Assembly (NCBI RefSeq): GCF_020514115.1
Contig: NZ_VTKZ01000002.1
Span: forward strand, 62,001 to 126,000
Origin: Synechococcus sp. MU1642
GTDB taxonomy: Bacteria > Cyanobacteriota > Cyanobacteriia > PCC-6307 > Cyanobiaceae
Direction: 5' to 3'
Length of the DNA stretch: 64,000 nt
Part shown: positions 1 through 64,000 of the stretch, piece after piece
Numbering within the stretch: position 1 is the stretch's first letter
Layout: the number at the start of each line of letters is the position of its first letter
Translations under genes and position numbers: made by a program
Notes under the pieces: model-generated
The model's database searches: none
Seen by the model: only the letters and a program-made list of their open reading frames with translations
What the model was told of the DNA's origin: nothing

Positions 1-2
1 TG

Positions 3-302
3 ATTTCCACCTTCTTGACCGTATTCCTGGCCGAACTCGGTGACAAGACCCAACTCGCCACCGTGGCCATCAGTGGCACGTCCAATCGCCCGCTAGCCGT
101 GTTTCTGGGCTCGTCATGCGCGTTGGTTTTGGCCAGTTTGCTCGGGGCCTTTGCAGGTGGATCCGTTGCCACGGTGATTCCGAGCGACTTACTTCAACTG
201 TTGGCCTCGCTGGGTTTCCTTGTAATCGGTGGCCGTTTGTTGGTTCCTCTGTTCCGTGAGACGGAACCCGCCGAGGACGGGGATCAAACTCCTGAGTCCT
301 AG
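3..302 (+). CDS. GDT1/TMEM165 (UPF0016) family cation transporter, C-terminal part
   Basis: The gene runs in from the left edge; the frame is already open at base 3 with no start in view. The first visible segment carries the family signature ELGDKTQ (the E-x-G-D-K-T metal-binding motif), followed by two hydrophobic segments and a short acidic tail. Proteins of this family move Mn2+ and/or Ca2+ across membranes; cyanobacteria carry either two-repeat proteins or pairs of single-repeat half proteins. The visible part holds one repeat, so it could be the second half of a two-repeat protein or a half-size protein with its partner just upstream; this cannot be decided here. Family call is firm, the exact ion is inference. 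Confidence 0.85.
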   Translation: MSTFLTVFLAELGDKTQLATVAISGTSNRPLAVFLGSSCALVLASLLGAFAGGSVATVIPSDLLQLLASLGFLVIGGRLLVPLFRETEPAEDGDQTPES

Positions 303-402
303 AGTGGGCTTTGAAGGGCTGACTCCGCACGGCCTGCTGAACAACGTTGGCCGCCCCTTCCGTCTCTCCCGACCCTGATGGTCGGTTTCTGCGCACGCCA
401 CG

Positions 403-2724
403 ATGAAATTTACGGTTGCCGATCTGCTGGATCAGCTCTCGACAGAGCATCCCTCCGAGCCAGACCAATTGGCCAAGATCTTCAAGCTCAGCAACAAGAC
501 TGATAAAGAATCGCTCGAGCTTGCTGTCTCATCATTAGTCAAGATCGGTGTAATCGAGCAGACGAGTGAGGGTGGTCTTACACGACCCCAAGAGAGTGAC
601 CTGATTGATGCCCGCCTGCGTTGCAGCAGCAAAGGCTTCTGCTTCGCCATTCGCGATGACGGCGGCGAAGATATCTATATTCGCGACCATCAGCTCAACC
701 ACGCCTGGAATGGCGATCGTGTGCTGGTACGTGTAACGAGGGAGGGCGGCCGCCGCCGCTCACCAGAAGGTGGCGTGCAGTGCATCCTTGAAAGGGCCAC
801 TCAATCGCTCCTAGCTCAGGTGGAGCAGCAGAGCGAGCAGCTGCTTGCTGCCCCCTTGGATGACAGGGTGCTCGCTGGCATTGAGTTACCAGAAGAGGAT
901 TCGAAGCATCTCCCAAGCGATGAAGTCTCGAGCGTTGTCGAGGTGCGCATCGATCGCTATCCCCTGGCTCAACATGCTGCGTCTGGTCACGTTGTGCGAT
1001 CTCTCCCGCTCAACGGTGGACCCGCAGCAGATCGAGACCTGCTGCTGACCAAGGCTGGGCTTCAGGACCGTCCGGCGGCAACTCGAAGCTCCGGCAAAAA
1101 CCCTGCGGCCAAGGGCCGGGTCGATTTCACCTCGCAACCCTCGCTGCTTCTAAAAGGATGGACCCAGGAGGATGCGCCGGGTATGCCTGCCGTGCATGTT
1201 GAGCCCATTGGCGGTGGTTGTCGCCTCTGGGTCCATGTGCCCAGCGTGGGGGAGCGGATCGGGTTGGGCAACAGCCTTGATGCCTGCCTGCGCGATCGCG
1301 GCGAAGCGCTTTGCCTCGGTCAAGTCTGGCAACCCCTGCTTACTCCCGCCCTCAACAAGGCCACCAGCTTCTCCGCCGGCTCCGTGGCTGACGCCATCAG
1401 CGTTCAGCTCGATATCTCAGCTAACGGTGAGGTGAGCAATTGGGAGTTCATGCTGAGCTCGGTGAGGCCCGTCGCCGACATCTGCGCCGAGCAGTTGATC
1501 GCCCTTGCGGAACGCAAACCCAAGGCGCGCAGTATTCCTGCGGCGCTCAAGCCGATCAAAGACCAGCTCGGCCAGTTGGAGACCCTGCGGTTCTGCTGCA
1601 CTCTGCTGTTGGAGCAAGAGCGCATCAGCGGGGTTGTGCAACTCAATCTCTGCCCTCCGCAGCTGGATGCCCTTGGTGACCTGCGCAGCGCAGATCCATC
1701 CGGTTTGCGGCATCGCTGGGTTGATGCGTTCAACCCGGTTGACCCCAATGCTTTCCTTCAGCCTTTGTTGAGGGCTGCTGACCGTGCATGGACCGCACAA
1801 CGACTCGATCTGCAATTGCCTGGGATCACCATCGAGGCGGATGAACCTGATGGCGGCATGCTGACCGATGTGGCGAAGACAGCCATTGCCCTGGATCTAC
1901 CCCTTGAGCTGGATGACGAAGGCTGCCCATCTGCTTCGGAACTGGTTCAGGTGTTCAAAGACAGCAGTCAATGTCGGGTGCTTGAACAGCAGCTCAGTAA
2001 TGCCCTGCCACCGCTCAGCTTTGTGGCATCAAAAGAAGCCACCCCGGCGGCTGCGGAATCCGATGGGGAAGAAGCTGCTTCGACCAGCCCCAACACTTCA
2101 CTTACCCCATGGACTTGTGCCACCCAGCACTACGTCCACCTGGTGAATCAACAGGTGATCGTTGCGCTGCTGACCGATGCCAAGGATCGTCCAACCGTTC
2201 GTCACAAGACACGCCTGACGCTTGGTCTCAAGGGTGCAGGTGCTGATCTCACATGGCCTCTATTCACGGCATCAAAGGACGAGAAACTGAACGGATTGGT
2301 GAACGAGCGCACCGTGCAACGGCTCAACACCCTTCGGCGTCGAGTGTTGGAACTGGAAAAGGATCTTCTGTCGATGATCCAGGCCCGTTCTGCTCAGCCC
2401 CTGATCGGCCAACAGGTGGAAGGACGCATCAGTGGTGTGCAGAGCTATGGCTTCTTCGTTGAAGTTGGTGAGAGTCGCGTTGAGGGGCTGGTTCATGTGA
2501 GCTCCCTCAACGATGACTGGTACGAATACAGATCACGCCAGAATCGCTTGGTCGGGCGAAAGAACCGTCAGACCTATCAACTCGGCGACGCCGTTCAGGT
2601 GCGCGTGATCAATGTGGATGTTCTGCGAAACCAGATCGACCTCGATATCATCAGTCAGGGCTCCAATGGCTCCAGCGAGATTGAATCCTCGGAGCCGATG
2701 CCCGTTGCCCTCAGCGAGCGCTGA
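403..2724 (+). CDS. zam: RNB (RNase II/R) family protein, Zam-like, with degenerate active site
   Basis: 773 residues: an N-terminal winged-helix/cold-shock-like part (about 1-110), a central RNB-like region and a C-terminal S1 RNA-binding domain (about 665-750, GRISGVQSYGFFVEV). The aspartate cluster that binds Mg2+ in RNase II/R (the EDMDDA-type motif) is not conserved: the aligned place near residue 254-262 reads TQEDAPGMP before the recognisable VHVEP. From memory, cyanobacterial Zam proteins form an RNB clade with an eroded active site, and in Synechocystis Zam affects acetazolamide resistance and pigment synthesis through redox-active cysteines; this protein has several Cys including a CC pair at about 398-399. 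The stop is directly followed by ubiX, so the two are probably co-transcribed. An RNA-binding regulator is more likely than an exonuclease. Confidence 0.8.
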   Translation: MKFTVADLLDQLSTEHPSEPDQLAKIFKLSNKTDKESLELAVSSLVKIGVIEQTSEGGLTRPQESDLIDARLRCSSKGFCFAIRDDGGEDIYIRDHQLNHAWNGDRVLVRVTREGGRRRSPEGGVQCILERATQSLLAQVEQQSEQLLAAPLDDRVLAGIELPEEDSKHLPSDEVSSVVEVRIDRYPLAQHAASGHVVRSLPLNGGPAADRDLLLTKAGLQDRPAATRSSGKNPAAKGRVDFTSQPSLLLKGWTQEDAPGMPAVHVEPIGGGCRLWVHVPSVGERIGLGNSLDACLRDRGEALCLGQVWQPLLTPALNKATSFSAGSVADAISVQLDISANGEVSNWEFMLSSVRPVADICAEQLIALAERKPKARSIPAALKPIKDQLGQLETLRFCCTLLLEQERISGVVQLNLCPPQLDALGDLRSADPSGLRHRWVDAFNPVDPNAFLQPLLRAADRAWTAQRLDLQLPGITIEADEPDGGMLTDVAKTAIALDLPLELDDEGCPSASELVQVFKDSSQCRVLEQQLSNALPPLSFVASKEATPAAAESDGEEAASTSPNTSLTPWTCATQHYVHLVNQQVIVALLTDAKDRPTVRHKTRLTLGLKGAGADLTWPLFTASKDEKLNGLVNERTVQRLNTLRRRVLELEKDLLSMIQARSAQPLIGQQVEGRISGVQSYGFFVEVGESRVEGLVHVSSLNDDWYEYRSRQNRLVGRKNRQTYQLGDAVQVRVINVDVLRNQIDLDIISQGSNGSSEIESSEPMPVALSER

Positions 2725-3336
2725 GTGATGCATCCCTACGTTTTGGCGGTCACAGGTGCATCGGCCCAACCCCTGGCCGAACGCGCCCTGCAGTTTCTAT
2801 TGCAACGCGGTCGCGCGGTGCATCTGGTGCTCAGCCATGGTGCCCATGAGGTCTTCCGTGCGGAACAGGGCCTGTCCATCCCTGTGGATCCTCTGAAGCA
2901 ACGCGAGTTCTGGAGAGACAGGCTTGCGGTGGAGAGCGGCGAACTAACCTGTCACCGCTGGAATAATCAAGCTGCCTGCATCGCGAGTGGAAGCTTCAGA
3001 ACCAGGGCGATGGTCATCGTTCCCTGCAGTATGGGAACCGTCGGACGGATCCATGCCGGTATTGCGGCTGATCTGATTGAACGTTGTGCGGATGTGCACC
3101 TCAAGGAGCGCCGTCCTCTGGTGATTGCTCCCCGGGAGATGCCTTTCAATCTCATTCACCTCCGCAACCTCACCGGCCTGGCTGAGGCCGGAGCCACCAT
3201 TGCCGCTCCCATTCCGGCCTGGTACACCCGGCCTGATTCGTTGCAGGAGATGGTGGACTTTTTGGTGGTGCGCTTGTTCGATGGTCTGGAGGATGACCTC
3301 GCACCTTTGAACCGCTGGAACGGCCCCCTGGAATGA
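2725..3336 (+). CDS. ubiX: Flavin prenyltransferase UbiX
   Basis: About 203 residues, the usual UbiX size. UbiX makes prenylated FMN from FMN and dimethylallyl phosphate for the decarboxylase UbiD. Seen: the N-terminal Rossmann-like strand VLAVTGASAQ (flavin-binding loop, somewhat altered from G-x-S-G-A), PCSMGTVGRIHAGIA in the middle, and the ERRPLVIAPREMPF segment with the conserved PRExP that is typical of the family. It starts with GTG at 2725 (or ATG at 2728) immediately after the zam stop codon and its own stop overlaps the next start as ATGA, so it sits in a tight three-gene unit. Whether a UbiD partner exists elsewhere cannot be seen here. Confidence 0.92.
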   Translation: MMHPYVLAVTGASAQPLAERALQFLLQRGRAVHLVLSHGAHEVFRAEQGLSIPVDPLKQREFWRDRLAVESGELTCHRWNNQAACIASGSFRTRAMVIVPCSMGTVGRIHAGIAADLIERCADVHLKERRPLVIAPREMPFNLIHLRNLTGLAEAGATIAAPIPAWYTRPDSLQEMVDFLVVRLFDGLEDDLAPLNRWNGPLE

Positions 3337-3806
3337 GCGTGTTTCAGCGGCTGCTGCTGATTCCCTGCCTGGCGCCACTGCTGGCCTTGCTAGTTCTGTC
3401 GGCCACCAATGTCGGGGACAACACCCGAATCCGTCTGCTGGTGTGGACAACACCTCCACTCCCGGTGGGGGCTTGGACAGCAATGGCTGGTGTCTGTGGT
3501 GCGGCCGGAACAGCTATCGCAGCTTTTCTGGTATCGCCACTGGAGCGTCCTCTGAGTCGTCAAAGGCGTTCCCCCGTTCAGCCGGAGTTGGATGAAAGAG
3601 GCTATGCGGCCAACGCACCGACTCCAAGATCGAGCGCAGACCCCAGCCCCAAACGAGATGTGAGAGAACCGGCTCCAACGGTTTCTGTGGCTTACCGCGT
3701 GATTCAACGCCCTTCATCAGCTCCCCAACAGCCAGAAGCTTCAGCCGTGGCCTCTCCCATGAAGGACTTAAGTGATTGGGGAGATGATCCTGAGTCGGAC
3801 TGGTAA
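3333..3806 (+). CDS. Small membrane protein of unknown function
   Basis: 157 residues. Two hydrophobic segments (about 5-24 and 45-68) are followed by a long, Pro/Ser/Arg-rich, probably disordered cytoplasmic tail that ends in an acidic patch (DDPESDW). The ATG overlaps the ubiX stop (ATGA), which indicates translational coupling with zam-ubiX. I do not recognise the family; the layout suggests a membrane anchor with an unstructured tail rather than an enzyme. Reading frame and context are well supported, function is unknown. Confidence 0.75.
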   Translation: MSVFQRLLLIPCLAPLLALLVLSATNVGDNTRIRLLVWTTPPLPVGAWTAMAGVCGAAGTAIAAFLVSPLERPLSRQRRSPVQPELDERGYAANAPTPRSSADPSPKRDVREPAPTVSVAYRVIQRPSSAPQQPEASAVASPMKDLSDWGDDPESDW

Positions 3807-3851
3807 GCAACGCACCAAGCTGCTTACAGTTGCGCCAGCAATGCTTGATCG

Positions 3852-4289
3852 GTGAGCGAAAACCCAGTCGAGAAGCAGTCTTCAGGACAAGACGCCCCCG
3901 TCAAAGCGGCGCCGAAAGCCAAGCCGCCCAAACCGGAAGACAAGCCCTTCCCTGAATTCATCGAGACGCTGTTTCTGCCGGCCGTCGCCAAACAGCTGGC
4001 TGAACACGACATCACAGCTGATCGGCTTGAGCGCGTGGATGGGCAGCGTCCCGTAGTCGGTGGTGAATGTCCGATGGTGATTGGCGAATTGCCTGGGGGG
4101 CGTCGCTTCTGGGTCTGCTTCTCCAAAGCCGACATCAACAGCACAAAGGTGATTGCCCTTGCTGATGCCGGTAGTGAGCCAACGCTGCTGGAGAGCTTTC
4201 TGATCGATGAGAAGCGAATGTCATTGCCCCTTCTCGTGTCCCGCCTGTTGCAACGGCTTAACGGCCAAAAATGGCTGGGAGGTAACTAA
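3852..4289 (+). CDS. DUF2996 family protein
   Basis: 145 residues starting at GTG 3852. The first 35 residues are Ala/Pro/Lys-rich; the rest (about 36-143) fits the cyanobacterial and plastid DUF2996 family, with PFPEFIETLFLPAVAKQL near the start and GRRFWVCFSKADI in the middle. The function of the family is not established to my knowledge. It lies 45 bases after the previous gene and 66 bases before acsF. A C-run and a G-run just after the stop (4290-4311) could form a weak hairpin. Confidence 0.8.
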   Translation: MSENPVEKQSSGQDAPVKAAPKAKPPKPEDKPFPEFIETLFLPAVAKQLAEHDITADRLERVDGQRPVVGGECPMVIGELPGGRRFWVCFSKADINSTKVIALADAGSEPTLLESFLIDEKRMSLPLLVSRLLQRLNGQKWLGGN

Positions 4290-4355
4290 CCCCCCTCTTT
4301 CGCCTCGGGGGTCGGGCCGACACGCCTACATTGGCAGGATCGTCAATAGCAACTG

Positions 4356-5426
4356 ATGGTCCCTCCCACCGCCGTGGCCGAAGGCAGCGCTGTAGCAATC
4401 AAGGATCCCGTCAAGGACACAATCCTGACTCCTCGCTTCTACACCACCGATTTCGAGGCGATGGCGGCAATGGATCTTCAGCCTAATGAGGCTGAACTGG
4501 AAGCCATCTGTGAAGAGTTCAGGAAGGATTACAACCGTCACCATTTCGTACGTAACGAAGAGTTTGAAGGCGCCGCTGACAAGCTCGATCCGGAAACCCG
4601 CAAGGTGTTCATCGAATTCCTTGAGCAAAGCTGCACGTCGGAATTCTCAGGATTCTTGCTTTACAAGGAGCTGAGCCGCCGGATCAAGGCCAAAAACCCA
4701 CTTCTGGCTGAGTGTTTCGCCCACATGGCTCGTGACGAAGCTCGCCACGCCGGCTTCCTCAACAAGTCGATGGGCGATTTCGGGATGCAGCTGGATCTCG
4801 GCTTCCTGACGGCCAACAAGGACTACACCTTCTTTAAGCCGAAATTCATCTTTTACGCCACCTACCTGTCTGAAAAGATCGGCTACTGGCGTTACATCGC
4901 CATTTACCGCCATCTCGAAAAGAATCCCAACAGCAAAATTTTCCCGATCTTCAATTTCTTCGAGAACTGGTGTCAGGACGAAAATCGTCATGGCGATTTC
5001 TTCGATGCCCTGATGAAGGCCCAGCCGGACACGGTTCGTGGACCGATCGCCAAACTCTGGTGCCGCTTTTTCCTGCTGGCGGTGTTCGCCACCATGTATG
5101 TGCGTGACGTGGCTCGCAAGGACTTCTACGAGGCTCTCGGATTGGACGCTCGCACCTACGACAAGATGGTGATCGAGAAGACCAATGAAACCTCCGCACG
5201 CGTTTTCCCTGTCGTTCTCGACGTGAACAACGACAAGTTCTGGACGCGCCTCGAACGCCTTGTGGCAAACAATGCCGCCCTAGAAGAGGCCGATGCAAGC
5301 GGAGCTATTGCCCCTGTGAAGCTGCTGCGGAAGCTGCCGTTCTGGATTCTTAATGGTGCCGAAATGGCCAAGCTTTTTCTGATGCCTGCGGTCGACAGCG
5401 ATCGCTTCCAGCCTGCTGTGCGCTGA
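4356..5426 (+). CDS. acsF: Mg-protoporphyrin IX monomethyl ester oxidative cyclase (aerobic)
   Basis: 356 residues, full length. AcsF is the diiron enzyme that forms the isocyclic ring of chlorophyll, turning Mg-protoporphyrin IX monomethyl ester into divinyl protochlorophyllide with O2. The diiron ligand motifs are plain: DEARH at about 127-131 and DENRH at about 208-212, each after an upstream helix carrying Glu ([11 protein letters not shown]). The start ATG 4356 follows a 66-base gap, so it likely has its own promoter. It is followed 31 bases later by tldD. The identification is secure because the protein is highly conserved across cyanobacteria. Confidence 0.97.
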
Positions 5427-5457
5427 GGAACGACCCCAGCCCAACCGAGGAGATTTC

Positions 5458-6867
5458 TTGACCAACGCCTTTTCGAACCAATGGCGAGGACTCATGGAGT
5501 CCTTGCTACATCGTGGCAGTGCTGCAGGAGCCGACCTGGTGGAGGTATTCCTTGAGCGCACCGATCACATCGGTTTGCTCGCTGAACAGGATCGGATCAC
5601 CAGTGTGAATCCATCCTTCGCCCGGGGTGCTGGCCTCAGGGTTTTTCGTGATGGCCGGGATGGCTTCGTAAGCACCAACGACCTCAGCGAAGTAGGCCTC
5701 CAACGGGCCCTTGATCAAGCCCTCGCCATGCTGGGGCTCGAGGTTCAACAGCTTTCATCGCCGGCAGCTTTTGAAGGGTTGAAGCAGCTGACCGACCACG
5801 GTCTGACCAAAGACGACTGGCTGGAACGCTGTCCATCCCTGGACCAGGCCAGCCAATGTCTGCTCCAGGGCACAGCCCATCTTGATCGTCTCGGTCAGCA
5901 CCTTCAGGTGCGCCGCGGCAGCTATGCCCGCGACTGGCAAGAAGTGCTTGTGGCTGCATCCGATGGCACCTTCGCCCGCGACATCCGCCTGCATCAGTCG
6001 ACCGGACTTTCCGTTCTCGCCGCCGATGGAGATCACCGGTCCAGCATTGGCCGACGCTATGGCAGTTCCGATCGTCCGGATGATCTTCGGGACTGGGATT
6101 CCGAGGCCAGTGCAGCTGAGGTATGTAACAGCGCTGGAACGATGTTGCGTGCCGACTACGTGGATGCCGGACAGATGCCGGCTGTTCTTGCCAACCGCTT
6201 CGGTGGCGTGATTTTCCATGAGGCCTGTGGACACCTTCTCGAAACAACCCAGATCGAACGAGGCACTACTCCCTTCGCTGACCGCGTGGGTGAATTGATC
6301 GCTCACCCAGCTGTCACTGCCATTGATGAAGGACTGAGTGGTGGATCCTTCGGTTCCCTCTCGATGGACGACGAAGGAATGGAACCGGAGCGCACTGTTC
6401 TGATCAAGGACGGTGTGCTGCAACGGTTCATAAGTGACCGGGCCGGTGAACTGCGCACGGGCCACAAACGCACCGGAAGCGGACGTCGTCAGAGCCATGC
6501 CTTCGCCGCTGCGAGCCGGATGCGCAATACCTTCATCGATGCGGGCTCGCACACCCCCGAGCAGTTGATTGAATCCGTTGACCAAGGCCTGTATTGCAAG
6601 GCCATGGGTGGTGGAAGCGTCGGTCCGACGGGTCAGTTCAATTTCTCCGTTGAAGAGGGTTATCTGATTGAGAACGGCAAGCTCACCAAACCGGTGAAAG
6701 GGGCCACGTTGATCGGTGATGCCAAGGAGGTGATGCCTCGCATCTCCATGTGCGCCAATGATCTCGAACTGGCTGCCGGGTTTTGCGGTTCCGTGAGCGG
6801 GAGTGTGTTCGTCACCGTGGGCCAACCCCATATCAAGGTTGATTCGATCACGGTGGGGGGCCGTTGA
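5458..6867 (+). CDS. tldD: TldD metalloprotease subunit
   Basis: 469 residues from a TTG start at 5458, the only start near the usual TldD length. TldD is the catalytic half of the TldD/TldE zinc protease, which digests unfolded or leader peptides. The zinc motif HEACGH (HExxxH, residues 254-259) is followed by a Glu-containing stretch, and a C-terminal Cys region (ELAAGFCGSVSG) supplies the third ligand area. The stop overlaps the start of the partner gene tldE, matching the obligate heterodimer. Substrates in this organism are not deducible from the window. Confidence 0.93.
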   Translation: MTNAFSNQWRGLMESLLHRGSAAGADLVEVFLERTDHIGLLAEQDRITSVNPSFARGAGLRVFRDGRDGFVSTNDLSEVGLQRALDQALAMLGLEVQQLSSPAAFEGLKQLTDHGLTKDDWLERCPSLDQASQCLLQGTAHLDRLGQHLQVRRGSYARDWQEVLVAASDGTFARDIRLHQSTGLSVLAADGDHRSSIGRRYGSSDRPDDLRDWDSEASAAEVCNSAGTMLRADYVDAGQMPAVLANRFGGVIFHEACGHLLETTQIERGTTPFADRVGELIAHPAVTAIDEGLSGGSFGSLSMDDEGMEPERTVLIKDGVLQRFISDRAGELRTGHKRTGSGRRQSHAFAAASRMRNTFIDAGSHTPEQLIESVDQGLYCKAMGGGSVGPTGQFNFSVEEGYLIENGKLTKPVKGATLIGDAKEVMPRISMCANDLELAAGFCGSVSGSVFVTVGQPHIKVDSITVGGR

Positions 6868-8237
6868 TGATGACCAGCAACAACAGCCTCAACGCCACAG
6901 ATCTCAGGGATCGCCTACAGACCCTCGCTTCTCGCGAAGGCATTCGTCGGTGGGACCTCGGTGCAGCCTGCAGCGATGACTGCTCCGTTCAGGTGGATCG
7001 CGGTGAAGCCAAACAACTCAAGGCTTCGCAGCGGAGCTCAATCACCGTCCGGGTCTGGAACAACGATGGACTGGTGGGCATCACCAGCACCACCGACCTC
7101 TCGGAAAGCGGATTAGATCAAGCTCTGGTCGGAGCACATGCGGCCAGCCGTTTTGGAAATCCGGAAGACATTCCTCAGTTCTCACCATTGGCGACAGCTC
7201 CACTCCCCGAGCTCGATCGACCGCTGCAACCACGTCAGGGAATCCTCCCCCTTCTGGACACCCTCCGGGATGCGGAAGCGGACCTGCTGGGTCGCCACTT
7301 CGCGATTCAGACCGTCCCCTACAACGGACTGGCTGAATCCTTATCCCAGAGCCTCTATCTCAACAGTGAAGGAGCACTCCGTCAGATGGAGCGTACCCAA
7401 GCTAGCCTTTATCTTTACGCCAGAGCGGAAGAAACAGGTCGCAAGCCCCGCAGTGGAGGTGCTGTTCGTATGGGTCTTGGTAGCAGTGAGCTGGATGTTC
7501 AGGGTTGCATTAGCGAAGCGGTTGCTCGCACCGTCAGCCATCTGGACTATCGACCAATCGAAACCGGGAGCTACCGGGTTTGTTTTACGCCTGAGGCCTT
7601 CCTCTCCTTGCTTGGTGCCTTCAGCAGCATGTTCAATGCTCGTTCGGTGCTCGATGGGGTGAGCTTGAGCCAACGGGATTCGATTGGATCCAATGTGGCG
7701 GTTCCCTTCTTCAATCTCCACGATGACGGCCTCCATCCTGGCCATATCAGTGCGGCTGCCTTTGATGGCGAGGGAACACCGACACGGCGGCTGTCCTTGA
7801 TTGAGGACGGAAGCCTGCGGAACTTCCTCCACTCGGAAGCCACGGCGCGGGCGTTCGGTGTTCAACCTACCGGCCATGCAGGTCTTGGAGCCAAGGTTTC
7901 AGTTGGTCCCGACTGGTTCGTGGTTAGTTCCAACCCGCAGGTGAGCAGCGGCAACAGCCTCGATCACCGCACTGAGTCAGCCCCCTTCGTTCTCATTGAG
8001 GATCTGTCAGCTCTCCATGCCGGTGTAAAAGCCACCCAGGGCTCCTTCTCCTTGCCTTTCGATGGCTGGTTGGTGAACAACGGCGAACGGGTCTCCGTTG
8101 AAGCGGCAACGGTTGCTGGTGACATCCGCTCCGTTCTGAACGGGATTGCTCATTTGGAAGCTGATTCTGAAGTCACACACCGTGGGGTTTCCCCCCATGT
8201 TTGGGTGGATGGACTCTCGATCACCGGCGAAGCCTGA
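6867..8237 (+). CDS. tldE: TldE/PmbA protease subunit
   Basis: About 456 residues from ATG 6867 (the frame also offers TTG at 6864 and ATG at 6870). It is the PmbA/TldE partner of the preceding TldD: same fold, with the typical GAVRMGLGSSEL and FNARSVLDGVSL segments and the LIEDGSLRNFLHS stretch, but no HExxxH motif, as expected for the non-catalytic subunit. The overlapping tldD-tldE arrangement supports one heterodimer. The next gene, fmt, begins 2 bases after the stop, so all three are likely on one transcript. Confidence 0.92.
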   Translation: MMTSNNSLNATDLRDRLQTLASREGIRRWDLGAACSDDCSVQVDRGEAKQLKASQRSSITVRVWNNDGLVGITSTTDLSESGLDQALVGAHAASRFGNPEDIPQFSPLATAPLPELDRPLQPRQGILPLLDTLRDAEADLLGRHFAIQTVPYNGLAESLSQSLYLNSEGALRQMERTQASLYLYARAEETGRKPRSGGAVRMGLGSSELDVQGCISEAVARTVSHLDYRPIETGSYRVCFTPEAFLSLLGAFSSMFNARSVLDGVSLSQRDSIGSNVAVPFFNLHDDGLHPGHISAAAFDGEGTPTRRLSLIEDGSLRNFLHSEATARAFGVQPTGHAGLGAKVSVGPDWFVVSSNPQVSSGNSLDHRTESAPFVLIEDLSALHAGVKATQGSFSLPFDGWLVNNGERVSVEAATVAGDIRSVLNGIAHLEADSEVTHRGVSPHVWVDGLSITGEA

Positions 8238-8239
8238 CG

Positions 8240-9256
8240 TTGAAAATTCTGTTCTGGGGGACACCGGTCTATGCCGTGCCGACCCTTGATGCATTGCATG
8301 AGGCGGGTCACACCATTGTTGGGGTGGTGACCCAGCCGGATCGGCGGCGTGGACGCGGCAAACAGTTGGTTCCATCACCAGTGAAGGCGAGGGCCAAAGA
8401 GCTGGGTCTACCGGTGTTTACCCCTGAGCGGATCAAACGGGATGACCATTGCAAGGCTGAGCTTGATGCTCTCGGAGCCGATATTTCAGTGGTGGTCGCC
8501 TTCGGACAGATCCTTCCCAAGGATGTGTTGCAGCAACCGCCCCTGGGCTCTTGGAACGGCCACGGATCGATATTGCCCCGCTGGCGAGGTGCGGGTCCCA
8601 TTCAGTGGGCCCTGCTCGAAGGTGATCAGGAAACGGGTGTGGGAATCATGGCCATGGAAGAAGGCCTCGACACCGGGCCTGTGCTGCTGGAGCAACGCAT
8701 CCCGATTCAGCTGCTGGAGTCATCCATCGCGTTAGCCAAAAGGCTGAGTGCACTGACCGCAAACCTGATGGTGCAGGCCATGCCTCTGATTGAAGCGGCT
8801 GGTCCTGGCAGCGATGACGAGAGATGGGCAAGGCTGAACGTGCGCGTTCAGGCAGAGGAGTCGACTTATGCCCGCATGCTGGAGAAGCAGGATTTCCAAT
8901 TGGATTGGTCATTCCCTGCCCTCAGCATCCATCGCAAGGTCATGGGACTTCATCCCGGAGCATTCACCCAGTGGAAGGGTAAACGTTTGAAGGTGTTACG
9001 CACAGAGCCGTTGATCGAGCGCTTGCAGGATCAACTAAGCGCCGAAGGACGCAACCTCGTGGGCCAGTGGCCCACGGGCGGGCATATCCCAGGGACGATC
9101 TTGGCAGTGATTGAAGATTTGGGACTTGTGGTGAGCAGTTCAGGTTGTCCTCTTCTGATTCGGGAGGCACAACTGGAAGGGAAAGCTCGCAGCACAGCAC
9201 CCGTTATGTTGCAGCAACTAAAGGCCACTCCGGGAGATCGCTTCGATGAGGGTTGA
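8240..9256 (+). CDS. fmt: Methionyl-tRNA formyltransferase
   Basis: 338 residues from TTG 8240, which is two bases after the tldE stop; an upstream GTG/ATG in the same frame would overlap tldE by 37 bases and adds residues unlike the family. Fmt formylates initiator Met-tRNA using 10-formyl-THF. Seen: the start KILFWGTP, the catalytic N-x-H in NGHGSILPRWRGAGPIQ, the partner Asp in EGLDTGPVLL, and the C-terminal OB-like domain (about 205-330). Convergent with the next gene, separated by one base. Confidence 0.93.
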   Translation: MKILFWGTPVYAVPTLDALHEAGHTIVGVVTQPDRRRGRGKQLVPSPVKARAKELGLPVFTPERIKRDDHCKAELDALGADISVVVAFGQILPKDVLQQPPLGSWNGHGSILPRWRGAGPIQWALLEGDQETGVGIMAMEEGLDTGPVLLEQRIPIQLLESSIALAKRLSALTANLMVQAMPLIEAAGPGSDDERWARLNVRVQAEESTYARMLEKQDFQLDWSFPALSIHRKVMGLHPGAFTQWKGKRLKVLRTEPLIERLQDQLSAEGRNLVGQWPTGGHIPGTILAVIEDLGLVVSSSGCPLLIREAQLEGKARSTAPVMLQQLKATPGDRFDEG

Positions 9257-9257
9257 T

Positions 9258-9908
9258 TCAGGTTTCCGTGTACAACGAACGGGCTTGAGTCCAGACCCGA
9301 TCAAGATTCTGTTCGGAAAGTTGTAGAGCTTCCGGGAACATCGTTGAAAGCCATTGTTGTCGTTTCAACAGAGTGTCAGCCTCAAAAAATGTTTGCTGCG
9401 ATGCGAGCACTCTGAATTTTAGGAATTCAAGCAACCTTGCACGCAGGCGAATCGTGTCCATGAGTTTGATTCGTCCGCCTTCATCTCGAAGTTGAATGGT
9501 GCTGCCGGGTTCAATCCCCCTTAAGTGGGGTGCAAGCAACTCCAACGTTGTTGGAGGTTGCCAATGACGTTCTTTGGTCTCGGGGTGGGCGTAGTAAATC
9601 CATCCGTTCACAACGTCAGTTTCATTTGCTTTGATCTCCACAGTCCAGAACGAGAATGTTTCAGGGGGGTGGAATTCGGTCCAATTCACGTTCTCGAAAC
9701 AGTGATCTGGATTTGTGAGAGAAACCTCGAGTGGCGAAAAATCGATGTTTAGTGTGCCGTAATGACAGCCCGATAAGTCAAGCCCGAAGCCCTGGAAAAC
9801 AGGGACTTGCATTCGAATCGTTCCATCTGGATACGGAGATTCTTTACTTGATCCGGAGGCGACTCCATGGCCAGCGCAGAGACGCCCAGTGAGCCAATTA
9901 GCACTCAT
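9258..9908 (-). CDS. Unknown protein, faint CTP-dependent riboflavin kinase (DUF120)-like pattern
   Basis: 216 residues. The start ATG overlaps the stop of the DUF6464 gene by 4 bases, so it is the third gene of a terC-DUF6464 operon. I do not recognise a firm family. The N-terminal 130 residues show G-R-x-C-x-G-x-G-x-A-S-G, then YGTLNIDF, then LELLAPHLR followed by a charged IQLRDE strand. This order resembles the archaeal DUF120 cradle-loop barrel (GxGEG, PGTLN, LEIIAP...LR). The last 70 residues are helical and Leu/Gln-rich. A WIYYAHPE...WQPP stretch superficially resembles a WW domain. The kinase resemblance is my pattern match only. Confidence 0.7.
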   Translation of the reverse strand: MSANWLTGRLCAGHGVASGSSKESPYPDGTIRMQVPVFQGFGLDLSGCHYGTLNIDFSPLEVSLTNPDHCFENVNWTEFHPPETFSFWTVEIKANETDVVNGWIYYAHPETKERHWQPPTTLELLAPHLRGIEPGSTIQLRDEGGRIKLMDTIRLRARLLEFLKFRVLASQQTFFEADTLLKRQQWLSTMFPEALQLSEQNLDRVWTQARSLYTET

Positions 9909-10258
9909 GGATTAGCGAGTTCACGATGGCGGCAGCTCTCACAGGGGCCTTCCGGCCACACGGCGCAACGGAGCAAAGGGCTGCGAGCATTGAACCGACA
10001 CTTCGGATCACCGATCACCCAGCCGTGTCGCCAGTGTGTTGCATCAGCTGGTCGAGCTTGGGGTTTCACCATCAAGGCCACCGATGCCATCACATAGCGA
10101 CCGTTACGAAGGGCATAACGGTGACGACGTTGCATCACAAGAAAGGATTGCTCTTCAACAAAAAGCCAGCGTCCCGGTTGTGGTGGATCTTCCAGATCAA
10201 CGCGATGGATCAAACGGTCACCACTGATATGACGAAGTTCAACAAGCATGGCTTTCAT
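9905..10258 (-). CDS. DUF6464-like cysteine-containing protein
   Basis: About 117 residues from ATG 10258 (or 10249); both starts overlap the end of terC by 11-20 bases. The middle shows RHRYALRNGRYVMASVAL and the C-terminus has the family-like ending RCAVWPEGPCESCRHRE, with Cys spaced as C-x6-C-x2-C, a possible metal or Fe-S site. Similar small proteins are common in cyanobacteria and lack a known function. Its stop overlaps the start of the next gene, so the three genes are translationally coupled. Confidence 0.75.
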   Translation of the reverse strand: MKAMLVELRHISGDRLIHRVDLEDPPQPGRWLFVEEQSFLVMQRRHRYALRNGRYVMASVALMVKPQARPADATHWRHGWVIGDPKCRFNARSPLLRCAVWPEGPCESCRHRELANP

Positions 10259-10976
10259 CCTGATCGAGATCATTGCTGCGGATCGACATTCCCCAGCCAA
10301 ATAGCATCAGCACCACCAACAGGGTGAGCCAATCGGGTTGATTGAGACTGGGGAGAACAACGTGAACAATCAGGCGCAACGCCACAAAGGCAACAGCGAG
10401 AAATCCAGCCGTTTCCAGCCGTGGGTAGAGATCAAGCCAGCGGATGAACAGAGCGGACGTGAAGCGCAGCGCCACGATGCCAATGAAGGCACCTGCACTG
10501 ATCAACAAAATTTGATCACTGATGGCAACTGCTGCGGCAACGCTATCAATGGAAAAGGCCAGATCTGTGAAGGCCAACAGCAGAACAGTGTTGAGGAAAG
10601 GGCGTGACAGAGCCCTGGATTCACTGCCTTCGATGGAGTCCGCGTCATCGCCTGATCGATTGCTGAAGTGATCCACCACCAGCCACACCAGATAGACGGC
10701 AGCCAGAAGTTGCACCCATGCGTTTTGCAACACCCATTGGGCGACAACGATCAAGGCGATCCTCAAGACCAATGCAATGCCGATGCCCAGGTTGAAGGCA
10801 AGGCGTTCCTTCTCCGGTTGGCGGCTGCTTCTGGCGATGGCAGCAAGGGCCACGGCATTGTCGGCGGAGAGGATCAGCTCCAGCAACACCAGAACGGGGA
10901 GCAGTGACACAACCTCTCTCCATTGATCGGCACCTTCGAAGAAATCCGAGAGTGAGGGGAGCGAAGTGATGTCCAT
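10239..10976 (-). CDS. TerC family integral membrane protein
   Basis: 245 residues with about seven hydrophobic helices. TerC-family proteins are linked to metal (notably Mn2+) export and, in plants and cyanobacteria, to thylakoid and membrane-protein handling. The family Asp motifs are present: ILSADNAVALAA in the first half and DLAFSIDSVAAA in the second. First gene of the three-gene minus-strand operon. The divergent gene at 11015 starts 38 bases away, so both promoters share this short gap. Substrate is inference. Confidence 0.9.
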   Translation of the reverse strand: MDITSLPSLSDFFEGADQWREVVSLLPVLVLLELILSADNAVALAAIARSSRQPEKERLAFNLGIGIALVLRIALIVVAQWVLQNAWVQLLAAVYLVWLVVDHFSNRSGDDADSIEGSESRALSRPFLNTVLLLAFTDLAFSIDSVAAAVAISDQILLISAGAFIGIVALRFTSALFIRWLDLYPRLETAGFLAVAFVALRLIVHVVLPSLNQPDWLTLLVVLMLFGWGMSIRSNDLDQDESHAC

Positions 10977-11014
10977 CGCGGCAGCCTAGAAAGTGCAAGC
11001 GCTGTTCCATTGCG

Positions 11015-11773
11015 ATGCAGATCCGGGCCGAGCTGTGTCACGTCGACACCCTGCGATGCATCGTGCGAGTTGAGGCATGGCACGACGGCTCTCTGCAGGG
11101 CAGTGCCCTTGGTGAATCCGCGACGGCGGAGGAAGCGGAGGAAAGGGCTTTGCAGCGCCTGAACACCAGGCTCGAGGCCACTGGGCGCGCACGACCCACA
11201 CAGACTTCGGCTCGTCTCGAAGCCAAGGCGAATGATGGGGACGCAAAGGCGGTCCACGTCGAAAGGCCAAGAAAGCTTGATCAGGCCGAGCCCGAGTCCG
11301 TTTCCGCTTCGCCCCCTCCGGCCCCACAGGAGCTCGCCGTTACAGCCTCTGACAATCCTCCGTCCGAAACCCCCACGGATCCTGACGATTGGAGTGATGA
11401 GCTGACCGCCATCGATATGGAAATCAGACGTATCGGTTGGTCTCGGGGGCAGGAGCAGGAGTACTTGACTCGTGCTTTCGGTCTTGGCAGCCGGCACAAG
11501 CTGACGCGCTATGCCGATTTGGTGGCCTATCTGCGTCAGCTGAAGTTGATCCAAGCCAACGACGATGCGTCAACCGCGCCAGCTCCTATCCGCCGTGGTG
11601 ATCTGCTCCAGCAAGGAGATTCAATGTTGAAGCAGCTGGGCTGGAACTCCGATCAAGCCCGGGCTTTTCTCCAACAACAACTTGGGTCCACCACTCGTCA
11701 ACAGCTGAGTGATGAACAGCTGCTGCAGTTCAACATGCTGCTGGAGGAGCAAGCTATGAAAACGCCGAGCTGA
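11015..11773 (+). CDS. Unknown protein: N-terminal dsRBD-like part plus two C-terminal helical repeats
   Basis: 252 residues. Residues 1-52 (QIRAELCHVD...EAEERALQRL) look like an alpha-beta-beta domain with a Gly-Ser turn and an Ala-rich last helix, as in dsRNA-binding folds. Residues 55-125 are low-complexity linker. The C-terminal half contains two related units of about 40 residues: IRRIGWSRGQEQEYLTRAFG and LKQLGWNSDQARAFLQQQLG, each followed by SR/TR...L..Y/EL...L. I do not know the family. Its divergent partner is terC. A damaged copy of its last 39 bases lies at 13204-13242. Confidence 0.8.
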   Translation: MQIRAELCHVDTLRCIVRVEAWHDGSLQGSALGESATAEEAEERALQRLNTRLEATGRARPTQTSARLEAKANDGDAKAVHVERPRKLDQAEPESVSASPPPAPQELAVTASDNPPSETPTDPDDWSDELTAIDMEIRRIGWSRGQEQEYLTRAFGLGSRHKLTRYADLVAYLRQLKLIQANDDASTAPAPIRRGDLLQQGDSMLKQLGWNSDQARAFLQQQLGSTTRQQLSDEQLLQFNMLLEEQAMKTPS

Positions 11774-11830
11774 TTTCTTTAGCTGAAAAGCCTTTGCTGA
11801 CTGTGCTTCTCAGGTTTTAGGGAAAGGTTG

Positions 11831-11913
11831 TTTGCGTGCAGTAGTGCCCTTTCGGAACTGCTTCAGAGCCTTTTGCGTGCGTTTTTGCGTGCAGGGCCAT
11901 CGTTTTGCGTGCA
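11831..11913. repeat. Four direct copies of TTTGCGTGC
   Basis: The 9-mer TTTGCGTGC occurs at 11831, 11872, 11884 and 11904, three of the four followed by A. Spacings are 41, 12 and 20 bases. They lie between the gene at 11015 and the small ORF at 11905, overlapping the latter's start. They could be iteron-like protein binding sites, or decay products of local duplication. Confidence 0.8.
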
Positions 11914-12066
11914 CGTGAGCCCTACAGCCGCATTGCAGCCATCTCAGAGGCGTTCAAGATCGTCAACAGCAACGTGCTGGAGGCTGAGCAACGCAAGCAG
12001 TTCCAGGCGATCAGAGCGCATCTGGACAGACTTGAGGACGGTGGTGCACAGGTGATCGATGTTTAG
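11905..12066 (+). CDS. Small hypothetical protein (53 aa)
   Basis: A 53-residue frame from TTG 11905 that has clear protein-like character: a Tyr-Ser-Arg-Ile start, then a predicted amphipathic helix (ISEAFKIVNSNVLEAEQRKQ) and another (FQAIRAHLDRLED), ending in GGAQVIDV. The frame is open back to 11845, so an upstream start is possible. It converges on, and overlaps by 4 bases, the lipoprotein gene. Homology is unknown to me; the call rests on codon pattern and helix periodicity. Confidence 0.45.
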   Translation: MRAREPYSRIAAISEAFKIVNSNVLEAEQRKQFQAIRAHLDRLEDGGAQVIDV

Positions 12067-12257
12067 TTCCCGCCTCCCTGCAAGTAGGCACCGCAATACG
12101 TGTAGGCGGCGCCGTAATCGTCGAACCCCTTTTTCTTGGCGATCTTTTCTGCCATGTCGTTGTCAAAGGTCGCCAGCAACCTGGCGCATTCATCCCGTTG
12201 TGATGAACAGGCTGAAAGCAGCCAGATGGCTGGCAGCAGGAGCAGGAGCTTTCTCAT
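12063..12257 (-). CDS. Small lipoprotein (64 aa)
   Basis: Starts at ATG 12257 with MRKLLLLLPAIWLLSAC, a complete lipoprotein signal peptide (positive n-region, Leu-rich core, LSAC lipobox, Cys17). The mature part is about 47 residues with one more Cys pair region (DECAR, TYCGAY) and a Gly-rich end. Function is unknown. The bases around its start codon belong to a 23-base sequence that is repeated exactly 480 bases away. Confidence 0.7.
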   Translation of the reverse strand: MRKLLLLLPAIWLLSACSSQRDECARLLATFDNDMAEKIAKKKGFDDYGAAYTYCGAYLQGGGN

Positions 12258-12275
12258 GCGCCAAGGATGGCAGCG
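12253..12275. repeat. 23-bp dispersed repeat, copy 1
   Basis: CTCATGCGCCAAGGATGGCAGCG; copy 2 at 12734-12756 is identical over 23 bases and copy 3 at 13255-13274 matches 18 of 20. This copy covers the start codon and upstream bases of the lipoprotein gene when read on the minus strand. Confidence 0.85.
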
Positions 12276-12733
12276 CTGATCACCCACATCACCCGTCCTT
12301 ATGAGAAGTCAGTCACAGTCAATGATTTGGCCGGATGAGAGACATTCCGTCGGTGTCGGAGGTTACAAGGGTCACAGGTCTTCACAGGAGATTTTCTGAA
12401 ATCAAAAAATGACCAAATGATCTGTTGCTGATCCCGCTGTTTGGCCCCATATTTGCCAAGCGCGAGCAGGGTGAATTCCCTCACACGCGACGGCCTCGGA
12501 AGAGCGATCCGAGAGCTGGCAGAACCCCTGTCTCCTGCGTGAGCGATCGCTGGAGACAATGTTCTGTGCAACGGAATTGTGAAGAGAGTTAGTGCGTTCG
12601 TAGGGAACCTATGTAACGCGGCGAACGTGCGTTCACCGATGCCGCATCGCTCGGGAAGGACAGAGTTCTTCTCGCGGCCTCAGTAGCCTCCCTTCCTTAG
12701 GAGCCGTTAGGCCCTGGAGGGTGCTGCCTGCTG
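12276..12733. other. 458-bp stretch without a supported gene
   Basis: Stop codons are frequent in all frames; the one open frame (minus, 12299-12571) is Arg/Pro/Ser-rich without protein character. The stretch holds one GCGATCGC (HIP1-type octamer) at about 12543. It probably contains the promoter of the lipoprotein gene. No RNA gene is recognised. Confidence 0.5.
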
Positions 12734-12756
12734 CTCATGCGCCAAGGATGGCAGCG
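12734..12756. repeat. 23-bp dispersed repeat, copy 2
   Basis: Identical to 12253-12275 over 23 bases. This copy lies 2 bases beyond the stop codon of the DUF3104 gene on the minus strand, so the same sequence that precedes one gene follows another. Confidence 0.85.
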
Positions 12757-12758
12757 GT

Positions 12759-13007
12759 TCAGACCCTTGGGCAGATGTGAGTCACAAGGTCAGCGTTGAC
12801 CCAGTTGATGACGCCGGTATCGACATCAGCAACCTGGAACAACGTTGGAACCTTGGGGTTTCTGGCACCGCCATCCACCCAAATCACATCAGCCATGCGC
12901 CAGGCACCTTCCGTGTCAGTGACGATCACGGTCATGCCTGGCTTGACATGCAGGAAAACGGGATCCGACTTGGGCGCTGCAACGGCGCTTGCATGATCAA
13001 CCGACAT
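12759..13007 (-). CDS. DUF3104 family protein
   Basis: 82 residues from ATG 13007 (a GTG at 13013 is in frame). It matches DUF3104, a family of small proteins multiplied in marine Synechococcus and Prochlorococcus: PVFLHVKPGMTVIVTD, then WRMADVIWVDGGARNPK, then PTLFQVADVDTGVINWVNAD. The fold looks like a small beta-barrel. No function is known to me. It sits in a stretch of unrelated tiny genes on the same strand, typical for accessory regions where this family is found. Confidence 0.85.
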   Translation of the reverse strand: MSVDHASAVAAPKSDPVFLHVKPGMTVIVTDTEGAWRMADVIWVDGGARNPKVPTLFQVADVDTGVINWVNADLVTHICPRV

Positions 13008-13203
13008 ACCCACAGAGCTGGTACGGCTGTATTAGTGCAGGAGTAGGTCGCAGGTCCAGGAAATGAATCGGAAGACTGCGAACAGCAGGCATCACGCCCG
13101 GGGCTGCCTAGGGCAGTCACAAGCATTCCCAATCAAATAAGCGTGCTTTTTTGGTTGCAGATTGTCGAGGTTCGTTGAAAACCAGGTCAGTCACTCAAAC
13201 TGT

Positions 13204-13242
13204 TGCTGCTGGAGGAGCAGCAAATGAAAGCGGCGAGCTGAT
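13204..13242 (+). repeat. Decayed copy of the 3' end of the gene at 11015
   Basis: 33 of 39 bases match 11736-11774, the last codons and stop of the 252-residue gene; in frame the copy would read LLLEEQQMKAAS-stop. It has no upstream coding sequence left, so it is a remnant of a duplication. Confidence 0.7.
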
Positions 13243-13254
13243 GGTTGCTTTCCC

Positions 13255-13274
13255 CATGCGCCAAAGTTGGCAGC
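13255..13274. repeat. Dispersed repeat, copy 3 (imperfect)
   Basis: CATGCGCCAAAGTTGGCAGC, two differences from copies 1 and 2 over 20 bases. It lies 13 bases after the decayed 11015-gene end and 16 bases beyond the 3' end of the 38-residue minus-strand ORF. Confidence 0.75.
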
Positions 13275-13290
13275 AGCTCAGGCTTCGATT

Positions 13291-13407
13291 TCAGTCTTCT
13301 GAACTGCGATCTCGCCGATACCGGTCAGGGCTGAAAAACCAAATGATTAACCGGGTGGTGAACCAGGCGAGCAAAATGCCCAGAACTATCGAGACAAGCG
13401 CCTCCAC
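13291..13407 (-). CDS. 38-residue single-span membrane protein
   Basis: GTG start at 13407; the product is one hydrophobic helix (about 3-25: ALVSIVLGILLAWF then TRLIIWFF) and a short, strongly basic/acidic tail (SPDRYRRDRSSED). A stop codon lies three codons upstream, so the frame is short by nature. A charged tail after a clean membrane span is good evidence for a real miniprotein. No homology is claimed. Confidence 0.5.
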   Translation of the reverse strand: MEALVSIVLGILLAWFTTRLIIWFFSPDRYRRDRSSED

Positions 13408-13491
13408 AACAATTATTCAGAGAACATCAGCCGGAGCTGGATATCCTCAATATGCCGTGCTGATCAAGGGCTGAAGAGCGACCGTTAACGG

Positions 13492-13638
13492 TCAGTCGCG
13501 AACTGGTTCGTCCTCGTCTTTGGGTGCCTCGACTTGAGGCTGGTACTTGACCACTGACTTTGACGCGAGGGAGGCCGCGAGACGCTGCAGCTGCGCTTCC
13601 CGCAGTGCGGCGGGGATGTCGAGAATTCGTTCAGTCAT
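13492..13638 (-). CDS. 48-residue hypothetical protein
   Basis: From ATG 13638: an amphipathic N-terminal helix (LDIPAALREAQLQRLAASLA) followed by a charged tail with PKDEDEPVRD. Composition and a normal ATG make it look genuine. It precedes the 38-residue ORF by 84 bases on the same strand. Function unknown. Confidence 0.5.
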   Translation of the reverse strand: MTERILDIPAALREAQLQRLAASLASKSVVKYQPQVEAPKDEDEPVRD

Positions 13639-13770
13639 CAATTGGCGTTTCCAAACACCCTCTGCAACCTATCCATTTCTCCCGCTTCTTTCGAGAAGGG
13701 GGAGATGTCTCCTTTGGGGCGATAACGAGCTCCCTTCTGCCATGCTTTCAGGGCTAGTTGAACGATGAAC

Positions 13771-13965
13771 TCAACTGCGGAAGTTGAACTGCAGCCTGTT
13801 TTTGGGCTTTTGATACTTGATGACATTCATGACCTGAAGGCCGGTATTTTCGGACTTCCTTTCTTCAGAGAGAGCTTTGAGGATCATTGAGCCACAGGAA
13901 TGCCAATCTTGATCCACTTCGATCAGTTCCTTGGCCCGTGAATAATATTCGGCAGCTTTAGCCAA
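13771..13965 (-). CDS. 64-residue hypothetical protein
   Basis: TTG start at 13965; the product has a helix rich in Ala/Tyr/Lys (AKAAEYYSRAKELIEVDQDW) and a basic end. The frame stays open upstream for about 30 more codons (residues such as LDESKSITSAISSKTSDQKS), so translation may begin earlier from an unusual codon. A TATAAT hexamer on the minus strand at 14036-14041 could be its -10 box. Base composition is AT-richer than the neighbours, which fits acquired DNA. Confidence 0.4.
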   Translation of the reverse strand: MAKAAEYYSRAKELIEVDQDWHSCGSMILKALSEERKSENTGLQVMNVIKYQKPKNRLQFNFRS

Positions 13966-14035
13966 ATGATTAGACTTTTGATCCGAGGTTTTTGATGATA
14001 TAGCTGATGTGATGGACTTTGACTCGTCTAGTTGA

Positions 14036-14041
14036 ATTATA
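14036..14041 (-). promoter_or_regulatory. Consensus -10 box (TATAAT)
   Basis: On the minus strand TGTATAAT reads toward the 64-residue ORF, about 70 bases upstream of its TTG. No good -35 is present at normal spacing: the nearest TTGAAA is only 9 bases away. Confidence 0.35.
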
Positions 14042-14042
14042 C

Positions 14043-14073
14043 AGCATGCTTTTCAAAAAAAGCATGCTTTTGG
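14043..14073. terminator. AGCATGCTTTT inverted/direct repeat hairpin
   Basis: AGCATGCTTTT, a 4-base spacer (CAAA), AAAAGCATGCT and then TTT form an 11-bp stem. Because AAAAGCATGCTTTT is itself palindromic the two halves are also direct repeats. It lies 8 bases after the end of the 94-residue minus-strand gene and probably ends its transcript; it can work in either direction. Confidence 0.55.
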
Positions 14074-14080
14074 GCGGTCT

Positions 14081-14365
14081 CTAGCGGCGCGCTTTTCTGT
14101 ACAGAGTTTGATTCACGAGCGGAAAGGCATAGGGCATTGGGTTGATTTCATTCTTGATAGATGAAAAGCAGGCCGCGGAGCCATCCGAATAGCCATCTTC
14201 GAGAATCCATTCTTTGGCTTGTTGAAGGGTTAATCCATATCGCATTCGAGCTTCAAGGTTGAATGCCGCCTCATAGCTTTGGCAGGCACCAGTTTGCGCT
14301 TTCATGCTTTGACCAAAAAGCAGCAGCATCAGACCAGCGTTACCAGCAAAAGCATTCCTAAACAA
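14081..14365 (-). CDS. Small exported hypothetical protein (94 aa)
   Basis: TTG start at 14365. Residues 1-24 form a signal-peptide-like segment (GLMLLLFGQSMKAQT, cleavage perhaps after A-x-A/KAQ). The mature part has two Cys (GACQSY, AACFSS), spaced as in small periplasmic proteins with one disulfide, and RMRYGLTLQQAKEWILEDG. Start choice is uncertain (an ATG at the core of the signal peptide is in frame). Followed by the hairpin at 14043. Confidence 0.55.
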   Translation of the reverse strand: MFRNAFAGNAGLMLLLFGQSMKAQTGACQSYEAAFNLEARMRYGLTLQQAKEWILEDGYSDGSAACFSSIKNEINPMPYAFPLVNQTLYRKARR

Positions 14366-14518
14366 GGGGACTGAAGGGATAAAAAAAGATCACTATGTCT
14401 ACGGCTGCGTGATCAGGGAGAAGGTCTCACTCCGTAATCCCAGCCCAGTACATATTGCCTTGACGATCGGATTTACCAGAAGAGGTGCCTTCAAATCTCA
14501 ACGTTTTGAATCTTTAAC

Positions 14519-15064
14519 TTGTCAAAGTTACACGTTGCTTTCGCGATAGGTTCAGGTATGGAAGAATCCACGCTTGTTGTACGGCAGCTGATCAACGAGC
14601 TTCGGGATGACATATCCGAAGCAGGCCGTGAACTGAGAAATCGGAACACTTGGGATCTTCAATGCCCCGTCGTCATCATTGACGCCCGAACCGAACCGAA
14701 CCGGGTTGTTCGAACTTCGGTACGTGGCATCACCGGTGCAATAGCCACCAGCAACGTGATCGACGATCCATTGATGCAGTCTTTTCTGGAACGCTTCCGT
14801 GAGATTGGTGCTGATCAAGCACGGGAGGAATTTCTGCAGGGTCCAGAGGCAGAACGCTTCGCGGAACTCTGGGACATTTACACCGACGAAGCCCAACAGC
14901 AGGGTTTAGCGGTCTGGTCCCATAGTGATGCCGCCAAATTTGTGCTCAAGTCGAAAACCTGTTTTGACGATGGTCAGTTGGCCTGTGTGGCCATCACTTC
15001 CAGTGACCATCGAGAGGCCCATGACGTGCTGACCTTTTCAGTGGATGCCTGCTGGTTGTCTTGA
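14519..15064 (+). CDS. Conserved-looking hypothetical protein (181 aa)
   Basis: Begins at TTG 14519; ATG 14558 would shorten it by 13 residues. Segments: a helix STLVVRQLINELRDDI, a strand PVVIIDARTEP, acidic helices in the middle (REEFLQGPEAERFAELWDIY) and a C-terminal strand pair around LACVAITSS. No motif that I know. Soluble, alpha/beta. It is the only plus-strand gene of normal length in this accessory stretch. Confidence 0.65.
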   Translation: MSKLHVAFAIGSGMEESTLVVRQLINELRDDISEAGRELRNRNTWDLQCPVVIIDARTEPNRVVRTSVRGITGAIATSNVIDDPLMQSFLERFREIGADQAREEFLQGPEAERFAELWDIYTDEAQQQGLAVWSHSDAAKFVLKSKTCFDDGQLACVAITSSDHREAHDVLTFSVDACWLS

Positions 15065-15094
15065 GATCCCCCTCAGTTTCAAACACACCAGAGA

Positions 15095-15265
15095 TCAGGA
15101 ACGGATCAGTTGCACAACGACCAAAAGCGCTGAGGCTGCCAATGGCCAAAGCAACCAAGTCAGCTGAGGAACGGTAAGCGCGAGCGCTATCCCGACCACA
15201 AAGAAAATCAAAAAACGGCCGAGGGTCATGAAGGCACCGATACCGACGTATTGAACCGAAAACAC
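15095..15265 (-). CDS. 56-residue membrane protein
   Basis: GTG 15265 starts 4 bases after the stop of the upstream zinc-ribbon frame; an internal ATG at 15229 gives 44 residues. Two membrane spans (about 13-32 and 34-52, ending LLVVVQLIRS). Tight spacing suggests one operon with the gene at 15270. Function unknown. Confidence 0.55.
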   Translation of the reverse strand: MFSVQYVGIGAFMTLGRFLIFFVVGIALALTVPQLTWLLWPLAASALLVVVQLIRS

Positions 15266-15269
15266 CGCT

Positions 15270-15505
15270 TTAGGCCAGTTTTTCGGGCCTCGATCTGGGA
15301 GCTTGTTCTGGATTCAACAGGAAGGGGATCGACGAGGCCACGAGAACTCCACCAACCGTGAGCAACACCAGCAGTGGGATGGGCCGGACCAGCGGCTGAC
15401 GCTGTAACGGGGTCGCGCAGCTGGAGCAGAGCGGAATCAAGCCTTTGGGGGGATGCAACATCAAGCCGGGCCGCAACAACAGGACGGGCAGCGAAAGCGC
15501 GGCAT
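15270..15505 (-). pseudogene. Zinc-ribbon/membrane miniprotein with apparent frameshift
   Basis: Two overlapping minus-strand frames seem to be one gene. From ATG 15505 the frame gives MPRFRCPSC and soon stops; the frame beginning at 15479 gives LMLHPPKGLIPLCSSCATPL, one hydrophobic span (LLVLLTVGGVLVASSIPFLL) and a basic tail ending at 15270. Together they would make a C-x2-C...C-x2-C zinc ribbon followed by a membrane anchor. The junction falls in TGTTGTTGCGGCCC. Either a real mutation or a base error; alternatively only the shorter frame is translated from TTG 15479. Confidence 0.5.
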
Positions 15506-15569
15506 CGACCGGTGAAACGCAGCTCCTGGCACCTTATTGCGAAGATCATGGACTGCCGAGGCCTGCTCC

Positions 15570-18500
15570 ATGCCGCTCCGTTCCCTGGTGACCAAGTTGC
15601 AGGAAACTGCACTCACCGGTGAGCTTGATGAGCGCTCAAGCCGCACTGAACGTCTGTTGATGCGCGGAGCTGGTCGTTGCAGCCGCGCTCTGGTGGCCAG
15701 TGCCCTCTCTCAACGACGGGACGCACCTCTGCTGGTTGTAGTGCCGACGCTTGAGGAAGCAGGGCGCTGGACGGCGCTGTTGGAATTAATGGGGTGGGGC
15801 CAGGCAAGCCTGTACCCCACCAGTGAAGGCTCTCCCTATGAACCCTTCGATCCCACAAGTGAAATCACCTGGGGGCAGCTTCAGATTCTGAGTGACCTGT
15901 TGGGGGAACCCAACGCGGCGTCCTGGGCCATCGTGGCCACGGAACGTTGTTTGCAGCCCCATCTCCCCCCGCCGGATGTTCTGAAAACAAAAACGCGCAC
16001 CTTGCGCAAAGGGGATGAGGTTGATCTAGAGGCACTGGGCGAGACGCTGGCCCAACTTGGCTACGAGCGGGTCACCACCATTGAGCAGGAGGGGAGCTGG
16101 AGCCGTCGCGGCGACATCGTCGACATCTTCCCGGTGAGCAGTGAGCTGCCTGTTCGACTCGAATTCTTCGGAGAGGAGCTCGACAAGCTGCGGGAATTCG
16201 ATCCCGCCAGCCAACGCTCACTGGACCCCGTCGATGCGCTTCGACTCACACCAACAGGGTTTGGGCCTCTGATTGCGGACCAGCTCAGAGAGACAATGCC
16301 CGATGGACTGGAGCAACTGCTCGGTTCTGAGGGCACAGAGCAGCTTTTGAACGGCGGGACACCGGAGGGCATGCGCCGGCTGATGGGTCTCGCCTGGGGG
16401 CAACCCGCTTCACTGCTCGACTACCTGCCGGACACCACAACAGTGGTGATCGATGAGCGACGTCAGGGCCTAGCCCACGGACAACAGTGGCTCAGCCATG
16501 TGGAGGAACATCACCACGACATGGCTGCTGAGGCGGGCCTGGACGAGGGAGATCGTGATCGGGTCTGGCCAGCGGTTCTGCACCGTGAGATTGAAGCCGC
16601 CTATGCCCTGACGGAGGTCTTCCATGGCTTTGACATGGCAGAACTGCTGGAAGTTGACCAGCACCCCAACAGCTTCGACCTCGCCAGCCGCCCTGTTGCG
16701 GCCTACCCCAACCAATTCGGAAAACTCGGGGAACTGATCAAGGGATTTCAAACTGAACGCACGGCGGTTTGGTTGGTGTCTGCACAACCCAGCCGAGCGG
16801 TTGCGCTGCTGGAGGAGCACGACTGCGTTAGTCGGTTTGTGCCGAACGCGGGAGACAGCAATGCCATTTCCCGTCTGATTGAGCAGAACACCCCCGTCGC
16901 CCTGAAGGTAAGGGGCACGGCCGAACTTGAGGGTTTGCAGCTGCCGGCTTGGCGGATTGCTCTGGTCACCGACCGTGAATTCTTTGGCCAGCAGAGCCTC
17001 AGTTCCAGTGGCTATGTGCGCCGTCGTCGCAAGGCCGCCAGCCGCACGGTGGATCCCAACAAGATGCGCCCGGGCGATTTCGTGGTGCATCGGAACCATG
17101 GCATCGGCCGCTTCAAAGCCATGGAAAAACTCGCGATGTCCGGCGACATCCGCGACTACCTCGTGGTGCAGTACGCAGATGGAATCCTTCGGGTTGCCGC
17201 CGATCAACTCGGCAGCCTTGGGCGTTATCGGGCCACGAGTGAAACACCCCCGCAGCTCAACCGCATGGGTGGCACGGCCTGGAACAAGGCCAAGGAACGG
17301 GCCAAGAAGGCGGTTCGCAAGGTTGCCCTTGATCTTGTGAAGCTGTACGCAGAACGCCAACAGGCCGCAGGCTTTGCCTTCCCCACCGATGGCCCCTGGC
17401 AGGTGGAAATGGAGGAGTCGTTCCCCTATGACCCGACGCCGGATCAACTGAAGGCCACGGCCGACGTGAAACGGGACATGGAACGGCAGGAGCCGATGGA
17501 CCGACTGGTGTGCGGGGACGTTGGCTTCGGCAAGACCGAAGTTGCGATCCGCGCCATCTTCAAAGCCATCACCGCTGGAAAACAGGTGGCGATGCTGGCC
17601 CCAACCACGGTGTTGGCTCAGCAGCACTGGCGCACGCTCTCGGAACGCTTCGCGCCATATCCGATCAAGGTGGCTCTGCTGAATCGTTTCCGGACGGCGT
17701 CGGAACGCAAATCCATTCTCGATGGCCTGAAGCAGGGAATCATCGACGCCGTGGTGGGAACCCACCAGCTGCTCAGCAAAGGAGCGTCGTTCCAAGAGCT
17801 TGGTCTTTTGGTGGTGGATGAAGAACAGCGCTTCGGTGTGAACCAGAAGGAAAAGATCAAAGTGCTGCGGAAGGACGTCGACGTGCTGACCCTGTCGGCA
17901 ACGCCGATTCCCAGAACGCTCTACATGAGCCTTTCGGGGGTGCGGGAGATGAGCCTGATCACCACACCACCGCCACTGCGCCGTCCAATCAAGACGCATC
18001 TGGCTTCTCTGGATCCGGAGGCGGTGCGCAGCGCCATCCGCCAGGAACTGGATCGTGGGGGCCAGGTCTTTTATGTGGTTCCCCGGGTGGAAGGAATCGA
18101 GGAGGTGGCAGCAGGCCTACGGGAAATGCTGCCAGGCCTGAAGCTTTTGGTGGCTCACGGTCAGATGGCCGAGGGCGAACTGGAGAACGCCATGGTGGCG
18201 TTCAACGCCGGTGAAGCCGACGTGATGCTCTGCACCACGATTGTGGAAAGCGGCCTGGACATTCCTCGTGTCAACACGATCCTGATTGAGGACGCCCACC
18301 GCTTTGGCCTGGCCCAGCTGTACCAATTGCGGGGACGGGTCGGTCGCAGTGGGATTCAGGCCCATGCCTGGTTGTTCTATCCGGGCAACGCATCGCTGAG
18401 CGACACCGCTCGTCAGCGGCTGCGCGCCATTCAGGAGTTCGCCCAACTGGGCAGTGGATACCAGCTCGCCATGCGGGATATGGAGATCCGTGGGGTCGGA

Positions 18501-19148
18501 AATCTCCTCGGCGTGCAGCAGAGCGGCCAGATGGAAACCATCGGCTTTGACCTCTACATGGAAATGCTGCAGGAATCCCTGGCGGAAATTCAGGGTCAAG
18601 ACATCCCCAGCGTTGAAGACACCCAGGTGGACCTCCCCGTCACGGCCTTCGTGCCTGCGGACTGGATCACTGATCCGGATGAGAAGATCGCGGCCTACCG
18701 GGCTGCCTCCGACTGCCTCACCGCCGAGGCCCTGGTGGAGCTGGCTGCGGGTTGGGCCGATCGCTACGGAGCGCTGCCCGCTGCCGTGGTGTCGCTTCTG
18801 CAGCTGATGGAGCTCAAACTGCTGGCGAAGCGGTGCGGCTTCTCCAGGATCAAACCGGAAAAGCCCAACATCGTGCTCGAAACTCCCATGGAGGAACCGG
18901 CGTTCCGTTTGCTGCGCCAGGGATTGCCCCAGCATCTGCATGGTCGTTTGGTGTATCAGGCCGGCAGCGGCATCCAGCACAAGGTGATGGCCCGCGGTCT
19001 TGGTGTTCTCCCCATGGAGAAGCAACTGGAACAGCTGATGGAATGGCTGCGTCTGATGGCAGCCCAGATTCCCGATGCCGATGGCAAAACGGAGGCACAG
19101 CGGCAGGAGGAACTGCGTGCCAAGAATGCAGAGGTGGTTCAGGTCTGA
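15570..19148 (+). CDS. mfd: Transcription-repair coupling factor Mfd
   Basis: 1192 residues from ATG 15570; an upstream TTG at 15537 adds 11 residues that do not look conserved. Mfd removes RNA polymerase stalled at lesions and recruits UvrA. Domains in order: UvrB-like N-terminal module (about 1-340), CarD-like RNA polymerase interaction domain beginning DFVVHRNHGIGRFKAM (about 505-570), superfamily 2 helicase with Walker A GDVGFGKT (about 649-656) and DEEQRFG, RecG-like translocation motif region LYQLRGRVGRS, and the C-terminal TRCF domain (about 1010-1110). Complete. Confidence 0.97.
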   Translation: MPLRSLVTKLQETALTGELDERSSRTERLLMRGAGRCSRALVASALSQRRDAPLLVVVPTLEEAGRWTALLELMGWGQASLYPTSEGSPYEPFDPTSEITWGQLQILSDLLGEPNAASWAIVATERCLQPHLPPPDVLKTKTRTLRKGDEVDLEALGETLAQLGYERVTTIEQEGSWSRRGDIVDIFPVSSELPVRLEFFGEELDKLREFDPASQRSLDPVDALRLTPTGFGPLIADQLRETMPDGLEQLLGSEGTEQLLNGGTPEGMRRLMGLAWGQPASLLDYLPDTTTVVIDERRQGLAHGQQWLSHVEEHHHDMAAEAGLDEGDRDRVWPAVLHREIEAAYALTEVFHGFDMAELLEVDQHPNSFDLASRPVAAYPNQFGKLGELIKGFQTERTAVWLVSAQPSRAVALLEEHDCVSRFVPNAGDSNAISRLIEQNTPVALKVRGTAELEGLQLPAWRIALVTDREFFGQQSLSSSGYVRRRRKAASRTVDPNKMRPGDFVVHRNHGIGRFKAMEKLAMSGDIRDYLVVQYADGILRVAADQLGSLGRYRATSETPPQLNRMGGTAWNKAKERAKKAVRKVALDLVKLYAERQQAAGFAFPTDGPWQVEMEESFPYDPTPDQLKATADVKRDMERQEPMDRLVCGDVGFGKTEVAIRAIFKAITAGKQVAMLAPTTVLAQQHWRTLSERFAPYPIKVALLNRFRTASERKSILDGLKQGIIDAVVGTHQLLSKGASFQELGLLVVDEEQRFGVNQKEKIKVLRKDVDVLTLSATPIPRTLYMSLSGVREMSLITTPPPLRRPIKTHLASLDPEAVRSAIRQELDRGGQVFYVVPRVEGIEEVAAGLREMLPGLKLLVAHGQMAEGELENAMVAFNAGEADVMLCTTIVESGLDIPRVNTILIEDAHRFGLAQLYQLRGRVGRSGIQAHAWLFYPGNASLSDTARQRLRAIQEFAQLGSGYQLAMRDMEIRGVGNLLGVQQSGQMETIGFDLYMEMLQESLAEIQGQDIPSVEDTQVDLPVTAFVPADWITDPDEKIAAYRAASDCLTAEALVELAAGWADRYGALPAAVVSLLQLMELKLLAKRCGFSRIKPEKPNIVLETPMEEPAFRLLRQGLPQHLHGRLVYQAGSGIQHKVMARGLGVLPMEKQLEQLMEWLRLMAAQIPDADGKTEAQRQEELRAKNAEVVQV

Positions 19149-19226
19149 AGCCTGAACCCAATTCTGAGAAAAACGTTACCAACCACGCAATTCTTCGTTA
19201 CATTGGTACCAGCAAAATCCGTTGAC

Positions 19227-19394
19227 ATGGGTGAATTCGTCGAGATCGGTGCTGGTGGCGTCTCTCTGGAACTGATCAGCGGCGTTTTCTGTGCAACCGC
19301 GCTTGGTGTGTATGCCCTGTTCCAGCCCGGCGCTTCAGACGATGACGACTCCAACGGTGGTGGCGGCGGCGGACTGATGCAGCCGATCTCCTGA
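19227..19394 (+). CDS. 55-residue single-span protein with acidic/Gly-rich tail
   Basis: ATG 19227 starts MGEFVEIGAGGVSLELISG; one hydrophobic helix follows (VFCATALGVYALFQ), then a DDDDSNGGGGGG tail. The 78-base gap after mfd may hold its own promoter. Small one-helix proteins with this layout are common among accessory subunits of thylakoid complexes, but nothing here proves that role. The frame also extends upstream to TTG 19203. Confidence 0.65.
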   Translation: MGEFVEIGAGGVSLELISGVFCATALGVYALFQPGASDDDDSNGGGGGGLMQPIS

Positions 19395-19395
19395 G

Positions 19396-20745
19396 CTACT
19401 GCAACGCGTAGCTGAGGTTGGCTAGGCCGGGTTGATAGGTCTTGCCTGCCTGAATTTTCTTCAATTGGTTCATGAGGGTCCCCTCAGCTGTCCTGTACTG
19501 ACTGTCCTTCTGGGTACCCAGGTCTTCAACCGAGAAGTTCTTGATCTCCTGCTTCGACATCGCCGCTTCGATGTCCGGTTGGATTCCGTTCTTGTGAATA
19601 TCGGTTCCCTTGGGTGTGAGGTACTTCGCGATGGTGACCGTCAGACCGGATCCATCGGCCAATCCGCGAACGGCCTGGACAAGCCCTTTGCCGAAGGTCT
19701 TCTGTCCAACGAGTTGGGCACGGGAATTGTCCTGAAGTGCCCCTGAAAGAATTTCGCTGGCACTGGCGGATCCCTGATCAATCAGAACGACCAGAGGTTT
19801 ATCGGTGATTGCACTACCCGTGGCGCGCCTCACATCGCGGATTCCTGCGCGGGTTCGGGTGCTAACGATGGTGCCCTCGTTGAGCCATTGGCGGGCGATG
19901 TCCACACTGGCCTCAAGCAAGCCGCCGGGATTGCTGCGTAGATCCAGCACGTAGCCCTCAGCAGCCTGTGATTCCAGATCCTTGATGGCCGCACGCATCT
20001 CACGCGTGGCGTTGGCATTGAATTGCTTGAGACGGATGTAGCCCACCTTGCGGCCATTGGGCGCCGTGTTGAGCATCGCCTTCACGGCATGAATCTCAAT
20101 GCGCGCCCGTTTCAAGGGCACATCCAGCACCTGACTCTGGCGCCTGAGTCCCAGCACCACATCGGTGCCTTCCGGACCACGGATCAACTTGACGGCGTCC
20201 TCGGTGGTCATGCCTTTGGTCGAGGCACCATCGATGGAAACGATCACATCCTTGGGCTGAACGCCCGCACGGGATGCAGGGGTGCCCTCAATCGGGGAGA
20301 CAACAATCAGCTCTTTCGTATCTTTGTCGAGACTGAGCTGAATCCCCACGCCCATCAACTCACCGGAGGTGTCGATCTGCATTTCCTTGAACTCCTTCGG
20401 ATCAAGGAAACGCGTGTAAGGGTCATCGAGGCTGACCAGCATGCCCCGGATCGCCTCGTAGGACTCGGCGCTGCCTCCATAAGACTTGCTCAGCAGATTG
20501 CTCCGCAACTGGCGCCACGTTCTTTCGTCGTAGGAGCCCGTGGAATCGAGGTAATCGCGATAAACGATCTGCCAGACCTGATCAATCACCTCCTTGGGGC
20601 TGTCGTGTATCGATCCCCCGGATGCCGATGGAAGGGAAAGGCCTGGTGAGCTGATGCCCATGGCGGTGACCACACCGCCGACACCGAGCATCAGCAGCAA
20701 CGGAGTCGAACGAACCAAAGAACGCAGGCGCTGACTCCGAACCAT
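19396..20745 (-). CDS. Carboxyl-terminal processing protease (S41 family)
   Basis: 449 residues. N-terminal hydrophobic segment (LLLMLGVGGVVTAMGISSPG) for export to lumen or periplasm, a PDZ domain at about 115-200 (GVGIQLSLDK, PASRAGVQPKDVIVSIDG), and the S41 catalytic core with the Ser in QGSASASEILSGAL and the Lys in KTFGKGLVQ. Cyanobacterial CtpA of this family trims the D1 precursor of photosystem II; several paralogues exist, so I do not assign the letter. It runs convergent to the small gene at 19227, one base apart. Confidence 0.9.
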   Translation of the reverse strand: MVRSQRLRSLVRSTPLLLMLGVGGVVTAMGISSPGLSLPSASGGSIHDSPKEVIDQVWQIVYRDYLDSTGSYDERTWRQLRSNLLSKSYGGSAESYEAIRGMLVSLDDPYTRFLDPKEFKEMQIDTSGELMGVGIQLSLDKDTKELIVVSPIEGTPASRAGVQPKDVIVSIDGASTKGMTTEDAVKLIRGPEGTDVVLGLRRQSQVLDVPLKRARIEIHAVKAMLNTAPNGRKVGYIRLKQFNANATREMRAAIKDLESQAAEGYVLDLRSNPGGLLEASVDIARQWLNEGTIVSTRTRAGIRDVRRATGSAITDKPLVVLIDQGSASASEILSGALQDNSRAQLVGQKTFGKGLVQAVRGLADGSGLTVTIAKYLTPKGTDIHKNGIQPDIEAAMSKQEIKNFSVEDLGTQKDSQYRTAEGTLMNQLKKIQAGKTYQPGLANLSYALQ

Positions 20746-20779
20746 GGCCCTTCAGGACTGATTCTTCAGACTAACGAGA

Positions 20780-21985
20780 TCAGGCGGGCTCCACCCAGCG
20801 ACCGTCCTCTTTGATCAACTGGATCAGAGCTTCAACGCCCTCAGCTTCAGGCACCTTGCGGATTTCATCACGACCGCGATACAGAGCAATGGTTCCAGGC
20901 CCTTTGCCCACGTAGCCGTAATCAGCATCGGCCATCTCTCCGGGCCCATTGACGATGCATCCCATCACAGCAACGTCAAGACCCTGGAGATGCTTGGTGG
21001 CATCCCGCACCTTATGCAGCACCTCTTCGAGATTGAACAGGGTGCGACCGCAGCTGGGGCAGGCGACGTACTCGACCATGGTCTTGCGCAGACCCAGGGA
21101 TTGAAGAATCGAGTAGCAGACGGGGATTTCCTTTTCAGGAGCCTCCGTCAATGAGACCCGGAGGGTGTCTCCCAATCCATCGGCCAACAGGGTGGCAATG
21201 CCTGCGGTGCTCTTGATCCGGCCGTAATCACCGTCACCGGCTTCGGTCACGCCCAGGTGCAGAGGGTAATTGAAGCCTTCCTTGTCCATGGTGTCCGCCA
21301 TCAGGCGATAGGCCGCAAGCATCACCGGCGCCCGCGAGGCCTTCATCGAAATCACGATGTTGTGGAAATCAAGTTCGTGACAGATCCGCACAAATTCCAT
21401 CGCTGATTCGACCATCCCCTCAGGGGTGTCGCCATAGGTGAACAGCATCCGCTCCGCCAGGGAGCCATGGTTCACACCAATTCGCAGCGCCTTGTTCTGA
21501 TCCCGCAGCAGGGTCACCAATGGCTCGAACGTCTCACGGATGCGCTGGCCGATGGCGGCAAATTCTTCTTTGCTGAACTCCTGCCGATCGGGATCGGGTT
21601 TGTCGAAAACAAATAGCCCGGGATTGATCCGAACTTTGTCGACATGCTTGGCGACTTCAAGGGCGATTTTGATGCCGTTGTGGTGGACATCCGCCACCAG
21701 GGGAACCATGCAGCCCTGCTCTCGAAGTGCAGCACGAATTTTGGCCATAGCCTTCGCATGGCCAATCGAAGGCGTCGTCACACGAACGATTTCACAGCCA
21801 GCTTCCACAAGCCGAAGGATTCCTGCGACGGACCCATCTATATCGAGGGTGTCCTCGTTGATCATCGACTGAACAACCACAGGATGCTCACTGCCGATCG
21901 GCACATCACCCACCATCACGGTGCGGGTCACACGTCGATGGATCTTGGTGTCGTAACGCCGATCCAGGGCAGTCATGAAGCTCAA
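20780..21985 (-). CDS. ispG: 4-hydroxy-3-methylbut-2-enyl diphosphate synthase IspG (GcpE)
   Basis: 401 residues. IspG is the [4Fe-4S] enzyme of the MEP isoprenoid pathway; cyanobacterial forms use ferredoxin. Seen: the TIM-barrel start [42 protein letters not shown], and the C-terminal cluster ligands in [10 protein letters not shown] and [10 protein letters not shown]. Its start overlaps by 4 bases the stop of the uracil-DNA glycosylase gene, so the two are co-transcribed. Confidence 0.96.
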
Positions 21986-22560
21986 TTAGAAGCAACCCAA
22001 GGCTCGCACAGGCGCTGTTGGACTGCGGCCAGGTCCTGTTGTGTCAGATCCAGGGGCGCGCCGGCTGCTTTGGAGGGATTGCGCAGCAGATAAGAGGGGT
22101 GAAAAATCGGCATCACCGCCCGTCCATTCCAGCTCTGCCACTGCCCACGAAGCTGGGTCATGCCCCCCTTGATGCCAAGGATGGTCTCCACAGCGGTGGC
22201 TCCCATCAGCACGATCACCTTGGGGTCAACGGCCTCCAGTTGAAGGTCAAGCCAGGCCCGACAGGCGGCCAACTCAACTTTTTTCGGCCGTCGGTTGTTG
22301 GGAGGTCGGCATTTGATCGCGTTGCAGATGTAGAGGTCATGCTCGGGATCCAGATCCACATCCCGCAGCAGTTGATCGAGGGCACGTCCTGAACGGCCGA
22401 CAAACGGGACGCCCTGAGCATCTTCCTGAGCCCCTGGTGCTTCACCGATCAGCATCAGATCCGCTTTGGGATTGCCGCGGCTGATTACAACGGTCTGGCG
22501 CGAACTGGAGAGGTCACAGGTAGTGCAAGAACTGCAGGCCTCCAGGCTGGAGAGAGTCAT
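21982..22560 (-). CDS. Type 4/5-like uracil-DNA glycosylase (Fe-S)
   Basis: 192 residues. Motif 1 [20 protein letters not shown] and the HPSYLLR motif 2 are intact. The Fe-S cluster ligands are present: C-x2-C-x2-C near the start (CSSCTTC) and Cys in [15 protein letters not shown]. It removes uracil from DNA. Overlaps both neighbours by 4 bases (VOC gene upstream, ispG downstream). Confidence 0.92.
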
Positions 22561-22958
22561 GACATCGGAGCAACAGAGGCAAGGGGAGCCAGGAGCAACA
22601 GGGGATTGCCCTCCGGATCTTGGATCCAGGCCTCAGCACCAAAGGGCTCAAGCCGCGCCTCCTCGAGGAGCGATCCACCACGCTTCAGGGCGTTACTGAG
22701 CAGCCTTTGAAGTTCAGGCAGGGGTTCCTGCGATGGGGAGAGCCTCAAACAGGGCGCCAGCGCTCGCCCTCGGGCTGGAAAAGAGCGCCGGCGTGAAGGC
22801 CTGTAGATCTCCAGCTGGGTGCCATCGCTGAATTGAACGATGTAGTGGTGCTCCGCCAGCCCAGGCTTCAACGTGGCTTGAAACAGCTCGCTGTAGAACG
22901 TCGCCAACCTGGCGCTGTCTTCCGCAGCCAAGACCCAGCTGATCTGTATCGCATTCAT
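22557..22958 (-). CDS. VOC (glyoxalase/bleomycin resistance-like) family protein
   Basis: 133 residues from ATG 22958, 22 residues shorter than the open frame because MNAIQISWVLAAEDSARLA is the usual first strand-helix of a VOC domain. Later VQFSDGTQLEIYRPS and DPEGNPLLLLAP, the typical last strand. A single VOC module; partner or substrate unknown. First gene of a VOC-UDG-ispG operon; the aspC promoter is in the 86-base divergent gap. Confidence 0.8.
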   Translation of the reverse strand: MNAIQISWVLAAEDSARLATFYSELFQATLKPGLAEHHYIVQFSDGTQLEIYRPSRRRSFPARGRALAPCLRLSPSQEPLPELQRLLSNALKRGGSLLEEARLEPFGAEAWIQDPEGNPLLLLAPLASVAPMS

Positions 22959-23044
22959 GGGCGCTGAGAAATCAAGGTTGTCTGCGACACCATCTGCGGC
23001 AGGATGATGACGTTTTAAACGCACCGCGGGGAGGTGCGTTACCG

Positions 23045-24223
23045 ATGCCGCGCCCGCCAGAACTTTCCGACCGGGCTGTCGCCCTCAAACCGTCGCTGAC
23101 GCTGGAGATCAGCGCCAAGGCCAAAGCACTGCGCGACAGCGGTAGGGACATCTGCAGCCTCAGTGCCGGTGAGCCGGACTTTGCGACGCCTGCATTCATC
23201 GTTGAAGCGGCCCAGCGTGCTCTGGGATCCGGCTTCACCCGCTACGGCCCCGCCGCGGGGGACCCCGATCTGCGTGCTGCTCTGGCCCACAAACTCAGCG
23301 TCGAAAACGGGATTCCAACCCAGCCCGAGCAGGTGCTGGTCACCAACGGTGGCAAGCAAGCCATCTACAACCTGTTCCAGGTGCTGCTCAATCCCGGCGA
23401 CGAAGTTCTGTTGCCGGCGCCCTACTGGCTGAGCTATCCCGAGATGGCGGCCTTGGCCGGGGCGAGCACCAGGATCATCCCCACCAAAGCGGAGGAAAGC
23501 TTCCGTCTCGACCTCGATCTGCTGGAGCAGCAGATCACCCCACGCAGCCGACTGCTGGTGATCAATTCCCCTGGCAACCCCAGCGGCCAGGTGATGACAC
23601 GGGCCGAACTGGAGGCCCTGGCCGCGCTGGTGGCCCGTCACCCCCAGCTGATAGTGATGACCGATGAGATCTATGAATATCTCCTTGCCGATGGTCAGCA
23701 GCACTGCAGCTTTGCGGCCATTGCCGAAGAGATCCGCTCGCGCTGCTTCACCGTGAACGGCTTTGCCAAAGGCTGGGCGATGACCGGCTGGCGCCTCGGT
23801 TATCTGGCTGGAGATGCTGCCGTGATCAAGGCTGCTTCAGCCCTTCAGAGCCAGAGCACCAGCAATGTGTGCAGCTTTGCTCAACGGGGCGCACTGGCGG
23901 CGATCGAAGCGCCTCGAGATTGCGTGCGCGAGATGGCCATCAGCTACAACCGCCGCCGAACTCTGCTCACTGAAGGGCTTCAGGCTCTGGAGGGCATCAC
24001 CCTGATGCCTCCTCAAGGGGCCTTCTACGCCTTCCCCCGCCTGCCGGACGGCATGCCCGATTCGATGGAGTTCTGCCGGCAAGCCCTGGAACAGGAAGGC
24101 CTGGCCATGGTTCCGGGTCTGGCCTTCGGCGATGACCGCTGCATTCGACTCTCCTGTGCCGTAGCTGATGAGACGATCAACGATGGACTGATGCGACTGA
24201 AGCGGCTGCTTCGTTCCTTCTGA
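23045..24223 (+). CDS. aspC: Class I pyridoxal-phosphate aminotransferase (aspartate aminotransferase-like)
   Basis: 392 residues. Family I gamma aminotransferase features: SAGEPDF near residue 40, GGKQAIYNLFQ, PGNPSGQVM, DEIYEYLL, and the PLP lysine in NGFAKGWAMTGWRLGY (about 240-255); the C-terminal Arg is in RLSCAVADE. Probably interconverts aspartate and 2-oxoglutarate with glutamate and oxaloacetate, though class I enzymes vary in acceptor range. 27 bases before phnD. Confidence 0.92.
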   Translation: MPRPPELSDRAVALKPSLTLEISAKAKALRDSGRDICSLSAGEPDFATPAFIVEAAQRALGSGFTRYGPAAGDPDLRAALAHKLSVENGIPTQPEQVLVTNGGKQAIYNLFQVLLNPGDEVLLPAPYWLSYPEMAALAGASTRIIPTKAEESFRLDLDLLEQQITPRSRLLVINSPGNPSGQVMTRAELEALAALVARHPQLIVMTDEIYEYLLADGQQHCSFAAIAEEIRSRCFTVNGFAKGWAMTGWRLGYLAGDAAVIKAASALQSQSTSNVCSFAQRGALAAIEAPRDCVREMAISYNRRRTLLTEGLQALEGITLMPPQGAFYAFPRLPDGMPDSMEFCRQALEQEGLAMVPGLAFGDDRCIRLSCAVADETINDGLMRLKRLLRSF

Positions 24224-24250
24224 TCCGATCTCATCATTCTCTTTTTCTGA

Positions 24251-25174
24251 ATGTCTGTACGAGAACGCAGGGCCGTGGTGGCCACCGGTTTGATTGCCGG
24301 GCTCGCACTCACGGCCAGTGTTTCCAGTTGCGGCGCACCCCAGAACGACGCCAAACAGGCCGTTCTGCAGATCGGTGCCATCCCCGACCAGAACCCCGAG
24401 AAACTCAATCGCCTCTACGGCACACTCTCTGCGGAACTCAGCGAAAAGCTGGATGTTCCCGTGCGGTATGCGCCGGTCAGCAATTACGCGGCGGCAGTGA
24501 GTGCCTTCCGCACCGGCAGCGTTGATCTGGTCTGGTTCGGTGGACTCACCGGTGTGCAGGCCCGGCTGCAGACGCCTGGAGCCCGGGTGCTGGCGCAACG
24601 GGACATCGATGCAGAGTTCACCAGTGTGTTCATCGCCAATGGCGCCAGTGGTTTGCGCCCCTTCACCAGTGCCAACCAACTGGTTGAGCTGAAGGGACGC
24701 CGACTGACCTTCGGTTCGGAGAGTTCCACCTCCGGCCGCCTGATGCCCCAGTTCTTCATGGGGGAAAACGGCGTGAAACCTGAGGATCTGGCGGGGGGCG
24801 GCCCTGGCTTCAGCGGAAGCCACGACGCCACTATTGCGGTGGTGCAGAGCGGTGCCTTCGAGGTGGGCGCCTTGAACGAGCAGGTCTGGCGCGGCAATGT
24901 GGCGGACGGCCGCGTGGATCCCGGCAAGGTGTCGGTGATCTGGAGGACGCCGCCCTACGTGGACTACCACTGGGTTGTACGACCCGGTCTGGATGAGCGC
25001 TTTGGCGAAGGTTTCACCAACAAGCTGCAGAGCGCGTTGCTGGACCTTTCGGCAGACACAGATGACGGCGCCACGATTCTTGAGTTGTTCGGTGCCGAAC
25101 GCTTCATCCCCGCCAAGAATGAGGACTACGTGATGATCGAAACGGTGGGCCGCCAACTCGGAAAGATCCGTTGA
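24251..25174 (+). CDS. phnD: Phosphonate/phosphite ABC transporter substrate-binding lipoprotein
   Basis: 307 residues. A signal sequence ends in a lipobox-like SVSSC with Cys27. The body is a PhnD/PtxB type II periplasmic binding protein: GAIPDQNPEKLNRLYG, YAAAVSAFRTGSVDLVWFGG, FGSESSTSGRLMPQFF, GSHDATIAVVQSGAFEVGAL. Ligand could be a phosphonate, phosphite or methylphosphonate; the sequence alone does not settle it. First of an overlapping phnD-phnC-phnE-hydrolase cassette. Confidence 0.93.
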   Translation: MSVRERRAVVATGLIAGLALTASVSSCGAPQNDAKQAVLQIGAIPDQNPEKLNRLYGTLSAELSEKLDVPVRYAPVSNYAAAVSAFRTGSVDLVWFGGLTGVQARLQTPGARVLAQRDIDAEFTSVFIANGASGLRPFTSANQLVELKGRRLTFGSESSTSGRLMPQFFMGENGVKPEDLAGGGPGFSGSHDATIAVVQSGAFEVGALNEQVWRGNVADGRVDPGKVSVIWRTPPYVDYHWVVRPGLDERFGEGFTNKLQSALLDLSADTDDGATILELFGAERFIPAKNEDYVMIETVGRQLGKIR

Positions 25175-25875
25175 CGGCGCTGCTGGAGCTGCACCAGGTC
25201 TGCCTGGGGCAACGGCTCCAACCGATCACCCTCATCCTTCGTGCGGACCAGCGTGTGGTTTTGCTCGGTGCCAGTGGCGCCGGCAAAACCACGTTGCTAA
25301 AGCTCTGCAACGGGGCATTAAGCCCCGATTCAGGATCCGTGCACTGGTGTGGTCGCCCCCATCAGCAGTTGTGCCGCCGGCAACGGCGCCAAATCGGCAC
25401 GCTCTGGCAGGACCTGCGCCTGGTGGAGGAACTGAGTGTGATCCAGAACATCAACAGCGGTGCCCTGGGACGCCATGGGCTGCTCTGGGCGATTCGGAAC
25501 CTGCTGGGTCCCCTGGACCCAAACACCTGCCTGGAGCTGATGCACCAGGTGAAACTGGAAGCAGATCTGCTTGAGCAGCCCGTGCGTGAGCTCTCCGGAG
25601 GGCAGCGCCAACGGGTGGCTCTGGGCCGTCTGTTGCATCAACGGCCTGAACTCGTGCTGGCGGACGAACCCCTCTCCGCCCTTGATCCCAGCCTCGCCGA
25701 AGACGTTCTCAACACCCTGCTTCTCTTGCCGGGCTGTCTGATCAGCCTGCATCGGCCGGATCTGATACACCGTTTCGATCGGGTTCTGGGGCTCCGTGAT
25801 GGTGCCCTTGTGATCGATGCAGCTCCAGACACCATTCATCGGGATCAGCTGGAATGGCTCTACGCATCGACCTGA
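25171..25875 (+). CDS. phnC: Phosphonate/phosphite ABC transporter ATPase
   Basis: 234 residues from TTG 25171, overlapping the phnD stop by 4 bases. Walker A GASGAGKTT, Q-loop region TLWQDLRLV, signature LSGGQRQRV and Walker B LVLADEPLSALDP. Slightly shorter than enteric PhnC. Overlaps phnE by 22 bases. Confidence 0.92.
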   Translation: MTALLELHQVCLGQRLQPITLILRADQRVVLLGASGAGKTTLLKLCNGALSPDSGSVHWCGRPHQQLCRRQRRQIGTLWQDLRLVEELSVIQNINSGALGRHGLLWAIRNLLGPLDPNTCLELMHQVKLEADLLEQPVRELSGGQRQRVALGRLLHQRPELVLADEPLSALDPSLAEDVLNTLLLLPGCLISLHRPDLIHRFDRVLGLRDGALVIDAAPDTIHRDQLEWLYAST

Positions 25876-27386
25876 AGCCAGCCCTGCCGTTGATCCCATT
25901 GCTGCCGGGGCTCAGCCTGCTCGGCATTCTTGTGGTGATGTTGCGCGATGGTCACGGCGGCGGACTTTCAGTTCTTCAACAGTTCGCGGCTGGGGCCGTG
26001 CAGCCCTCCATCGACCCCATCGTTTTGGGCAGCTTGCTCAACGGGCTCCAGATCACCCTGGTGATCGCCGTGATGTCCTGGGGCATCAGCAGTGTTCTCG
26101 GCGTGGGTCTCGGACTCCTGAGCTCAAGCACCTTCTGGGAAATCCAGGCGGGCGTGCGTTGGCCTGCCGTGATCTTGCGCCGTTGGCTGGCGCCCCTGCG
26201 CGCTGTGCATGAACTGGTCTGGGGGCTGATGCTGCTGCAGGTGTTCGGGCTGAATGGCTGGGTTGCGATCTGCGCCATCGCGATTCCTTACACGGTTCTG
26301 ATGGCGCGGGTGATCGCCGATCAGGTGGATTGCCACGTTTCACCGGCCATTCCCGTCCTCAAGGGAGCCGGCGCCACGCCATGGGCCGTGATGCTCACCG
26401 GGCTGGTCCCACCGCTGGCAGAGCCGATCAGCGACCACATCGGCCACCGCCTCGATTGCGCACTTCGTTCAGCCTTGATTCTGGGCGTTTTCGGCCTCGG
26501 AGGACTGGGGACAGACCTCAGCCTCAGCCTGCGCTCGCTTCAATTTCAGGAGCTGTGGAGTGGGCTTTGGATGCTGGCCATCGCCATGGTGGTGCTCGAC
26601 CGACTTCTGCGAACGCTGCGCAGCTGGTCACGCATGCTGATTCTTCCCGTGGCCATGGCCAGCCCCTGGGCTGCCCTTGGCTGGGGAACACAGCTGGATC
26701 TGCAGCTGGCCTGGCCAGTGGCTGAGTGGTCGATGGTTGTCGGCAACCTCATCGACGGATCCCAGGGATTCAATACTGCCCTTGAGATCTCCTGGCCCGG
26801 GGTGATTGGAGCCACGGTGTGGATCACCCTGATCGGCGGTTGTGTTGCCACCGGGCTTCCACCGCTGTTGCTGCTGGTTTGGCCCAGCCAGGCCAGCCTG
26901 CGGCTGCAGGGAGTCGTTTGGGGGGCGTTGCGACTCATCCCGGCCCCTCTCACCGCACTCCTGCTGCTGATGCTGGCCAAACCAAGCTTGAGCCTGGCGG
27001 GGCTGGCCCTGGGGCTGCACCACGGCGGTGTGATGGGTCGGGTGCTGATCGACGAGATCCGCAGCACGGGATTGGGTTCCGCCCAGACCATGAAGGCCTG
27101 CGGCGCCCCCAACCGGGTGAGCTGGCTTTACGGCCCCCTGGCGGATGTGAGTCGCGCTTACCTCACCTATGCGACCTACCGATTGGATGTGATCCTGCGC
27201 GACACCGCGATCATCGGCATGGTGGGGGGAGCTGGTCTGGGCTGGCAGCTGATGGAGGCCCTCAGCTCGTTTCATTGGTGGTTGGTGCTCTGGATCGTGC
27301 TCATTTCCGCAGTGCTCACACTGCTGGGTGAGAGCCTGGGGGAACGACTTCAGGGGAGCTGGAACAGCCGGGCCATGGCCTTATGA
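25854..27386 (+). CDS. phnE: Phosphonate/phosphite ABC permease, two-domain fusion
   Basis: 510 residues, nearly twice a usual PhnE. It holds two tandem permease modules: the first about 1-250 with the EAA-like loop near LKGAGATPWAVMLTGLVPPL and LGVFGLGGLG; the second about 260-505 with MKACGAPNRVSWLYGPLADV and IIGMVGGAGLGWQL. A fusion gives both halves of the channel in one chain, as in some other marine bacteria. ATG overlaps phnC; the stop overlaps the next ATG. Confidence 0.9.
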   Translation: MALRIDLKPALPLIPLLPGLSLLGILVVMLRDGHGGGLSVLQQFAAGAVQPSIDPIVLGSLLNGLQITLVIAVMSWGISSVLGVGLGLLSSSTFWEIQAGVRWPAVILRRWLAPLRAVHELVWGLMLLQVFGLNGWVAICAIAIPYTVLMARVIADQVDCHVSPAIPVLKGAGATPWAVMLTGLVPPLAEPISDHIGHRLDCALRSALILGVFGLGGLGTDLSLSLRSLQFQELWSGLWMLAIAMVVLDRLLRTLRSWSRMLILPVAMASPWAALGWGTQLDLQLAWPVAEWSMVVGNLIDGSQGFNTALEISWPGVIGATVWITLIGGCVATGLPPLLLLVWPSQASLRLQGVVWGALRLIPAPLTALLLLMLAKPSLSLAGLALGLHHGGVMGRVLIDEIRSTGLGSAQTMKACGAPNRVSWLYGPLADVSRAYLTYATYRLDVILRDTAIIGMVGGAGLGWQLMEALSSFHWWLVLWIVLISAVLTLLGESLGERLQGSWNSRAMAL

Positions 27387-28069
27387 GCGGTGCGAACGAC
27401 GCCCCCCGTCAGCTGATCGTGCTCGGGGACAGTGGCGTACATGGTTGGGGTGACCGTGAATCGGGTGGCTGGTGCCAGCGGCTGCGCCTGCGCTGGATGA
27501 ACCTACCCAGCGCTCCAGTGGTGTACCCCCTTGGCATCCGCGGGGATGGCCTGGAACGCGTGGCCGCCCGCTGGCGCAGCGAGTGGAGCTGCCGCGGCGA
27601 ACTGCGGCGCCAAACACCGGGCGGACTTCTACTCAGTATCGGGCTGAATGACACCGCCCGCGTTGGTCGGTTCGACGGCAGACCCCAACTGGATGTGGAG
27701 GCCTTTTCGTTCGGCCTGGGACAACTTCTCAATGAGATGACCCAGGAGGTGCAGGTGTTTGTGCTGGGCCTCACTGCGGTGGATGAGCACGTGATGCCCT
27801 TTGCCGGCTGCCTCTGGTACAGCAACAGCCAGATCGCGGCAACGGAGGCCGTGATGGCCGAACAGTGCCGTGAGGCGGATGTTCCCTTCCTATCCATGCA
27901 TCAGGAGATGCAGGAGGAGCCCGACTGGTTGACCTGGATGGAACCCGATGGGATCCATCTCAATGCCGACGGCCACCGCTGGCTCGACCAGCGCTTGGGT
28001 CAATGGGCGCCTCTGCAGGAGTGGGCCGGACTCGCTGCGTTTAACACATCAACACCTATCAGCATGTAA
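27383..28069 (+). CDS. SGNH/GDSL-type hydrolase
   Basis: 228 residues. Catalytic blocks in order: GDSGVHGWG (block I, nucleophile Ser), GIRGDGL (block II), SIGLNDTAR (block III, GxND) and DGIHLNADGHRW (block V, D-x-x-H). The ATG overlaps the phnE stop (ATGA), so it is translated with the transporter. Family members cleave esters; here it may act on an ester-linked phosphonate or phospho-ester, which is inference from position. No signal peptide, so it is cytoplasmic. Confidence 0.85.
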   Translation: MSGANDAPRQLIVLGDSGVHGWGDRESGGWCQRLRLRWMNLPSAPVVYPLGIRGDGLERVAARWRSEWSCRGELRRQTPGGLLLSIGLNDTARVGRFDGRPQLDVEAFSFGLGQLLNEMTQEVQVFVLGLTAVDEHVMPFAGCLWYSNSQIAATEAVMAEQCREADVPFLSMHQEMQEEPDWLTWMEPDGIHLNADGHRWLDQRLGQWAPLQEWAGLAAFNTSTPISM

Positions 28070-28123
28070 ACGAGACCCGCAGCGGCGACTAATGTGTGGC
28101 TCTCCTGACATTGGTGATCGGAC

Positions 28124-28291
28124 TTGGGACCTGACCGCTCTGCACAACGCGCTGCCGGCCACCCCCCTGCCCAGCGCAAAACCACGCTCAAGTGGGACGA
28201 AAACGGTGAACTCACAGCCCTGGATATGGCACGCATCGTTGACCGCTTGACCCAGCCGGAACTGCAGCGCTGCGATCTCGATCCCTCGTGA
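28124..28291 (+). CDS. 55-residue hypothetical protein
   Basis: TTG 28124 opens a frame with convincing protein features: basic N-terminus, then TLKWDENGELTALDMARIVD and LTQPELQRCDLDPS. The start is weak and no ATG is in frame upstream. It ends 4 bases before the convergent PCP_red gene. Function unknown. Confidence 0.45.
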   Translation: MGPDRSAQRAAGHPPAQRKTTLKWDENGELTALDMARIVDRLTQPELQRCDLDPS

Positions 28292-28294
28292 GGA

Positions 28295-28459
28295 TCAGCT
28301 CGGGGCCATGGCCTGCTTGGCGGATTTGTAGAAATCCAGGTCGATGTCGGAATGTCCGTCTGAATCCGCCATCGCCTCAACGCGTTTACGAACAGCAGGC
28401 CGTACGAAGAACGGAACATCTTTCTTGAGTGCTGCCAGTGCTTCTGGTTGCCAGTCCAT
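28295..28459 (-). CDS. PCP_red-domain miniprotein
   Basis: 54 residues from ATG 28459 (frame open to 28516). The whole protein is one PCP_red domain, the helical module found at the C-terminus of ChlB of dark-operative protochlorophyllide reductase: W-x-x-E-A...LKKDVPFFVRPAVRKRVEAMA...DIDLDFYKSAKQ. As a free-standing unit its job is not known to me. Divergent to the sigma remnant. Confidence 0.75.
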   Translation of the reverse strand: MDWQPEALAALKKDVPFFVRPAVRKRVEAMADSDGHSDIDLDFYKSAKQAMAPS

Positions 28460-28542
28460 CAATCCAATACCGTTGCACCCATGATCCGGCACGAAAGTGC
28501 CGATCTGCGGCACCAAAGGGCCAACCGCTTCGGGGCTGAGGG

Positions 28543-29296
28543 TTGAACCGTTGGATCAGTTGCACTGATCCCTTGATTTCTCAACGTCACCTGCGCCAGG
28601 AGTCCCGGCGTGGACTGCCGCCCTGCATTGCACGACGCAATCAGCAGGCTCTCAAGCACCTGGGCCTGGCCCACTGCGCGGCCCGTCGCCAACAGCAACG
28701 CGGGCCTGAAGAGTTCGACGACCTGCTGCAGGAGTCCAGGGTTGGATTGATCCGTGGCCTTGAACGGTTTGATCAACAACGAGGCCTCCGCCCCAGCAGC
28801 TATCTGCTCTCGCGGGCCAACGGCCAAATCCTCCACTACCGCCGGGATCGATCACGCACCATTCGGATTCCCTGGCGGTTGCGTGATCTTTACGCAGCAG
28901 GGATGAAGATCCACATGAACGCAATCAGAACCAGCTGCCGAGCCTCAGCGATCACGAGCTTGCAGCCAAACTCTCTGTGAAACCGGAACGCTGGGCCGCC
29001 GCCGTGCAGAGCCATGGGGCCAGCCAGGTCGCTCACCTGTTTGCCAGTCCTGGAGATCCAGCAAGCTCATGTGCGGAGGATGAACACCTGGACTAGTTGA
29101 GGACCGTGCTGCCGCAGGTGGAGGGCAAGGCCGCATGGTGCTGCAGGGCCACTTCATCGAAGGCCAGATCCTTGAGGCTCTGGCTCAGGCTCTGAATTGC
29201 AGCCGCTCTTCCCTGCACCTTTATCTCAATGAGGGGCTGGGACTCTCACGGCAATGGGCCCACCGAGATGGTCTGAAACCACTCCGTACCAGCTGA
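28543..29296 (+). pseudogene. Group 3-like sigma-70 factor, inactivated
   Basis: Sigma region 2 is clear in the first frame (to about 28910): LGLAHCAARRQQQRGPEEFD, DLLQESRVGLIRGLERFD, LRPSSYLLSRANGQILHY, then SRTIRIPWRLRDLYAAGMKI. A one-base loss at about 28911-28914 moves region 3 into another frame (NQLPSLSDHELAAKLSVKPE). That frame meets TAG at 29094-29096, continues LRTVLPQVEG, and a second indel near 29130 moves region 4 (MVLQGHFIEGQILEALAQAL, SRSSLHLYLNEGLGLSRQW) to a third frame ending at 29296. Three separate lesions argue for a true pseudogene rather than a base error. Confidence 0.85.
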
Positions 29297-30043
29297 TTAA
29301 AGCGCCATCAGCAGCATCGCTAAAACTGCGGCCAACAGGGTCTGGAGAGCATTGACCAGCTCGTTGCTCAACCAGGCCACGCGGTCCTGCACCAGAGCGC
29401 CGAGAAGGCTTTCACCAAGGGTCGCTAACAGACCAACCATCATCACCAGCACAGCCACAGGCCACGAGGGAATGAGCTGCAGAGAAAGCATCACCAGGGT
29501 CATGGCGATGCTGCCGGCGGCACTGGCCAGGGTTCCCTCAAAGCTGATGGCTCCTTCAGTACCTGGTGGAACCACCCGAAGGCTGGTGATCAAGACCGTG
29601 GTGCGACCGAAACGTTTGCCGATTTCACTGCCGAAGGTGTCGGCCAACTTGGCGGCGAAACTCGCGGCAAAGCCAACCAACAACAGTTCATGGGGCTCGA
29701 CACCGGCACCCACCAGCAGTGCCAGGAAGGCTCCAACAGCAGCGGAACCCCAGACATTTTCAGGGCCGCGCTGACCACCGCGGGCTTCGGCAAGGCCGCG
29801 GGTTTGCTTGTTTTGAAAGCCGATCTTGGTGACCAGACTTCCAAGGCAGAGGTAGGCGACCACAGCCAACCAGCCCGACCAACCCAAACAACCCCAAAGA
29901 ATCGTGCCCAAAGCAGCCGCGTGGACCCAACCCTTCCGGGTGAGAACGGTTGTCCGCTGCGCCAGGGCAATCAAAACCGTGTTCACCAGCAGCGCCTGAA
30001 TCCAGAGTGCGGACATCACACCGTGTTGCAGTGCTCTAAGCAT
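29297..30043 (-). CDS. DUF92 membrane protein (VTE6-like, possible phytyl-phosphate kinase)
   Basis: 248 residues with about six spans. DUF92/TIGR00297 features: LTRKGWVHAAALGTILWGCLG, GSLVTKIG, AAKLADTFGSEIGKRFG, TSLRVVPPGTEGAISFEGTL. In Arabidopsis VTE6 and a Synechocystis homologue of this family make phytyl diphosphate from phytyl phosphate for tocopherol and phylloquinone; the same role here is inference. Its stop abuts the sigma pseudogene end. Confidence 0.85.
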   Translation of the reverse strand: MLRALQHGVMSALWIQALLVNTVLIALAQRTTVLTRKGWVHAAALGTILWGCLGWSGWLAVVAYLCLGSLVTKIGFQNKQTRGLAEARGGQRGPENVWGSAAVGAFLALLVGAGVEPHELLLVGFAASFAAKLADTFGSEIGKRFGRTTVLITSLRVVPPGTEGAISFEGTLASAAGSIAMTLVMLSLQLIPSWPVAVLVMMVGLLATLGESLLGALVQDRVAWLSNELVNALQTLLAAVLAMLLMAL

Positions 30044-30102
30044 CTCCTGCCTGCGGCCATTGCAGAGGGAGAATCGGGTGCGTTCGTTCTCTGGTCGACC
30101 GG

Positions 30103-30534
30103 ATGGTGTTCAACAGCAACAAGGGGTTTTTCCTCACCCTGGATGACTCCGCCGCTCCTGCCACCCTCGAGCTGCCTCAACAAGAGCCGCTCGCAACCGA
30201 AGAAGCGCCGGTCGAGGAAGCTCTCGTTACTGCGAGCGCCGTAGCAACACCTGTCGCACCTTCCGAACCTTCAGCTGTTTCCAAGCCTTCAGCCACTGTG
30301 GCCGTTGTGGAATCCAAAGCTGAATCCAGCTCTCAGCCCGCAGTCTCACTCACCACTGCAGAAGCCATCGCCGCTGACCTGGCCGCGTCGGAGGCAGCCA
30401 AGCCGGCCGTGACTTATTCCACTTTCGCACCCGTCAACCTGATGCCCGGTGGCGGACTGCGCCAGCGCAGCCGTCGGCCTGGAGCAGCTCTGAAATCCTT
30501 CCGAGGCATCGCTCAGGATCTGTTCAAGAGCTGA
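30103..30534 (+). CDS. Hypothetical protein, low-complexity centre and conserved-looking C-terminus
   Basis: 143 residues. The centre (about 17-100) is Ala/Pro/Ser/Glu-rich and likely disordered. The last 45 residues look constrained: YSTFAPVNLMPGGGLRQRS then RRPGAALKSFRGIAQDLFKS. Such a tail could be a docking or nucleic-acid contact segment. Divergent from the DUF92 gene and overlapping the 3' end of rsmE by 11 bases. Confidence 0.7.
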   Translation: MVFNSNKGFFLTLDDSAAPATLELPQQEPLATEEAPVEEALVTASAVATPVAPSEPSAVSKPSATVAVVESKAESSSQPAVSLTTAEAIAADLAASEAAKPAVTYSTFAPVNLMPGGGLRQRSRRPGAALKSFRGIAQDLFKS

Positions 30535-31255
30535 TCAGGCCATCGCGCCAACGAACCAGTTCAACCGCGCCTGCCACTGCTGCTGTTGAACTGCGCAGGA
30601 TGGTTGCCCCCATCCGCACAGAGCGGACCCCTGCATCGGCAAAGAGGCTTTGCTCTTCTGAGGTCCATCCCCCCTCAGGACCGATCACCAACCACGTGGG
30701 CTGAAGAGGATCGCCCTGTTGGCGCAAACATTGATCCAACGATGGAGCTGCCGTCTCGCGGGTGACCCCTGCAAGACGCAGACCTTCCACTGCTCCGATC
30801 CATTCGGAAATACCTCTCAGCTCATGCAGCTGCGGCATCCACAAACGTTCGCACTGCTCCACGGCTTCACGAATGATCGTGGTCCAGCGCTCCTGTCGAT
30901 GGTCGGCCTGGGGAACACAGCGATCGCAGCGCAAGGGCTGAATCCGATCAATACCAAGCTCACAGGCCATTCGAACCACCTCATCCATCCCCCGCCGCAT
31001 CAAGGCCACGGCTAAGCCCAGCTGAGGTTGTGGCAAGGGCTCGATCTGCTGCGCTGGCCTGTCGAGCGCAAGCAACTGAGGTTCCACCAGGGTTGCGAGC
31101 GTGAGGCGGCCGCAACCATCGGTCACATCCACTTGCTCGCCACAGCGCAAACGCAACACCCTCCGTAGATAGTGCTGCTCTTCGGTGTTGAGCAGAACCG
31201 AACCACCCTCCCTTAGGCGATCCGGCGACAGGAGTAGACGCCGGCGTTCAGCCAC
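30524..31255 (-). CDS. rsmE: 16S rRNA m3U1498 methyltransferase RsmE
   Basis: 243 residues from GTG 31255, which overlaps the DUF3531 stop by 8 bases; the open frame to 31315 adds residues lying inside that gene. SPOUT methyltransferase: N-terminal PUA-like part (EEQHYLRRVLRLRCGEQVDV), then the knot with VIGPEGGWTSEEQSLF and MGATILRSSTAAVAGA. Methylates U1498 of 16S rRNA. Confidence 0.92.
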   Translation of the reverse strand: MAERRRLLLSPDRLREGGSVLLNTEEQHYLRRVLRLRCGEQVDVTDGCGRLTLATLVEPQLLALDRPAQQIEPLPQPQLGLAVALMRRGMDEVVRMACELGIDRIQPLRCDRCVPQADHRQERWTTIIREAVEQCERLWMPQLHELRGISEWIGAVEGLRLAGVTRETAAPSLDQCLRQQGDPLQPTWLVIGPEGGWTSEEQSLFADAGVRSVRMGATILRSSTAAVAGAVELVRWRDGLISS

Positions 31256-31697
31256 CTGCAGGGAAAACGCTGTCGGGATGATCTTCGACCGGCCAATTTT
31301 CATTGACCCCACCAACGATCAGCTCCTCGAGCTGAACCACGTCAGAGTCCAGTTGACGCAGGGAATTGATCAATATATCGATGGCGACACCATCTGACGT
31401 ACCGAGATCCACCCAGCAGCGGCCCCAGTCGTTCTGATATTCGAGCTGTCCCATGTTGTGCATCAGGGCGGGCATCGCCGACTCAGCCCCATCGATCTCG
31501 TAGGCCATCCAGCTGAGATCGGAGCCAGCGTCATGAACCTGCAGGTTTTCTGCATTGAAGCCGCCCAAACGCCCGATCACGTACCAGCTGTCGAACACAC
31601 CATCTACGTAATTTCTCTCCCCCTGGCTGGGGGGTTCCGAGAAACGGATCCATAACCAGCAATTAAAGGGGTCGACTTCACGAAAACGAATGTCCAT
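31248..31697 (-). CDS. DUF3531 family protein
   Basis: 149 residues. Matches the cyanobacterial/plastid DUF3531 family: REVDPFNCWLWIRF, then FDSWYVIGRLGGFNAENLQV, YQNDWGRCWVDLGTSDGVAI and DILINSLRQLDSDV. No established function known to me. Upstream partner of rsmE, overlapping its start. Confidence 0.85.
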   Translation of the reverse strand: MDIRFREVDPFNCWLWIRFSEPPSQGERNYVDGVFDSWYVIGRLGGFNAENLQVHDAGSDLSWMAYEIDGAESAMPALMHNMGQLEYQNDWGRCWVDLGTSDGVAIDILINSLRQLDSDVVQLEELIVGGVNENWPVEDHPDSVFPAGG

Positions 31698-31738
31698 GGG
31701 GCCATCGCGACACCTTCATCATCGTTCAAGCTGATCGC

Positions 31739-32377
31739 ATGCTCGAGCTCTCAGGAATCACCTATGCACCTGCGACGGTTAGCGACCCGATCCTCGATGG
31801 CGTCAGTTTTCAGACGCAGAATGGACGGCCGCTGCTGATAGCTGGCGCCAGTGGATCCGGAAAGACATCGCTGCTGGAAATCATCAGCGGCTTGGCGTCA
31901 GCCACATCCGGCAGCATCCACTGGAAGGGCAGCGCGATGAAACGGCGCCAGCTGCGCTGGCTTTGCGGTTTCGTCTTCCAATTTCCCGAGCGCCATTTCC
32001 TCGGGCTGAGCATGGCTCAGGAACTACGGCTGGGCCATCGCCGGCTCGGTCATGAGCGCGAACAGAGCGTGCTCGAACGCGTTGGCCTCAACAACATCGC
32101 CTCCACAACGGCGCCAGAACGACTGAGCGGCGGGCAACAACGGCGGCTTGCCTTAGCGGTGCAAATGCTCCGCGGCGCTGAAGTGCTCCTCCTGGATGAA
32201 CCCACCGCAGGGTTGGATTGGTCGGTGCGACGCGACGTGCTTAATCTGCTCGCCGGCCTGGCTCGTGAACAGGTGTTGATCGTGGTCACTCATGAACCCG
32301 AACTGTTTCAAGACTGGGACTGCCAACGGCTGCGTTTGCAGGGCGGGCGGCTCGATCCGATGACTACATTGCCCTGA
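31739..32377 (+). CDS. ABC transporter ATP-binding protein
   Basis: 212 residues, a lone ABC ATPase. Walker [11 protein letters not shown]-loop [11 protein letters not shown], signature LSGGQQRRL, Walker [14 protein letters not shown] and switch His in VVTHEPE. The Q-loop resembles that of ECF/cobalt-type ATPases (FQFPE). No permease is next to it, so the substrate cannot be inferred. 14 bases before hslO. Confidence 0.85.
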
Positions 32378-32391
32378 GCTTCAAAGGGGAC

Positions 32392-33309
32392 ATGGCCGAC
32401 CGGATGGTTCGCGCAACCGCAGCTGCAGGTGGCATCCGGTTGGTGGCGGTATCAACAACCAACATCGTGCGTGAGGCGAGGGAGCGCCATGGGCTGTCGT
32501 TCCTCACCAGCGTGATGCTCGGACGGGCCATGGCGGCTGGACTGATGCTCGCTAGCTCGATGAAGGTGCGCCACGGCAGGGTGAATCTGCGCCTCGGCTC
32601 CGACGGACCGATCAAGGGCTTGATGGTGGATGCCGGTCGCAACGGAACCGTTCGTGGCTACGTCGGCGAGCCGGCCCTGGAACTCGATCCTATTCAGGAT
32701 GAAGTCGGACACTTCAGCTTCAACTTTAAGGAAGCCGCTGGCACCGGTTACCTCCACGTGATGCGTGACGACGGCAAGGGCGAGCCCTTCAACAGCACTG
32801 TTGAACTCGTTAGCGGAGGCATTGGTGAGGATGTTGCGTCCTATCTGCTCCACTCCGAACAAACCCCTTCAGCTGTGTTTGTGGGAGAGCAGGTGAATAG
32901 TGCCGGCATCCACGCCAGCGGTGGCCTGCTGGTTCAAATCCTTCCCAAAGCAGCGGAAGAGCCCGCCCTGGTGGAGCTGATTGAACAACGTTGCCGCGAG
33001 ATCACTGGATTCAGTCAGCGGCTGGCTGCAAGTGGAGACCAGCTTGAAGATCTCCTTCAGGATGTCTTCCCCGACCTTGATCCAAAACCTCTCGACGACG
33101 CTGAGGCCAGTCAGGAGCTTCGTTTTTTCTGTCCTTGCAGCCGTGAACGCAGCAAGGCGGCCCTGCTCCTGCTGGGAAGGGACGAACTGACCGACATGCA
33201 AGACAAAGATCGTGGCGCGGAACTGACCTGCCACTTCTGTAACAACCGTTATGACGTGAGTGCTGCGGAGCTGCAGGAACTGATTAACACCCTGCCGTCG
33301 GCTGCCTGA
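32392..33309 (+). CDS. hslO: Redox-regulated chaperone Hsp33
   Basis: 305 residues. Hsp33 is a holdase switched on by oxidation. N-terminal substrate domain ([40 protein letters not shown]) and the C-terminal redox switch with zinc Cys: CPCS (C-x-C) and CHFCNN (C-x2-C). Full length, normal family size. Confidence 0.95.
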
Positions 33310-33316
33310 CTGAATT

Positions 33317-34012
33317 TCAGGCCAGGAAAAGGGCTGCCGCCCAGAGCAGCAGAGCAGCAGGCAGGGATTGAATCTGGAGAGGACTGAGAGCCAGCTGCTC
33401 AAAAGCAGTCGGAGAAAGCGCCAGGTTCAACAAAGAGCCCACCGCCAAGCCGATGCTGAGCGCCAGCAACGTCCAGCCAAGGGATGCCAGTGGTCGCCGG
33501 CCACGGCGAACCTGGCTGAGAAACACGCCGATCGTGGCCAAAGCAAGCACTAATTGAATGCTGCCGGCAGACAGCAGCAGCAGAGCAACACCGATGATCC
33601 CCGCAATGGTGCGCACGTAACGCCCCTGCCCCTCCACAAGCGCCCAGTCAGGCTTAAGTCCGGAGAGAGACTGGGAGGGATCAGGCAACTTGCTGCGGAG
33701 ATTCGCCAAAACTTTGCCCACTGGTGCCTTGGCTGGCAACGAGGGCATCGATCCTGCTATCTCCTCACGCTCCGATGCGGTTGCTGCAGCAGCACTCACC
33801 TGACCTTGCTGCCGGTCCCGAAGACGAGCCATCAAGACGGCGTCGTAGGCCGCCTCAATCTTTGCCCGGGCCTGATCATCACTGGAAACTTCGGCCAGGC
33901 AGCGCGCCTTCGCCGCCTGAACCTGTTCGAACCCCGCATCACGGCTCAGGCCGAGACGGGCAAATGGATCATCTGCGTTTGCATCGGGACCAGATTCACC
34001 CAGGGCTGCCAT
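33317..34012 (-). CDS. CPP1-like (J-like plus membrane) protein
   Basis: 231 residues. The N-terminal 60 residues form a J-domain-like segment without HPD (DPFARLGLSRDAGFEQVQAA, KIEAAYDAVLMARLRDR), followed by a linker and about four hydrophobic helices to the end. This is the layout of CPP1, which in plants stabilises light-dependent protochlorophyllide oxidoreductase. A POR-like SDR is encoded at 44042 but not adjacent. Convergent to hslO. Confidence 0.82.
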   Translation of the reverse strand: MAALGESGPDANADDPFARLGLSRDAGFEQVQAAKARCLAEVSSDDQARAKIEAAYDAVLMARLRDRQQGQVSAAAATASEREEIAGSMPSLPAKAPVGKVLANLRSKLPDPSQSLSGLKPDWALVEGQGRYVRTIAGIIGVALLLLSAGSIQLVLALATIGVFLSQVRRGRRPLASLGWTLLALSIGLAVGSLLNLALSPTAFEQLALSPLQIQSLPAALLLWAAALFLA

Positions 34013-34053
34013 TGCGTCGGTCGGGGTCGTTTGATGAGCGTATCGGGGCCTGT

Positions 34054-34290
34054 TCAGAAGAGGGGAGCACCGTGACGAAAACCCTCGCTTCGCTGAAGCC
34101 TGCTGCGACAGCTGAGGGCATCCATCCTGTTCATCCAGGAGCGACGTTTAATCAGCGGCATCTGCGGGGGAAAGTGGTAGCCCTCGAGCATTTCCACTGA
34201 TTCGTCATCACCACGAAAACACACGTATTCGGTGCCGCCGTCAGCGTTATTTTTCAGCAGCCAGAACGTACTCACGAGAGTTGGACGCAC
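34054..34290 (-). CDS. Small hypothetical protein (78 aa)
   Basis: ATG 34290: MRPTLVSTFWLLKNNADG, then TEYVCFRGDDESVEMLEGYH and MPLIKRRSW. The first 55 residues look constrained, the tail is basic and could be non-conserved. No family known to me. Lies between prfC and the CPP1-like gene on the same strand. Confidence 0.6.
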   Translation of the reverse strand: MRPTLVSTFWLLKNNADGGTEYVCFRGDDESVEMLEGYHFPPQMPLIKRRSWMNRMDALSCRSRLQRSEGFRHGAPLF

Positions 34291-34344
34291 GGCATGATTC
34301 TGGCGAGAGAGCAGCTGAGGTGTGGATGAAGAGATCAGCTCTGT

Positions 34345-35991
34345 TCAAAGACTGATCGGCTCCACTCCACTCACCACGGGGGCAACACTGCTGAGTTGAA
34401 GCTCGGGATGGTCCTCTCGGAGCTGATTGAGATTCCACTCGTTTTTGAACAGCAACACCGGCCGATTCCAGGCATCACGCACGGTCTTGCAGTTGAAGAT
34501 CCGCCCGACCTTCTCAAGTTCAGCCCAACCACCGCTGATCCAACGGGCAACCTGGAAACCCATGGGCTCAAGGCGGGTTTCAACGCCGTATTCGTTTTCC
34601 AGCCTGTGCTGCACAACCTCAAGTTGGAGTTGTCCGACGGCCGCCAGAATTGGATCTCGCTTGCTCTCATCGGTGTCGTAGAGGATCTGCACAGCCCCCT
34701 CTTCCCGAAGTTCGTTAACGCCTTTGCGGAAATTCTTGAAGGCTGAAGGGTTGGGGTTACGCAGCCAACTGAAAATCTCCGGGCTGAAGCAGGGAATGCC
34801 TTCGTATTCCACTTTCGAACCCACATATAGGGTGTCTCCTATTGAAAACATGCCGGGATTATTGAGACCAATCACATCACCCGGATAGGCGTCTTCCACC
34901 ACGGCTCTGTCCTGACCGAAAAGCTTTTGAGGACGTGAGAGGCGGATTGCTTTGCCGGTGCGGGCATGCTTCACCGTCATGTCTTTTTCGAAACGGCCGC
35001 TGCAGACACGAACGAATGCCACCCGGTCTCGGTGCCTGGGGTCCATGTTTGCTTGAAGCTTGAACACGAAGCCGCTGAACCCCTCCCGCAACGGGTCCAC
35101 CAGACCTTCGCTGCTGGATCGGGCAATCGGCCGCTGGGCCATCTCGAGGAAGGCATCGAGGAACGGACGGACCCCGAAGTTGGTCATCGCCGAGCCAAAG
35201 AACACCGGGGTGAGCTCACCGGCATGAACCATCTCGATGTCCAATTCGGCGCCTGCCGCTTCCAGGAACTCCATTTCTTCAACGGCCAGATCCAAGAGGT
35301 CCTCTTCCACCAACTCCCGCAGGGCAGGGTCGTCCAGGGAGAGGCGCTGCTCAATTGCCTGTTTGCCGCGTTCAGCACGGCTGAACAAAACCACCTCCTT
35401 TGTGCGGCGATCGATCACGCCACGGAATTGCTCACCACTGCCGATAGGCCAGTTCACGGCCCAGGGGGTAAGGCCGAGTTCCGACTCGATTTCATCGAGC
35501 AAAGTCAGCGGTTCCCGCCCCGGGCGGTCCATCTTGTTGATGAAGGTGAAGATCGGGATCTCGCGCATGCGGCAGACCTCGAACAGCTTTCGGGTCTGCG
35601 GCTCGAGACCCTTCGCTGCGTCCTCCAGCATCACAGCGTTGTCAGCAGCTGCCAGCGTTCGATAGGTATCTTCGGAAAAATCCTGGTGACCTGGGGTGTC
35701 CAGAAGATTGATCGTGGTGACGCCGTAATCGAACTGCAGCACCGTTGAGGTAATCGAGATCCCCCGCTGCTTTTCAAGCTCCATCCAGTCGGAGGTCACC
35801 TTCCGCTGCTCACCCCGCGCTTTCACAGCACCGGCCTGCTGAATGGCACCGCCGTAGAGCAGCAACTTCTCGGTAAGAGTTGTTTTTCCCGCGTCTGGGT
35901 GGGAAATGATCGCAAAGTTGCGACGGCGATCCACCGCCGAGGCCAAAACCTGGGCCAGATCACCATCAGTGGTCGCTTGACTGCCGCTCAT
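34345..35991 (-). CDS. prfC: Peptide chain release factor 3
   Basis: 548 residues. Translational GTPase that recycles RF1/RF2. G1 [15 protein letters not shown]2 region RGISITS, G3 DTPGHQDF, G4 NKMDRPG, then domain II and the RF3 C-terminal domain ([32 protein letters not shown]). Six bases after the methyltransferase stop, so the two probably share a transcript. Confidence 0.95.
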
Positions 35992-35997
35992 CGGATT

Positions 35998-36675
35998 TCA
36001 GGACTTCACCAAGCCTGACACCACCAGATAACGGTCGTCCTCTACTGACACCGTTAATTGATTGAGGCCCAGCTTGTACAACTCCTCAGTCACCTCCTGA
36101 GGTTCAAAGGCCGCAGCCAACGAGGCAGCGAAGTCCTGCTGCAACACCTCTGGCGCCGATGGCAGATGTTTGAGCAGCAGCTGTTGAACCTCAGCATCGG
36201 AGGTCGGACGCCGCAGATCCCGATGCAACGTGCGACAACCCGGTGCTGCTAGGGCTCGGCTGACCGTCCAAAGCAGATCGGGTTGGTGCAGGTGATGCAA
36301 AAGGCTGTTGCTAACGACCAGATCGGCCCGCCCGAGTAGAGGACCTCGTAGGACCTCCTTAAGGGTCTGACATAGGAATGACATCTCCAGCTGCTGCTGC
36401 TGAGCCCGCCCCTTAGCAATGGCCAACATCGATTCGGCACCGTCAATACCGATAATCCGAGCGTTGGGGAAGAGTTCGGCCAGCCGAAGGGTGATGTTTC
36501 CCGGGCCACAGCCCAGATCCACCACCAGTGGATCTGGCGGCAAAGGTGATGTGGTGAAGAGGAGGTGCTGTATCGCCTCGATGGTGGCTTGATCGCCGGA
36601 ACTGAAGTCAGCAGCGGCATAGGCCTGCACCTGCGCATCGCCGTTCATCAACTCAGGCTCCAGCCGCCGCTGCAT
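35998..36675 (-). CDS. Class I SAM-dependent methyltransferase
   Basis: 225 residues. SAM-binding motif I VVDLGCGPGNITLRLAE, motif II GIDGAESML, then motif post-I region DLVVSNSLLHHLHQPD. This is the UbiE/Cyp-type fold, substrate unknown. ATG 36648 is an alternative start. Upstream of prfC in one orientation; nrdJ diverges from it. Confidence 0.88.
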   Translation of the reverse strand: MQRRLEPELMNGDAQVQAYAAADFSSGDQATIEAIQHLLFTTSPLPPDPLVVDLGCGPGNITLRLAELFPNARIIGIDGAESMLAIAKGRAQQQQLEMSFLCQTLKEVLRGPLLGRADLVVSNSLLHHLHQPDLLWTVSRALAAPGCRTLHRDLRRPTSDAEVQQLLLKHLPSAPEVLQQDFAASLAAAFEPQEVTEELYKLGLNQLTVSVEDDRYLVVSGLVKS

Positions 36676-36796
36676 TATTCACTGCCGATTTGGAACTCAG
36701 TCTGAACGGGACACTGTTGATGGTGGTAAAGAGACCTTGCTACCCCCATCTGTGGCGTTAGGGTTTCGCTACTTGTCCTTTGCCCACATACCGCAC

Positions 36797-39127
36797 GTGA
36801 CCCTCACTCCAAATCGCGTGGAGACCTCTGCGGGATCTGTCGCCGGGTTCGGCGCCTTCCCCGCAACTGCTCCTGCTGCCAACCCGGTCTTCTACCGCAC
36901 TTACAGCCGCAAAACCCCAAGCGGCCGTGAGAGCTGGAACCAGGTGGGTGCGCGAAACCTGGAAGGTCTGCGTCAACTGGGCAACCTCAACGACGCGGAA
37001 GTGGCCCTGCTGGCTCGCATGCAGGCCGAGAAAAAAGCTCTTCCCTCAGGCCGCTGGCTCTGGATCGGTGGCACACGCTGGATCGAACAGCCCGAAAACT
37101 TCTCGGGCTCCTACAACTGCACGTCCACCAACCTGGTTGATTGGCAGGCCTTCGGTCTGATGATGGACCTGGCGATGATGGGCTGTGGCACCGGCGCCAT
37201 CATCGAGCCGCACTTGATCGACAGGCTTCCGGTGGTGCGCAACACCTTTGAAGTCCTCAGCGTTAGCGACATCGGCATCACTCCTGCGTCTCAGCGCCAG
37301 GACGACTGCACCTACAGCATTGTCGGCAACAAGGTGACCATCAAGGTGGGTGACACTCGCCGTGGCTGGGTGGACAGCTACCAGCTGATGCTCGAGCTCA
37401 GCAGCGATGAGCGGTTCAACGGCGAACCAATTCAGGTCGAGGTGGACCTCAGCGATGTGAGGCCCGTTGGTGAAACGCTGAAGGGTTTTGGCGGCATGGC
37501 AAACCCCGTCAAGCTGAAGGATCTCTACGGGCGTGTTGCTCGGCTGCTGAACAAGGCCCAGGGCCGTCGACTCACATCGGTGGAGTGCTGTTTGCTGATC
37601 GACGAAGCCGCCGTCACGATCGTTGCCGGAAACATCCGTCGCAGTGCCGGCATGCGCCAGTTCGCCGCAGACGACCAGGCCGCTGCGTCCTCCAAGGACA
37701 ACCTCTGGCAGCAAGACGAGGAGGGCAACTGGAGGATCGATCCCGAGCGTGATGCGCTGCGGATGGCCAACCACACACGTGTGTACCACACCCGTCCCAG
37801 CAAGGACGTTGTGCACGCAGCGGTGACCAAACAGTTCCACTCTGGTGAAGGTGCGATCCAGTTCGCTCCCGAAGCGATCGCTCGCTCCAATGCCGATCTG
37901 CTCACCACCCCTGAACTGCGCACGGAGTTCATCGAGATCTACTGCGACCAGGGTCGCGAGGAGGCTGGTCGCTGGTTGTCCGACAACCACGGCCCAATAG
38001 ACGCCCACGAGCTGGAGCACCGCCTCAGCCGTTACGGCTTGAATCCCTGCGGCGAGATCCTGGGTGCTGACTTCCACTGCAATCTGGCCGAGGTTCACCT
38101 CAACCAGATCGACCCCAGCGACGAGGAGGGGCAGGCTGATGCTTTCCGTGCTGGTGCTCTGTCGGTTGCTTGTTTGCTCAACCATCGTTTCGAAGTTGAG
38201 CGCTACCGCCAGAGCCGCGAGTGGGATCCGATCGTGGGCGTCAGCTTCACCGGTCTGTTCGACTTCTTTGTTCACGCCTTCGGAACGGATTGGCTGCGTT
38301 GGTGGGAAGCCGGCCGCCCTGAAACCGAGTCAGGTCTGCGCTTCAAGGAGCAGGAAGCCGCTTACCTGAGCCGGTGGAAGGAGATCGTCAATCAAACGGT
38401 CTCGGACTACTGCGACCGCCAGGGTCTGCGTCGCCCCAACCGCTGCACCACTGTCCAACCTGCAGGCACCAAGAGCCTTCTCACCGGTGCCGCACCTGGT
38501 TGGCATCCCCCCAAAGCCCAGCGCTTCATCCGCCGGATCACCTTCCGCAAGAACGACCCCGTGGCCATGGCCTGCATGGACTACGGCTACACCATCGTTC
38601 CCTCCCAGTCCGACAAGGATGAGGAAGGCCGTCTACTGAATGATCCCTTCGATCCCCGGTGCACCGAATGGCTGGTGGAGATCCCCACCGAGGTGAGCTG
38701 GGCCAACCTTCCTGGTGCTGATGCAGTCGACATCAACGGCTTCAGTGCCATGGCGCAATTCGACTTTTACATGCAGGTGCAGCGTCACTACACCGCCCAC
38801 AACACCTCCGCCACGATCGAATTCCGCGAGCACGAAATCGAACCGTTGACTGTTGCTCTGCATCAAGCCATGGAGAAGGGCGAGGGGTACATCTCGGCGG
38901 CCCTTCTAGCCCGCTTCGATGCCAATGCCACCTTCCCCCGCCTGCCCTTCGAGCCGATCGATGCAGCCACCTACGAAGAACTGCAATCCGCTGTGGTGAA
39001 GCGTCGCGTCAGCACTGATTTCTTTGAAGCACTGCAGCGTTACGACCAGGGTGAGCTGACCGAAGCCGGCCCCGCTGGTTGTGATTCCGACAAGTGTCTG
39101 CTGCCTCTGGCCAAGCCAAAAAACTGA
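36797..39127 (+). CDS. nrdJ: Adenosylcobalamin-dependent (class II) ribonucleotide reductase
   Basis: About 776 residues from GTG 36797 (MTLTPNRVETSAG); the frame opens at 36737 but the first 20 residues are not family-like. Reduces ribonucleotides using B12 radical chemistry, typical of marine picocyanobacteria. Seen: RTYSRKTPSGRESW, the N-terminal Cys in YNCTSTNLVDW, the active-site NPCGE near residue 416, and C-terminal redox Cys pair CDSDKC. Monomeric NTP-type enzyme. Followed by a strong hairpin and tRNA-Ser. Confidence 0.96.
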   Translation: MTLTPNRVETSAGSVAGFGAFPATAPAANPVFYRTYSRKTPSGRESWNQVGARNLEGLRQLGNLNDAEVALLARMQAEKKALPSGRWLWIGGTRWIEQPENFSGSYNCTSTNLVDWQAFGLMMDLAMMGCGTGAIIEPHLIDRLPVVRNTFEVLSVSDIGITPASQRQDDCTYSIVGNKVTIKVGDTRRGWVDSYQLMLELSSDERFNGEPIQVEVDLSDVRPVGETLKGFGGMANPVKLKDLYGRVARLLNKAQGRRLTSVECCLLIDEAAVTIVAGNIRRSAGMRQFAADDQAAASSKDNLWQQDEEGNWRIDPERDALRMANHTRVYHTRPSKDVVHAAVTKQFHSGEGAIQFAPEAIARSNADLLTTPELRTEFIEIYCDQGREEAGRWLSDNHGPIDAHELEHRLSRYGLNPCGEILGADFHCNLAEVHLNQIDPSDEEGQADAFRAGALSVACLLNHRFEVERYRQSREWDPIVGVSFTGLFDFFVHAFGTDWLRWWEAGRPETESGLRFKEQEAAYLSRWKEIVNQTVSDYCDRQGLRRPNRCTTVQPAGTKSLLTGAAPGWHPPKAQRFIRRITFRKNDPVAMACMDYGYTIVPSQSDKDEEGRLLNDPFDPRCTEWLVEIPTEVSWANLPGADAVDINGFSAMAQFDFYMQVQRHYTAHNTSATIEFREHEIEPLTVALHQAMEKGEGYISAALLARFDANATFPRLPFEPIDAATYEELQSAVVKRRVSTDFFEALQRYDQGELTEAGPAGCDSDKCLLPLAKPKN

Positions 39128-39151
39128 GCTGGCATCACGTCCCGATACAGT

Positions 39152-39179
39152 TGCCAGGTGCCCCGTGGGGCACCTGGCA
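39152..39179. terminator. Perfect 13-bp inverted repeat between nrdJ and tRNA-Ser
   Basis: TGCCAGGTGCCCC, GT, GGGGCACCTGGCA. Very stable, GC-rich, but without a following T tract; it may be a nrdJ terminator or 3' stabiliser, or separate the tRNA unit. Confidence 0.55.
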
Positions 39180-39185
39180 CCCTCT

Positions 39186-39272
39186 GGAGAGGTGGTCGAG
39201 TGGTTTATGGCTCTGGTCTTGAAAACCAGCGTGTCTTCACGGGCACCGTGGGTTCGAATCCCACCCTCTCCG
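39186..39272 (+). tRNA. tRNA-Ser (anticodon UGA)
   Basis: 87 bases, long variable arm. Acceptor GGAGAGG (39186-39192) pairs with CCTCTCC (39265-39271), discriminator G. Anticodon stem CTGGT/ACCAG encloses loop CTTGAAA with TGA at 39220-39222; T-loop GGTTCGAATCC. No CCA encoded. Confidence 0.95.
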
Positions 39273-39703
39273 TTTTCTTGAACTAAAAGCGGCGACCTCA
39301 ATGATCGCTACTTTTCAAACAGATCAAACAATGTTGTGTGGCCGACGGTGATGCATCACCGGAGCGATTCGACCACATCGATACATTGACGGACAAATCA
39401 GTTCACTGAGATACACAACCATATTTCTTAAGGAAGAAACGGATTTGACCCCCCACCAAAGCGAGGGCCAAATACCTACTCGTCGGACATCGCTCTACCC
39501 GGCTTCCATGCCCAATTAGCGAGTTGGCGACATCACTATGGGAGAAATAGTTCGGAGTTTTGAAGGGCTTGTGCTCGATTTCGTGACATCCACAAATTGC
39601 TTCCGAAACTCAAAATAATTCCTGCCTGGACGCCATGCGTCGAACTCTGGAATCGGAAGGCCCATCCCTCAAAGGACAAGGTTATTGGCGCATCTAAACA
39701 CTA
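39273..39703. other. 431-bp stretch without a supported gene
   Basis: No convincing frame and AT-richer than flanking DNA. It lies directly 3' of tRNA-Ser, a classic integration site, but I see no copy of the tRNA 3' end and no integrase remnant. Confidence 0.4.
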
Positions 39704-40114
39704 TCAGCCTGGCTGTGCAGGGGCCTCGATGCTGCTGCCGTCGAACTCGAAGATATACGCCGATTCCTCAGCAACGAGTTCACGTATCTCATGGCGGGGG
39801 ACATAAAGCAGATCCGTCTCGCCAGCCATGCAGGCCTCTGCATGGCTGCAGTAATAACAGGCATAGCCATAACAAGGTTTACTGACCCTGGGGTCTTGCT
39901 CAATCCCATGTTCTTCCATCAAGGAGCGCACAAGGCGGCAACAAAAGTGCTGCTTCTGGATTTGCATCAACGCAAAATCACGCAGCACATCTTGCATGCT
40001 TCGATTCAATGAAGCGCAGTAGGTCTTAAGCAGAGTGTGCTCCGATTCAGACAACCTAACGTTGACAATCTTGTCAGCTTGAACAGAAGCAGCGCCCATC
40101 AAATCCATCGACAT
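39704..40114 (-). CDS. RHH-like N-terminus with Cys-rich C-terminus, unknown protein
   Basis: 136 residues (ATG 40114; ATG 40108 alternative). The segment KIVNVRLSESEHTLLKTYCA then NRSMQDVLRDFALMQIQ resembles a ribbon-helix-helix DNA-binding unit (strand, helix, helix). The rest has six Cys including CC, CYGYACYYCSHAEAC, suggesting a metal or Fe-S site. Probably a small regulator; partner unknown. Part of the accessory patch behind tRNA-Ser. Confidence 0.55.
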   Translation of the reverse strand: MSMDLMGAASVQADKIVNVRLSESEHTLLKTYCASLNRSMQDVLRDFALMQIQKQHFCCRLVRSLMEEHGIEQDPRVSKPCYGYACYYCSHAEACMAGETDLLYVPRHEIRELVAEESAYIFEFDGSSIEAPAQPG

Positions 40115-40466
40115 CGCAGTGTCATCTTATCCACATTGATGCGAATTTTGCATAAACAGGGACTTGACTTGGGAAATTCAAAGTGGATACCTCAAATCAC
40201 CGAGTCAGCAGAACGAGCAGTCCATGGAACTGCTGAATTGACGAGACAAAGACACAACAATTTCAGCCAGATCAGCAAAGCCTGATGCTCAAGATACGAG
40301 GTCCGTGGACCGAGTGCCTGCGCGCCAGCCATTGAAATCGCGCAGCACGACCAAGAAGCACTGCCAAGCGACTGTGCAGCAACCCTAAGCCCACTTTAAG
40401 ATACCTTGTAGTTGCTTGTGGGTAGCTGTGGGGTTACTCTCAAGATGCTACGGCAGCAAACGGACC
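40115..40466. other. Divergent 352-bp intergenic stretch
   Basis: Separates two divergent RHH-like genes and must hold both promoters. No conserved repeat or RNA seen. AT-rich near 40395-40440 with TAAGAT as a possible -10 for the plus gene. Confidence 0.4.
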
Positions 40467-40703
40467 ATGATCAAAACCTCCACCCGCGAGACTCAGGTCA
40501 AACTCACGGTCTCCGTTCCCCCGAGCCTTCATGTGCTGCTTCGGAGTTGGGCCCTGTGTGAAGGGCGTGAGCTCACCAGTGTTGTGCTCCAGTGCGTAGA
40601 GCTCTCGGTGCGCCAGCTCAAGAGCAATGGCTCCATACCCAACGCAGCCATCCGCGCCTACGAGGGTGCCTGTGATGAACGTTTGGCCGTAGGAGGGTTT
40701 TAA
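40467..40703 (+). CDS. RHH/CopG-like small protein (78 aa)
   Basis: From ATG 40467: basic start, then TQVKLTVSVPPSLHVLLRSW and REVLT-type helix ELTSVVLQCVELSVRQLKSN. The pattern strand-helix-helix is that of ribbon-helix-helix regulators. It is 2 bases before the next gene, suggesting a two-gene operon. Confidence 0.55.
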   Translation: MIKTSTRETQVKLTVSVPPSLHVLLRSWALCEGRELTSVVLQCVELSVRQLKSNGSIPNAAIRAYEGACDERLAVGGF

Positions 40704-40705
40704 TT

Positions 40706-41122
40706 GTGCAGTTTGAACAGATTGAACAAGCACTCCAGGCACCGGTGATGGATGCCGTGATTGCCCTAAGTGAACGGGTTCAAACCCTTGAGGACAATCC
40801 TGAAGGAAGGATCTACACCGCCTATCGCGCCATTGATCAGACCCTCTCCCTGGGATATTCCAACAAGATCGATGCAATCAGCGAACAGCTTCGTGAACGC
40901 AACTTTGCGATGATCGCGAGCCGGCGAGGTACACGCCGGGAGCAGAGGTTGCTGCTGCTCACCCTCAAAGAGATCGGAATTACCAGCAGCTACAGCGAGA
41001 ACTGCTTCAACGCGTCGGCAAACACGTTGAGACATCTCAGGCACCTCGGCTGGCCTTTGGGCAACCTTATGAAAAGCGCCAACAGCACCAAGACGCCCAA
41101 ACGCTTCAACCCTGAGCGCTGA
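40706..41122 (+). CDS. Hypothetical protein (138 aa)
   Basis: GTG start at 40706, 2 bases after the RHH-like gene. Mostly helical: IEQALQAPVMDAVIALSERV, RIYTAYRAIDQTLSLGY, REQRLLLLTLKEIGI, then NTLRHLRHLGWPLGNLMKS and a basic tail. Could be a phage- or plasmid-type protein; no family known. Overlaps convergently by 17 bases with the HIT gene. Confidence 0.5.
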   Translation: MQFEQIEQALQAPVMDAVIALSERVQTLEDNPEGRIYTAYRAIDQTLSLGYSNKIDAISEQLRERNFAMIASRRGTRREQRLLLLTLKEIGITSSYSENCFNASANTLRHLRHLGWPLGNLMKSANSTKTPKRFNPER

Positions 41123-41579
41123 TCAACGGTCGAAAGCGTTGAACCATCGAGGCCACAGCAGCAGGATCTGCAGCGGCTCGATCTCCACGATCCATCGACC
41201 GGTACAAGTAGGCAATCGCCCATGCCTTGGAGGCTGGTTCATTCAGATGGCGTGGGATGAGATTCAGATGAAGGTGCTGGGCTCCCTCACCAAAGGCAAT
41301 CGCATACACACGTTCGCATCCGTTGATCTGCTTGGCGAGGCGACTCGCATCACAGACAGCGCGACCCCTAGCAGAAGCCTCGACCGCTGTGAAATCCACG
41401 GGGCCGGAACAGTGCCTCAGTGAATCCAAAAGAAGCCAACCAGGAAGAGGTGCTGGGTCGGGGTGATGGCGCAAGAACCAGAGCTCCGATCGCCGAATCA
41501 CATAATGCTCTCGAGCTGCAGGGTCAGCGTGCAGCTGACAGATGGCACAGTTATCCACGGGACGCGTGTTCAACGGCAT
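41106..41579 (-). CDS. HIT-family protein
   Basis: 157 residues from ATG 41579. N-terminal NCAICQLHADPA (C-x2-C as in HIT hydrolases) and the catalytic histidine triad HLHLNLIPRH (H-x-H-x-x-x-x-x-x-H type). Such enzymes hydrolyse nucleotide phosphoesters or transfer nucleotides. Last of an operon LOG-SDR-membrane protein-HIT. Confidence 0.8.
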   Translation of the reverse strand: MPLNTRPVDNCAICQLHADPAAREHYVIRRSELWFLRHHPDPAPLPGWLLLDSLRHCSGPVDFTAVEASARGRAVCDASRLAKQINGCERVYAIAFGEGAQHLHLNLIPRHLNEPASKAWAIAYLYRSMDRGDRAAADPAAVASMVQRFRPLISAQG

Positions 41580-41881
41580 ACGGCACCTCGACCATTGCCG
41601 ATCAAGCCGAAGTAGATGATCACTACGATCAACAACACCAACAATCCGCTCAAGGACGACACTCCCCCCAACGAAGCGACAGCCCAGCAATACCCAAGGG
41701 TTGTGGTGGGAAGGAACAGCAAGCCAAGAACAGGCAGCACTGGGTTGGGAACAGTGGCACCGCTAAAGGGCTGCAGAACAAAGCTGCTGTTGATCACCCA
41801 CAGCAGCACCAAAACAAGGCGCGGAGCTAGCAGGCCAATCGCCGCCAAAAGACACATCGCAGCGCATGGACGCTGAAACAT
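41570..41881 (-). CDS. Conserved-type membrane protein (103 aa)
   Basis: From ATG 41881, which has AGGG upstream. Three hydrophobic segments (MCLLAAIGLLAPRLVLVLLW, VLPVLGLLFLPTTTLGY, LSGLLVLLIVVIIYFGLIG). Short loops, no charged pairs, no function evident. Overlaps the HIT gene start by 10 bases. Confidence 0.7.
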   Translation of the reverse strand: MFQRPCAAMCLLAAIGLLAPRLVLVLLWVINSSFVLQPFSGATVPNPVLPVLGLLFLPTTTLGYCWAVASLGGVSSLSGLLVLLIVVIIYFGLIGNGRGAVCR

Positions 41882-41918
41882 CCCTAGCGACGCCACCTGA
41901 TCGTCCCAACCAGAAGAT

Positions 41919-42617
41919 TCAGGTTTCCAGAGAGCAGTTCATTGCCAACTCAAAGGGGACCGAAGCGTTCGGCATCGATAACAGGCTGCTGGAGAGTGAC
42001 GCAAGATCCTCGGGTTGGGTCATCGCACCAGGCTCAACGGCTGTCACCGCACAAGCCATATCGGTATTGACCCAACTTGGGCAGATCGCCGTCACCCGAA
42101 TCCCCTTGTCCCAACCTTCATTGCGCATGCTCTGACAGAGCCCCATCAAGGCAAATTTGCTCACGGGGTAGGCCGCCATTCGACCTTTGACTCGTTTACC
42201 ACTCATTGACACCAGCACCTGGATTCGTCCATGACCACTGGTCACCAGGAATGGCCAGGCAGCACGGGTCAGCCACCAGGGCCCCTTCACATTGATCGCC
42301 CAGAGTTCGTCCAGCTGCTGCTCCTCACCATCCGCAAACAGCAGCGGTGTTCGATGCAAAATCCCCGCGCAGTGAATCAGGGTGTCGATTGAACCCCAGT
42401 GACGAACTGTGCTGCCAACCCAGGCATAAGCACTGGCTGGATCGGTGGCGTCGTAGGCGTGATGCAACACCCTCTCGACATCCAGATCTGTTCCCCTTAA
42501 AGCCTCTGGATCCCGCAGGCCAAGACTTAAGCGGTGACCATCGTTGAGCAACCGTCTGGCGATGGAACGTCCGATGCCACGACTGGCTCCGGTGAGCAAA
42601 ACCGTGCGTCGCATCAA
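41919..42617 (-). CDS. Short-chain dehydrogenase/reductase
   Basis: 232 residues. Cofactor motif TGASRGIGRSI, NAG-like HCAG, catalytic YPVSKFAL (Y-x3-K). Classical SDR of the 3-oxoacyl-reductase type, substrate unknown. Overlaps the LOG gene stop (ATGA). Confidence 0.88.
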   Translation of the reverse strand: MMRRTVLLTGASRGIGRSIARRLLNDGHRLSLGLRDPEALRGTDLDVERVLHHAYDATDPASAYAWVGSTVRHWGSIDTLIHCAGILHRTPLLFADGEEQQLDELWAINVKGPWWLTRAAWPFLVTSGHGRIQVLVSMSGKRVKGRMAAYPVSKFALMGLCQSMRNEGWDKGIRVTAICPSWVNTDMACAVTAVEPGAMTQPEDLASLSSSLLSMPNASVPFELAMNCSLET

Positions 42618-43156
42618 GGCACATTGAGGAGTCGATGGATGAGCAATTCTGGCGTTGTTGCATCCAAGAGGAGCGCACGATTCCGCTCCGAGAGAAAGCC
42701 TGTCGAAACGCTGTCATCCAGAAAGCTCAGCAACGCATCGAAATAGCCATTCAGGTTGAGCATGCCGATCGGCTTGGCATGAAAACGGAGCTGAGCCCAG
42801 GTCAAGGCTTCAAACAACTCGTCGAGGGTCCCGAGACCTCCGGGCATAGCCAAGACTGCATCGGCCAGGTCGAGCATCCGCGCTTTGCGCTCGTGCATCG
42901 ATCCAACAACCTCGAGATGGGTCAAACCGGCGTGCATCACCTCATCGTGCGTTATTGCCTTGGGGATTACCCCGATCACCTCCCCGCCAGAGGCCAAAGC
43001 GGCATCAGCAACAGCGCCCATCAAGCCAATCCGAGCTCCGCCATAAACCAGGGTCATCCCCTGGGAGGCGATCAGTGCACCCAGCTCAGTGGCAGCAAGC
43101 TTGAACAGGCTCGAGTCGCCGCTCGAGGAGCCGCAATACACAGCGATCCGATTCAT
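42614..43156 (-). CDS. LOG family protein (cytokinin-type nucleoside 5'-monophosphate phosphoribohydrolase)
   Basis: 180 residues from ATG 43156 (MNRIAVYCGSSSG). LOG motifs: GGARIGLMGAVADAAL, SMHERKARMLDLADA and PGGLGTLDELFEALTWAQL. The family hydrolyses N6-modified AMP to free cytokinin base and also acts on other NMPs. The open frame to 43321 overlaps the divergent gene at 43168 and is not used. Confidence 0.9.
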   Translation of the reverse strand: MNRIAVYCGSSSGDSSLFKLAATELGALIASQGMTLVYGGARIGLMGAVADAALASGGEVIGVIPKAITHDEVMHAGLTHLEVVGSMHERKARMLDLADAVLAMPGGLGTLDELFEALTWAQLRFHAKPIGMLNLNGYFDALLSFLDDSVSTGFLSERNRALLLDATTPELLIHRLLNVP

Positions 43157-43167
43157 GACGCCTTGCT

Positions 43168-44055
43168 GTGATTCATTCATCCTCACCTGCGATGGCTGGT
43201 AAAAACGAGCCAAGCCTCGAAAATGACCAGGTACGGATCCCTGTGTGGATGACCTCGATGCGCCTTGAGCTGCTGAGACGTCATCGGATTCGTGACCCAG
43301 GGCTCGGCCTGAATGAACCATCCGGACTGACGTTGAACAGGGATGGCTCGGCGCTGTACACCGTCAGTGATGACACCAAGGCGATTTTTCGGCTCAATCT
43401 CCAAGGCAGGGTGTCGGTGAGCGACTCGTTCTTCATCGACATCGACAACTTGGAGGGCATCGCCATCCGTGGCGATGACAGCGAGCTGCTCGTTGTCCAG
43501 GAAGCGAGCGATTCTTTAGTGGTGGTGGATCTGAAAAGCAGGACGGAACGCTCTCGACGCCCCCTGTCAGCGATGACCAACTACAACACGATTGCGCACC
43601 ACTTCCCAGACCCTCCCGAAAACAACGGATTGGAGGGCATCACCGTGAACACCAGGAACGACCATGTGTTTGTGCTCAAAGAGCACCAGCCAGGTCTGCT
43701 GATCGAACTCGATTCCTCACTCACGAAAATCCTCTCCAAAAGAGTGCTGCAGCCCAGCCAAGGGTTCATTCATCCCGAACTGAAGGCCGACATGCTGGAT
43801 TTCTCGGGTCTGAGCTACGACAGCACCAGCGACACCCTCTGGATCATCAGCGACAAGGGCCGATGCCTGTTCCAATACGACTGGACAGGCGACACTGTTC
43901 TCCAGCGCCTCGACCTCACCATCAGCACAGGAGGCAAGCCAAAACCGATCCGCAAACCGGAGGGTGTTGCCTTCGATCCCGGTCGGAAAAGGATGTACGT
44001 GGTGAGCGATCGTGACGCCGATCTTTACGTGTTCATGCTCCATGACAACTGCTGA
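43168..44055 (+). CDS. SdiA-regulated-like (YjiK) beta-propeller protein
   Basis: 295 residues from GTG 43168; ATG 43192 gives 287. Repeated propeller blades: EPSGLTLNRDGSALYTVSDD, NLEGIAIRGDDSELLVVQEA, GLEGITVNTRNDHVFVLKEH, FSGLSYDSTSDTLWIISDKG, KPEGVAFDPGRKRMYVVSDR. Fits the SdiA-regulated domain. No signal peptide is evident. Overlaps the next gene by 14 bases. Confidence 0.82.
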   Translation: MIHSSSPAMAGKNEPSLENDQVRIPVWMTSMRLELLRRHRIRDPGLGLNEPSGLTLNRDGSALYTVSDDTKAIFRLNLQGRVSVSDSFFIDIDNLEGIAIRGDDSELLVVQEASDSLVVVDLKSRTERSRRPLSAMTNYNTIAHHFPDPPENNGLEGITVNTRNDHVFVLKEHQPGLLIELDSSLTKILSKRVLQPSQGFIHPELKADMLDFSGLSYDSTSDTLWIISDKGRCLFQYDWTGDTVLQRLDLTISTGGKPKPIRKPEGVAFDPGRKRMYVVSDRDADLYVFMLHDNC

Positions 44056-45007
44056 AAAGCGCCACGTTTTGATCACTGGTGCCAGCAGCGGTATCGGGCT
44101 TGAAGCAGCCAAGATCCTGCTAGCCCGTGGTGATGCATTGACCGTGCTTTGCCGTAATGCGGAGCGGGCCGATGCAACCCGGGCGGCGTTGTCTGATTCC
44201 GTTCAAACCTGTATTGCCGATCTAGCGGATCTGAAATCCGTAGCCCAAGCGATCGAACCGCTGCTTCAAAACCATATGCCCTTCGATGCGCTGGTGCTGA
44301 ATGCTGGATTGCAATACGCCGGCCATGGCTCACCCCGTTGGAGTGCACAAGGCGTTGAACTCACCTTTGCGGTGAACCACTTAGCCCATCAACTCCTGGC
44401 TGAAAGATTGAAGGATCACACCCGAGCCATCGTGATCACCGCCTCGGAAGTGCACAACCCATCCACCGGTGGGGGACGGGTCGGCCTGCCTGCCGGACTG
44501 GGAGCGATGGAGGGGCTTCACCAGGGACCTGGTGCCCCGATGGTGGACGCAGAGAGTCGGTTCAATGCGGATAAGGCCTACAAAGACAGCAAGCTCTGCA
44601 ATCTGCTGATGGCCCAAGAGATCCATCGGCAGCGTCCCGGTATGCCTGTTGTGGCGTGGAGTCCAGGACTGGTGATTCCTCGGACATCGGGCGGTTTTTT
44701 CAGAAACAGTCGCCAGGCCAATCCCCTAGGGCAGGCCTTGTTTGGCTTTGTTGCCCGAGATGTTCTGAGACTGACGGAGAGCGTTGAACGAGCTGGAGAA
44801 CTGCTTGTGAAGCTCATCAATGAACAGCTTCGCCAGCCAGGCTTCAGCTACTGGAGCAATGGACTGTTGGGCCCTGGACGGCATCAATTGAAACCAACAG
44901 AACCATCTGAGGAAGCGAATGACAGAGAAAAAGCGACGATGCTCTGGACGTGGTCAAGCGAACTGATTAAATCCGTGCTGACGCCGTCAGACAGACTCTC
45001 AAAGTGA
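44042..45007 (+). CDS. POR-like short-chain dehydrogenase
   Basis: 321 residues from ATG 44042 (MTTAEKRHVLITGASS). Cofactor motif TGASSGIGLE, NAG in VLNAGLQYAG, and catalytic YKDSKLCNLL, which resembles the YKDSK of protochlorophyllide oxidoreductase. Lengthy C-terminus as in POR. The protochlorophyllide site Cys region (N-AG-Y/C) is not clearly POR, so it may be a paralogue acting on another tetrapyrrole or retinoid-type substrate. Coupled to the propeller gene. Confidence 0.82.
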   Translation: MTTAEKRHVLITGASSGIGLEAAKILLARGDALTVLCRNAERADATRAALSDSVQTCIADLADLKSVAQAIEPLLQNHMPFDALVLNAGLQYAGHGSPRWSAQGVELTFAVNHLAHQLLAERLKDHTRAIVITASEVHNPSTGGGRVGLPAGLGAMEGLHQGPGAPMVDAESRFNADKAYKDSKLCNLLMAQEIHRQRPGMPVVAWSPGLVIPRTSGGFFRNSRQANPLGQALFGFVARDVLRLTESVERAGELLVKLINEQLRQPGFSYWSNGLLGPGRHQLKPTEPSEEANDREKATMLWTWSSELIKSVLTPSDRLSK

Positions 45008-45066
45008 TCCCTTAAGACCCGACTATTGTTTAATTCACCTTATGACTATCAAACTAATAAATAGAA

Positions 45067-45348
45067 GTGGGGAATCACGCTGACGTTCACATCAAGATCC
45101 TTTTAGCCAAAGTCTTTAGCTCGCCTCTGCATTTTCTGACAAAAGTCATCCATCGACGATTGATTCAGAAAATCTTCGAGTGTATGCAAAGCAAGATCAA
45201 GCCTTACTTTGTTATTGACGACTATCACATTGCTGTACACCAGTCAAACCCTCGACCAAGATCTTGGGTTGCTTTGGGCAATAGCTACACGTTTCAATTA
45301 GCCTGCCTTAAAGCGACCAAACACGGCATCCATTCTGCCGAAAGGTAA
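45067..45348 (+). CDS. Possible orphan protein (93 aa)
   Basis: GTG start. Fairly normal composition (VHIKILLAKVFSSPLHFLTK, IKPYFVIDDYHIAVH) and AT-richer than neighbours. No family. Overlaps the DUF389 gene end convergently by 41 bases, which is uncommon; could be spurious. Confidence 0.3.
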   Translation: MGNHADVHIKILLAKVFSSPLHFLTKVIHRRLIQKIFECMQSKIKPYFVIDDYHIAVHQSNPRPRSWVALGNSYTFQLACLKATKHGIHSAER

Positions 45349-46125
45349 ATACGTGCAAGGCCGATGACAGCGGAATGCTCAGCAAGCTGAGTAGACCCAG
45401 CCAAACCAAAAGATTGCGCCAATACGTGCGGACTGAACCGTAACGCTGCACTAAAAACACCACAAGGCTGGTGACAGTGATGTCGATCAAGTTCGCCAGA
45501 AAGAGCAGAAATGATCCCTCCGCAATCTGATTAGTGAGACCCGCCACTGTTCCTCGCCCAAACACAGCCACCATTTCCGAGCCAAGGTTGATGCCGATGC
45601 CGATGACGCAAATCGGTGGAACCAAGGCGTCAGCAATCGCCTCACCAACGATTGAATTCGACAAGTGCTTGCGCGTCATCGAGAACGAACCGGCTGCAGC
45701 CGCTGCAATGGTGATGCCGAGATCAATCAGATTCCCAGACGTGCGTCCGGTGATCTCCGACTGCACATGGCTGATGCCGAGCCCCCAACTGAGAACGATG
45801 CGGTTCCAATCACCGCCAACACGCCAAAGCCGACAGTGACGGCAGAACGTCGGATCAATTTCCCGTCACTGACCGCCAAGCCAAAGGCCAAGCTGATGAT
45901 GGGATCCATCAATGGGGCGACGATCATGGCCCCGATGACGACCGCTGTGCTGTTGGAGATCAGCCCGAGGGTGGCGATCACCGCAGAACTGATCAGAAGA
46001 ATGGAGAAGCCAAGCGATGGCTTGGATAATGCGAACCGAGTTTCATAGAGCTCAGTGCGCGGAACACGACTTTCAAGATGAACAGCCCACTGACCTGAAG
46101 AGCTTTCCAGCAATTGCCTCAGCAC
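45308..46125 (-). pseudogene. DUF389 membrane protein, split by a one-base frameshift
   Basis: Frame A (46125 down to about 45790) holds LGFSILLISSAVIATLGLIS, NSTAVVIGAMIVAPLMDPII. Frame B (to 45308) holds SEITGRTSGNLIDLGITIAA, VPPICVIGIGINLG and the final spans. Together they make one DUF389 protein of about 270 residues. The frames join at a run of five G on the minus strand (five C at 45782-45786 on the plus strand): a sixth G would restore ASFSVGGLGISHVQSEITG. A homopolymer slip or a base error are both possible. Confidence 0.8.
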
Positions 46126-46211
46126 CTTGTGCTTCTCCAGGACTCACGTTCCTGAATCCTGCACAGAGTTCTGAACAGCGCAGCAGACTGCACAACGATC
46201 ACCACCAAACA

Positions 46212-47078
46212 ATGACGGGTGTGCTGGCGGCCCTCGGAGCGGCCATGGCCTGGACGGGAGCCAGTGCGCTTTGGCGATCGCTATCGGGGCGGATGACGGC
46301 GATCCGGCTCAATGCCATGAAAAACGGGCTGGCCAGCCTGCTGTTTCTGCCGGCTCTGCTCACACTTCCGCACGACACCGAAATGCAGGCCGTTCTGCTG
46401 CTATTGATCAGCGGCTTGATCGGCATTGCGATCGGCGACAGCTTTTATCTCGGGGCGCTGCGGCGACTCGGTACCCGACGAACCCTCACTGTGGAAGCCA
46501 GCGGACCGGTGCTAGCCAGCATCGCTGGGGTGCTGGTGATGAGGGACAGCTTGGGAGTGAAGAACATTCTTGGCGCGTTTTTGGTTTCAATCGCGGTGGT
46601 TCTCATTGCTTTGCAGGCGAGAGAAACGAGCCAACGTGAGAAGGGGGCGATCGCCGCTGACCTCGGCCCCGGGCTGCTGTTGGCATTCACCGCCGTGATC
46701 TGTGGGCTGAGCGGAGCCTTTCTGGCCCGTCATGTGCTGATCAGCAGCGACCTCACTCCATTGCAGACTGCAGCCATCAGGTTGCTTGGCGGATGGCTTG
46801 GTCTGCTCCCCTTCCTCAACGGAATCAGGAGACAACCCCGTCTGATGCGGCGAGAGCTATGGAAGCTTGTGATCGCAACCGTGATCGGAACCAACGGGGG
46901 CATCTTGTTGCAACAAATGGTGTTGCAGAGCATGCCCGTTGGAGAAGGGGTGACGCTGATGGCCACGGCGCCAGTGATGGCTCTTTTTGTGGGCCGAATG
47001 GAAGGAGACCCAATTCAGCTCTCTGGAGTAGCTGCCGCGGTGCTGGCCTTGGCCGGTGTTGCATGTACCAGCCTCTGA
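46212..47078 (+). CDS. EamA/DMT-family transporter
   Basis: 288 residues from ATG 46212; the longer frame covers the divergent DUF389 start and is not used. Ten hydrophobic helices in two repeats, e.g. TGVLAALGAAMAWTGASALW, LLLLISGLIGIAIGDSFYLG, then VLASIAGVLVMRD and GPGLLLAFTAVICGLSGAFL, FVGRMEGDPIQLSGVAAAVL. Exporter of metabolites, substrate unknown. Its last 64 bases overlap convergently with the COG0523 gene. Confidence 0.85.
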   Translation: MTGVLAALGAAMAWTGASALWRSLSGRMTAIRLNAMKNGLASLLFLPALLTLPHDTEMQAVLLLLISGLIGIAIGDSFYLGALRRLGTRRTLTVEASGPVLASIAGVLVMRDSLGVKNILGAFLVSIAVVLIALQARETSQREKGAIAADLGPGLLLAFTAVICGLSGAFLARHVLISSDLTPLQTAAIRLLGGWLGLLPFLNGIRRQPRLMRRELWKLVIATVIGTNGGILLQQMVLQSMPVGEGVTLMATAPVMALFVGRMEGDPIQLSGVAAAVLALAGVACTSL

Positions 47079-48124
47079 AGGCTGGATTCAACCGCCGAAG
47101 CGGCAGCCTTGTTCAAGGCCAACACCACCAGATCAGCACCACAGCCATGATCGGGACGCCAGGCATGGCTGGGAGCTGCTTCAAACCAGCTGTTCAACCG
47201 CGGACCCACCATCTGGATCTGCAACGGAAGCGTTTTGCTGGGCAACCAGACACGCCCCTTGAGTCGCACCACCTGGTGATCGCTGATGAGGTTGGGCAAC
47301 AGATGCTCGAGAGCCTGGCGGTCCAATGCCCCTTCGACGCGAACATTGCTGCCGACCATGTCGACATGGCTGTGGTCGTGATGGTCGTGATCGTGATCGT
47401 GATCGTGGTCGTGGTCGTGGTCGTGGTGGTGCTTGGGCTTGTGCTCCAGACCCAACACAACAGTTGTCTCCACCTGTCCCTGAGACACCGGGAGCAGAGC
47501 GGTTCCCGGGCGGACTTTGCCCTTGATCCGCCCCTGCACCTCATTCATCGCTGATGCATCAAGGCAATCAGCCCGGCTGATCAAGACCAGATCAGCGGCC
47601 TGGAGTTGATCCTCAAACAAGTCATCGATCGCTGTGAGGTGATCGAGGCTGGGATCCTCGGCACGTTGCCGTTCCAGCGCCTCAGCATCAGCCACTGGGC
47701 TGCCCGCAGCCAAGGCTTCGCCATCCACAAGCGTCACCACACCATTCACATGCACACGGCTACGGATGGCTGGCCAATCCAAGGCCTGGAGCAGAGGCCG
47801 TGGCAAGGCCAGACCGCTTGTCTCAACAACGATCCCATCCAACTGATCCGCCCGTTCCAGCAAGGTCTCCATCGTCGGGAGGAAGTCGTCCTGCACCGTG
47901 CAGCAGAGGCACCCGTTGTTCAGCTCGACCAGTCGGCCATCAACATCCTCCTCGGGACAGAAGCCACAGCTGCGAATCAGATCACCATCAAGCCCAACGC
48001 TGCCGAATTCATTGACCATCACGGCCAATCGCTGGCCTCCGCGTGTGAGCAGATGGCGGAGGACCGTCGTCTTCCCGGCCCCGAGAAACCCGGTGATCAC
48101 GGTCACCGGCAGACGCTTAGCCAT
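47015..48124 (-). CDS. COG0523 (CobW/ZigA-like) GTPase with His-Asp metal tract
   Basis: 369 residues. P-loop GFLGAGKTT (12-20), GCLCC metal site (C-x-C-C), Asp/Ser switch region VETSGLALP, and SRADCLDA (NKxD variant). Residues about 228-252 form the His/Asp tract described as a repeat. C-terminal CobW domain after it. The family hands Zn2+ or cobalt to client proteins under metal limitation. The partner is not adjacent. Confidence 0.9.
   Translation of the reverse strand: MAKRLPVTVITGFLGAGKTTVLRHLLTRGGQRLAVMVNEFGSVGLDGDLIRSCGFCPEEDVDGRLVELNNGCLCCTVQDDFLPTMETLLERADQLDGIVVETSGLALPRPLLQALDWPAIRSRVHVNGVVTLVDGEALAAGSPVADAEALERQRAEDPSLDHLTAIDDLFEDQLQAADLVLISRADCLDASAMNEVQGRIKGKVRPGTALLPVSQGQVETTVVLGLEHKPKHHHDHDHDHDHDHDHDHHDHSHVDMVGSNVRVEGALDRQALEHLLPNLISDHQVVRLKGRVWLPSKTLPLQIQMVGPRLNSWFEAAPSHAWRPDHGCGADLVVLALNKAAASAVESSLQRLVHATPAKASTAAATPES
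47376..47432. repeat. GTCGTG/ATCGTG hexamer tract coding a His-Asp run
   Basis: Plus strand alternates GTCGTGATGGTCGTGATCGTG..., on the coding (minus) strand about nine CAC/CAT-GAC/GAT pairs. It makes a flexible histidine-rich metal tract in the COG0523 protein. A hexamer array of this kind may vary in copy number. Confidence 0.85.
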
Positions 48125-48129
48125 GAGGA

Positions 48130-48639
48130 TTAAGGGCGGCAGCCCAGGCTCTCACGGGTTGAGACGCCACTGGTCGGGTTGGATCCATCCGCCCGAGCAC
48201 AGAGAGCCCGCTGTTGGGGCAGATCGATAACAGCATTGGTGAAATCAGCACCGTCGATCTGCGCGTCCGTGAAACGGCTCTGCATCATCATCGCATTGGT
48301 GAAGTTGGCCCCCCGCAGATCTGCGCCCTCGAAGTGGCTGGCAAAGCCAACAACATCGGAGAGATCGGCATTACGCAGATCGGCCCCCTGCAGTTGGGAG
48401 GTGTTGATCACAGCTCCGCGCAGGTCCGTGTCGCTGAGATTCACCTCCCGCAAATCGGCCTTGAGAAACTCTTTTTCCTTGAGATCAAGACCGTGCATAT
48501 CGGCGCTGATCTCCTGAACTGCGAATTGACCACGCAACTCGGGAGCGGTGATGGCCTGCACTGATTCAGCCCAGAAAACGGTGCTGATCGCCAGCGTGAT
48601 CACCGCAAGCAGCGAGGCCAAACGTCGAAGGGCGCCCAT
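48130..48639 (-). CDS. Pentapeptide-repeat thylakoid lumen/periplasm protein
   Basis: 169 residues from ATG 48639. Signal peptide 1-29 (LLAVITLAISTVFW, VQA cleavage), then pentapeptide repeats (LKEKEFLKADLREVNL, SDTDLRGAVI, ADLRNADLSDVV, GADLRGANFTNA, IDGADFTNAV) and the tail DLPQQRALCARADGSNPTSG with CRP end. Resembles lumenal TL17-type proteins. Divergent from the upp-like gene. Confidence 0.85.
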   Translation of the reverse strand: MGALRRLASLLAVITLAISTVFWAESVQAITAPELRGQFAVQEISADMHGLDLKEKEFLKADLREVNLSDTDLRGAVINTSQLQGADLRNADLSDVVGFASHFEGADLRGANFTNAMMMQSRFTDAQIDGADFTNAVIDLPQQRALCARADGSNPTSGVSTRESLGCRP

Positions 48640-48700
48640 GAGACCGGTAATTTGAGCAATCACGTTATGGCAACTGTCAGCGGAGCGAGTCGATATGGCC

Positions 48701-49300
48701 ATGAGCTTGCGGGTGGTGGTTCCACCCCATCCCCTAATCGGTCATTGGCTGACGATGTTGCGGCACCGGGAAACCCCTGCTGCCCTTTATGCCACCGCCC
48801 TGCAGGAGCTCGGCCGGTGGCTCACCTACGAAGCCCTGCGGGACTGGCTGCCCCATCGTCGGGACATGGTGCCCGGAATCGATGGAGACACCGAAGGCAC
48901 CATCGTTGAGTCGTCGGTTCCGCTGATCGCCATCCCAGTGCTGCCAGCAGGCCTCGAGCTTTGGCAGGGGGGACGATCTGTCCTTCCCGATTCCTCCCTC
49001 AGCCTGGGGTCATGCCCAGAGAAAATCGAAGCCAATGCCGGGGTAATTCTGTTTGTTGATCAGATCAGCGATGGCCAATCCACCCTCAAGCTTCTGCAAG
49101 AGCTCCAGACCAAAGGTGTGGATGGAAGGCGGCTACGACTGATCACTGCCCTATGTGCCAGTCCTGGACTAAAGCTTTTGGGTGAAGCGATTCCAGACCT
49201 AACGCTGCATACCGCCTGTATCGACGAAAGCCTTGGTGAGCAAGGCGAGATTTGTCCGGGAATCGGTGACCCTGTGCGACGGCTGAACTTCAGATCTTGA
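48701..49300 (+). CDS. upp: Divergent uracil phosphoribosyltransferase-like protein
   Basis: About 199 residues (ATG 48701 or 48695). Opening VVVPPHPLIGHWLTMLRH and ending PGIGDPVRRLNF, with TYEALRDWLP, are UPRT-like; UPRT makes UMP from uracil and PRPP. The PRPP-binding loop, usually DxMLATGGS, reads DQISDGQST and is degenerate, so activity is uncertain. The picocyanobacterial family probably shares this. Confidence 0.75.
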   Translation: MSLRVVVPPHPLIGHWLTMLRHRETPAALYATALQELGRWLTYEALRDWLPHRRDMVPGIDGDTEGTIVESSVPLIAIPVLPAGLELWQGGRSVLPDSSLSLGSCPEKIEANAGVILFVDQISDGQSTLKLLQELQTKGVDGRRLRLITALCASPGLKLLGEAIPDLTLHTACIDESLGEQGEICPGIGDPVRRLNFRS

Positions 49301-49336
49301 GGGCGTGACTAACCTTCATTCAGGTTGATTGCACCC

Positions 49337-49615
49337 ATGGCCCAGCAGCACGACACGGGCTCAGGCACCCTGGCAACTCTGGTCACCGGAGCAGTGCTCG
49401 GTGCTGCAGGCCTGGCTTGGTGGCTCCTCAATGAGGCTGACAGGCGTAGGCGTTACGGCGCGCAGACGTCGATGTTGCACGCACCGCGGATGCAGGACGG
49501 TTCGGAAGTACTGGACAGTTCACCCAACGGGCACCTCGAGGAACGGGTTGAAAAACTCAACGCAGAGATTGCCCGCGTTCGTGCCCAGCTCGAGGGACTC
49601 GGAAGCGAAGGATGA
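49337..49615 (+). CDS. Membrane-anchored coiled-coil protein (92 aa)
   Basis: ATG 49337; TTG 49325 adds 4 residues. One span (TLATLVTGAVLGAAGLAWWL) then a linker and a coiled coil (ERVEKLNAEIARVRAQLEGL). Could scaffold a membrane complex. Function unknown. 44 bases before ilvD. Confidence 0.7.
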   Translation: MAQQHDTGSGTLATLVTGAVLGAAGLAWWLLNEADRRRRYGAQTSMLHAPRMQDGSEVLDSSPNGHLEERVEKLNAEIARVRAQLEGLGSEG

Positions 49616-49659
49616 GCGCTCGGTAGGTTGGCTTGATTGCCACTGGTCCGCTCCGTTCC

Positions 49660-51333
49660 ATGCTTCGCTCCGACGCCGTCACCAAGGGGATTCAGCGGTC
49701 TCCCAATCGCGCCATGTTGCGGGCCGTTGGCTTTGGAGACAGTGATTTCGGCAAGCCCATTCTGGGCATTGCCAACGGCTACAGCACCATCACCCCCTGC
49801 AATGTGGGGCTGAACGATTTGGCCATACGGGCTGAGGAAGCTGCCCGGCAGGCCGGAGGCATGCCACAGATGTTCGGGACCATCACCGTGAGTGACGGAA
49901 TTTCCATGGGCACCGAAGGGATGAAGTACTCCCTGGTGAGTCGTGAAGTGATTGCTGACGCCATCGAAACGGCCTGCAACGGCCAAAGCATGGATGGGGT
50001 GCTGGCAGTCGGAGGCTGCGACAAAAACATGCCTGGCGCCATGCTGGCCATGGCAAGGATGAACATTCCTTCGGTGTTCGTCTACGGCGGCACGATCAAG
50101 CCGGGCAAGCTGGGTGGCTGTGATCTCACGGTGGTGAGCGCTTTTGAAGCGGTCGGCCAACTGACCAGCGGCAAAATCGACGAGGAGCAGCTCACCGCAG
50201 TTGAAAAAAATGCCTGCCCTGGGGCTGGCAGTTGCGGCGGCATGTTCACCGCCAACACCATGAGCGCCGCCATCGAAACGATGGGTCTCAGCCTTCCCTA
50301 CAGCTCCACGATGGCTGCGGAGGACGGGGAAAAGGCCGATAGTGCCGCTCGCTCCGCTGAGGTGCTGGTGGAGGCCGTGAAAGCCAACATCCGCCCCCTG
50401 GATCTGCTGACCAAGGAAGCCTTTGAGAACGCCATCAGCGTGATCATGGCGGTGGGTGGCTCCACCAATGCGGTGCTGCACCTGCTTGCCATCGCCCGCA
50501 CGGCCGGCGTCGAGCTGAGCATCGATGACTTCGAACGGATCCGTCAGCGGGTGCCTGTGATCTGTGACCTCAAGCCCAGTGGCCGCTACGTGACCGTTGA
50601 TCTACACAACGCCGGCGGCATTCCCCAGGTGATGAAGCTGCTGCTGGATGCCGGGTTGCTGCACGGCGACTGCCGCACGGTGGAGGGCAAGACCCTGAAT
50701 GACTTGCTGGCAGACGTGCCGTCAGCACCAGCCGCCGGACAGGACGTGATCCGCCCCTTGAGCAACCCCCTTTACGCCAAAGGCCACCTCGCCATCCTCA
50801 AGGGCAACCTCGCTAGCGAGGGCAGCGTGGCCAAGATCAGCGGTGTGAAGACCCCGGTGCTCACAGGCCCGGCCCGGGTGTTCGAAAGCGAGGAAGACTG
50901 TCTTGCCGCCATCCTCGACAAAAAGATCAAGGCCGGGGATGTGGTGGTGGTCCGCAACGAGGGTCCCGTTGGTGGGCCGGGCATGCGGGAGATGCTGGCT
51001 CCCACATCAGCGATCGTGGGTCAAGGCCTGGGAGACAAGGTCGCCCTGATCACCGATGGTCGCTTCAGCGGTGGCACCTATGGCCTGGTGGTAGGTCACG
51101 TGGCCCCTGAAGCTGCTGTTGGTGGAACGATCGGCCTAGTTCAAGAGGGCGACAGCATCACCGTTGATGCCGACCAGTTGCTGCTCCAACTCAACGTGGA
51201 TGAGGTGGAACTGGAGCGCCGCCGGACGGGATGGAGTAAGCCGGAACCGCGCTATCGCCATGGAATACTCGGCAAATACGCACGGCTGGTTTCCAGCTCA
51301 AGCCGTGGTGCAACAACCGACCACTCCGATTGA
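49660..51333 (+). CDS. ilvD: Dihydroxy-acid dehydratase
   Basis: 557 residues from ATG 49660. IlvD dehydrates dihydroxy acids in valine, leucine and isoleucine synthesis. Fe-S ligand region [18 protein letters not shown] and [15 protein letters not shown], plus [11 protein letters not shown] and [20 protein letters not shown] near the end. The final substrate-binding Ser is in DGRFSGG. Confidence 0.96.
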
Positions 51334-51344
51334 GTTCGTCGCAG

Positions 51345-51713
51345 TCAAACAGCCGGTTGCACCAAGGCTCGTAAACGTCTACCCAATGCCTCGAGAGGGG
51401 CGGCATCCTGTGGTGCCGCGCAACGCTGACCGGATCCACCATCCATCCAGACCGGATGGCGCCCGTGCCAGAGCATCGGGCGTTCCGGTTGGTCCCACCA
51501 GCTGAGCATCAGATTGATCTCGTTACCGCTCCGGTAGATCTCCAGTTCAAGGTCCTGCTCGGAGCAACGCTGGCCTTCGCCATCGCGGCATTCAATCCGC
51601 ACGTGCAGATCGTCGATTTGTTCGGGAGCTGAAGGATCGATCAAAACAACCGCATGGTTCCAGGGCTTGAGGCAAACATCAGCCGCCTTGGCAATCAACA
51701 CCAGAAGGTCCAT
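51345..51713 (-). CDS. Hypothetical protein (122 aa)
   Basis: ATG 51713: LVLIAKAADVCLKPWNHAVV, IECRDGEGQRCSEQDLELEI, MLWHGRHPVWMDGG. Alpha/beta, not membrane. No family known to me. It is 4 bases beyond the CIA30 gene stop, so it is the last gene of gnd-pgl-CIA30. Confidence 0.7.
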   Translation of the reverse strand: MDLLVLIAKAADVCLKPWNHAVVLIDPSAPEQIDDLHVRIECRDGEGQRCSEQDLELEIYRSGNEINLMLSWWDQPERPMLWHGRHPVWMDGGSGQRCAAPQDAAPLEALGRRLRALVQPAV

Positions 51714-51717
51714 GGGC

Positions 51718-52278
51718 TCAGGGCAAGGCGCGGATTGAGCGGATCAGCATCCGGATGGAGCCTGCGCGAAAACCCGGATTGAGATCCCCTGCATCGCCAA
51801 ATTTCGAGTGCAACACTTGAATGCGGGTGATCCCACTGGGATCGAAGCGCAGCGATATGCCAACGGGCTTGGCCCTCACGGTGGGTCTGAGGTCGTCGAA
51901 AGACACCACCACAGGTGTCACGCCAGTGGGTTGGGTTGGAACATCCACCACCCAGCGGAGGCCACCAGGAATCAGTTCGGTGAGTCCCATGGCTCCATCC
52001 CTGCAACCGAGGGCAATCTTCAGTGTGCGTCCCTCACCTTCAACATCCAGCCGAAGTGCCGAATAGGTCGACAGGTCGAGCGCGGGCTGCAGGCGAGGGG
52101 AACGGCAGCTCACGAACCCACCACCGGTTTCCACCAGGTCCCCCTCCAGCACGAGTCCATCGGGGGTCACGCGACAACCGGCACGGGATCGGCCGCCCAT
52201 GATCGTGTCATTCAGGCTGGCCCAGTCAGCAAAGTCGCTGCCCTGGAAAAGAATCTGCTCAGAGGCCGGCGGCTGCAT
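51718..52278 (-). CDS. CIA30 (NDUFAF1-like) domain protein
   Basis: 186 residues from ATG 52278, overlapping the pgl stop by 20 bases. The domain is recognisable: FQGSDFADWASLNDTIMGGR, GGFVSCRS, GLTELIPGGLRWVV, SFDDLRPTVRAKPVG and QVLHSKFGDAGDLNPGFRAG. In eukaryotes CIA30 helps assemble complex I; in cyanobacteria its role, possibly with NDH-1, is not established to me. Confidence 0.82.
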   Translation of the reverse strand: MQPPASEQILFQGSDFADWASLNDTIMGGRSRAGCRVTPDGLVLEGDLVETGGGFVSCRSPRLQPALDLSTYSALRLDVEGEGRTLKIALGCRDGAMGLTELIPGGLRWVVDVPTQPTGVTPVVVSFDDLRPTVRAKPVGISLRFDPSGITRIQVLHSKFGDAGDLNPGFRAGSIRMLIRSIRALP

Positions 52279-52972
52279 CCTGATCGGCGAGGACCAGCAC
52301 ATCACTAGCAGGTTGAACCAGCCGAGCGGGGGTGCGATCGGAAGATTCGGAGGGATCCACCAGTCGCCTGAGGGCCTCCTGTTTTCCGGCCCCACTGACG
52401 AGGAAGATCACCTGACGGGCGGCACTGAGAACAGGTGCCGTCAAGGTGATTCGATCCAATCCTTTACCACGGCCAATGGTCGTCCAGCGATCTAGCACCG
52501 CTGGAGCCTCAGTGCCGGGGAAAAGGGATGCGGTATGTCCGTCATCCCCAAGGCCCAGCAGCATCACATCGAACACCGGTGGGGCTCCTGAGCAAAGCTG
52601 AGAGATCTGGTCAGCAAAGGCCTGGGCACTGGCCTCAGGGCTTTCGAGTTCCACGGTGGGCACCGGGTGAAAGGCGGCCGAAGCTCCAGGCCCGGGGGAG
52701 AGCAGGGTGCGTCGCAACATGCCGGCGTTGCTGGACTCATCGTCCGCAGCAACCCAGCGCTCGTCGCCCAAGACGACGTCCACCCGATCCCAGGGCAGCC
52801 GCTCCTGTCCGAGCAGGGAGTAGGCCCTGGCAGGCGTGCTTCCACCCGAGAGAGCGATCTGGCAGCGATCCCGTTGGTCCAGCGCCAGATCAATCTGAGC
52901 GGCAATCATTTCAGAGGCCTTGCGAGCGAGGTCATCGGAATCTCTCGCCCGCTCGATGCGGTAGTTGGTCAT
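52259..52972 (-). CDS. pgl: 6-phosphogluconolactonase
   Basis: 237 residues. Second step of the oxidative pentose phosphate pathway. Motifs: ALSGGSTPARAYSLL, VVLGDERWVAADDESSNAGM, LLGLGDDGHTASLFPGT. Upstream of CIA30; 11 bases after gnd, the next enzyme in the same pathway. Confidence 0.95.
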   Translation of the reverse strand: MTNYRIERARDSDDLARKASEMIAAQIDLALDQRDRCQIALSGGSTPARAYSLLGQERLPWDRVDVVLGDERWVAADDESSNAGMLRRTLLSPGPGASAAFHPVPTVELESPEASAQAFADQISQLCSGAPPVFDVMLLGLGDDGHTASLFPGTEAPAVLDRWTTIGRGKGLDRITLTAPVLSAARQVIFLVSGAGKQEALRRLVDPSESSDRTPARLVQPASDVLVLADQDAAAGL

Positions 52973-52983
52973 CGCTCAACCGC

Positions 52984-54402
52984 TCAGCTGAGCCATTCGG
53001 TGTGGAACGCGCCCTCCTTGTCCACCCGTTGGTAGGTGTGAGAGCCGAAGCAGTCGCGCATCGCCTGAACCAGGTTCTGGGGAAGACGACCAGAGCGGTA
53101 GCTATTGATGTAATCGAGGGTGCTGCTGAAGCAGGGAACGGGAATACCGGCCTCGGCGGCACCGGCCACCACTTGAGCCAGCCCGGGCAGCCGTCGGTTG
53201 ATCTGCTCAGCGAACCAAGGATCCACCATCAGGTTGGGCAGTTGGGGGTCAGCATCGAAAGCATCCTGAATGCGCTTCAGCAGACGGGCCCGAATGATGC
53301 AACCACCCTTCCAGATCTGAGCGATCGATGGCATGTGGAGCTCATAATCAAGATCCTTGGAGGCGATGCGTAACAGTTCCATGCCCTGGGCATAACTGGC
53401 GATGCAGCTCAGAACGGTGGCATCCATCAACGGAGCCATGGCGTCATCAGGCGTCCCCAGATCAAAGTCCTTAGTGGCAGGACCTTTGAGGATCGATTCA
53501 GCCGCCATGCGCTGGGGCTTCATCGAGCTCATCACCCGTGCATTGAGGGAGGCATAGATCGTTGGCACAGAAGCACCCATCTGAAGCGCCGTCACCACGG
53601 TCCAGAGTCCCGTGCCCTTTTGGCCAGCCTGGTCGGTGATTTTCTCCACCAGATCAGTGCCATTGACGGGGTCCTTAGTGCGGAGACACACCTCGGTGAT
53701 TTCCACCAAATACGACGACAACTCTTCTGTGGCGTTCCATTGACCGAGAACGTCGGCCATCTGCACACCACTCATTCCCTTGACCCGCTTCATCAGGTCA
53801 TAGCCCTCAGCAAGGATCTGCTCGATGCCGTATTCGATCCCGTTGTGGACCGTTTTGACAAGGTGTCCTGACCCTCCGGGACCGATGTAGGTCACACAAG
53901 GTCCGTCTTCGACCTGCGCCGCCATCTTGTTCACGAGGCTCTCGATGGCCTCGTAGGAGGTCTTGGTTCCTCCGGGCATCATGCTCGGCCCCTCCAGGGC
54001 ACCTTTGGCGCCACCAGACACACCCATACCGATGAAGCCGAAACTCTTGCTCTCGAGTTGCTTCACACGACGTTCGGTGTCGTGATAGTCGGAGTTGCCT
54101 CCATCAATCAGCAGATCGCCTTCTTCGAGATAGGGAGAGAGCTGATCGACGACGGCATCGACGGCAGACCCCGCCTTCACCATCATCAAAATCCGGCGGG
54201 GTCGTTCCAGCTTGCCAACGAAATCTTCGAGGTCAGTGGCGCCCTGAATGTTTTTGTCCTTGCCACGCCCCTGGAGGAAGTCTTCAGTTTTGGCGTAGGT
54301 GCGGTTGTAAACAACGCTAGAAAAACCGTTGCGCTCCGCATTAAGGACGAGGTTCTCGCCCATCACGCCTAGACCAATAAGGCCGAAGTGAGACTTGGAC
54401 AT
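52984..54402 (-). CDS. gnd: 6-phosphogluconate dehydrogenase (decarboxylating)
   Basis: 472 residues from ATG 54402 (MSKSHFGLIGLGVMG). NADP motif GLGVMGENL; GGPGGSGHLVKTVHNGIEYG-type segment GPGGSGHLVKTVHNGIEYG; GTGLWTVVTALQMG; C-terminal IIRARLLKRIQDAF. Yields ribulose-5-P and NADPH, linking to rpe nearby. Confidence 0.97.
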   Translation of the reverse strand: MSKSHFGLIGLGVMGENLVLNAERNGFSSVVYNRTYAKTEDFLQGRGKDKNIQGATDLEDFVGKLERPRRILMMVKAGSAVDAVVDQLSPYLEEGDLLIDGGNSDYHDTERRVKQLESKSFGFIGMGVSGGAKGALEGPSMMPGGTKTSYEAIESLVNKMAAQVEDGPCVTYIGPGGSGHLVKTVHNGIEYGIEQILAEGYDLMKRVKGMSGVQMADVLGQWNATEELSSYLVEITEVCLRTKDPVNGTDLVEKITDQAGQKGTGLWTVVTALQMGASVPTIYASLNARVMSSMKPQRMAAESILKGPATKDFDLGTPDDAMAPLMDATVLSCIASYAQGMELLRIASKDLDYELHMPSIAQIWKGGCIIRARLLKRIQDAFDADPQLPNLMVDPWFAEQINRRLPGLAQVVAGAAEAGIPVPCFSSTLDYINSYRSGRLPQNLVQAMRDCFGSHTYQRVDKEGAFHTEWLS

Positions 54403-54538
54403 GGCCTGAAGGACCACTAACGACTCACCTCAGTGTGTTGATCTCGGCTGGTCCTGACTGCAAATCAACCAACAAATGTCAGGAATGAACCATCGGCTCA
54501 GGGAGAGGGCGGCTCACTCCCGCGAGCGGTTTCAGCGC

Positions 54539-55834
54539 TCAGATCACCGTTCCATCAGCGATGGTGGCGTTTTTCTGAACAACCACGATGCCGTTGCGGA
54601 TGTAGAAGCCCTGATCGGAACGATCGGCCTCTTCCACGTTGTCCTTGTTGATGATCGAGACACCCGAACCAATGCGGGTGTTCTTATCGAGGATGGCGCG
54701 TTTAACCGTGGTGCCCTTGCCAACGCCAAGAGGAATACCTCCTCGCTCTCTCAAGACAGCACGTTCGTCGGGTGATTCAAAGAAGTCGGCTCCCATCACC
54801 AGCGTGTCTTGAAGCACGCAGTCACTTTCAATTCGACTGCGCACGCCTAATACACAGTGATGAATGCTGCAGGACTTCAGAATGGAACCTTCCCCAATGA
54901 TCGAGTTGGTCACCTGGACATCAACCAACTTGCTGGGGGGCAGATAACGCGGACGGGTGTAGATGGGGAACTTCTCGTCGTAGAAGCTGAAAGGAGGCGT
55001 TGGTTGCTGGGTCAGCGCGAGGTTGGCTTCATAGAATGCACCGATGGTGCCGATGTCTTCCCAGTAGTCGTCGAACACGTAGCTCTGAAGCTTGTCTCCC
55101 CTCGCGAGAGCCTCGGGGATGATTTCTTTGCCGAAATCCTTGTGTCCGGGATGCTTGTCGAGCAGATCAAACAGGGTCTGACGGCTGAAGACATAAATGC
55201 CCATTGAGGCCAGATAGGGCCTTTCCTTAGCTGAATCGGCAGTTAGGCCGAAGCGAGAGGTGTCGACAGCCATCTCCAGCAGCGAATCACCCTTTGGCTT
55301 CTCTCGGAACTCCTTAATCGTGCCATTTTCATCGGTCCGCATCAGGCCGAAAGCCTCAGCCTGCTTTGGATCAACGGGAAGAGCGGCAACGGTGAGATCG
55401 GCGCCTGAACGGCGATGGTGCTCAATGAAGAGGCTGTAATCCATCCGGTACAGCTGGTCGCCGGAAAGGATCAGATATTCATCAACGTCCCATTCCTGGA
55501 ACAACCACTGGTATTTGCGTACAGCATCTGCAGTGCCTTCAAACCACGTGGGACTGTCAGGGGTCTGCTGGGCTGCGAGCACCTCAACAAACCCTCCACC
55601 GAAGGAATTGCTGAGGTTGTAGGTCTGGCTCAGGTGGCGGTTGAGTGACGCACTGTTGAACTGCGTCATCACATACATCTTGTTGATGTCGGAATTGATG
55701 CAGTTGCTAATCGGAATATCAATCAGTCGGTATTTGCCTGCCAGAGGGACGGCCGGCTTGGCGCGCATTTTTGTGAGCGGATACAGGCGTGTGCCTGCTC
55801 CGCCGCCCAGAATGATGGCCAAGACCCGCTTCAT
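54539..55834 (-). CDS. glgC: Glucose-1-phosphate adenylyltransferase
   Basis: 431 residues. First committed step of glycogen synthesis. Start [20 protein letters not shown], pyrophosphorylase loop and Lys, [46 protein letters not shown], and the left-handed beta-helix C-terminus with [15 protein letters not shown]. Allosteric (3-PGA/Pi) in this family. Confidence 0.96.
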
Positions 55835-55955
55835 GCCGCTATCCCAAATCGGCGTTGCCGCAAGAACTTACCGGAGTTTTTGGCTTCTCAACCGTCTTTG
55901 GGAAGAATCAGTCGAGATTACTGGGATTCAGGTCGCGACTGAATCGCTGATGAGC

Positions 55956-57254
55956 TCAAGATGCTTCCAAATCGAACAGTCTTTCAACAATTCGAAGGGC
56001 TTGTTGACGATCCTGACGGCTCTGGGGAGCCCGGAGCTGGGTGACCGGCGTGTGGAGGATTTTGTTGATGATCCCCTTGCTCAAGGCTTCGACAACCTTG
56101 CGTTCCCGAGCTGAGAAATCAGGACCCATTCGGCTTAGGGCTTTTTGGAGTTCCTCCGTGCGGATCGACTCCATCGAAGAGCGCAGCTGGTTGATGGTCG
56201 GCACAGCCTCGAGGCTGTCCCACCACTCGAGGAACTGCTGTGCTTCCTGCTGAAGCAAATGCTCAGCCTCCCGGGCCATTGCCTGACGGGCTTCCTGGTT
56301 ACGGGCGACGACCTCTTGAAGGTCATCCACATCGTGGGATTCAACGCCGTCCACATCGGCAGCATCGGCAGCGATGTTGCGCGGCACCCCGATATCAATC
56401 AAGCGAAGCTTGCTGCGCCGGTTCAGAGGTGCCAGACGCGCGGCATCGATGATGGGATCATCGGCGGCTGTACTGGTGAACATCAGCGAGCAGGTGCTCA
56501 GATACTGATCCAGATCCGTGAGCGGCCTGCACTGAACAGGAAGATCAGGGAAATCAGCCGAAAGCTGTTCGGCCCGTTCAACGGTGCGGTTCAACAGAAC
56601 AACACCGGAGGCACCTTTGGCCTGAAGGTGCTGAAGCAACAGTCGGCTCATGCGCCCGGCACCGACAACGGCGATCTGCTCGCTTTCCAGGGTGACCAGT
56701 TGATCCAGTCCCCGGGATTGACCGAGCTTGAGCTGGGCGAGCTCAACGGCCGCCGAGCTGATCGAAACCGCCCCTGTTCCGAGGTTGGTTTCACTGCGGA
56801 CACGTTTGCCCGTGGTGACGGCCTGGGTGAGCAAGCGATTCAGGATCGGACCCAGGGATTTGTGCTCCTGGCCGAGCCGCATCATTTTTTTCACCTGGGA
56901 GAGGATTTGACCTTCCCCCAGCACAAGGCTGTCGAGACCTGCTGCCACCCGCATCAGATGGTCGACAGCATCTTCGTGGTGGAAACTGAAAAGGTGCGGA
57001 GTCAGCTCTCCTGTCTCAAGGCCGGAGTGGCTGCTGAGGAAGTCGCTGACAGCAGACACGCCAAGGTCCGGATTGCGAACCAACGTGTAAATCTCGAGGC
57101 GATTGCAGGTGCTGAGGATCGATGCCTCGAGCACCTGCTCATTGCCGCGGAGGGATTGAAGGGACGTCTCCATGGTCTGCTCAGGGATGCTGAGCCGTTC
57201 CCGGATCTCCACCGGTGCCGTGCGATGACTGAGGCCGACGACGGAGATATGCAT
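55956..57254 (-). CDS. hemA: Glutamyl-tRNA reductase
   Basis: 432 residues from ATG 57254 (MHISVVGLSHRTAPV). First committed step of tetrapyrrole synthesis. Nucleophile Cys in ILSTCNRLEIYT, NADPH domain GAGRMSRLLLQHL, dimerisation helix at the C-terminus. Provides ALA precursor for the chlorophyll pathway of acsF. Confidence 0.96.
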   Translation of the reverse strand: MHISVVGLSHRTAPVEIRERLSIPEQTMETSLQSLRGNEQVLEASILSTCNRLEIYTLVRNPDLGVSAVSDFLSSHSGLETGELTPHLFSFHHEDAVDHLMRVAAGLDSLVLGEGQILSQVKKMMRLGQEHKSLGPILNRLLTQAVTTGKRVRSETNLGTGAVSISSAAVELAQLKLGQSRGLDQLVTLESEQIAVVGAGRMSRLLLQHLQAKGASGVVLLNRTVERAEQLSADFPDLPVQCRPLTDLDQYLSTCSLMFTSTAADDPIIDAARLAPLNRRSKLRLIDIGVPRNIAADAADVDGVESHDVDDLQEVVARNQEARQAMAREAEHLLQQEAQQFLEWWDSLEAVPTINQLRSSMESIRTEELQKALSRMGPDFSARERKVVEALSKGIINKILHTPVTQLRAPQSRQDRQQALRIVERLFDLEAS

Positions 57255-57286
57255 TGAAGACGTTCCTCTCAACCAGTGGGTGACGA

Positions 57287-58291
57287 TCAGCTCAGAGCGA
57301 TGCTCTGGGCGCCGTCTTTGATGTGCACGGTGTTGGTGAAGCGGCAGGTGTTGTCCAAGTTGCTGATCACCAGGCTGCTCGTGCGGGTGCAGTCCTTTTC
57401 GAACTTAACGCCATCGAAGAGCAGACCATCAGTGATGCCGCTGCCTGCGAAACAAACATGCTCGCCACAGGCCAGCTCCTCTGCTTCGTAGACCTTGTCG
57501 GGATCGGCGATGCCCATCTCGGCGAGACGAGCCAGGTTGCCCTCCTTGGTCATGTCAGCCCATTCGGAGGTCTGAGCAATGGCAGGGTCATACACCAGTT
57601 GACCCTGGAAGTGGCCACCAAGAGCGCGCATGGCAGCGGCGGAAATCACACCTTCAGGCGCAGCACCAATGCCCATCAGACAGTGGGTTCCCGTGCCAGC
57701 GAAACCGCAAGCGATTGCAGCCTGAACGTCACCGTCGGAGATGGGCTGAATGCGAGCGCCGGTGGCACGGATCTCAGCGATCAGATCCTTGTGACGAGCG
57801 CGATCCATCACCACGATGTTCAGCTCATCGACGGGGAGGCCCAGGCACTCGCTGAGAATCTTGATGTTTTCAGTGGCCGATTTGCGGATGTCCACCTTGC
57901 CCTTGGCAGCCGGAGGAGCAGCCAGCTTCTTCATATAGAAGTCGGGGGCGTTGAACAGACCACCGCGATCGGAAGCGGCGAGAACAGCCATCGAGCCACG
58001 CTGGTTGAAGGCGCAAAGGTTGGTGCCTTCGCAAGGGTCAACTGCGAAATCCACGCCAGGGCCAGTGCCGGTGCCGACCTCTTCTCCGATGTACAGCATC
58101 GGGGCTTCATCACGTTCCCCTTCGCCAATCACGATGCGGCCTTGCATCTGGATCTGATTCATGCGCTTGCGCATGGCATCGACGGCTAATGCATCCGCTT
58201 CATCCTTCAGGCCTTTGCCGGAGAGCGAGGCGGAAGCGATGGCGGCCTGCTCGACGATCTCGAGAATTTCCTGAATAAGGGTCTGATCCAC
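57287..58291 (-). CDS. glpX: Class II fructose-1,6-/sedoheptulose-1,7-bisphosphatase
   Basis: 334 residues. GlpX-type bifunctional phosphatase of the cyanobacterial Calvin cycle. Motifs [49 protein letters not shown], and metal site near [12 protein letters not shown]. Divergent to rpe, the two Calvin-cycle genes share a short promoter gap. Confidence 0.95.
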
Positions 58292-58441
58292 GGGACTCCG
58301 GATGAGGTGGGACGGGTTGACGAGATCTCCTGGACGGGCAGTTGGCCGTCGCCGCAGTGGATCTCGACGTCTGAGCGCGGCTCACTGTATCAGTGGTTGC
58401 AGGAGTCCCTAAAATCTCCCGGCAAATCGCGCTCCTCATCC

Positions 58442-59125
58442 ATGAGCACCAAGCCCCTGGTGATCTCGCCGTCGATACTGTCGGCTGACTTCTCACGCCT
58501 CGGCGCAGAAGTGAAAGCCGTGGACGAAGCCGGTGCAGATTGGATCCATGTGGATGTAATGGACGGCCGATTTGTTCCGAACATCACCATTGGACCGCTG
58601 ATTGTTGAGGCGTTGCGTCCGGTGACTCAGAAGCCACTGGACGTTCACCTGATGATTGTTGAGCCGGAGAAGTACGTCCCCGACTTCGCCAAAGCCGGCG
58701 CCGACATCATTTCTGTTCAGGTTGAGGCCTGCCCGCATCTTCATCGCAACCTGGCTCAGATCAAGGACCTGGGCAAAAAAGCAGGGGCAGTCCTGAATCC
58801 CTCAACTCCAATCGATACCCTCGAGTACTGCCTCGAGCTCTGCGATTTGGTGTTGATCATGAGCGTCAACCCCGGTTTCGGTGGCCAAAGCTTCATCGAA
58901 AGCCAGGTCCAGAAAATCCGCGACCTACGCCGCATGTGCGACGAGAAGGGTCTCGATCCCTGGATCGAAGTGGATGGCGGCATTAAAGCTGGCAATGCCT
59001 GGAAGGTGATCGAAGCAGGTGCCAACGCGATTGTGTCCGGCTCCGGTGTGTTCAACCAACCCGATTACGCCGAAGCGATCAAAGGCATCCGCAACAGCAA
59101 CAGTAAGGAAGCTGTTCTTGCCTGA
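58442..59125 (+). CDS. rpe: Ribulose-phosphate 3-epimerase
   Basis: 227 residues from ATG 58442 ([16 protein letters not shown]). TIM barrel: [48 protein letters not shown]. Interconverts ribulose-5-P and xylulose-5-P for Calvin and pentose phosphate pathways. Followed by a clear terminator. Confidence 0.97.
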
Positions 59126-59150
59126 TCAGCAGGGCATCAATTGAGCACCA

Positions 59151-59180
59151 AAAGCCCGGCAGCCAATGCCGGGCTTTTTC
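59151..59180 (+). terminator. Rho-independent terminator of rpe
   Basis: AAAGCCCGGCA, loop GCCAA, TGCCGGGCTTT, then TTC: 11-bp stem and short T run. Confidence 0.9.
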
Positions 59181-59317
59181 TTGAGAAAAAACATTCACAC
59201 CAGAGTTGCTCAGCCCGCAACATCAGCTTCAAGCAAGGACCGAGCGATTGAGCAGTTTCATCATCTCCATAGATTTGATAGCCACACTAATGCGATCAAG
59301 TCGCCGATAATTGGTAA

Positions 59318-59446
59318 ATGCAAAATGACGTCAAACTGGTTGCAGCATTCCTAGCCCTTAATGCTGGCGTGATTTCATTAGTTGTCGCTGGCTATCTCAA
59401 AGGCAGTATGAATATTGGCGCCGTCCTTCAACACTTAGCCCAATAA
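59318..59446 (+). CDS. 42-residue membrane miniprotein
   Basis: ATG 59318 after a TAA-rich stretch. One hydrophobic helix (VAAFLALNAGVISLVVAGYL) flanked by a polar start (MQNDVKL) and a short end (NIGAVLQHLAQ). A normal ATG and a clean amphipathic profile argue for translation. It lies 137 bases beyond the rpe terminator, so it has its own promoter. Confidence 0.6.
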   Translation: MQNDVKLVAAFLALNAGVISLVVAGYLKGSMNIGAVLQHLAQ

Positions 59447-59509
59447 ATTTTTTCGTTTCGTATTTCACCAGCCCTCGTCCTAACCCCTGCCGCTTGAGTT
59501 GAAATACGG

Positions 59510-59599
59510 ATGACCAGCTCCTCTCCTTTGAACCAAACTGGACATGTCGAAGTCGGAGGCGTCCAATGCGTGACGACAGTCCAACTGAGCAAGGTCTAG
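59510..59599 (+). CDS. 29-residue peptide
   Basis: ATG 59510 gives a 29-residue frame (SSSPLNQTGHVEVGGVQCVT, TVQLSKV), strand-like with one Cys, ending 67 bases before a strong terminator. Very short, so low confidence. Confidence 0.25.
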   Translation: MTSSSPLNQTGHVEVGGVQCVTTVQLSKV

Positions 59600-59666
59600 A
59601 AGCTGCCTGACTGGCCTGACTAGCCATACAGCCAGACGCTTCGTTCAGCTTCAAAGAACGCCAACA

Positions 59667-59705
59667 AGGAAGGCCATCCCTTTGCAGGGGTGGCCTTCCT
59701 TTTTG
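59667..59705 (+). terminator. Rho-independent terminator
   Basis: AAGGAAGGCCA, TCCC, TTTGCA, GGGG, TGGCCTTCCTT then TTT. Long stable stem ending in a T run, so a transcript from the tiny genes upstream (59318, 59510) ends here. Confidence 0.85.
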
Positions 59706-59847
59706 TCCGTTGCCCTGATGCACCTCTTGAGAGGCCAACCACCCCTTGGTTAGACATCACGCCAATCAGTGAGGTTGATAACAGAACAAGATTGACGATC
59801 ATGGAACTATTCAGAAACGCGATGGACCACAGGTCACGACGCGAAAT

Positions 59848-60045
59848 TCACGCATAACCGAGAGAACAGCATGAGTAGACGAGGAATCCATCCACTTCTT
59901 TGAGCTCTTGATCGGTCTCAACAGGTGGCACCCTTAAGACGTGCTGTACCGCTTTCTGGTCTGGAATCGGCACAACGAAAACGGTATCTGCGCTCGGAAA
60001 CTGAAGAGACCGAAGCGTTCCAACAAAAGGACAGTCATCGCTCAT
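59848..60045 (-). CDS. Possible small protein (65 aa)
   Basis: ATG 60045: MSDDCPFVGTLRSLQFPSAD, TVFVVPIPDQKAVQHVLRVP, LKEVDGFLVYSCC. Plausible composition, no family. Its neighbour frame at 60042 is less convincing. Confidence 0.35.
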   Translation of the reverse strand: MSDDCPFVGTLRSLQFPSADTVFVVPIPDQKAVQHVLRVPPVETDQELKEVDGFLVYSCCSLGYA

Positions 60046-60534
60046 CCACGTGAGACCACGTAGCCCCGCAAGCGCTTATTTGATTCGTCCTGGGGCTCAG
60101 AGAGGTTTGAGATCACAGCCCAGGGTGATTGGCGTGAGGGAGAAAGCATGTGGTCCTCAATCCACCTCAGTGATGGGGGGGGGGAGTCCGTTAGGCCTCG
60201 ATCCCCTTGTGGCGGCCGCTTTCGCTGCCAGACCCATATCTCCACCTTGCAGTCCATTCACAGCTGCAGTTATGCAGCTCAACAATCTCTTCCTCTGCTC
60301 GAGAACAGGCTTCACAGGCTGAACCTGCAAAACATCCCTGGAATGTTGAATCTGGGTAAACGAATCAATCCCTCATCTAGAGAATTGAATCGAGGTGAAA
60401 AAATGATTGCTATTAATACAACACAAAATCACAAAATTAGGACTGGATGCATCCAGTCACAGATCGAACTTAAGTAGACAGGTTTTCCTTCATCCGGGAA
60501 TGCAGAATAACTGCACGAGACCAACTACTCCGTC
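60046..60534. other. 489-bp stretch without a firm gene
   Basis: Holds a run of ten G (60175-60184), an 18-bp perfect palindrome at 60441-60458 and one very short plus frame (60403-60477, MIAINTTQNHKIRTG, with GAGGTG upstream) that may be noise. Confidence 0.4.
60441..60458. promoter_or_regulatory. Perfect 18-bp palindrome, operator-like
   Basis: GACTGGATGCATCCAGTC, dyad without spacer. Size and symmetry fit a dimeric regulator binding site, or chance. It lies 77 bases upstream of the interrupted peptide ORF at 60535. Confidence 0.4.
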
Positions 60535-60657
60535 ATGAAAATTATTCTTTAGGGACTTATTGCTGGTGTCGTGTCGATCACAGCTTTGAATGAACCAGAC
60601 CCAATCAAAAAGAAATATCCTAGGGCAAAAACTTGTTATCAGAATCAATACGTTTAG
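60535..60657 (+). pseudogene. Short exported-type peptide interrupted by TAG after five codons
   Basis: ATG 60535 gives MKIIL, then TAG (60550-60552), then in the same frame GLIAGVVSITALNEPDPIKK and KYPRAKTCYQNQYV to TAG at 60655. Read through, it is a 40-residue signal-peptide-like or one-helix protein with a Lys/Tyr-rich tail. A single nonsense change, or the start may lie elsewhere. Confidence 0.45.
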
Positions 60658-60720
60658 ACGTACTATCTCGGCACCTGGGATAAGCCTAGGCATGTCAGCA
60701 GTCGAGAGAAAAAGGTGAAA

Positions 60721-60807
60721 CTACCCTGCCCCAAGAGCTTGCATTTCCATGGGCACAAAAGCCATAAACACCAGGAGGAGAATCGCACCAACAACCATCC
60801 CGCCCAT
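60721..60807 (-). CDS. Small membrane protein (28 aa from ATG, possibly longer)
   Basis: From ATG 60807 a 28-residue helix (GGMVVGAILLLVFMAFVPME). The frame stays open upstream to about 60990 with a protein-like basic, Cys-containing part (NKNCCPHPQDPRQRFFRFKC) but no ATG/GTG/TTG start (TTG 60810 only adds one residue). So either a rare start is used upstream or it is a remnant. Confidence 0.35.
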   Translation of the reverse strand: MGGMVVGAILLLVFMAFVPMEMQALGAG

Positions 60808-61038
60808 CAACCGACACTTGAAGCGGAAGAACCGTTGTCGTGGATCCTGCGGATGAGGACAGCAATTCTTGTTTGGGAGGAACTGTCGCTGGCGATGTTC
60901 TTGCTGGAACCTTAGAAGGCGTCCTCGCCAAAAAAGACAACTGATCTGGTCGATTCCTACCGGGGCTGTTAGCGGCGCCCTTGTCGGATGTCAGATCGAT
61001 AGCGGGTGAGCACCTCTCGAGTGCACACAGAAAGCTGT

Positions 61039-61971
61039 TCAGAAAAACCAGCCGTAGCTATGCAAACCAATGCCCAGCAAATTCACCCCGATGTAGCAAA
61101 CAGCGATCACCAAAAGGCCAACCACAGCAACAAGAGCGGGGCGTCGACCCTGCCAACCGCGACTGAGGCGAGTGTGCAGATAAGCGGCATACACCAGCCA
61201 GCAGATCAAGGCCCAAGTTTCCTTGGGATCCCAGCTCCAGTAACTGCCCCAGGCTTCATTAGCCCAAACAGCACCACTCACGATGCCCACGGTGAGCATC
61301 AGGAACCCAACCGTAATCGTGCGGTAACTGAGACTGTCGAGTTGTTCATTTGTACTCAGTTGAACCGATTGCAGCTGAACAGAACCAGCATTGGCAATCG
61401 AGGCGGCCTGACGAAACCCGCCACTGCCAATGGAGCTGCTCCGGAGTTCCAGGGATTGGCCGCGATCCGTGACCAACACCGCCAAGGAGAGCAGCGATCC
61501 CACCAGCAAGGCGGCATAACTCACCATGATCACGCTCACATGCATGACCAACCAGCTGGAGCGCAGGGCAGGAACCAGAGGAGCCGCTGACTGCAATTGA
61601 TCAGGAAGGGCAAAGCTTGCGAAGGCAATGCAACCAAGGCCCATCGGAGTGGCCGCTGCCGCCACGATGGGGGAAGGCCAGGCCCGTTCCACTAGCAACT
61701 GGGTGAGGGTGCAAGCCCAGGCAAGAAAGCAGAGTGATTCGTAGAGGTTGCTGATCGGGAAGTGGCCGGATTGCCACCAGCGCAAAATCAGCTGAGCTGT
61801 GAACAGCAGGTTGGCGACTGCCACCAGCAGGCGGACCAAGCCAGCACGGGACTGGCTGGAAACCGCCCAGAAGGCCAGCGGCAGGGCCAGCAGCAGCAAC
61901 ACAAAACCAGCAAATCCAAGACTGATGACCAGCTCAAAAGGCGTGTTCAGCACACCATTCCCCGAAGACAT
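61039..61971 (-). CDS. ccsA: Cytochrome c biogenesis protein CcsA
   Basis: 310 residues from ATG 61971 ([15 protein letters not shown]). System II heme-handling membrane protein for c-type cytochromes. About eight spans, the WWD heme motif [19 protein letters not shown] and [11 protein letters not shown]. Overlap with the LptF/G gene region: the longer frame reaches 62055 inside it and is not used. Confidence 0.93.
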
Positions 61972-61991
61972 GGCAATTCTGCCTTGGCCAA

Positions 61992-63122
61992 TCAGCGACT
62001 GGCCTGTTTCAGCAACAGACCACCAGCGCCTAGAAACAACATCACAGGAAGCCAAGCCGCCAGGATCGGTGGCATGGTTCCCTTGACTCCCAGGGAACTG
62101 AAGCTGAAACCAATCACGTAGTAGACAGCGATGATCCCGAGGGTGAGCACAAACGAGAAGCTTCTGCTGCTTCTGTAACTGGGCTGAGCGCCGAGGGTAG
62201 CTCCAAACAAGCCAAACACCAGACAGGCCATCGGAACCGTGAACTTCTCCTGGATCCGCACACGGATTTTGCGGGCTTCCTTGATGCTGCCAGCCTCTTC
62301 ATACAGGCTCTGAGCATGCAAGGCTTCAGCAACAGTCATGTTGACGGCATCGCTCTCAATCCCCGCCAAGCGCAGCGGCCCAGAGCCAAGTGGATAGACG
62401 TAACGATCGAAATCGGCTTTGGTTGAGCTGCCGTTGGTGGCCAAGGTCAGAATATGGCCATCTAGAAAATTCCAGCTGGCTTGACCCTCATTCCAAATGG
62501 CTCGATCTGCACGCAACATCTGGGTTAGACCGGGTCGGCTGAAATCCAGAACCGTCACATCCAGCATTTGGCCGTTCTGGAATTTGCGGGAATAAAACAG
62601 TTGAAGGAGGCCTTTGTCGCCCTTTTCACCATCTGAACCAATACGTCTTCCAAAGCGGGGATAAATGACATCGCGCCCTGTCTCACTGGCCAGTGAACGC
62701 CCCAATGACCGCTTGAGGGTGACCTCTGCATAGCGTTGGCTGCGGGGCACCACAACATCGTTGAGGACAAAGGTGAACAGGGTCATCGCCATTGAAAGGG
62801 CGAGGGCCGCACTGATCATCCGCTTCGTGGTGATTCCGAGACTTCGTAGGGCTGTTATTTCGTTGTTTGCTGAAAGACGGGTGAACACAAACAGCGAGGC
62901 CATAAGTGTTCCAATCGGCATAGAGAAGGCCAGCCAACGCGGAATGCTGAACAACAGCACCTGAACCGCGATCGTGATCGGCAGGTTCTTGTCAACCATC
63001 TGCCGCACCAGTTCAAACATCACGCCGCCCGTAAGCAGCAGCAGCGTGAAGAGGGCAATGAAGAACAGCAGTGGACCCAGTAGCTCCTTCAGCAACCAGC
63101 GATCAAGCAGATCCAGCCTCAT
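61992..63122 (-). CDS. LptF/LptG-type LPS export permease (YjgP/YjgQ)
   Basis: 376 residues from ATG 63122 ([14 protein letters not shown]). N-terminal spans, long beta-jellyroll periplasmic part (about 130-270), C-terminal spans ([37 protein letters not shown]). Pairs with LptB. Cyanobacteria often have one such permease gene here. Confidence 0.9.
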
Positions 63123-63151
63123 CCAGGTGGTGCGTTTGAGACGATCCAAAA

Positions 63152-63880
63152 TCACAGTTGGAATCCCTCCCCGAGGTAGTAACGACGCACCTGTGGATCA
63201 GCCGCTACCTCATCAGAGCGTCCTGATGCCAACACAGCTCCAGCATTGAGGATGTAAGCGCGATCGGTTATGGCCAGGGTTTCGCGGACGTTGTGATCGG
63301 TGATCAGGATCCCCATGCCCCGGGAGCGCAACTCCTCGATCAACAGCTGAAGATCTGCCACCGCAAGAGGATCGATGCCGGCGAAGGGTTCATCCAAAAG
63401 CAAATAGGTGGGTCCTTTTGCACCTGAAGCCATCGCCCGGGCCACCTCACAACGGCGACGTTCGCCCCCGGAGAGTTGAAAGCCACGGCGGTTGATGAAC
63501 TCGGTGAGGTGAAAGTCCTCAATCAGCTGCTGGCGCCGATCCCGGTGCTGCTCGGGACTGAGATCGGTCTGTTCAAGAGCGATATCCAGGTTTTCTCGCA
63601 CCGTGAGATTGCGAAAAACACTTGCTTCCTGGGGCAAATAACCCACCCCACGCCGTGCGCGTTCAGGCATTGGCAGATAAGTGACCCGCTCGCCGTTCAT
63701 GGTCACCTCGCCGTGATCAGGGGACAGCAAACCAATCACCAGGTTGAAGGTGGTGGTTTTACCGGCTCCATTGGGACCCAACAGTCCGACCACCTCGCCG
63801 GGGGAAAGCCTCAGATTCAAGCCCTTCACCAAACGACGGCCGCCAAGGGTGATGGAAACGTTAGAAAGCTCCAGAGTCAT
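63152..63880 (-). CDS. lptB: LPS export ABC ATPase LptB
   Basis: 242 residues from ATG 63880 (MTLELSNVSITLGGRRLV). Walker A GPNGAGKTTT, signature LSGGERRRCE, Walker B YLLLDEPFAGIDP, H-loop ITDHNVRE. Energises LPS transport with the downstream permease. Its ATG overlaps the previous stop. Confidence 0.93.
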   Translation of the reverse strand: MTLELSNVSITLGGRRLVKGLNLRLSPGEVVGLLGPNGAGKTTTFNLVIGLLSPDHGEVTMNGERVTYLPMPERARRGVGYLPQEASVFRNLTVRENLDIALEQTDLSPEQHRDRRQQLIEDFHLTEFINRRGFQLSGGERRRCEVARAMASGAKGPTYLLLDEPFAGIDPLAVADLQLLIEELRSRGMGILITDHNVRETLAITDRAYILNAGAVLASGRSDEVAADPQVRRYYLGEGFQL

Positions 63881-64000
63881 GGGGCCTCCAGGTTGATGGC
63901 AGGAGCACCCTCCACCACAGCCTGGCTGGGCTGGAGCGTCCATTGACTAAACACCTGCTGCCCAGGGAGGGGGATGGCGACGGCCCGCTCTTCCTCAAGC
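63877..64000 (-). CDS. Probable LptA/LptC-type protein, C-terminal 40 residues
   Basis: Frame runs in from the right edge and ends TGA at 63877-63879, overlapping the lptB ATG (ATGA). Residues LEEERAVAIPLPGQQVFSQW and TLQPSQAVVEGAPAINLEAP. In cyanobacteria an OstA-fold LptA or LptC gene usually precedes lptB, so this is the likely identity from position; the visible tail has no diagnostic motif. Confidence 0.55.
   Translation of the reverse strand, partial: LEEERAVAIPLPGQQVFSQWTLQPSQAVVEGAPAINLEAP

Follow-up and report, generated by a model that had tools for sequence, protein, structure and literature searches.

A SigF-like sigma factor pseudogene of mosaic origin in a marine Synechococcus genome and its repeated loss alongside pilus and competence genes

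Two cyanobacterial sigma factors provide the nearest described systems for the locus reported here. In Synechocystis, SigF is required for pili (PMC2758279), and in Synechococcus elongatus SigF2 is required for transformation and for the dark induction of dprA (PMC7125226). By our assessment, the S. elongatus SigF2 is probably of the SigJ type. Loss of the pilus apparatus has been published for Synechococcus clades II and III, where pilA, pilB, pilC, pilQ, comEA, and comEC were scored (PMC7994388). The available part of that account makes no mention of sigma factor loss, and describes marine Synechococcus as not known for DNA uptake, though many strains retain the genes (PMC7994388). A survey of cyanobacterial sigma factors observed extreme reduction in Prochlorococcus and in one Synechococcus strain (PMC11119718). 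Repeated loss of the sigma gene treated below was not reported in the full text searched, a body of literature that leaves most subscription journals outside its coverage.

The window, that is, the whole stretch of 64,000 nucleotides that was analyzed, spans C20:62001-126000 and is part of a 251-kb contig; the genome comprises 2.12 Mb in 22 contigs and was scored as 99.98% complete. A SigF-like group 3 sigma factor pseudogene lies at window positions 28543 to 29296 on the plus strand and corresponds to 252 codons in the intact orthologue. Its divergent neighbor is a 73-amino-acid open reading frame (ORF) with a PCP_red domain (28295 to 28516, minus strand; Pfam PF08369, 50.6 bits), and its convergent neighbor is a gene for a DUF92 membrane protein (29297 to 30043, minus strand; Pfam PF01940, 198.7 bits). 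The DUF92 gene was present in all 19 near-complete genomes and served as the synteny anchor; the sigma remnant adjoins the same DUF92 gene as the intact orthologue does.

Region 2 was identified in the window at 50.6 bits with PF04542 (Pfam cut-off of 24), far above chance, while region 4 alone is weak, reaching 13 bits in an intact relative and falling under the Pfam cut-off. A profile of 15 intact relatives aligned to solved sigma factors over positions 18 to 237, which indicates that the intact family has regions 2 to 4; TIGR02937 gave 63.4 bits (cut-off of 42.9), and the intact family was positive for regions 3 and 4. The PF04542 match, the profile match over 18 to 237, and the identity that continues across the frames agree with an earlier note on this DNA, which had recognized regions 2, 3, and 4 spread over three frames. 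The best named model for the intact orthologue of genome G010 was the cyanobacterial SigF (NF005644), at 93.4 bits and below the curated cut-off of 261 bits. SigF and the window sigma factor are alike in regions 2 to 4 and in length (258 and 252, respectively), whereas SigF-like proteins of other cyanobacterial families score approximately 400 bits with the SigF model and the window family 93 bits. We computed a tree that sampled SigF-like proteins of other cyanobacterial families, with no named S. elongatus sequence among them. Grouping with SigF of other cyanobacteria was not seen in this tree, in which the window family formed a separate long branch (support of 100/100), the long branches making its placement uncertain. 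The S. elongatus SigF2 and the window sigma factor resemble each other in being a second SigF-like factor in addition to another one, but in the same long-branched tree neither SigF-like clade of other cyanobacteria included the marine family. Placing the window family with SigF or with SigF2/SigJ was tried, and the tree did not decide. On its sequence, the window sigma factor is best termed SigF-like rather than SigF or SigF2.

Aligned as a protein to the DNA with frameshifts allowed, the intact G010 orthologue matched over all 252 codons and revealed exactly three lesions. Homology with G010 proceeds through three frames (28543 to 28914, 28917 to 29132, and 29135 to 29296), with 91% identity up to the first lesion, then 72% and 72%. 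The first lesion is a one-base loss at 28911 to 28916 (codons 124 to 125, with the gap in the DNA alignment after 28913), the second is an in-frame TAG at codon 185 (29094 to 29096), and the third is another one-base loss at 29127 to 29134 (codons 197 to 198, gap after 29132), all on the plus strand. Codon 185 encodes a Trp that is invariant among intact relatives. The longest surviving open frame, from the ORF list and the alignment, runs from 28543 to 28980 on the plus strand and encodes 145 amino acids, consisting of 124 native residues and an out-of-frame tail. The sigma locus carries three disabling lesions, and intact orthologues stand at the syntenic position in relatives, a comparison that marks it as a pseudogene. 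What it encodes is a region 2 fragment of at most 145 amino acids, and the gene is taken to be dead. The earlier note had called a group-3-like sigma factor gene decayed by three lesions, and the alignments to G010 confirmed both the call and, to within a few bases, the lesion positions; the objection that no intact orthologue might exist fell away, as intact syntenic ones were found in genomes of the same genus. The change from Trp to TAG at codon 185 also occurs in G039 (L048), which is kin of G003 and not of G010 or G020, so that this stop is either a repeated mutation or one shared by recombination.

The remnant is a mosaic. Left of position 28877 the window has approximately 97% identity to G048 and 89% to G020, and right of it approximately 88% and 95%, with a change-point at 28877/28878, in codon 112 of the sigma gene (log-likelihood gain of 177; two-unit interval 28877 to 28879) and 35 bases before the first lesion. 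Identity profiles and change-points delimit an imported tract of approximately 13.1 kb (15780 to 28877), nearest to G043 and G048 and set in a G020-like backbone, whose left end lies near 15.78 kb and whose right end lies inside the sigma gene. Since G020-like sequence flanks the tract on both sides and the divergence between G010 and G020 is even along the sigma gene, the window genome is likely the recipient. The 5′ part of the remnant (28543 to 28877, plus strand; codons 1 to 112, region 2) was exchanged through recombination for that of a G048/G043-like lineage. It is free of lesions, and across codons 1 to 109 three changes separate it from G048, one of them synonymous and two non-synonymous. 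The resident 3′ part (28878 to 29296, plus strand) contains regions 3 and 4 and all three lesions. By pairwise counts for each gene region, pN/pS over codons 110 to 251 is 0.53 versus G010 and 0.65 versus G020, compared with 0.37 for the intact pair G010-G020; over the whole gene, lineage-specific changes number 6 synonymous and 19 non-synonymous (stop included), against 10 and 8 in G010. The resident part thus shows relaxed selection, of modest effect. Because the 5′ half is imported, the time of the loss cannot be read from how well region 2 is preserved, and the recent loss proposed in the earlier note was not supported in that form: the clean 5′ half is borrowed, and the resident 3′ part carries both the lesions and excess amino-acid changes. 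A more general caution follows: where recombination supplies one half of a dead gene, it can make the pseudogene seem younger than it is.

The genus has lost the window sigma gene several times over, by disabling lesions or by deletion. The 19 near-complete same-genus genomes divide into 11 with an intact gene, 6 with a broken one (the window genome, G043, G022, G039, G006, and G015), and 2 without it. The lesions of the broken copies differ: TAG at codon 117 in G043, TGA at codon 150 in G022, TAA at codon 198 in G015, two frameshifts plus TAG at codon 185 in G039, and a frameshift at codon 132 in G006. The less complete genomes G014 and G017 carry six and eight lesions, respectively, which reach into region 2. 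G001 has a deletion scar in which the first approximately 30 bases of the gene are fused to the last approximately 25, with the neighbors in place, and in G008 no sigma trace was detectable next to the same DUF92 neighbor. The scan of named genomes yielded three marine loci only.

A second SigF-like gene of the window genome, outside the window at C20:29643-30341 (L099), has TAA at codons 75, 161, and 181 and no frameshift. It is also broken in G001, G003, G007, G014, G020, G022, G039, G043, and, apparently, G045. The two marine SigF-like genes are alike in being often broken across the genus, and the second is tied more strongly to pilus and competence loss; it forms a separate clade on a long branch of its own (100/100) and scores 135.8 bits with the SigF model, above the window family.

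The pilus and competence genes of the window genome are more decayed than its sigma gene. Only residues 1 to 156 of pilB (with a stop) and 340 to 419 of pilC remain of the pilB-pilT-pilC cluster, comEC is missing its middle part and contains a stop, dprA is in fragments in three frames, and the PilQ secretin was not found in this genome. This is the same kind of pil/com loss as described for clades II and III (PMC7994388). We tested co-loss over the 19 near-complete genomes with hand-called gene states, scoring a frame as broken if it had stops, a frame change, a clearly short length, or was not found; PilM was left out since its model (PF11104) is too weak in the genus to score presence. With kinship ignored, pilB, pilC, pilQ, comEC, and dprA were all intact in 6 of 11 genomes with an intact window sigma gene versus 0 of 8 without (one-sided Fisher P = 0.017). 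Put the other way, and again ignoring kinship, the window sigma gene was broken or absent in none of the 6 genomes with all five machinery genes intact versus 8 of the 13 others. For the second SigF-like gene, the set was intact in 6 of 9 genomes with it and 0 of 10 without (P = 0.003, kinship ignored). Single-gene P values for the window sigma gene were 0.015 for pilB, 0.055 for pilC, 0.11 for pilQ, 0.25 for comEC, and 0.34 for dprA. Exceptions were found in both directions: G020 and G045 have an intact window sigma gene without a working pilus set, and G022 and G015 have a broken one with most machinery intact, G022 being without comEC and G015 without its main pilB cluster. As machinery was lost and the sigma gene kept in G020 and G045, the targets were probably lost before the regulator.

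The co-loss, together with the roles of SigF and SigF2 elsewhere, makes pilus and competence genes the likeliest targets, and we infer that the intact protein would guide RNA polymerase to genes for type IV pili, DNA uptake, or both. The favored explanation, which we hold to be reasonably probable, is a dead regulator, likeliest of pilus/competence genes, that decays with or after its targets. A lineage that abandons pili and competence would leave the regulator without targets; selection on it would then stop, allowing decay through point mutation or deletion; and recombination, probably once decay was under way, would have joined a clean 5′ part to a dead 3′ part. The idea in the earlier note that the loss tells which regulon was dropped therefore stands only so far as the co-loss and the SigF/SigF2 roles point to type IV pilus and competence genes.

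The sigma factor may instead have served other genes, such as those of a stress, cold, or night response, and have succumbed to drift and genome streamlining, the link to pili and competence being coincidence or shared ancestry. The association reaches only P = 0.017 with kinship uncorrected and weakens for single genes, the exceptions run both ways, and a shared promoter was not found, all of which leave room for this account. The promoter consensus of Synechocystis SigF is TAGGC...GGTAA. This sequence was not matched in relatives in the vicinity of their sigma and pilus/competence genes, and the aligned upstream regions of pilB, comEC, and dprA had no common SigF-like motif. In the opposite direction, stops are confined to the two SigF-like genes, with the group 1/2 sigma genes of 34 genus genomes stop-free among the matches listed and the six other sigma genes of the window genome open; both SigF-like genes are lost together with the machinery; and the nearest studied relatives govern pili and competence. 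We therefore regard a different regulon as rather unlikely, though it is the most serious competitor to a lost pilus/competence regulator. Upstream of dprA, a conserved palindrome, AGTAC-N4-GTACT or near it, was observed approximately 60 bases before the coding region in L211, L212, L213, and L214 (G009, G005, G048, and G010), which we take to resemble the cyanobacterial LexA (SOS) box.

A broader and more tentative proposal is possible, although we would not call it probable: a lineage-specific pair of SigF-like factors may jointly run the pilus/competence program of marine Synechococcus, with the module lost repeatedly, machinery first and regulators later. Were this true, strains could be typed as pilus/competence-positive or -negative by whether two short regulator genes are intact. 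A regulator pair decaying with the machinery points to sigma factors for testing control of pili and competence, and may offer a simple marker for strains that abandoned the trait. A dead regulator is ordinary in a streamlining genome; what raises this one somewhat above that is its recurrent co-loss and the recombination breakpoint within the gene.

The draft state of the assembly (22 contigs) and the abrupt switch in kinship 35 bases ahead of the first lesion could also reflect error, either as spurious one-base losses or as a contig that fuses two strains inside the gene. We consider this improbable, since the TAG lesion is not an indel, the resident part has surplus amino-acid changes, and other genomes, sequenced independently, also have broken copies of this gene; the pilus/competence genes and second SigF-like gene of the window genome are moreover wrecked in several ways, and one backbone lies on both flanks of a tract that is 96 to 99%, not 100%, identical to its donor kin. 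Slightly less credible still is that the 145-amino-acid region 2 fragment is produced and useful, for example, as an RNA polymerase competitor. Codons 1 to 109 show almost no amino-acid change, and all lesions of the six lightly broken copies lie past region 2, from codon 110 onward. However, the clean 5′ part is an import with just three differences from its G048 relative, region 2 itself is hit in G014 and G017, the gene is absent in G001 and G008, and slower evolution of region 2 is also seen between intact copies; a selected, truncated region 2 protein was abandoned because the unchanged codons 1 to 109 are imported DNA. Programmed frameshifting or stop read-through yielding a full-length protein would suit the homology that is unbroken over three frames, but was rejected as having next to no probability because lesion kind and place vary from genome to genome, all three stop codons are seen, and some copies are deleted.

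Elsewhere in the window, seeming stops in several other genes were traced to differing start sites or to antisense frames. The stretch from 11774 to 14518 (approximately 2.7 kb) contains no ORF of 110 amino acids and has a poor match or none in the relatives compared; a decayed short ORF lies within it at 14084 to 14464. Additional kinship switches were observed near 21.5 to 22.0 kb and 42.0 to 44.5 kb. A further pseudogene, membrane-protein-like and of 365 codons, is located at 45067 to 46125 on the minus strand, with two frames and three stops; this gene is intact in G010 and G043 and frameshifted in G020.
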